From the IMG/VR virus record IMGVR_UViG_3300023116_000385, positions 1 through 22,642 of that record: 22,642 nt of DNA. The stretch is one strand, 5' to 3'. Made by a program: the position numbers and the translations under genes. The notes beneath the pieces were generated by a model. The model saw only the letters and a list, made by a program, of their open reading frames with translations, did not search any database and was not told where the DNA came from. This document shows, piece after piece, positions 1 through 22,642 of the stretch. The stretch is from a virus. How positions within the stretch are numbered: the first letter of the stretch is position 1; every line of letters begins with the position of its first letter.

Positions 1-12
1 AGGATCATTCTG

Positions 13-2241
13 ATGGCATCAACCATCCTAATTAAAAGAAGTACGGGTACAACAGTACCTGCTTCGCTAGAGTTCGGTGAACTTGCAGTAACGGTTGGTG
101 CTGGTACTCAGGTTAACCGTGGCGACAGAGTTTTTGTTGGTGATAACAACACCACAGTTCAAGTAATCGGTGGTAAGTATTTCACCGACATGTTGGATCA
201 CGTACATGGTACGTTGACATCAGATTCTGCAGTTATTGTAGATAATAACTCAAAAGTAGATCGTTTCAGAGTAGACGACGTTAATATTGACGCTAACGTA
301 GTTGAAACTGATACTACAGACACAGATCTTATCTTTAGAGCTAACGGACTTGGAAAACTTGTCATTGAAGACAGTCAAGAATTAGAGTTCGGTACTACTG
401 GAGACATCGAATTTAGATTTGATGAAGTAGCAAACGTTCTTCGTTTAGATCGTGTTGGAGTTAATACTCCTGAGTTCCGTTTAGATGACGATCTTAAGAT
501 TCAATTTGGTACTGATGGTGATGGTGGCATTCGTTATGACGAATTGAACACCGATACTGTTAGAGTAGATGGTGCTGACTGGACATTTGACAATGGAGTT
601 GCACTTCAATTTAATGATACCACTAATGCAAGCAGTGATACTACTGGTGCAGTAAAGATTGCGGGTGGTCTTGGAGTTGCCTCCACTGCATGGATCGACA
701 ACATGGTTGTTGATAATGATGTAACTCTTGGTACTGATTCAACAGATATCTTAACTGTTGAATCAACAACAACATTCAATGCTGATGTGACATTTAATGG
801 CGTTCAAACTACAACTGGAACTACAAATCAAACTGGTCAGTTTAATCTTGATAATATTCGTTTAGATGGAAATACAATTTCTACAAACGCTGGTACTCAG
901 TTAATTCTTGATCCAGATCCAAGAAGTGGCGATGCTGCTGGTGATCTGATTGTTCGTGGTAACCTCCAGGTTGCTGGTACAACCACGACTGTAAATTCGA
1001 CCGAAATGACGGTCAATGATCCTGTCTTTAACATCGGTGATACTACATCAGAAAAAGCATTATCTGCTAATGCAACTGCTGCATCTACAACAATTAATAT
1101 TGACAATCCTAGTGGAATTGCTACTGGTGGATTAGTTACTGGTGATTTTATTGGTACTGGTGGAAGAACTATCAGTTCTATTGAAGTTGTATTTCACACT
1201 GCAGCAGGATTTACAAATCCTCCATCTATTGGTGATCCAATATATCATTACGATGGTGGAGTATATCAACAGATTGGTACATTCCAAACTCAAACTGCAA
1301 ATACGGTAAGAATCACACTTCTTCCAGCGTTGACTTTGAGAGAAAGTTCTTTCTACGAGGGAGATCTCCTCACTGATGGAAATACTGGAACTCCACAAAC
1401 TGTAGCATTCGTCAAAGATGCAACTGATGCAACTATTTTTGAAACTACTATATTAAATCTTAGTGGAGGTCTTTCTAACAATGCCTCGATTGGGGATTTT
1501 GTAACTGTAACTCAAGGATCCAATGATGGTATGGATCGTGGTATTCAATACTCTTACCACAATGGATCTGCAATTAAGCATGGATTCTTCGGTTTTGACA
1601 GAACCGCTGGTGAAGATGGTCTTGGTGCATTCACATTCATTGAGGATGCCACTAATACTAATAACATCTTCACTCATACTTTTGGTGCTGTGCAATCTGT
1701 CAAGATTGAACAGGGTGATCTTGATTATGAAGTATCAACTACTCTTGTAGGTGCAGCAAATCAGACATATGCCAATCTCAACCCAACTGGTGGGCAAGGT
1801 TCTGGTTTTGAAGTTACTGTTGTTAGAGATGCAGCAGGTGCTATCTTAATTGGTAACATTACAATTACTAGTGGTGGTACTTATTATCAAGAAGGTGATT
1901 TGCTCACCATTCCTGGTAATCTTATTGGGGGTGTTGCAGTAACTGACGATCTTCAATTAAGAGTAACTGCTATCACAGTTTCAAGAGGCACAGTTTTACT
2001 GGGCGATCTTGAACTTGATGTTGACCTTGCTGTAAAGCATGGTGGTACTGGAAGATCAGAATTCAATACCAACGGCATTCTTTATGGCAATGGCGCTGGC
2101 GAACTCTTAGAGACCGCTGCCGCAAACATGGCAAACCCAGGCATTGGTCCTGACGTTGCTACGTCATTCCAGATCCTGACAGTAACTGCTGCTGGGGTCC
2201 CCGTCTGGACTGATACCATTGATGGGGGAACATTCACCTGA
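13..2241 (+). CDS. Fibre-like virion structural protein, 742 aa
   Basis: Probably a virion appendage (tail-fibre-like) protein. The N-terminus MASTILIKRSTG followed by FGELAV and a 'GDRVFVGDN' segment matches the opening I know from many T4-like cyanophage structural proteins, which supports this start; an AGGA 8 nt upstream (1-4) also fits, although the frame is open to the window edge. In order: beta-rich repeats (about 60-325), the motif TTTTVNSTEMTVNDPVFNIG (about 324-343), an unfamiliar stretch (344-505), the motif RGIQYSYHNGSA..GFFGFD (509-533), one glycine-rich repeat with GGTYYQEGDLLTI (about 588-655), and a tail-fibre-type HGGTG..NGILYGNGAG motif (676-699) near the C-terminus. No signal peptide, membrane segment or catalytic motif is visible. 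The next gene begins 9 nt downstream, so the genes are probably co-transcribed. The class is fairly certain; the exact position in the virion is not. Confidence 0.85.
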   Translation: MASTILIKRSTGTTVPASLEFGELAVTVGAGTQVNRGDRVFVGDNNTTVQVIGGKYFTDMLDHVHGTLTSDSAVIVDNNSKVDRFRVDDVNIDANVVETDTTDTDLIFRANGLGKLVIEDSQELEFGTTGDIEFRFDEVANVLRLDRVGVNTPEFRLDDDLKIQFGTDGDGGIRYDELNTDTVRVDGADWTFDNGVALQFNDTTNASSDTTGAVKIAGGLGVASTAWIDNMVVDNDVTLGTDSTDILTVESTTTFNADVTFNGVQTTTGTTNQTGQFNLDNIRLDGNTISTNAGTQLILDPDPRSGDAAGDLIVRGNLQVAGTTTTVNSTEMTVNDPVFNIGDTTSEKALSANATAASTTINIDNPSGIATGGLVTGDFIGTGGRTISSIEVVFHTAAGFTNPPSIGDPIYHYDGGVYQQIGTFQTQTANTVRITLLPALTLRESSFYEGDLLTDGNTGTPQTVAFVKDATDATIFETTILNLSGGLSNNASIGDFVTVTQGSNDGMDRGIQYSYHNGSAIKHGFFGFDRTAGEDGLGAFTFIEDATNTNNIFTHTFGAVQSVKIEQGDLDYEVSTTLVGAANQTYANLNPTGGQGSGFEVTVVRDAAGAILIGNITITSGGTYYQEGDLLTIPGNLIGGVAVTDDLQLRVTAITVSRGTVLLGDLELDVDLAVKHGGTGRSEFNTNGILYGNGAGELLETAAANMANPGIGPDVATSFQILTVTAAGVPVWTDTIDGGTFT

Positions 2242-2243
2242 GG
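2240..2243 (+). promoter_or_regulatory. Ribosome binding site of the 69-aa gene
   Basis: GAGG overlaps the TGA stop of the upstream gene and lies 7 nt before the ATG at 2251. It supports the start of this small gene and suggests translational coupling to the 742-aa gene. Confidence 0.6.
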
Positions 2244-2250
2244 TTAATCA

Positions 2251-2460
2251 ATGAACAATGAATTAGATGTAAATGTCCTTATTGCTACCTTACAAAAAAA
2301 GGTAACTGACTTGACTCTTACAAATATTGTATTAGAGGCGAGAAATAAAGATTTATCAAATCGGTTAAATAGTATTATAGAAACAGAGAATGCTATAAAT
2401 GGCAAGCAGAATCAAGTTAAAGAGATCCCTAACTCCGAACTCAGCTCCGACGACTTCTGA
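2251..2460 (+). CDS. Small coiled-coil protein, 69 aa
   Basis: No family is recognised with certainty. The protein is almost entirely one predicted helix: V7, I11, L14, V18, L21, N25, L28, N32, L35, L39 and I42 follow an unbroken 3-4 heptad spacing, with Asn at two 'a' positions (25, 32), as in parallel coiled coils. The C-terminus is polar and acidic (ends SSDDF). A good Shine-Dalgarno sequence 7 nt upstream and the tight packing (9-nt gap upstream, 62-nt overlap with the following fibre gene in another frame) argue that the gene is real. Its place directly before a giant fibre gene recalls T4 gp57A, a 79-aa helical chaperone for tail fibres, but I see no sequence identity that would prove homology. 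It could equally be a minor structural connector. The last ~20 codons are constrained by the overlapping conserved start of the next gene. Confidence 0.75.
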   Translation: MNNELDVNVLIATLQKKVTDLTLTNIVLEARNKDLSNRLNSIIETENAINGKQNQVKEIPNSELSSDDF

Positions 2461-5400
2461 TCTTACAGATAAGGAAGTCGCCCTTAATATTGTCGATAGA
2501 ACCCTATTTGTTAACAATGCGGGTACTATCGAGGAGATTGCCAATGCGGATCCGAACGATGAAAAAATCGTTCCTTCCATGTTCTCAAGTTCCATCACTG
2601 ATGGAGTTGGGAATACTTGGTATGTTTCAAAAAATGGAACAGACAAGGCAACACTTGGTTCTGTAAATCCTAGACATGGGGAAACTACAGGAGCAAATGC
2701 TTGGGGTAAAACTCCAAGCACTGCTTTTCAAACTTTAAAGTATTGTTTGGATAATTATGCTAGTTTAGGTGATACTGTTTTAGTTTCATCAGGAACATTT
2801 GATGAAATTTTTCCCTTAACCATTCCTGTTGGAGTTTCAGTTAAAGGTGCTGGGTTAAAATCAACATTTATTAAACCAACAGTTCCCACAAATGATTTAG
2901 ATGGATTCTTAATTCAAGGTGACTGTAATATTGAGGATCTTTGTGTAAAAGATTTTTATTATAACGCAACAAATGACACAGGATACGCATTTAGATTAGC
3001 ATCTACTTACATTGTAGATAATGGTGGAAGAAGACCTTATATTCAACGCTGTAGTGTAATTACAAAGGGTAGCACTACTTCTGTTAGTGACCCCTATGGA
3101 TACGCTGCTGGAGACGCTGGTAGAGGTGCCTTAGTAGACGGTTCGATTGTTAGTAGTGCCTCCTCAGAAGCAGCACTGCTGTTTAACGAGTGTACATTTG
3201 TTGTACCCAATTCAGTAGGTCTGTATCTCAAAAATGGTGCTCGTTCTGAATGGTTAAACTCATTCACATACTTTGCTGCCGATAGTATTAAGGGTGAAAA
3301 CCCTGGAGGATCTGGTTTTACAGGAGCAGGTAGAACTAGATTAAAACTTAGCAATATTACTGGCACATTTGCTGCTGGTAATACTGTATCTTTATATGAT
3401 ACTGATGGAACAACGGTGCTGGCGAGTGGCACTATTGATGAGAATGATGGGACTTATATTTACATTGACGGTCAAGGCACAGGAGAATTTACAGAAGCAG
3501 CAGCAGATTTAGATGGAAAAACTGTAACTGTAAATGGTGACGCACAATTAGATACTGGAAGAAAGCAACTTGGTACAGCAAGTTTACTTTTAGATGGCAC
3601 TGGCGATTACTTAACTCTTAATGGATCATCTGATTTTGGTTTCGGAACAGGTGACTTTACATTAGAGGGATTTGTATATCTTGACAACACTGCATCTGCA
3701 CAAATTCTATTTGATTTTAGACAAAGTGCTATTGTAGAAGTTGCTCCTGTTGTTTATTTTAATGGAACTGATCTGACATATTATGTCAATAATGTTGCAG
3801 TAATTACTAGCACCATTGCAGCAGGTAATTGGTATCATATCGCTGTAGTAAGAAGTGGAACATCCACTAGAATGTATGTCAACGGATCTCAAGTTGGATC
3901 CACTTACAATGACACCAATGATTATGGGACAACTAAACCACTTGTAATTGGTGCCAACCTTAATGGTGCAGCAGATCTGGCAGGTAGTATTGATGAAGTA
4001 AGAATCAGTAAAGGTGTTGCAAGATATACTGGTGCTTCATTTACAGTTCCTACTGCAGAATTTACTGCTGACGTAAATACTTCACTCCTTCTCCATTTTA
4101 ATGGATTAGATGGTAGCACTGATATCTTTGATGGTGGTATTACCTCTCAAGATATTAGATCTTCTAGTGGTGGTAGTGCATCTTTCATCACTTTAGCAGA
4201 TTACACTGACTTTGGTGCAGAACTTCGTTCTATTGGTTCGGCATCTGTATATGGTGAGCGTGGTGTTACTGCATCTGGTAAGGGTGTAAGATTACGTTGT
4301 GTTGTTCATAACTTTGGTTATATTGGTGTAGGTGCTGATTCCTCCAATGATATCAGTACAGTAGTACAAGCAGACGAAGTTATTGAATCTGGTGGTGGTA
4401 GAGTCCTCTTTACCAGCATGGACCAGAACGGGGACTTCCGTGTTGGTAATGCTTTATTTGTTGATCAAGAAAAAGGAACGATTTCCTTTGCAGGTGGTGG
4501 TGCTGCAGGAACTACCTTTGATAGTGTCACTGTAACTGGATCTGGCAATACTACAACAATTCTTCCTACTAGCATTAGTGTAGGAAATCTTCAATTCTCT
4601 GGAGATACTATTGAGAACTTAAGTACCAATGGTATTGAACTTGGTTCTAGGTTAGAACTTCTGGATGGTTCATCTCCAAATCCATCACTGACATTCATCA
4701 ATGCAAATACAGTTGGTATTTTTAGAGATACTGATTATACTGAATATGCAGTAGATGATAGTGGTGATCTTATTTTAACCCAACCATTGGGTTCTCCAAT
4801 GGCATTTGGATTTAACAGTTCAAGAAAACTTCAGATTGGTAGAAATGTTTCTGCTCTTGCAGACATTGATTTTGTTCAATCTAGTATTGGTGATATTACA
4901 GTTGCATCTCTTGGTAGTAATTATCCTGGTGGTCAGCACACTATTCCACTTACTGGAGGAGCAGGAACTGGAGCGTCAATTACTGCAGTTGTAAGTCCAT
5001 TCTTAGGAACAATCACCAATGCTGGTTCTGGATATGCTGCTGGTACACAACAAACAGAACCAATTGTAGCATCAACTGGTAGTGGTTCAGGTGGTTTAGT
5101 AGATATTGAAATCTATGGTATTGATGGTGGTAATATCAATGGAGGTAGTGGATATTATGGTCCCTATGAATACAATAACGTACCACTTCAAGGAGGATCT
5201 GGAACAGGTGCTCAAGCAAACCTTGTAGTTGGTGCTAATGGTGTTGTTAGCGAAGTTAATATTGTAGTACATGGTACAGGATATGTTCAAGGAGATGTTC
5301 TTACTGTAAATAATGCAGATCTTCAATATGTCGATGCAAACACTCAAGGATTAGTACAATCCCCTGGAAGTGGATTCTCATATACCTTAACCCAACTTCC

Positions 5401-8400
5401 TGGATCCATTAAGAGTTTTGTAGCTAATGTCAATCCTTGGGAAGGATTTGGATATAACGTAGGAGATGTACTTACATTTGTAGATAGTGTTGGTAGTGGT
5501 TCTGGATTTGCATTCACTATTACTGATCTTGGTGTATTAATTGCAGATGAAGTTGGGATTGGTAATACTGGTGATGGATATAACGTAGGTGATAGATTAT
5601 TCTCAACTTATTATGTTGATACTGCAGCACCAATTCAAGGCACTCCTTGGACATCTACAGTAGATGGTGCATTTGGGTATATTAATTATGATGTTATTGT
5701 TCTTCCTGGAGTAAATGATCCAGGTGGAAATAGATATTTTATTGATCTTGGAGATGGAAATGGGCATGTAGAAAAACCTGATCTTCAGTTTAGAAGAAAT
5801 TACGTTTATAGTTTTATATTCTCTGATGCAAACGCAGAAAACCATCCATTTAGATTTTCAACCACTGCCGATGGAACTCATGGTGGTGGAACGGATTTTA
5901 GCACTGATGTAAGAAATCACTACGATGAAAATGGTGCTATCAATGGTGTTCAAATTATAGTAACAGATCAAACACCTAATAATCTTTATTATTATTGTAC
6001 CATTCACCCAGATATGGGAGGATCTAATGGTAATGAAGCAACTATTACTACAAGTGGAACTTTCCAAAGTGGACTGACTATTGATATTGCATCACTGAGT
6101 AAGTCATCAAATACCACCATTAGAAATGATGGTAGTGCAAGATTTGGAGGTCTTGTTCAAACCCCAACCATTGAAAATACTGGTCAGATTGTTACTTCGT
6201 CCCTTTTAGTACAACAATCATCTGGTGGAATTGGTGGAGATGCTACAGTTGAAGGAGATCTTGAAGTTGAAGGTAATGCAACTATTATTGGAGATCTGAT
6301 TGTACAAGGTACATCTGAATTCTCTGCAACTGTTGGCGGTGCTGGTGAAGTTGCTATTGGTGATGCTGATGCAGATACTGTTAACATCCGTGGTGATGTT
6401 GCATTTAATCCAACATATGCAACTCCAGTTCCTCCAGCAACTACTGGAGTTTTACAAGCAGCACAGATCTTCTTAGATCAAAGTGAGGCAAAAGTTGGTA
6501 TCTTTAATCATACCCCAGAGTATGAAGTTGATATTACGGGTGCAGTTAGAACTACTTCAGATCTTTGGTTAGCAACAGATTCTGGATCTGTTAACATTGG
6601 TAGAGATCCCGATGCTTATACTAACGTCGCTAAGTTAGATGTCGGAGGAGACATTCTTGCAAATGGATCTATTACATTAAATGATGGAGATTACAATGCT
6701 CCAGCAATTAAATTTACAGGAAGTGAGTTTGCTGGAATTTATAGTTACGATCTTGGCAACTTAAATTTTGGTGTTGGAATTACAAATATTTCAGGAAAAG
6801 TTGCAGGATTTAATCCAGGTGAAATTGAATTTTATAGAAATGCAAGATTTATTAATGAATCTATTGATACTTTTGAATTTGTAGGTGGGTCTAACTATGC
6901 ATTAGGAAATTACTCAAATGTAACTATTGAGGGTGGAACTGGAAATGGAGCGATTGCAGATATTACTGTTGCATTTGAAGTAGCAATTACAAATGCAGGT
7001 GTAGGATACACTCAAGCATTATATGAAGGAGTATCAATTACTTCAATATCTTCTGCCCCTGCAGGAGCTTTGCAAACATTTAATATTCTTAATGCTGGCG
7101 AAAACTATGTTAATGGAACTTATACAAATGTTCCAGTTTCTGGAGGTGCGGGGACAAATGGCACCTTAAATATTACAATCTCTGGAGGTTTAATTACTGC
7201 AGTTGTTCCCGATAACGTTGGATCAAATTATACTGTAGGGGATCAGTTATCAATCAATACTTCCGATGTTGGTGGATCTAGAATAGATACATTATCAGTT
7301 ACTAATGGTGGATCTGGATATACGGATGGTACATATTTAGGATTACCACTTACAACTTCTAGTGGAACAGGATCTGGTGCTACCGCAGATATTGTTGTCA
7401 GTGGTGGATCGGTAACTCAGGCTAATATTCAAAATACAGGAGGAAATTATTCACTAACTGATGTTTTAACTGTAGATGGTGATGATATTACTATTGCAAC
7501 GGTAGGCAGTATCAGTATTACTTCTGGAAGTTCTGGATATGCTAATGGTACGTATTTAGATGTTAACCTCAATGGAGGAAGTGGTTCGGGATTAACAGCA
7601 GATATAACTGTTTCTGGAAATGCAGTTACAAATGTTGTAGTTAATAATGCTGGTTCAAACTATCTCGTTGGAGATACTCTTAGCGTACTTTCTACAGATG
7701 TAGGTGGAACTGGTGCTGGAGTTATTGCTGGAATTGATATCAATAACGGCGGTACGGGATTTACTGATGGTAGTTATACTGGAGTTGCAGTTAATGGAGG
7801 ATCTGGAACTGGTGCCACAGTAACACTTGACGTTATTGGAGGAGTAGTTTCAACAGTTACTATCTCAAATGGCGGTACTGGATATAATGTTGGAGACAGT
7901 ATTTCATTTGCTGGATACTCAGGTGTAACTGCTAGTGTTGTTTCTTTAGGTCTTCCTACTGGAGCAGCATTTGAAGTTGCCACTATTGTAGTTGGAACTG
8001 GACTGCAAATATCTCCATCTGCATTAACTACTGGATCTGGAGCTTCTATTGAGGTTACAGGAGTTGCTAGTGGATCTGGTGGTGTTGGTGCTTCTGCAGA
8101 CGTTACAGTAAATGCTCAAGGTGTAGTTGAAAAAGTTGTTATTGTTAATGGCGGAAGTGGATATTCAATCGGAGATACTATTAGAGTTTCTGATGGTGAC
8201 ATGCAATATGATGATGGTACTGGAACCATTGTTGCATCAACAACACCTACAACTCAAATGGTACTTACCATTAATGGTAATGGTAATGTTACCGTAGTAG
8301 AATTTAATGAATTAGGAGAAGGATATAGTGCCAATGATGTTTTAACGGTTTCAAATAGCAATTTAGGTGGTCAGGGTGAAGGATTTGAATTAACTGTAAC

Positions 8401-9994
8401 AAACCTAACTTCAGAAACTACCGTAAGTATTGATGAAAAATTAGGTTCTGTTCAAGTAAAACAACTTGATGCTGAAACATTTACTATTGATAATTCATTA
8501 TCACTTACTGGTACAGGAATAATTAAAACAACTGCTGGTAATTTTGAATTATCTGCATTGAGTCCATCTACAATTGAATTTACAGGAACAGATGGAGTTG
8601 TAGTTCCAGTTGGTACTACTGGAGATAGACCAATTGGACAACTTGGTATGATTCGTTATAATAGCGAAGAGAATCAATTTGAAGGATTTAATGGAATTTC
8701 ATTTGTAACTCTTGGTGCAGTTAGGGACGTTGATCTTGATACCTTTATTACTGCAGAAAAAGAAACTGGATTTGATGACGATACTTTCAGATTCTTCAAT
8801 GGTGGTATTCAAACTATATCTCTCACTGACTCTCTTTATAGAGTAAGCAACATTACTAATTTTGAATATGTAGATTTAACTGATGTAACCGAATGGGTAG
8901 AGGGTGAATCCGCAGTTTCCCCATACGATGCAAATGATTTTGACCCAACAAATGATGTAGATATCAATGCCGATACAATTACAGTTACTGCACATAATTT
9001 AACCGAGGGAGTACAAGCAACTTACACTAATAATGGTGGAGTTTCAATTAATCCTTTAATTGAGGGTACTGCATACTACGTTCATGTAGTTGATGAAAAC
9101 ACGATTCAACTTGCAGAAACAGAAGGGAATCTCAACTCTCAAATTTACGTTGATATTACTACAACTTCTACTGATGCAACTCATACACTAACTCCATTAG
9201 ATCCTGATGATATTCTTGTTTACTATGGAACTAATGTATATGCAGTCAAGAGTACTGGATCATTTGATGCTGATCCTGCTAACTTCCCAACACATACTAC
9301 AGGCACTGTAATTAATGGAACTGTTGACTTAGAGTATATTAGAAATATCTTCTCAAGTCCAGTATTCAATGCTAATGATTTCCAATTCTCTGGTGATTCT
9401 ATTACTTTTAATAGTGATGCCTTCAAGTTTGTTGGTGATGCTGCAACATCATCTAGTATCATTACTGCATCACCAGAACTTAAATTTGAGTTTAATGTTG
9501 CTACTGTAGATCAACCATTACTCAAATTTACTAATAGTGGAACTATTGAAGTTAATACTGATTATGGAAGTGCAGAAACTTATAAAGAGGTTCTGACTTA
9601 TGAACTGAATAAGTTTACACTTAAGGACACTCAAGTTCTTTCTGCTGACGCTACAATTGATACTTCAGTTGGTAATGCAGTTAACTTGATTATGGTCCCT
9701 TACGATCAAACCAATTCAATTCTTACAGGACATTCTGGAAGATTGATGGTTGAAATTGTTGACGATTCTGCAACCCCAAGAAGACAATATAGTGAAATTT
9801 CATTCTTGGTAAGTAGTGACAGTTCTTCTGTATATTACACCGAAGTTTCTAAACTATATACTGATGTAGTCCTGTGTGATGTTTCTGCTGATGTAGACAC
9901 AAATGGGAATGTTATTATCGCTGTAGAAGATGTCACTGGATCTTCAACTACAGTTTATAGTATCAAGGCAATCACGAATACAATTCTGGTATAA
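2399..9994 (+). CDS. Giant tail-fibre/adhesin-like structural protein, 2531 aa
   Basis: A mosaic virion fibre protein. The N-terminus MASRIKLKRSLTP..PTTSDL matches the opening of other cyanophage fibre proteins and fixes the start inside the upstream gene; only a weak AGAGA (2385-2389) precedes it. Domains in order: pectate-lyase-like beta-helix beginning WYVSKNGTD (about 72-330) and resuming at about 575-700; a LamG/concanavalin-like domain (about 378-572, LDGTGDYLTL, GNWYHIAVVR, GSIDEVRIS); a first glycine-rich repeat block (about 834-1070); a cupredoxin-like segment (about 1098-1220) with H1149, C1200, H1203 and M1206; beta-rich 'VGIFNHTPEYEVD' region (about 1365); a second glycine-rich repeat block (about 1495-2000); a GMIRYNSEENQFEGFNG motif (about 2084); an NTIQLA module (about 2187-2270); and a C-terminal beta domain (about 2410-2531). 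No protease or hydrolase motif is visible. It probably acts outside the cell in host recognition. Assignment as a fibre is strong; receptor and location are unknown. Confidence 0.88.
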   Translation: MASRIKLKRSLTPNSAPTTSDLTDKEVALNIVDRTLFVNNAGTIEEIANADPNDEKIVPSMFSSSITDGVGNTWYVSKNGTDKATLGSVNPRHGETTGANAWGKTPSTAFQTLKYCLDNYASLGDTVLVSSGTFDEIFPLTIPVGVSVKGAGLKSTFIKPTVPTNDLDGFLIQGDCNIEDLCVKDFYYNATNDTGYAFRLASTYIVDNGGRRPYIQRCSVITKGSTTSVSDPYGYAAGDAGRGALVDGSIVSSASSEAALLFNECTFVVPNSVGLYLKNGARSEWLNSFTYFAADSIKGENPGGSGFTGAGRTRLKLSNITGTFAAGNTVSLYDTDGTTVLASGTIDENDGTYIYIDGQGTGEFTEAAADLDGKTVTVNGDAQLDTGRKQLGTASLLLDGTGDYLTLNGSSDFGFGTGDFTLEGFVYLDNTASAQILFDFRQSAIVEVAPVVYFNGTDLTYYVNNVAVITSTIAAGNWYHIAVVRSGTSTRMYVNGSQVGSTYNDTNDYGTTKPLVIGANLNGAADLAGSIDEVRISKGVARYTGASFTVPTAEFTADVNTSLLLHFNGLDGSTDIFDGGITSQDIRSSSGGSASFITLADYTDFGAELRSIGSASVYGERGVTASGKGVRLRCVVHNFGYIGVGADSSNDISTVVQADEVIESGGGRVLFTSMDQNGDFRVGNALFVDQEKGTISFAGGGAAGTTFDSVTVTGSGNTTTILPTSISVGNLQFSGDTIENLSTNGIELGSRLELLDGSSPNPSLTFINANTVGIFRDTDYTEYAVDDSGDLILTQPLGSPMAFGFNSSRKLQIGRNVSALADIDFVQSSIGDITVASLGSNYPGGQHTIPLTGGAGTGASITAVVSPFLGTITNAGSGYAAGTQQTEPIVASTGSGSGGLVDIEIYGIDGGNINGGSGYYGPYEYNNVPLQGGSGTGAQANLVVGANGVVSEVNIVVHGTGYVQGDVLTVNNADLQYVDANTQGLVQSPGSGFSYTLTQLPGSIKSFVANVNPWEGFGYNVGDVLTFVDSVGSGSGFAFTITDLGVLIADEVGIGNTGDGYNVGDRLFSTYYVDTAAPIQGTPWTSTVDGAFGYINYDVIVLPGVNDPGGNRYFIDLGDGNGHVEKPDLQFRRNYVYSFIFSDANAENHPFRFSTTADGTHGGGTDFSTDVRNHYDENGAINGVQIIVTDQTPNNLYYYCTIHPDMGGSNGNEATITTSGTFQSGLTIDIASLSKSSNTTIRNDGSARFGGLVQTPTIENTGQIVTSSLLVQQSSGGIGGDATVEGDLEVEGNATIIGDLIVQGTSEFSATVGGAGEVAIGDADADTVNIRGDVAFNPTYATPVPPATTGVLQAAQIFLDQSEAKVGIFNHTPEYEVDITGAVRTTSDLWLATDSGSVNIGRDPDAYTNVAKLDVGGDILANGSITLNDGDYNAPAIKFTGSEFAGIYSYDLGNLNFGVGITNISGKVAGFNPGEIEFYRNARFINESIDTFEFVGGSNYALGNYSNVTIEGGTGNGAIADITVAFEVAITNAGVGYTQALYEGVSITSISSAPAGALQTFNILNAGENYVNGTYTNVPVSGGAGTNGTLNITISGGLITAVVPDNVGSNYTVGDQLSINTSDVGGSRIDTLSVTNGGSGYTDGTYLGLPLTTSSGTGSGATADIVVSGGSVTQANIQNTGGNYSLTDVLTVDGDDITIATVGSISITSGSSGYANGTYLDVNLNGGSGSGLTADITVSGNAVTNVVVNNAGSNYLVGDTLSVLSTDVGGTGAGVIAGIDINNGGTGFTDGSYTGVAVNGGSGTGATVTLDVIGGVVSTVTISNGGTGYNVGDSISFAGYSGVTASVVSLGLPTGAAFEVATIVVGTGLQISPSALTTGSGASIEVTGVASGSGGVGASADVTVNAQGVVEKVVIVNGGSGYSIGDTIRVSDGDMQYDDGTGTIVASTTPTTQMVLTINGNGNVTVVEFNELGEGYSANDVLTVSNSNLGGQGEGFELTVTNLTSETTVSIDEKLGSVQVKQLDAETFTIDNSLSLTGTGIIKTTAGNFELSALSPSTIEFTGTDGVVVPVGTTGDRPIGQLGMIRYNSEENQFEGFNGISFVTLGAVRDVDLDTFITAEKETGFDDDTFRFFNGGIQTISLTDSLYRVSNITNFEYVDLTDVTEWVEGESAVSPYDANDFDPTNDVDINADTITVTAHNLTEGVQATYTNNGGVSINPLIEGTAYYVHVVDENTIQLAETEGNLNSQIYVDITTTSTDATHTLTPLDPDDILVYYGTNVYAVKSTGSFDADPANFPTHTTGTVINGTVDLEYIRNIFSSPVFNANDFQFSGDSITFNSDAFKFVGDAATSSSIITASPELKFEFNVATVDQPLLKFTNSGTIEVNTDYGSAETYKEVLTYELNKFTLKDTQVLSADATIDTSVGNAVNLIMVPYDQTNSILTGHSGRLMVEIVDDSATPRRQYSEISFLVSSDSSSVYYTEVSKLYTDVVLCDVSADVDTNGNVIIAVEDVTGSSTTVYSIKAITNTILV
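3530..4115 (+). other. LamG/concanavalin-like domain inside the 2531-aa fibre
   Basis: Residues about 378-572 of the giant fibre. It opens with AQLDTGRKQLGTASLLLDGT, continues with FGFGTGDFTLEGFVYLD and GNWYHIAVVRSGTSTRMYVNG, and closes with GSIDEVRISKGVARYTG. This is the usual order of strands in LamG_3-type laminin-G/ConA-like lectin domains, which commonly bind glycans. It interrupts beta-helix sequence that resumes after about residue 575. Confidence 0.8.
4900..5600 (+). repeat. Glycine-rich repeat block A (coding)
   Basis: Coding repeats in the giant fibre (residues about 834-1070). Successive copies carry LGSNYPGG, NAGSGYAAGT, NGGSGYYGPYEYNNV, HGTGYVQGDVLTV, GFGYNVGDVLTF and TGDGYNVGDRL, often followed by GGSGTGA or GSGSG. 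DNA identity is high locally: the 20-mer at 5192-5211 recurs with one mismatch at 7797-7816. Confidence 0.75.
5690..6060 (+). other. Cupredoxin-like segment with apparent type-1 copper ligands
   Basis: Residues about 1098-1220 of the 2531-aa fibre. A beta-rich stretch (NRYFIDLGDGNGH, then NYVYSFIFSDANAENHPFRFS) contains H1149. It ends in NNLYYYCTIHPDMGG with C1200, H1203 and M1206. In blue copper proteins the ligands are one upstream His followed by Cys, His and Met on a C-terminal loop. The spacing C-x2-H-x2-M equals that of amicyanin, and the 51 residues from H1149 to C1200 are close to the 47 in plastocyanin. Copper binding is inference, not shown. Confidence 0.6.
6880..8400 (+). repeat. 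Glycine-rich repeat block B (coding, ~73-aa period)
   Basis: The longest array in the window (residues about 1495-2000 of the giant fibre). About twelve half-repeats are visible, largely alternating between a GTY type (NAGENYVNGTY, NGGSGYTDGTY, SGSSGYANGTY, NGGTGFTDGSY) and a GD type (NVGSNYTVGDQLSI, NAGSNYLVGDTLSV, NGGTGYNVGDSISF, NGGSGYSIGDTIRV). Equivalent half-repeats recur about every 220 nt in the centre of the block. Confidence 0.8.
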
Positions 9995-9998
9995 TTAA

Positions 9999-10772
9999 AT
10001 GGCAACTAAGGTTTTAAAGTCATTACAATCCGAAGGTGGATTTTCAGTTGCAGAAGCAACAATTATTGATGAAAATCGCAATATTATTGATGCTAATACT
10101 GTAAAGGTTTTAGACAGTACTAATGATAAAACTTTTAAAAAAGAATACATTGTACATGGAAGTTTAAATAATGCTATCACCTCTTTAGAGATGGAGCCTG
10201 GTCATGTAATTGAATCTGATCGAATTGTATTTGTAACTGGATTCTTGCTTGGTACTTGGGTTGGATATCCAGTAGTTACATTCAATGCAAACGCAAATAG
10301 TACTACAGTTCAATGCACTTTACAAGATCATGGTCTTGCAGATAATGATTTAATTTCTGTTGAATTTCAGAATCCATATACAGGATTCAATAATAATTAC
10401 AACGTAACTGTTGTAGATGCTGATAGTTTTACATTTGATACTGCATCACCTTTAGATTTAAATCTTCCAGTTCTTTTACAAAACTTAGAAGTGACTTCAT
10501 ATAGTCCCACTTGGGAATATGCAGTTAAAATTGAATCTGCTGTACTTAGTGATAGTTCTAATACTTTAACTTTAGCAGCATCTTCAAGAAGTGTTGTAAA
10601 GGATAGTATTCCTCCTGGACACACTTGGGATGTTGTTCCTATTGTAAACAATACCACTAAAGAGGTATCTTTTACTCCTTCAGTTTCTACTACATCTGAT
10701 ATTGAACTTAGAGGAAATGGAATTAGATGGAGTGGCAAGGTAGAAATTGTATATACAGAACGCAACTATTAA
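9999..10772 (+). CDS. Beta-rich virion-associated protein, 257 aa
   Basis: I cannot assign a named family. The N-terminus (MATKVLKSLQSEGGFSVAEA, then ENRNIIDANTVKVLD) and the pattern DHGLADNDLISVEF..NVTVVDADSFTF (about residues 108-148) resemble proteins found beside giant fibre genes in T4-like cyanophages. The latter stretch also resembles the 'NTIQLA' module of the two giant fibres. A second half with TWEYAVKIESAVLSDSSNTL and IPPGHTWDVVP looks beta-sandwich-like. No signal peptide, membrane helix or catalytic motif is visible. It begins 4 nt after the stop of the 2531-aa fibre with no clear Shine-Dalgarno sequence, so translation probably depends on coupling to that gene. A late promoter follows it, so it is the last gene of its unit. 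A role as a fibre accessory, connector or assembly protein is inferred from context only. Confidence 0.75.
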   Translation: MATKVLKSLQSEGGFSVAEATIIDENRNIIDANTVKVLDSTNDKTFKKEYIVHGSLNNAITSLEMEPGHVIESDRIVFVTGFLLGTWVGYPVVTFNANANSTTVQCTLQDHGLADNDLISVEFQNPYTGFNNNYNVTVVDADSFTFDTASPLDLNLPVLLQNLEVTSYSPTWEYAVKIESAVLSDSSNTLTLAASSRSVVKDSIPPGHTWDVVPIVNNTTKEVSFTPSVSTTSDIELRGNGIRWSGKVEIVYTERNY

Positions 10773-10777
10773 TATTA

Positions 10778-10785
10778 GATAAATA
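10778..10785 (+). promoter_or_regulatory. T4-type late promoter (GATAAATA)
   Basis: GATAAATA in the 39-nt gap before the 3286-aa gene differs at one base from the T4 late promoter box TATAAATA, which is read by the phage sigma factor gp55 with the gp33/gp45 co-activators. Transcription would start a few bases downstream, just ahead of the ribosome binding sites. Confidence 0.65.
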
Positions 10786-10792
10786 CAATAAC

Positions 10793-10808
10793 GAGGAGAC
10801 CATAGGAG
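10793..10808 (+). promoter_or_regulatory. Double Shine-Dalgarno of the 3286-aa fibre gene
   Basis: Two purine-rich boxes precede the ATG at 10812: GAGGAG (10793-10798, 13 nt away) and AGGAG (10804-10808, only 3 nt away). Neither has the usual 5-9 nt spacing, but no other start codon fits them and the protein N-terminus looks complete. Confidence 0.55.
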
Positions 10809-10811
10809 CAA

Positions 10812-13800
10812 ATGGCTTTAGAATTTAACGCTGATAAACAGGTTATTAAGTCAGACACCCTTAGAATCAAAAACGATACTAGTGTTCGTTTAGATGTTGG
10901 TGGTGGTGCTGATGAAAAGGTTGCCATTTTTGGCACCCTGACTGATGATGTGGATAAACTGGTTCGTGTTGGTATTAACACAACCAATCCGCAATATGAA
11001 TTGGATGTTGAGGGTCAGATTAGAACGACAACCTCCATCATTTCAGATACTGCTCGTATCGCAAACTTGGATATTGACACGATTGTTAACCCAAGTTTGA
11101 ACCTTCGTGCTCCTATTCTCCAAACATTCCCAGATCCAGATACTGGAGAATTGCTGTACCCTCGTTCGGCAACTCCAACATTTGATGACGACAGCAATAA
11201 AATTGCTACTACCAATTTCGTATATAACATCGCTACAAACGACGTTGGTGGTCGTATTTACGTTTCTGCTCAGATTGGTTCTGATGACTTTGATGGTCGC
11301 TCCGCTACCAAACCAGTTAGAACAATTAAAAGAGCAACTCAACTTGCTGCTCTTACCGATCAAAAAGAAACCCTCATCGTTGCAGGTGGAGATTATTTAG
11401 AAGATAACCCAATCTCCCTGCCAGATCTTTGTTCTGTTGTAGGTGATAACATTCGTCTTTGTATCATTAGACCCCAGAATCCTGGGAAACATATGTTCAA
11501 GGCGTCGAACGAGAACTATGTAACAGGCATTACTTTCCGTGATAATCTTAACTCTGAAGGCAACCCAGCATTTACTTGGGGATATGCTTATGTATTTGAC
11601 GATAAGCAAAGATTCTTCTATCCTAAAACTTTAGGTGGTCAGTATGGAAGAGCATTTGAATTAGGACACAAGATTGCTGCACCTCAAGAATGGGAACTGA
11701 CTTTCAGTTCCAATGGTGGTGGTATTCTTCTTGTTCCTGGATTAGTACTTACAAATACTACCACGTTAGGTACTGGTGTCATTACTGATGTTACTTTTAA
11801 TGATGCTACTGATCAATCAGGTGTCGTCACTATTAACAATATCGTTGGTGATATTGATTCCGTTGGTGCAATCTATCAATACACAACAAATTCTACAACT
11901 TATAACCTTAGTGTAGATGTAGGTGAGCAGTTAACACCAGATGCACAAGTCGTTAAGCATGTAACCAGTCACCAGACATATGGTGTTAAGAGTTTAAAGT
12001 ATGATCCTATTAACTATCCCCAGGGACTTATTGTTACCATTGTTGATGGATTCTATCATGAGTATGAAGTAGGGCAGTATGTAGAACTTGCAAATTTACC
12101 GAATCAGGGAACATTTGGGGATCTTGGTAGATTTAATGGTAGGCAGTATGTTTCTCACAGAATTGAATCAGCTGACGGATTTAGTACTCAATTTGTAGTA
12201 TTTAAAGATACTCCAACTGATCTTATTTCTCTAGGTGCAGTTAATGGTGAGTATAGTGTTACTTCGTTTGGTGCGACTGTAACTTCAGACGATCACTATG
12301 TAGTATTCTCTCTCGATAACTCTCCACGTAAATTTGAAGAATCCAATAAGAGTCCAAACAGATATCTTGATGCTGTTGATCTGATTGGTAGAAACCAAGA
12401 AGGTATTGCAGCAGAGTCCCTTAGAAGAGCTAAGGCAGAATATACCTCTTTAGTTGTTCCTGATGAGGATCAGTGCAAAACCGATATCGGTCATATTATT
12501 AATGCTATTAACTATGACTTGACCTGGGGTGGTAATGCTGCAACCAAGGAAGCAGCAGATTACTACTATGATGCTGGTGCATTAACTCACATTGAGAATC
12601 AACTCAAGGAAACTGGTTACGCATTTGAGCAAGCAAGAGACCTGTCTATTCAGGCAATGCGTAACCAGTTAAATTATGTTGATACTTCAAGCACTGGTAC
12701 ATTTACTAGAGTAAGTGGATACACTGGCGGTCTTAATGCTGCTATCTGGGATAATGAAAAGTTCGTTGCTGTTGGAGATTCTGGAGCAATCCACACTTCA
12801 GTAGATGGTTCTACTTGGGTTGCACAAACAAGTGGAACAACAGAAAATCTTACAGATATCATTTGGAATAAGTGGGCAGTAGGTCTAAGAGGAGTTCCAG
12901 AGTATATTGCAGTAGGTTGGAATGGAACTATTCTCTGGTCAAATAATGGTGAAAATTGGAATAGTGTAACTTCAGGAGTTACTGTAAATCTTCAGGCTAT
13001 TGCATATAATGGTAGCACTTATGTTATAGTTGGTGCTAGTGGAACAGTTTTATATTCAAACAACGTTACATCATGGCAAGCAGGAACAAGTGGTATTGGA
13101 TCTCTTGCTTTATATGACGTAATTTATAATGATGATATTGATAAGTTTATTGCTGTAGGAGCTTTAGGTAAGATTCTTGAATCCTCTGACGGAAATACTT
13201 GGACTGAACAGGAAAGTGGAACAAGTAATATACTTCTTGGTATTACTTGGACTGAAGGTAGAATGGTTGCTACCTCAACTAACGGCAAACTCTGTATCAG
13301 TGATGATGGTGGATTAACTTGGGAAACTAATTATGTCACTTCTAATGTAGAAGCAGATCGTTACCAGGATGCTGCTGATCTTATTCTTGAGAACAAGAAA
13401 CTCATTGCAGCACAGGCAGTTTATGCATATGTTGATGCAAACGCATTTACTATCCCAACTGGCAACCAGAACTGTGTAGACGACGTTGTAGATGTCCTTG
13501 AGGCAATCGCTCATGACATCCGCCATGGTGGTAATGCTGCTACCTATGATGCTGCTTCTTACTATGTTGGTACAACTCATGTTGATGGTGAAGAGGCAGA
13601 AACTGTAGCAATCATCAACAATGCAAGAGATCTTGCTAAAGATGCAATGCGTAATATTTCTATTACGCTTTCATATCTGACAGACAATACTTATACATCT
13701 GGTTTAGAAGCACAGTTTACAACTGACATTGTTCAGTTTACAAAACCAGATATTTCTCTTGATGGATCTGATCCTGCAACTGCATGTGCAGATGTAGCAT

Positions 13801-16800
13801 CTTCCATTGATACTCTGACAACCATTGTTACTACTGCAGTAACTAATGATAACCTCAATCACGCAACCAAAACACTTCCAACAGGAAATATCTCAACTAA
13901 TAGTTTTGGTAAGGTAGTTCATGATGGACATAGATTGTGGACAAGATACAACTCTGGAGCAAGTTCATACATCTATACATCTCAAGATAAAGGAAGAACT
14001 TGGGAACTTTCATATACCTCAAACAGCGGTCCAACCTATGCATTTGCGTTTAGTTACACTGTAGGTGTAGTTCTTGGTGCTAATAATGCCGATATCCTTT
14101 TTGATGGAGTAGGAACCGAGTTTGATGCTTCACTTGGTATTGCTGTATATCAAGATGATACAATTTCAAATACTTATGATTCTAACAGATTCTTTGCCTG
14201 CGACAATGTAGCAAACTCTCTGTATACTTTGTGGAATATTGTCATTGATAGAATCAATGGTCGCAGCACTGCTCCAGTAGAGTATGCAACATCATCTTAT
14301 GCAGATAGCAATAATAAGTTCTTTAATATTGGTCATTCCTGGGATGATCTTCCAATCATTGAAGTATCTCCATACATCTTCAACTCATCTGTAATTTCAT
14401 TCCTCGGTGGTGGTGGATGTGAAATTGATGGAAATAAAGTTGCAGAACCTAACGTAAGAAGACCAAACTTGCCTCCACAAGGTAAGTCGATGGTTGCTGC
14501 TGCATTCACTATCATTTCATTTGGTGGTACAGCATACAGAGTATTTAATGATGGATATACCCAGCTGGTTTCGGTATTCTGTATCTTCACTCAAGATGGA
14601 GCACTTGTCGAATCTGGTGGTTATGCATCACTGACCAACTCTGCATCTAACTTTGGTACATATTCACTCAGAGCATCTGGATTTAGGGAAGAAGCATATT
14701 CATTCCACAAAGGTGAAATTGATAATATTACCTTTACCGATATTGGTAGACCAATCATTACTGTTGATGGTTTGGGTGAGGCACCTCTTGAGCATTATCT
14801 TATTAGACCACAAGGTTTTGAGTTGACTAGTGGTGCTGGTCAAAACCCTGAATACTTTATTGAAAATACTATTTCAGCTACACCAACTGCTCCTATTACA
14901 GCAGAGGTCCAAGCTAACTCGACAATGAGAGTTAGAGGTAACGAAAACCGTTACACTGATGCATCAGTTCTTCTTGAAAAGAATGCTCGTTATATTGCAG
15001 AAGAAGCATACTTCACTACTGCAGCAACCTCTACAAATACCTTTGATCAAAATAGAGACAAGTGTATTCGTGACGTAGAAGAAATCGTTAAGGCATGGGC
15101 AACTGATATTAAGTTTGATGCAAATGATGCAACTTGGGATGCTGCTAAACTATATGTAAGTGGCAATGCAATTCAACACGTTGCTGGTTACGAAGCAGCA
15201 ACTAAGGAAGTTCTTGATGAAGCAGTATCACTTGCTAAGAAAGCAATCAATAATCTTTTGGTAATTAAGGGCGGAACTATTACTGCTCAGCAGTCAACCA
15301 ATGGTTACTACGTAGCACAATGGACTGATGAAATTCCATATGTTGATAATACAGTCATTCATGACATCTCAACTGCTCCCGATTATGTAAGTGGTGATTG
15401 CGCTAACGTACAATCAGCACTTCAAACTTTAAATGATCTGTTTGATGAAATTCTCGATAACCCATCAATTGAAGGCACTCAGGGAGATCCATTCCCAAGT
15501 GCTACAGAAAGAGATGATGGATTCTTTGTTATTAATGAATTCAACAAAGTTAAATTACAGAATCACCCAATTGATTTCTTAAGACCATCTATTTGCAACT
15601 CGTCTTCACACACATGGGAATTCTCTGGTTCTGGTAATGATTATAATGCTCTGCCCCAAAATGGTGGTACAAGAGGTTCAGATCAAACTGGTGACTTTGA
15701 ACAAGTATCCCAGTTAAACGGTCGTGTTTATGCATCAGGTACTGACGAACTTGGTGACTTCAAGATTGGTTACTTTGCTAACGTAGAAAACAGAACTGGT
15801 AACATTACCTTTGGTGGTACTGTTGAAATTTCCGAAGTTAGCTTCCTGAAAATTAGTGGCAGTAATGTAACCATTGAAGGATTCTCTACAGACAATACCT
15901 TAGGTGCTGTTGAACTTGGTGGTCCTGGTCCAGTTGATGAATTACTCTCGACTCAGAAAGCAGTATATGAATACATTAGTAACCAGTTAGGTATTTACAT
16001 TGGTCGTACTTATTCTACTGTTCCAACTCCAAATGCTCTGGTTCAGTTAGACAACTCTGGTCGTATCAATATTGACCAACTGCCAGCACTGAGACCATTT
16101 AATATCTTCACTGTTGTTGATGAAGCAGCACGTCTTTCACTTGAAGGACCACTTGCTGGTGACATTGTTATTCAAACCGCAACACAAGAGTTTAACTTTA
16201 CATCATCTGATATTAATACAACCACAGATGAGTTTACCATTAATAATCATGGTCTTAACACCTCTGACGCTGTTATCTATTATGAAGGAACGGGAACTGT
16301 AACAGCACCTTCACCTCTGGTAGATGGAGAAACTTACTATGCTATTGTTATTGATGCTAATACAATTCAGTTAGCATCTTCAATTACAGACGCTTCTTCT
16401 GGAACTGAAATTACTATTACAAACGCTGGTTCTGGTAACCACATCTTTGAAACTCAAGGTACTCCAATTTCATACATTCTTAACAATGATTTGGATAGTC
16501 AGATTCTTGAATTTGTTCCAGATACTTTACATACATTCAGTAATGGTGATTTTACTCTGGCATCTCCAGGTGGGGGTCAGGGTCAGGTAACTAATTTCCT
16601 TGTAGGTACAGTAACACAAGTTGTTGTTAATAATGGTGGTAATTCTTATGTAAATGGAGACACTGTTACATTTACAGCACCTTCTGGAGGCACTGCAGCA
16701 GTTGTCGGTACTGTTACTGTCAATGGTGGTCAAATTACTGGTGTAACTCTAACTTCTGGTGGTGATAATTATTTTGTTGCTCCATCTACAGCAGCAGGAA

Positions 16801-19800
16801 CTATTACCGTCAATAGTTCTACAGGATCTGGTGCCATCTTAACAACTATTATTAGATCTAGATTAAGTATCAATATCATTAATAGTATTAAGACAGAAGT
16901 TACTGATACGATTGATGATCAGGCAGGTACTCCTAATACTATTACACTTTCAAACGTTGTTAATACTTCAGGTTTTGATGCCGATAACTGGATTCAGTTA
17001 ACGTCTTCTACAATTGATGCTTCGTTTATTACATCAGGTATTATTAACCCAACTCGACTTGCATCTGTTACTGCACAGAATCCAGCAAGTTCTCTGACAT
17101 ACTTACGTGGTGACTCATTATTCTCGCCTGCAGTATCGTCTATGAGAATTGGTGATGACTCACCAATCATTCTGGGTGCTAACAATAGTGTAAGTACTTA
17201 TATTAAACAGATTCAAATTGAAGACGGTGGTCAAGGATATACCGTTGGAACTTATACTGATACTAACCTTCTTGGTGGTAATGGAGCAAATCTGAAAGGT
17301 ACAATTAAGGTATCTAATGGAGTTGTAAGTTCTGTCACCATTACAAATGGTGGTACAGGATATACTGAATTACCTACAGTAACATTCAAGGACAATTGGA
17401 CAGATCCCCAAAATCCATCTATTTTGACTAGTGTCAAAGCAATTGCTGTTATTTCTAGTGGTCAAGTTGTTGGAATTAATATTCTTGATGGTACTTCTGG
17501 ATTAGGTAGTAATACTCCTGTTATTGAAATTACTGGTGGTAATGGTGTAGATGCTACTGCAACCGCTACTGTAACTGACGGCGCAATTCAATATATTACT
17601 ATTACTGATCCTGGTGTTGGGTATTCTGGATCTGGTAATGCAACCTCATTTACAATTACTCCAATTCCACCAATCATTGGTACAGGAACATCGGCAGCAA
17701 CTCTGCTCGCAATGTATGCAACATCACCTAAACTTTCTAACGATGTTGTTATTGATATTGATAGAGTTAATGGTAATACTCCAAACGCTAATGCATATAG
17801 TACTGTTGGTGTTTCTAAGTTTAGAAAGTCAGATACTGGATCTGGTGTAAGGATTGGTCAGTTTATTATTGGTGCTGATGGCGCTATTGATATTGACCAA
17901 GGTCAAGGTTCTGGATTCGATGCTGACTTACTTGACAACAAAGATTCTAACTTCTATGTTGAATGTGATAACTTTGTACCAGGAAGTACAGCAACTCCAG
18001 GTCTTCCTGCAAACTGCCTCATTGGTACTTATGGTATTGACATTGATGGTACATCAAGTTTCGGTGAAATCCTGACTGCAAAGGATGCAAGGACTTCTAC
18101 ATTCCAACCATCCAACTATCTTGCAGGTGGTCACTTCCAGTGGAAAGATAATGATGCTAACCCTGGTTATGCTAATGAATGGGAATTCCTTGAAGATGGT
18201 GGTCTCTATCATGGTGTAATTACTTTAAGAAGGGGTGGTACTTCAACTACCTTTGCTGAAGGTGCAATGAATCAGTTGGCAGTAACTGATAACAATAACC
18301 TGTTCTTAAGAAACAGTGGTCCAAACCATGTAAACTCTCTGACAATTACTACTGCTGGTTCTGGTTATGTTAACGGCACTTACTATGATGTCCCTCTGGG
18401 TGGTGGTACTGGATATGGTCTGAAAGCTAATCTTACTGTAGTCAATGGATCTTTCACTAATGTAGAAATTACAGATAAAGGTTGGGGATATAACTTAACT
18501 GGTTCTTCTTCACCTACTTTCCAAGTTGAACTTCCATTTAGCATTTTTGGTGAGCAAAATACTAGAAATTACACCACAGTAGCAGTCATTACTGCATCAC
18601 TGCCTGTATATCAAAACAATGCAGGACTCGATGTATGGTCTTCCTGGAGAAAGGTTTGGCATGATGGCAATGACGGTGTAGGTTCAGGTCTTGATTCAGA
18701 TCTGTTCCAAGGTTATAACAGACGTTGGTATCAAAGTGGTCTCAATACTATTACTGATACAATCAATAATAGCAGAATTCCAACTCAATTGGAAGAGCAT
18801 TCTTTCAATAAAGAAGTAAGAATTACTGTTCCAAATCCAGCGTTCCAGACAAGTAACGGCGCACATTATGATTTGTATATTGAAGGATATAATATTACTG
18901 AAGAAGTATTAAATGCTCTTGATACAGTTGCTGGTGGAGACACTTCTATTAACCTGTATACCGCTAATAATGTTAATGAAGGTACAGTAAGAATCCTTAA
19001 GAGACATATCAATCTTGATCCTGCCAATTACTTAACTGGCACACAATATGTTGAAGAAAATACAGAATGGACATCAAATACAAACGGTTATAATAGAAAT
19101 GATCGTATTGTATACGGTCATAACATTTACAGAGTTGCTAATTCTGTAACTGGCAATTACAACTCTGGTACTGTTCCCCCAACACATATTAGTGGAACGG
19201 TAACTGCAACTAACGGTGATGCCGAATTCGAGTTTGAAAGAAGAGTTTCTAATCCATGGACAGTTCTTACTGTTGAACTGATTTCAGGTAACCTGAACAG
19301 CACCATTAAGAAAGTTGGTACTGCAACTGCTCCTGCAGAATACTATCCACTGACTGACTTTGGTGTAGCTAAGGAAGAAACTTATTCTAAGGTCAAGGCA
19401 AAGTTCGGTTCGGATTCTACTGGAACTTCATACTTAAATCTTGGTAATATTACAGAATCAACTTCACCATATATTGATTTTAATTCTTCTGGTAATAATG
19501 TTGATTATGATGTAAGAATTTCTGCAAGTGGTGGTTCTAGCACTCTTGGAACTGGTAACCTCAACTTCCAAGCAAATGCTGCTCAAGTTAATGGTAATAC
19601 TATTTGGCACGCAGGTAACGTTGCATTTGATACTGGCGTCACTGGAACTGCACCTGCATTAACTTATAATACTGCAGGTAATAGTGATGCAGTTCTTCGT
19701 ACTTCTAATGGTGACTTTGGTGGAAGATACATCGTTGCATCTTCTGGATTTATTGGTACTGCTACTGGTAACCTGCCACTGACTGGTGGCACTATGTCAG

Positions 19801-20672
19801 GTGACATTACCTTCAACCAAGATCAGCAAGGTATTGTCTGGTCAAGAAATACTGATGGTGCATCTATCAAGTTCTACAATACTGGAGATGGAGATACCAA
19901 TTCTAGATTAGAATTTGAAGTAAATGATAATCTTAATGAGTATTTTAGGTGGACTCATAGGCAGGGAACTACCTTCTATGAAGGTATGAGATTGACTGTT
20001 GGTAATTCTAACAACTCACTGTTAAGAATTACTGGTAATCTTCAGGTTGGTTCTTCTGCAGCAAATCAAAATATTAGAATCAAGGGTCAATATAATGATA
20101 TTAGAATTCACAATACTAGCGATGATTCTTGGTTTGAAATGCTCAAACCAGATGGAACCGTTGTTGGTCAGATGGGATTCAATGGATACTCATCTGCTAC
20201 TAACAGATATGCTTGGTTCCAGTTATTAACTAGAAACACTTCCAACAGCTTCTCTCAGAGAATGTCTGTCAATGAAGTTGGTAATATTGGTTTCCAAGGT
20301 AATCCAGATAATAATTATTCCGTTACCGTCAATGGTTCCTTTGCTGCAACAAGTAAGTCCTTCTTAATTGATCACCCAACTAAGGAAGGATTCAAACTTG
20401 CACATGGTTCACTTGAGGGTCCTGAGCATGGTGTATACGTCAGAGGACGTGTCACAGATGGTGTAATTGAACTTCCTGAGTATTGGACAGCACTTGTCGA
20501 TGAGGAGACCATTACAGTTCAACTGACTGCAATTGGTGACTCTGGCAATCGTTGGGTAATTGATGTCGCTGATAATAAGATCACGACTGGTGGCGGGGCG
20601 GCGTTCTACTTTGTACAAGCAGAACGTAAGGATGTAAATAGATTAGAAGTTGAAATCGAAACAGGAGAGTAA
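10812..20672 (+). CDS. Giant tail-fibre/adhesin-like structural protein, 3286 aa
   Basis: The largest gene here; a mosaic virion fibre with cyanophage-type motifs throughout. Order: VGINTTNPQYELDV opening (about 55-70); pectate-lyase-like beta-helix starting IYVSAQIGSDDFDG (about 147-480); helical module copy 1 (517-625, C555); five Ycf48/Asp-box propeller blades (about 629-845); helical copy 2 (850-1010, C888, C992); a sixth Asp-box SQDKGRTW (1057-1064); a helical segment with C1130; a beta-helix with PYIFNSSVISFLGGGG (about 1186-1330); helical copy 3 (1380-1540, C1418, C1530); NSSSHTWEFSGSGNDYNAL (about 1596-1614); an NTIQLA module (about 1800-1880); glycine-rich repeats (about 1937-2010, 2132-2283, 2510-2573); GSGFDADLLDNKDSNFY (about 2366) and GSGLDSDLFQGYNRRWY (about 2624); NGNTIWHAGN (about 2927); LPLTGGTMSGDITF (about 2988); and a conserved tip domain (3183-3286). 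No peptidase S74 dyad is recognisable. Probably an extended receptor-binding appendage; location in the virion is inferred. Confidence 0.88.
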   Translation: MALEFNADKQVIKSDTLRIKNDTSVRLDVGGGADEKVAIFGTLTDDVDKLVRVGINTTNPQYELDVEGQIRTTTSIISDTARIANLDIDTIVNPSLNLRAPILQTFPDPDTGELLYPRSATPTFDDDSNKIATTNFVYNIATNDVGGRIYVSAQIGSDDFDGRSATKPVRTIKRATQLAALTDQKETLIVAGGDYLEDNPISLPDLCSVVGDNIRLCIIRPQNPGKHMFKASNENYVTGITFRDNLNSEGNPAFTWGYAYVFDDKQRFFYPKTLGGQYGRAFELGHKIAAPQEWELTFSSNGGGILLVPGLVLTNTTTLGTGVITDVTFNDATDQSGVVTINNIVGDIDSVGAIYQYTTNSTTYNLSVDVGEQLTPDAQVVKHVTSHQTYGVKSLKYDPINYPQGLIVTIVDGFYHEYEVGQYVELANLPNQGTFGDLGRFNGRQYVSHRIESADGFSTQFVVFKDTPTDLISLGAVNGEYSVTSFGATVTSDDHYVVFSLDNSPRKFEESNKSPNRYLDAVDLIGRNQEGIAAESLRRAKAEYTSLVVPDEDQCKTDIGHIINAINYDLTWGGNAATKEAADYYYDAGALTHIENQLKETGYAFEQARDLSIQAMRNQLNYVDTSSTGTFTRVSGYTGGLNAAIWDNEKFVAVGDSGAIHTSVDGSTWVAQTSGTTENLTDIIWNKWAVGLRGVPEYIAVGWNGTILWSNNGENWNSVTSGVTVNLQAIAYNGSTYVIVGASGTVLYSNNVTSWQAGTSGIGSLALYDVIYNDDIDKFIAVGALGKILESSDGNTWTEQESGTSNILLGITWTEGRMVATSTNGKLCISDDGGLTWETNYVTSNVEADRYQDAADLILENKKLIAAQAVYAYVDANAFTIPTGNQNCVDDVVDVLEAIAHDIRHGGNAATYDAASYYVGTTHVDGEEAETVAIINNARDLAKDAMRNISITLSYLTDNTYTSGLEAQFTTDIVQFTKPDISLDGSDPATACADVASSIDTLTTIVTTAVTNDNLNHATKTLPTGNISTNSFGKVVHDGHRLWTRYNSGASSYIYTSQDKGRTWELSYTSNSGPTYAFAFSYTVGVVLGANNADILFDGVGTEFDASLGIAVYQDDTISNTYDSNRFFACDNVANSLYTLWNIVIDRINGRSTAPVEYATSSYADSNNKFFNIGHSWDDLPIIEVSPYIFNSSVISFLGGGGCEIDGNKVAEPNVRRPNLPPQGKSMVAAAFTIISFGGTAYRVFNDGYTQLVSVFCIFTQDGALVESGGYASLTNSASNFGTYSLRASGFREEAYSFHKGEIDNITFTDIGRPIITVDGLGEAPLEHYLIRPQGFELTSGAGQNPEYFIENTISATPTAPITAEVQANSTMRVRGNENRYTDASVLLEKNARYIAEEAYFTTAATSTNTFDQNRDKCIRDVEEIVKAWATDIKFDANDATWDAAKLYVSGNAIQHVAGYEAATKEVLDEAVSLAKKAINNLLVIKGGTITAQQSTNGYYVAQWTDEIPYVDNTVIHDISTAPDYVSGDCANVQSALQTLNDLFDEILDNPSIEGTQGDPFPSATERDDGFFVINEFNKVKLQNHPIDFLRPSICNSSSHTWEFSGSGNDYNALPQNGGTRGSDQTGDFEQVSQLNGRVYASGTDELGDFKIGYFANVENRTGNITFGGTVEISEVSFLKISGSNVTIEGFSTDNTLGAVELGGPGPVDELLSTQKAVYEYISNQLGIYIGRTYSTVPTPNALVQLDNSGRINIDQLPALRPFNIFTVVDEAARLSLEGPLAGDIVIQTATQEFNFTSSDINTTTDEFTINNHGLNTSDAVIYYEGTGTVTAPSPLVDGETYYAIVIDANTIQLASSITDASSGTEITITNAGSGNHIFETQGTPISYILNNDLDSQILEFVPDTLHTFSNGDFTLASPGGGQGQVTNFLVGTVTQVVVNNGGNSYVNGDTVTFTAPSGGTAAVVGTVTVNGGQITGVTLTSGGDNYFVAPSTAAGTITVNSSTGSGAILTTIIRSRLSINIINSIKTEVTDTIDDQAGTPNTITLSNVVNTSGFDADNWIQLTSSTIDASFITSGIINPTRLASVTAQNPASSLTYLRGDSLFSPAVSSMRIGDDSPIILGANNSVSTYIKQIQIEDGGQGYTVGTYTDTNLLGGNGANLKGTIKVSNGVVSSVTITNGGTGYTELPTVTFKDNWTDPQNPSILTSVKAIAVISSGQVVGINILDGTSGLGSNTPVIEITGGNGVDATATATVTDGAIQYITITDPGVGYSGSGNATSFTITPIPPIIGTGTSAATLLAMYATSPKLSNDVVIDIDRVNGNTPNANAYSTVGVSKFRKSDTGSGVRIGQFIIGADGAIDIDQGQGSGFDADLLDNKDSNFYVECDNFVPGSTATPGLPANCLIGTYGIDIDGTSSFGEILTAKDARTSTFQPSNYLAGGHFQWKDNDANPGYANEWEFLEDGGLYHGVITLRRGGTSTTFAEGAMNQLAVTDNNNLFLRNSGPNHVNSLTITTAGSGYVNGTYYDVPLGGGTGYGLKANLTVVNGSFTNVEITDKGWGYNLTGSSSPTFQVELPFSIFGEQNTRNYTTVAVITASLPVYQNNAGLDVWSSWRKVWHDGNDGVGSGLDSDLFQGYNRRWYQSGLNTITDTINNSRIPTQLEEHSFNKEVRITVPNPAFQTSNGAHYDLYIEGYNITEEVLNALDTVAGGDTSINLYTANNVNEGTVRILKRHINLDPANYLTGTQYVEENTEWTSNTNGYNRNDRIVYGHNIYRVANSVTGNYNSGTVPPTHISGTVTATNGDAEFEFERRVSNPWTVLTVELISGNLNSTIKKVGTATAPAEYYPLTDFGVAKEETYSKVKAKFGSDSTGTSYLNLGNITESTSPYIDFNSSGNNVDYDVRISASGGSSTLGTGNLNFQANAAQVNGNTIWHAGNVAFDTGVTGTAPALTYNTAGNSDAVLRTSNGDFGGRYIVASSGFIGTATGNLPLTGGTMSGDITFNQDQQGIVWSRNTDGASIKFYNTGDGDTNSRLEFEVNDNLNEYFRWTHRQGTTFYEGMRLTVGNSNNSLLRITGNLQVGSSAANQNIRIKGQYNDIRIHNTSDDSWFEMLKPDGTVVGQMGFNGYSSATNRYAWFQLLTRNTSNSFSQRMSVNEVGNIGFQGNPDNNYSVTVNGSFAATSKSFLIDHPTKEGFKLAHGSLEGPEHGVYVRGRVTDGVIELPEYWTALVDEETITVQLTAIGDSGNRWVIDVADNKITTGGGAAFYFVQAERKDVNRLEVEIETGE
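12360..12690 (+). repeat. Helical module, copy 1 (coding)
   Basis: Residues 517-626 of the 3286-aa fibre. It starts RYLDAVDLIGRNQEGIAAES, then C555-KTDI, a YDLTWGGNAAT motif, and ends QARDLSIQAMRN. The Arg-to-Cys distance is 38 residues, the same as in copies 2 and 3. The second helical part (C-x-x-V-x-x-S/A-L-x-T-L) does not follow here; propeller blades begin instead. Confidence 0.75.
12700..13345 (+). other. Ycf48/Asp-box beta-propeller blades
   Basis: Residues about 629-845 of the 3286-aa fibre. Five blade-like repeats carry FVAVGDSGAIHTS, YIAVGWNGTILWS, YVIVGASGTVLYS, FIAVGALGKILES and a weaker fifth. Each is followed by an Asp-box-like turn: SVDGSTW (663), SNNGENW (710), SNNVTSW (749), SSDGNTW (791), SDDGGLTW (830). 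The spacing of 39-47 residues and the pattern fit Ycf48-like/BNR propellers. A binding role is likely; no sialidase catalytic residues are evident. Confidence 0.75.
13359..13850 (+). repeat. Helical module, copy 2 (coding)
   Basis: Residues 850-1013 of the 3286-aa fibre. It starts RYQDAADLILENKKLIAAQA, then C888-VDDV, AHDIRHGGNAAT, NARDLAKDAMRN, and a second helical part C992-ADVASSIDTL. This copy appears complete. Confidence 0.75.
14949..15465 (+). repeat. Helical module, copy 3 (coding)
   Basis: Residues 1380-1551 of the 3286-aa fibre. It starts RYTDASVLLEKNARYIAEEA, then C1418-IRDV, TDIKFDANDATWDAA, DEAVSLAKKAINN, and a second helical part C1530-ANVQSALQTL. It is complete but more diverged: the GGNAAT motif has become DANDAT. 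Confidence 0.7.
16600..16840 (+). repeat. Glycine-rich repeat block C (coding)
   Basis: Residues about 1930-2010 of the 3286-aa fibre, with NNGGNSYVNGDTVTF and SGGDNYFVAPST half-repeats. They are of the same family as the arrays in the 2531-aa fibre. Confidence 0.65.
17200..17660 (+). repeat. Glycine-rich repeat block D (coding)
   Basis: Residues about 2130-2283 of the 3286-aa fibre: DGGQGYTVGTYTDTNL, NGGTGYTELPTVTF and DPGVGYSGSGN half-repeats separated by GG-x-G-A and V-S-S-V-T-I segments. Confidence 0.65.
18340..18530 (+). repeat. Glycine-rich repeat block E (coding)
   Basis: Residues about 2510-2573 of the 3286-aa fibre: one full GTY-type unit (TAGSGYVNGTYYDVPLGGGT) followed by a diverged second half (DKGWGYNL). 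Confidence 0.65.
20358..20669 (+). other. Conserved C-terminal tip domain of the 3286-aa fibre
   Basis: Residues 3183-3286: SFLIDHPTKEGFKLAHG, SLEGPEHGVYVRG, then VIELPEYWTALVDEE and ITVQLTAIGD. I recognise this ending from many cyanophage and other phage fibre proteins, where it closes the protein. It probably has a folding, trimerisation or receptor-contact role. The Ser/Lys signature of S74 self-cleaving tailspike domains is not apparent. Confidence 0.65.
20663..20667 (+). promoter_or_regulatory. Ribosome binding site of the LamG-like gene
   Basis: AGGAG lies in the last codons of the 3286-aa gene, 11 nt before the ATG at 20679. It supports this start and coupled translation of the two genes. 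Confidence 0.6.
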
Positions 20673-20678
20673 TCACTA

Positions 20679-21449
20679 ATGGCAATTATTCAAGGACCAA
20701 ATAATCCATCAGAGGGTTTAGTATTTGAAGTTGATGCTGGAAATCCAAAATCATATCCAGGTTCTGGTTCCAATTGGTATGACTTAGCTAGTAAAATTGT
20801 TATGGTTAGTTCGGGAACACAAACACCTTTTACTTCAATTGAGGGAGTTCCATGCTTCCAATTCAATAACAGTGGATACTGGTCATCTACTAATGAAGAA
20901 GGTCAGAGATTTTGGACAGGTGGAAATGCAACTTTGGAACTTATTGTTTGGAGTAATGGAGATTCAGTTACAGAAAGAGATACAATTTTTGAAAAGAATG
21001 CTATTTCTGGTGGAGCAAGTTATCAGAATGAATTTGCATGTACCTGGGAAACCGCTGAAAATTTAAGTCATTATAGAGGTGGTGCTACAGGAGGCGCTTA
21101 TGATTACTCCAATACAAGTACAGCTTTCCCACGAGGAAGTTGGGTTCAATGGACTTCTACACTTCCTGGACCTAATCCATCTGCGGGACAAAATAGATTT
21201 AATGGTAAACCAGTAGGTAGTTACAGTGTTCGTGCTGCTGGTGGAACTAATTCATATCGTCAAGCAGGTGCAGTAAGAATTGGAACTGGGTATGCTGGCA
21301 CCATGGAAGGTAACGCCACTAATGGTCCTTTTATTACTATTGCAAGAATCTATGCAAAAGTTTTAACAGAAGCAGAAATTAAACAGAATTGGGAGAGGTT
21401 TAAAGCACGATATGGATTTGCTCCTGGTGATGGTGGATATGGTTATTAA
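20679..21449 (+). CDS. LamG/concanavalin-like lectin-fold protein, 256 aa
   Basis: A single-domain protein with the ConA-like lectin/glucanase fold. The N-terminal part contains GLVFEVDAGNPKSYPGSG and WYDL (about residues 13-36). The middle has short beta-strand segments typical of this fold (ATLELIVWSNG, GSWVQWTST, NRFNGKPVGSY). The C-terminus has ARIYAKVLTEAEIKQNWERF (222-241) followed by KARYG, the usual closing strand and helix in this phage family. No catalytic glutamate pair can be assigned, so binding rather than hydrolysis is likely. No signal peptide is seen, as expected for a virion protein. It starts 6 nt after the giant fibre stop and ends just before a late promoter, so it is the last gene of that transcript. 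It is probably a fibre-associated glycan-binding or decoration protein; the fold is fairly certain, the virion location is inferred. Confidence 0.82.
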   Translation: MAIIQGPNNPSEGLVFEVDAGNPKSYPGSGSNWYDLASKIVMVSSGTQTPFTSIEGVPCFQFNNSGYWSSTNEEGQRFWTGGNATLELIVWSNGDSVTERDTIFEKNAISGGASYQNEFACTWETAENLSHYRGGATGGAYDYSNTSTAFPRGSWVQWTSTLPGPNPSAGQNRFNGKPVGSYSVRAAGGTNSYRQAGAVRIGTGYAGTMEGNATNGPFITIARIYAKVLTEAEIKQNWERFKARYGFAPGDGGYGY

Positions 21450-21450
21450 T

Positions 21451-21458
21451 TATAAATA
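21451..21458 (+). promoter_or_regulatory. T4-type late promoter (perfect TATAAATA)
   Basis: An exact TATAAATA in the 32-nt gap between the LamG-like gene and the last gene. This is the consensus -10 box of T4 late promoters. The expected start site, about 6 nt downstream, would leave a short leader containing the weak AAAGG ribosome binding site (21466-21470). Confidence 0.8.
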
Positions 21459-21481
21459 TTCAATAAAAGGTATAGATTAAG

Positions 21482-22642
21482 ATGGCAAATTCTGATAAGG
21501 ATATCCTTATAACGCCAAATAGGGGGCAAACCAATTTACCTGAATTAAAATTTGTTGGTCAAGGAAATGTTCCTGTATACTTAAGAGTTTTTGATGATAA
21601 TTCTATTTCATTTGAATCTACTGCTGGGCAATTATTATCACTTACAAATAACTTAACTGCTGGTGTAATTTTTTCAGTTAATGATATTTCTGGGGTTCCC
21701 AGTATTACTGTTGATGCTTCAGGCAGAGTGGACATTGCGAGATACAATGGATATTTAAATGTAGGTGTAAATAATGCTACTAGTGATAAAGATTTTGCCC
21801 TAACAGGTGAAATGGCACTTGCAAGTAGAGTTGGATCTACAACTCCAGCTCAAATTCATTTTTATGAAGGTGGTGCAGTTGCGGGTAATGGTGCCATCCG
21901 AATGGGTTATGATGGACCTAACAGAGCGGCAAATTCTGACTTTTGGTTTTTACGTGATGTAAATGGATCAAATTTATTAAATGTAACTACTCAAGGTGCA
22001 ATTGGAATTTCCAATGATGCACCAAAAGTAAAATTACATTTAATTGGTGCTCATACCACCACACAATTTAGAATGACCCTGCCTGCAGCTAATAATGGTG
22101 GCGGTACTGGTGAAATCAATATGCAGATGTGGGTATCCGAAGGTGGAAGGACCTGGGATGCTGGCGGCATTGGTATGAATGTCAGTAATTATAACACGCA
22201 AACATACCCAACCAACGTACCCAACTCTGATAACAGTTACTTCCCAAGGTTAAATACTGGTATCGGTCAAGCATACATTAGATTTATTCCTAATGGTGGT
22301 CGCCTTGAATTTTCAACAAGAGATAATGACGGCACAACATATAGAGAGCAAATTCACATGCTCAAAGGTGGTATTGGTGTTAATACTACCAGTAATGTTG
22401 GAGTGAATAGTGCTAACAATCTACCAAGAAAACTTGTAATCAACCAAGGTAATATTGACCTTGTTGGTGGTGGAGAATTTTATAAAGATGGCAATCCATT
22501 AACACCACTGCCAGAGCAGACAGATGAAACCAGAGGTGCATACCTTGTATCTGATGGACCTGGCGGAGCATTTTGGTCATATCCTGGATCAACAGTTCCA
22601 ACTGCACCATTAAGTGGATACAGATATAGAAGTATTATTACT
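21482..22642 (+). CDS. Fibre-like virion structural protein, 3' end outside window (387+ aa)
   Basis: The frame stays open from the ATG at 21482 to the window edge, so the gene is truncated by the window, not by mutation. The N-terminus MANSDKDILITPNRG, followed by ITVDASGRVDIARYNGYLNVG, resembles other marine phage fibre proteins that begin this way. Later segments are beta-rich: IGISNDAPKVKLHLIGAHTT (about 177-196), MQMWVSEGGRTWDAGGIGMN (about 213-236), and AYIRFIPNGGRLEFSTRDND (about 264-283). They alternate with VGVN/VDASG-type turns usual for fibre shafts. The start is supported by AAAGG 11 nt upstream and by the late promoter at 21451-21458, which makes it the first gene of a new late unit. 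Its C-terminal part, and hence any receptor-binding tip, cannot be seen. Confidence 0.82.
   Translation, partial: MANSDKDILITPNRGQTNLPELKFVGQGNVPVYLRVFDDNSISFESTAGQLLSLTNNLTAGVIFSVNDISGVPSITVDASGRVDIARYNGYLNVGVNNATSDKDFALTGEMALASRVGSTTPAQIHFYEGGAVAGNGAIRMGYDGPNRAANSDFWFLRDVNGSNLLNVTTQGAIGISNDAPKVKLHLIGAHTTTQFRMTLPAANNGGGTGEINMQMWVSEGGRTWDAGGIGMNVSNYNTQTYPTNVPNSDNSYFPRLNTGIGQAYIRFIPNGGRLEFSTRDNDGTTYREQIHMLKGGIGVNTTSNVGVNSANNLPRKLVINQGNIDLVGGGEFYKDGNPLTPLPEQTDETRGAYLVSDGPGGAFWSYPGSTVPTAPLSGYRYRSIIT

Follow-up and report, generated by a model that had tools for sequence, protein, structure and literature searches.

A four-level nest of inserted domains in a cyanophage tail-fibre protein, with a predicted phycobiliprotein homologue as its repeated module

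Introduction

Recursive insertion of domains into one another has been described in the SI3 region of cyanobacterial RpoC2, where it reaches up to six levels (PMC13114784). Among viral proteins, the closest described relative of the fibre reported here is the giant fibre protein of the Kyanoviridae (S-RSM4 SRSM4_146, S-PM2d088 and P-HM1 YapH), which shares with it synteny and a split beta-helix with modules inside; the propeller nest, however, was absent from the fibres of those named isolates that were examined and was seen in metagenomic contigs only.

The fibre gene lies in a window of 22,642 nucleotides, the whole stretch of DNA analysed (IMG/VR record IMGVR_UViG_3300023116_000385, positions 1 to 22,642). 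We consider it very probable that the nest belongs to a tail-fibre adhesin and that its repeated helical module is a phycobiliprotein homologue acting as an insertion-tolerant scaffold.

Results and discussion

The 3286-aa protein scores 1856 bits against the profile of phrog_5342, the Kyanoviridae tail-fibre family, and the gene order around it is that of the giant fibre gene of Kyanoviridae (S-RSM4 SRSM4_146, S-CAM4, S-PM2d088). From this family annotation and position, the fibre is probably adhesive. A Pfam run on the whole 3286-aa protein masked domain signals. The protein contains a four-level insertion nest, in which a beta-helix holds module 1, module 1 a seven-bladed propeller and the propeller module 2; an uninterrupted module 3 follows.

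10812..20672, + strand: tail-fibre protein gene, 3286 aa (phrog_5342/4527 tail fibre; synteny)
11232..11621, + strand: level 0, beta-helix, N-terminal part, DUF1565-like (residues 141-270; BHN profile E=3e-69)
12342..12665, + strand: level 1, first half of module 1, phycobiliprotein-like (residues 511-618; R517, C555, D558; H1 E=2e-39)
12717..13346, + strand: level 2, blades 1-5 of the propeller (residues 636-845; BL profile; Foldseek)
13347..13871, + strand: level 3, the whole of module 2, lying between blades 5 and 6 (residues 846-1020; C888, C992)
13893..14135, + strand: level 2 resumed, blades 6-7 of the propeller (residues 1028-1108, with the Asp-box SQDKGRTW at 1057-1064; HHalign to blades 1-5)
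14139..14270, + strand: level 1 resumed, second half of module 1 (residues 1110-1153; DDTI motif, C1130, last helix; H2 E=2e-12)
14325..14711, + strand: level 0 resumed, C-terminal part of the beta-helix (residues 1172-1300; BHC E=1e-72)
14931..15470, + strand: module 3, uninterrupted (residues 1374-1553; C1418-I-R-D, C1530)

Profile comparison and structure prediction indicate that the repeated helical module is a divergent phycobiliprotein homologue of globin-like fold. HHalign aligned it with phycobiliproteins at a probability of 96.7% (E 3.7e-10, score 62.5), all 60 of the matches listed in a profile search of the PDB were phycobiliproteins (E from 2.8e-5), and a reciprocal search of four cyanobacterial genomes gave 17 matches, all of them phycobiliprotein genes. 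AF2 modelled module 2 with a pLDDT of 91, and the 50 fold matches listed for this model against the PDB were likewise all phycobiliproteins, over 169-181 columns, with TM ~0.5-0.65 and Foldseek E-values of 2e-3 or weaker. As the N-terminal X-Y dimerisation hairpin, which serves alpha-beta pairing, has no counterpart in the alignments of the module, which begin near phycobiliprotein residue 30, we file the module as a homologue of similar fold and not as an antenna phycobiliprotein.

These alignments place the two module cysteines at the bilin positions beta-Cys82/84 and beta-Cys153/155. C888 aligned with beta-Cys82 in 60 of 60 jackknifes. Because the second half of the module alone had no significant match among beta-phycobiliproteins, the Cys153 match was tested by jackknifing and shuffling with the whole module, and C992 aligned with beta-Cys153 in 58 of 60 jackknifes, as against 2 of 100 trials after C-terminal column shuffling. 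The first-half (H1) cysteine is conserved in 220 of 227 cases, the Asp at C+3 in 226 of 226 and the second-half (H2) cysteine in 165 of 165. The Cys and Asp of C-x-R-D are present in all three modules of the window, the Arg in module 3 only.

One or both of these nearly invariant cysteines in the fibre modules might carry a covalently attached bilin (phycoerythrobilin), loaded by phage CpeT or host lyases, which would turn the tail into a pigmented or redox- or light-sensitive adhesin, although on balance we think this unlikely. In its favour, the C+3 Asp is nearly invariant too, and CpeT never occurs without modules among 28 named cyanophages: 19 have both, 3 modules only, none CpeT only and 6 neither (Fisher 2e-4, with phylogeny not corrected), and the 13 genomes added regardless of module content give p=0.02 alone. 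Moreover, T-type lyases act on beta-Cys153/155 (PMC10452541, PMC10254012), and the role of phage cpeT has been described as unresolved (PMC3037559). On the other hand, R86 of C-x-R-D is Asp in 23 of 59 modules, bilin reductase genes show no link with modules (6/19, with S-SSM7, which has none, included), the three phages with modules only lack CpeT, and the invariant cysteines may be structural. The fuller proposal, that cyanomyovirus tails carry phycobiliproteins of their own, with bilin on the cysteine at the beta153/155 position by way of phage CpeT, and that phage bilin genes serve the virion and not the host antenna, seems to us improbable to the same degree.

The preliminary description had instead suggested a disulphide or a metal site for the cysteine pair of each module, which is in our judgement decidedly unlikely. 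The two residues do occur together, both nearly invariant, and virions are extracellular. However, the beta82/84 and beta153/155 sites lie far apart in phycobiliprotein structures, and the alignment of the cysteines with these separate bilin-attachment positions argues against a disulphide or metal site, as does the lack of a conserved His/Cys cluster beside them.

It is very unlikely that the likeness to phycobiliproteins arose by convergence, with an unrelated helical bundle bearing a C-x-x-D motif by chance. Globin-like folds are simple, and the significant sequence similarity is short, limited to ~66 residues, but the HHalign score of 62.5 is not approached by controls, which reach at most 21.4 in 100 column shuffles and 14.3 on reversal, and sequence and fold searches yield phycobiliproteins and nothing comparable otherwise. 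The modules, furthermore, are found only in viruses whose hosts bear phycobiliproteins: all 331 matches of the module query among 50,697 phage records are cyanophages. PF00502 scores 17.2 bits on module 1 of the window against a cut-off of 22.2, with the other window modules below the cut-off too, whereas four of eight named phages (S-WAM2, S-RSM4, S-PM2 and DSL-LC03) exceed it in orthologous or paralogous modules.

The half-modules recur as the preliminary description had reported, with Arg-Cys pairs exactly 38 residues apart (R517/C555, R850/C888, R1380/C1418), second halves at C992-ADVASSIDTL, C1130-DNVANSLYTL and C1530-ANVQSALQTL, and Cys-Cys spacings of 104 (888-992) and 112 (1418-1530). 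Profile E-values for the three copies rule out chance as the source of this pattern (H1: 2e-39, 5e-34 and 2e-36; H2: 3e-10, 2e-12 and 4e-12). Copy 1 had been read as a module interrupted by about 465 residues, and this reading holds. A close relative, L045, carries the same module unsplit, and residues 507-618 (H1 copy 1) and 1110-1160 (the C1130 segment) align to that one continuous module with ~20 residues between the blocks; the insert spans residues ~619-1109, or 491 residues, ~470 net of the normal linker. The AF2 model has the first-half helices of module 1 at 517-616, and the two halves would pack together across the insert. Relatives were gathered in part by a search with the alignment of the beta-helix C-terminal part; among the full-length propeller-bearing ones, none had the C1130 segment without a first half, second halves lacking a partner being confined to contigs that begin inside the gene. 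That the nesting is not real, and that tandem modules have left one copy with a half lost and one orphan half, is hardly credible: some 500 residues do separate copy 1 from the C1130 segment, but all 13 of 13 full-length propeller-bearing relatives keep the halves balanced and in order, and unsplit or differently split copies occur at the same place in relatives.

The five blades described earlier between the first half of module 1 and module 2 are present (blade profile E=1e-14 to 1e-19). The Asp-box blade at 1057-1064, once taken to be alone, exists as well, but residues ~1028-1108 comprise two blades of the same propeller: blades 6-7 scored 31.7 against blades 1-5 by HHalign (shuffle maximum 16.9), and their segment has seven strands in the AF2 model. 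Blades 1-5 and 6-7 are predicted to form one closed, seven-bladed, YCF48-like propeller. Foldseek alignments cover ~490-510 columns, bridging both propeller parts, on seven-bladed propellers of 286-310 residues, with TM 0.70-0.75 overall (7big_A, 0.75; YCF48 5ojr_C, 0.72); partial matches cover 222 columns with TM 0.52-0.58. The PF14870 (YCF48/PSII_BNR) profile gave 17 bits on the propeller, below its cut-off of 27, and phmmer found no significant match to it among PDB sequences.

The nested architecture first described was right for copy 1 but incomplete, since module 2 splits the propeller and the whole nest lies, by profile alignment, within a split beta-helix that is uninterrupted elsewhere. 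BHN and BHC are contiguous in L023, L231 and L232, and empty insertion sites occur in the beta-helices of DSL-LC03, S-SRM01 and AG-341-P01. PF07602 (DUF1565) gave 19.9 bits on the N-terminal part (cut-off 20.3), and the beta-helix parts of the large model have pLDDT < 50.

The module loop takes alternative inserts at the same site, and the nesting varies among relatives. The counterpart of module 1 in L043 holds a whole module and no propeller; an extra whole module stands between blade 5 and module 2 in L006, L007, L008, L010 and L012 (first search) and in L036; ~1,000 residues of beta-repeats interrupt module 2 in L039-L041; and in S-CAM4, ACG-2014h, S-RIM32 and Sf-FP1 a different module bears inserts of other kinds in its corresponding loop.

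We suggest that the module most likely serves as a scaffold for the display of exchangeable adhesive domains. It would form a rigid, insertion-tolerant part of the fibre, with the loop that separates the AMRN helix from the last helix as the hot spot; propellers, beta-repeats or further modules could enter this loop and would be held away from the shaft, where they may bind the host surface. The module was probably taken from, or shares ancestry with, the antenna proteins of the cyanobacterial host, and an antenna protein appears to have been turned into a viral tail part. The literature searched contained no link between phycobiliproteins and phage tails. If this account is correct, abundant ocean viruses have repeatedly adopted the fold of a photosynthetic antenna protein as a structural module of their tails, thousands of residues of unannotated cyanophage fibre are assigned a fold, a clean insertion site for swapping adhesive domains is defined, and the phage bilin-lyase gene cpeT gains a specific candidate substrate.

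Comparison with known systems

With phycobiliprotein beta subunits (phycocyanin/phycoerythrin, PF00502) the module shares the globin-like fold over nearly its whole length (TM ~0.6), the N-x-x-x-I helix, C-x-x-D and the cysteines at beta82/84 and beta153/155. It differs in being part of a tail fibre, in its 12-27% identity in profile alignments, and in the greater length of the segment preceding the last helix, which accepts large insertions. YCF48/HCF136 (PF14870) and the Asp-box/BNR propellers have in common with the fibre propeller seven blades and DGxTW Asp boxes, and YCF48 is among its top structure matches, but the fibre propeller falls below the family cut-off and holds a whole foreign domain between blades 5 and 6. 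RpoC2 SI3 resembles the nest in its multi-level insertion; there, however, one small fold is reused, whereas the four layers of the viral fibre differ in kind (beta-helix, globin-like, propeller, globin-like).

Nested domains in the fibre

The 22,642-base virus record carries a row of giant structural genes, one of which encodes a tail fibre (family phrog_5342, 1856 bits). All residues cited in the preliminary description were present at the positions and spacings it gave. Profiles were built for the first and second halves (H1 and H2) of the repeated helical module, for a propeller blade and for both parts of a beta-helix, and were mapped on 24 orthologues and then on further metagenomic contigs. 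In the fibre they gave the following order.

Domain order in the fibre (residues numbered on the protein)
10812-20672, + strand: fibre ORF, 3286 aa
Residues 147-266: beta-helix N-part
Residues 517-618: H1 of module 1
Residues 641-844: five propeller blades
Residues 850-1012: module 2
Residues 1128-1150: H2 of module 1
Residues 1176-1300: beta-helix C-part
Residues 1380-1550: module 3

As judged from sequence, module 1 is a split domain; its interruption had been proposed in the preliminary description and is borne out by contig L045, in which the same module is in one piece (H1 at 518 to H2 at 675, Cys-Cys distance 100). Window fibre residues 507-618 and 1110-1160 align to that module, with a gap of about 20 residues in L045 versus 491 in the window. 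Another relative, L043, has a whole second module inside the equivalent of module 1, without the propeller, and an extra complete module lies between blade 5 and module 2 in the five longer relatives from the first search (L006, L007, L008, L010 and L012) and in L036. The equivalent loop of another module carries other insertions in S-CAM4, ACG-2014h, S-RIM32 and Sf-FP1. Given such varied inserts, the loop that precedes the last helix is a general insertion site. This protein of the fibre family combines nested domains with alternative inserts at one loop, and we suggest that the module would serve as a scaffold presenting exchangeable domains for host adsorption.

The lone Asp-box blade of the preliminary description in fact belongs to a pair of additional blades. 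By profile, the stretch that follows module 2 resembles blades 1-5 (score 31.7 versus a shuffle maximum of 16.9). In an AlphaFold model of fibre residues 141-1336, in which residues 517-1148 mostly have pLDDT 75-95, Foldseek alignments to individual 7-bladed propellers extend over ~490-510 columns and can do so only by skipping module 2 (TM 0.75 for 7big_A and 0.72 for YCF48 5ojr_C; matches restricted to blades 1-5 reach 0.52-0.58). The continuous matches and the profile similarity therefore place module 2 between blades 5 and 6.

The beta-helix, the outermost level, also appears to be split, a reading that rests on sequence since its parts are of low confidence in the model. Its parts are contiguous in the freshwater phage DSL-LC03, where modules are inserted elsewhere in the same beta-helix (residues 123-919), and S-SRM01 (619 aa) and AG-341-P01 have a beta-helix without any modules. 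Modules also lie between both parts in Kyanoviridae orthologues (S-RSM4, S-CAM4, ACG-2014h, Syn1, S-RIM32, S-PM2 and others), with two modules and no propeller in S-RSM4 and S-CAM4 and more than two modules in S-PM2. Relatives L039-L041 add a fifth level, with beta-repeats amounting to ~1,000 residues lodged within module 2. These repeated ~100-residue beta units (TPTxATYDPxTG...HGLxxGxx...F.C..DGN...YPR; e.g. L041 ~830-1790) also occur in other loops of the S-RIM32, Sf-FP1, Syn1 and ACG-2014j fibres.

In the neighbouring 2531-aa protein (window 2399-9994), residues 399-538 form a Laminin_G_3 (LamG) domain and residues 120-193 give a match resembling the beta-helix N-part, which suggests that its LamG is inserted in a beta-helix in the same style. 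The C-terminal ~110 residues of the fibre (window 20340-20672) hold a conserved motif, KSFLIDHPTKEGFKLAHGSLEGPEHGVYVRG, common to many phage fibres (phrog_28536, phrog_17490).

Only metagenomic contigs yielded the propeller nest, while related propellers sit in other proteins of named phages; the Asp-box propeller is a shuffled domain. Related copies were seen in gp7 baseplate-wedge proteins of other cyanophages (relative L230, S-SSM7 gp7 and others) and in a hypothetical protein of Limnohabitans phage DC31.

The module is a phycobiliprotein homologue

Searched against solved structures, the module profile matches almost only phycobiliproteins; with a 60-module profile they made up 60/60 among the matches listed (best E 2.8e-5). 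PF00502 matches 8/26 modules, and its curated cut-off is passed in giant tail proteins of 4/8 named phages and, among control genomes, in Synechococcus elongatus alone. Conversely, all 17/17 matches of the module profile in four cyanobacterial genomes were phycobiliprotein genes, and a phycobiliprotein profile gave 37 matches at E<0.01 in phage proteins, each of them on H1 (best E for reversed sequences, 0.8). HHalign aligned module and phycobiliprotein with probability 96.7 and score 62.5, versus 14.3 when reversed and 21.4 for the best of 100 column shuffles. The AlphaFold model of window module 2 (pLDDT 91, pTM 0.89) found nothing but phycobiliproteins among the 50 PDB matches listed, mostly beta subunits (169-181 columns, TM mostly 0.5-0.65); its viral matches were cyanophage tail proteins and uncultured phages. 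In 50,697 phage records, window module 2 was found in cyanophages only (331/331).

The H1 Cys is kept in 220/227 distinct sequences, the Asp three residues after it in 226/226 and the H2 Cys in 165/165. When whole modules are aligned, beta-Cys82/84 is matched by the first Cys in 60/60 jackknifes and beta-Cys153/155 by the second in 58/60, versus 2/100 after C-terminal column shuffling. In phycobiliprotein beta subunits, bilin is attached at these two positions.

We regard bilin attachment to the modules, with a putative pigment role, as unlikely. CpeT belongs to a family of T-type bilin lyases that act on beta-Cys153/155 (PMC10452541, PMC10254012) and is present in 19/22 module-bearing named cyanophages and 0/6 without modules (Fisher 2e-4, ignoring kinship among genomes); the 28 records thus comprise 19 with both, 3 with modules only, 6 with neither and 0 with CpeT alone. 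The 13 later-added genomes alone give Fisher 0.02. Bilin reductases showed no comparable link to modules in named cyanophages. The role of phage cpeT has been described as unresolved (PMC3037559).

Comparison with known systems

Nested insertion is already known to six levels in cyanobacterial RpoC2 (PMC13114784), so that the depth of the fibre nest alone is no record. The fibre propeller has a predicted YCF48 shape but scores below the YCF48 family cut-off. The module is a phycobiliprotein homologue with a similar predicted fold, and not an antenna phycobiliprotein, because the X-Y hairpin of the latter has no counterpart in module/phycobiliprotein alignments, the window copies fall below the PF00502 cut-off and a chromophore is only putative. 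Whereas C-x-R-D occurs in 109/109 phycobiliproteins, modules with the first Cys (n=59) have either Arg (36) or Asp (23) at C+2, and Asp at C+3 in all.
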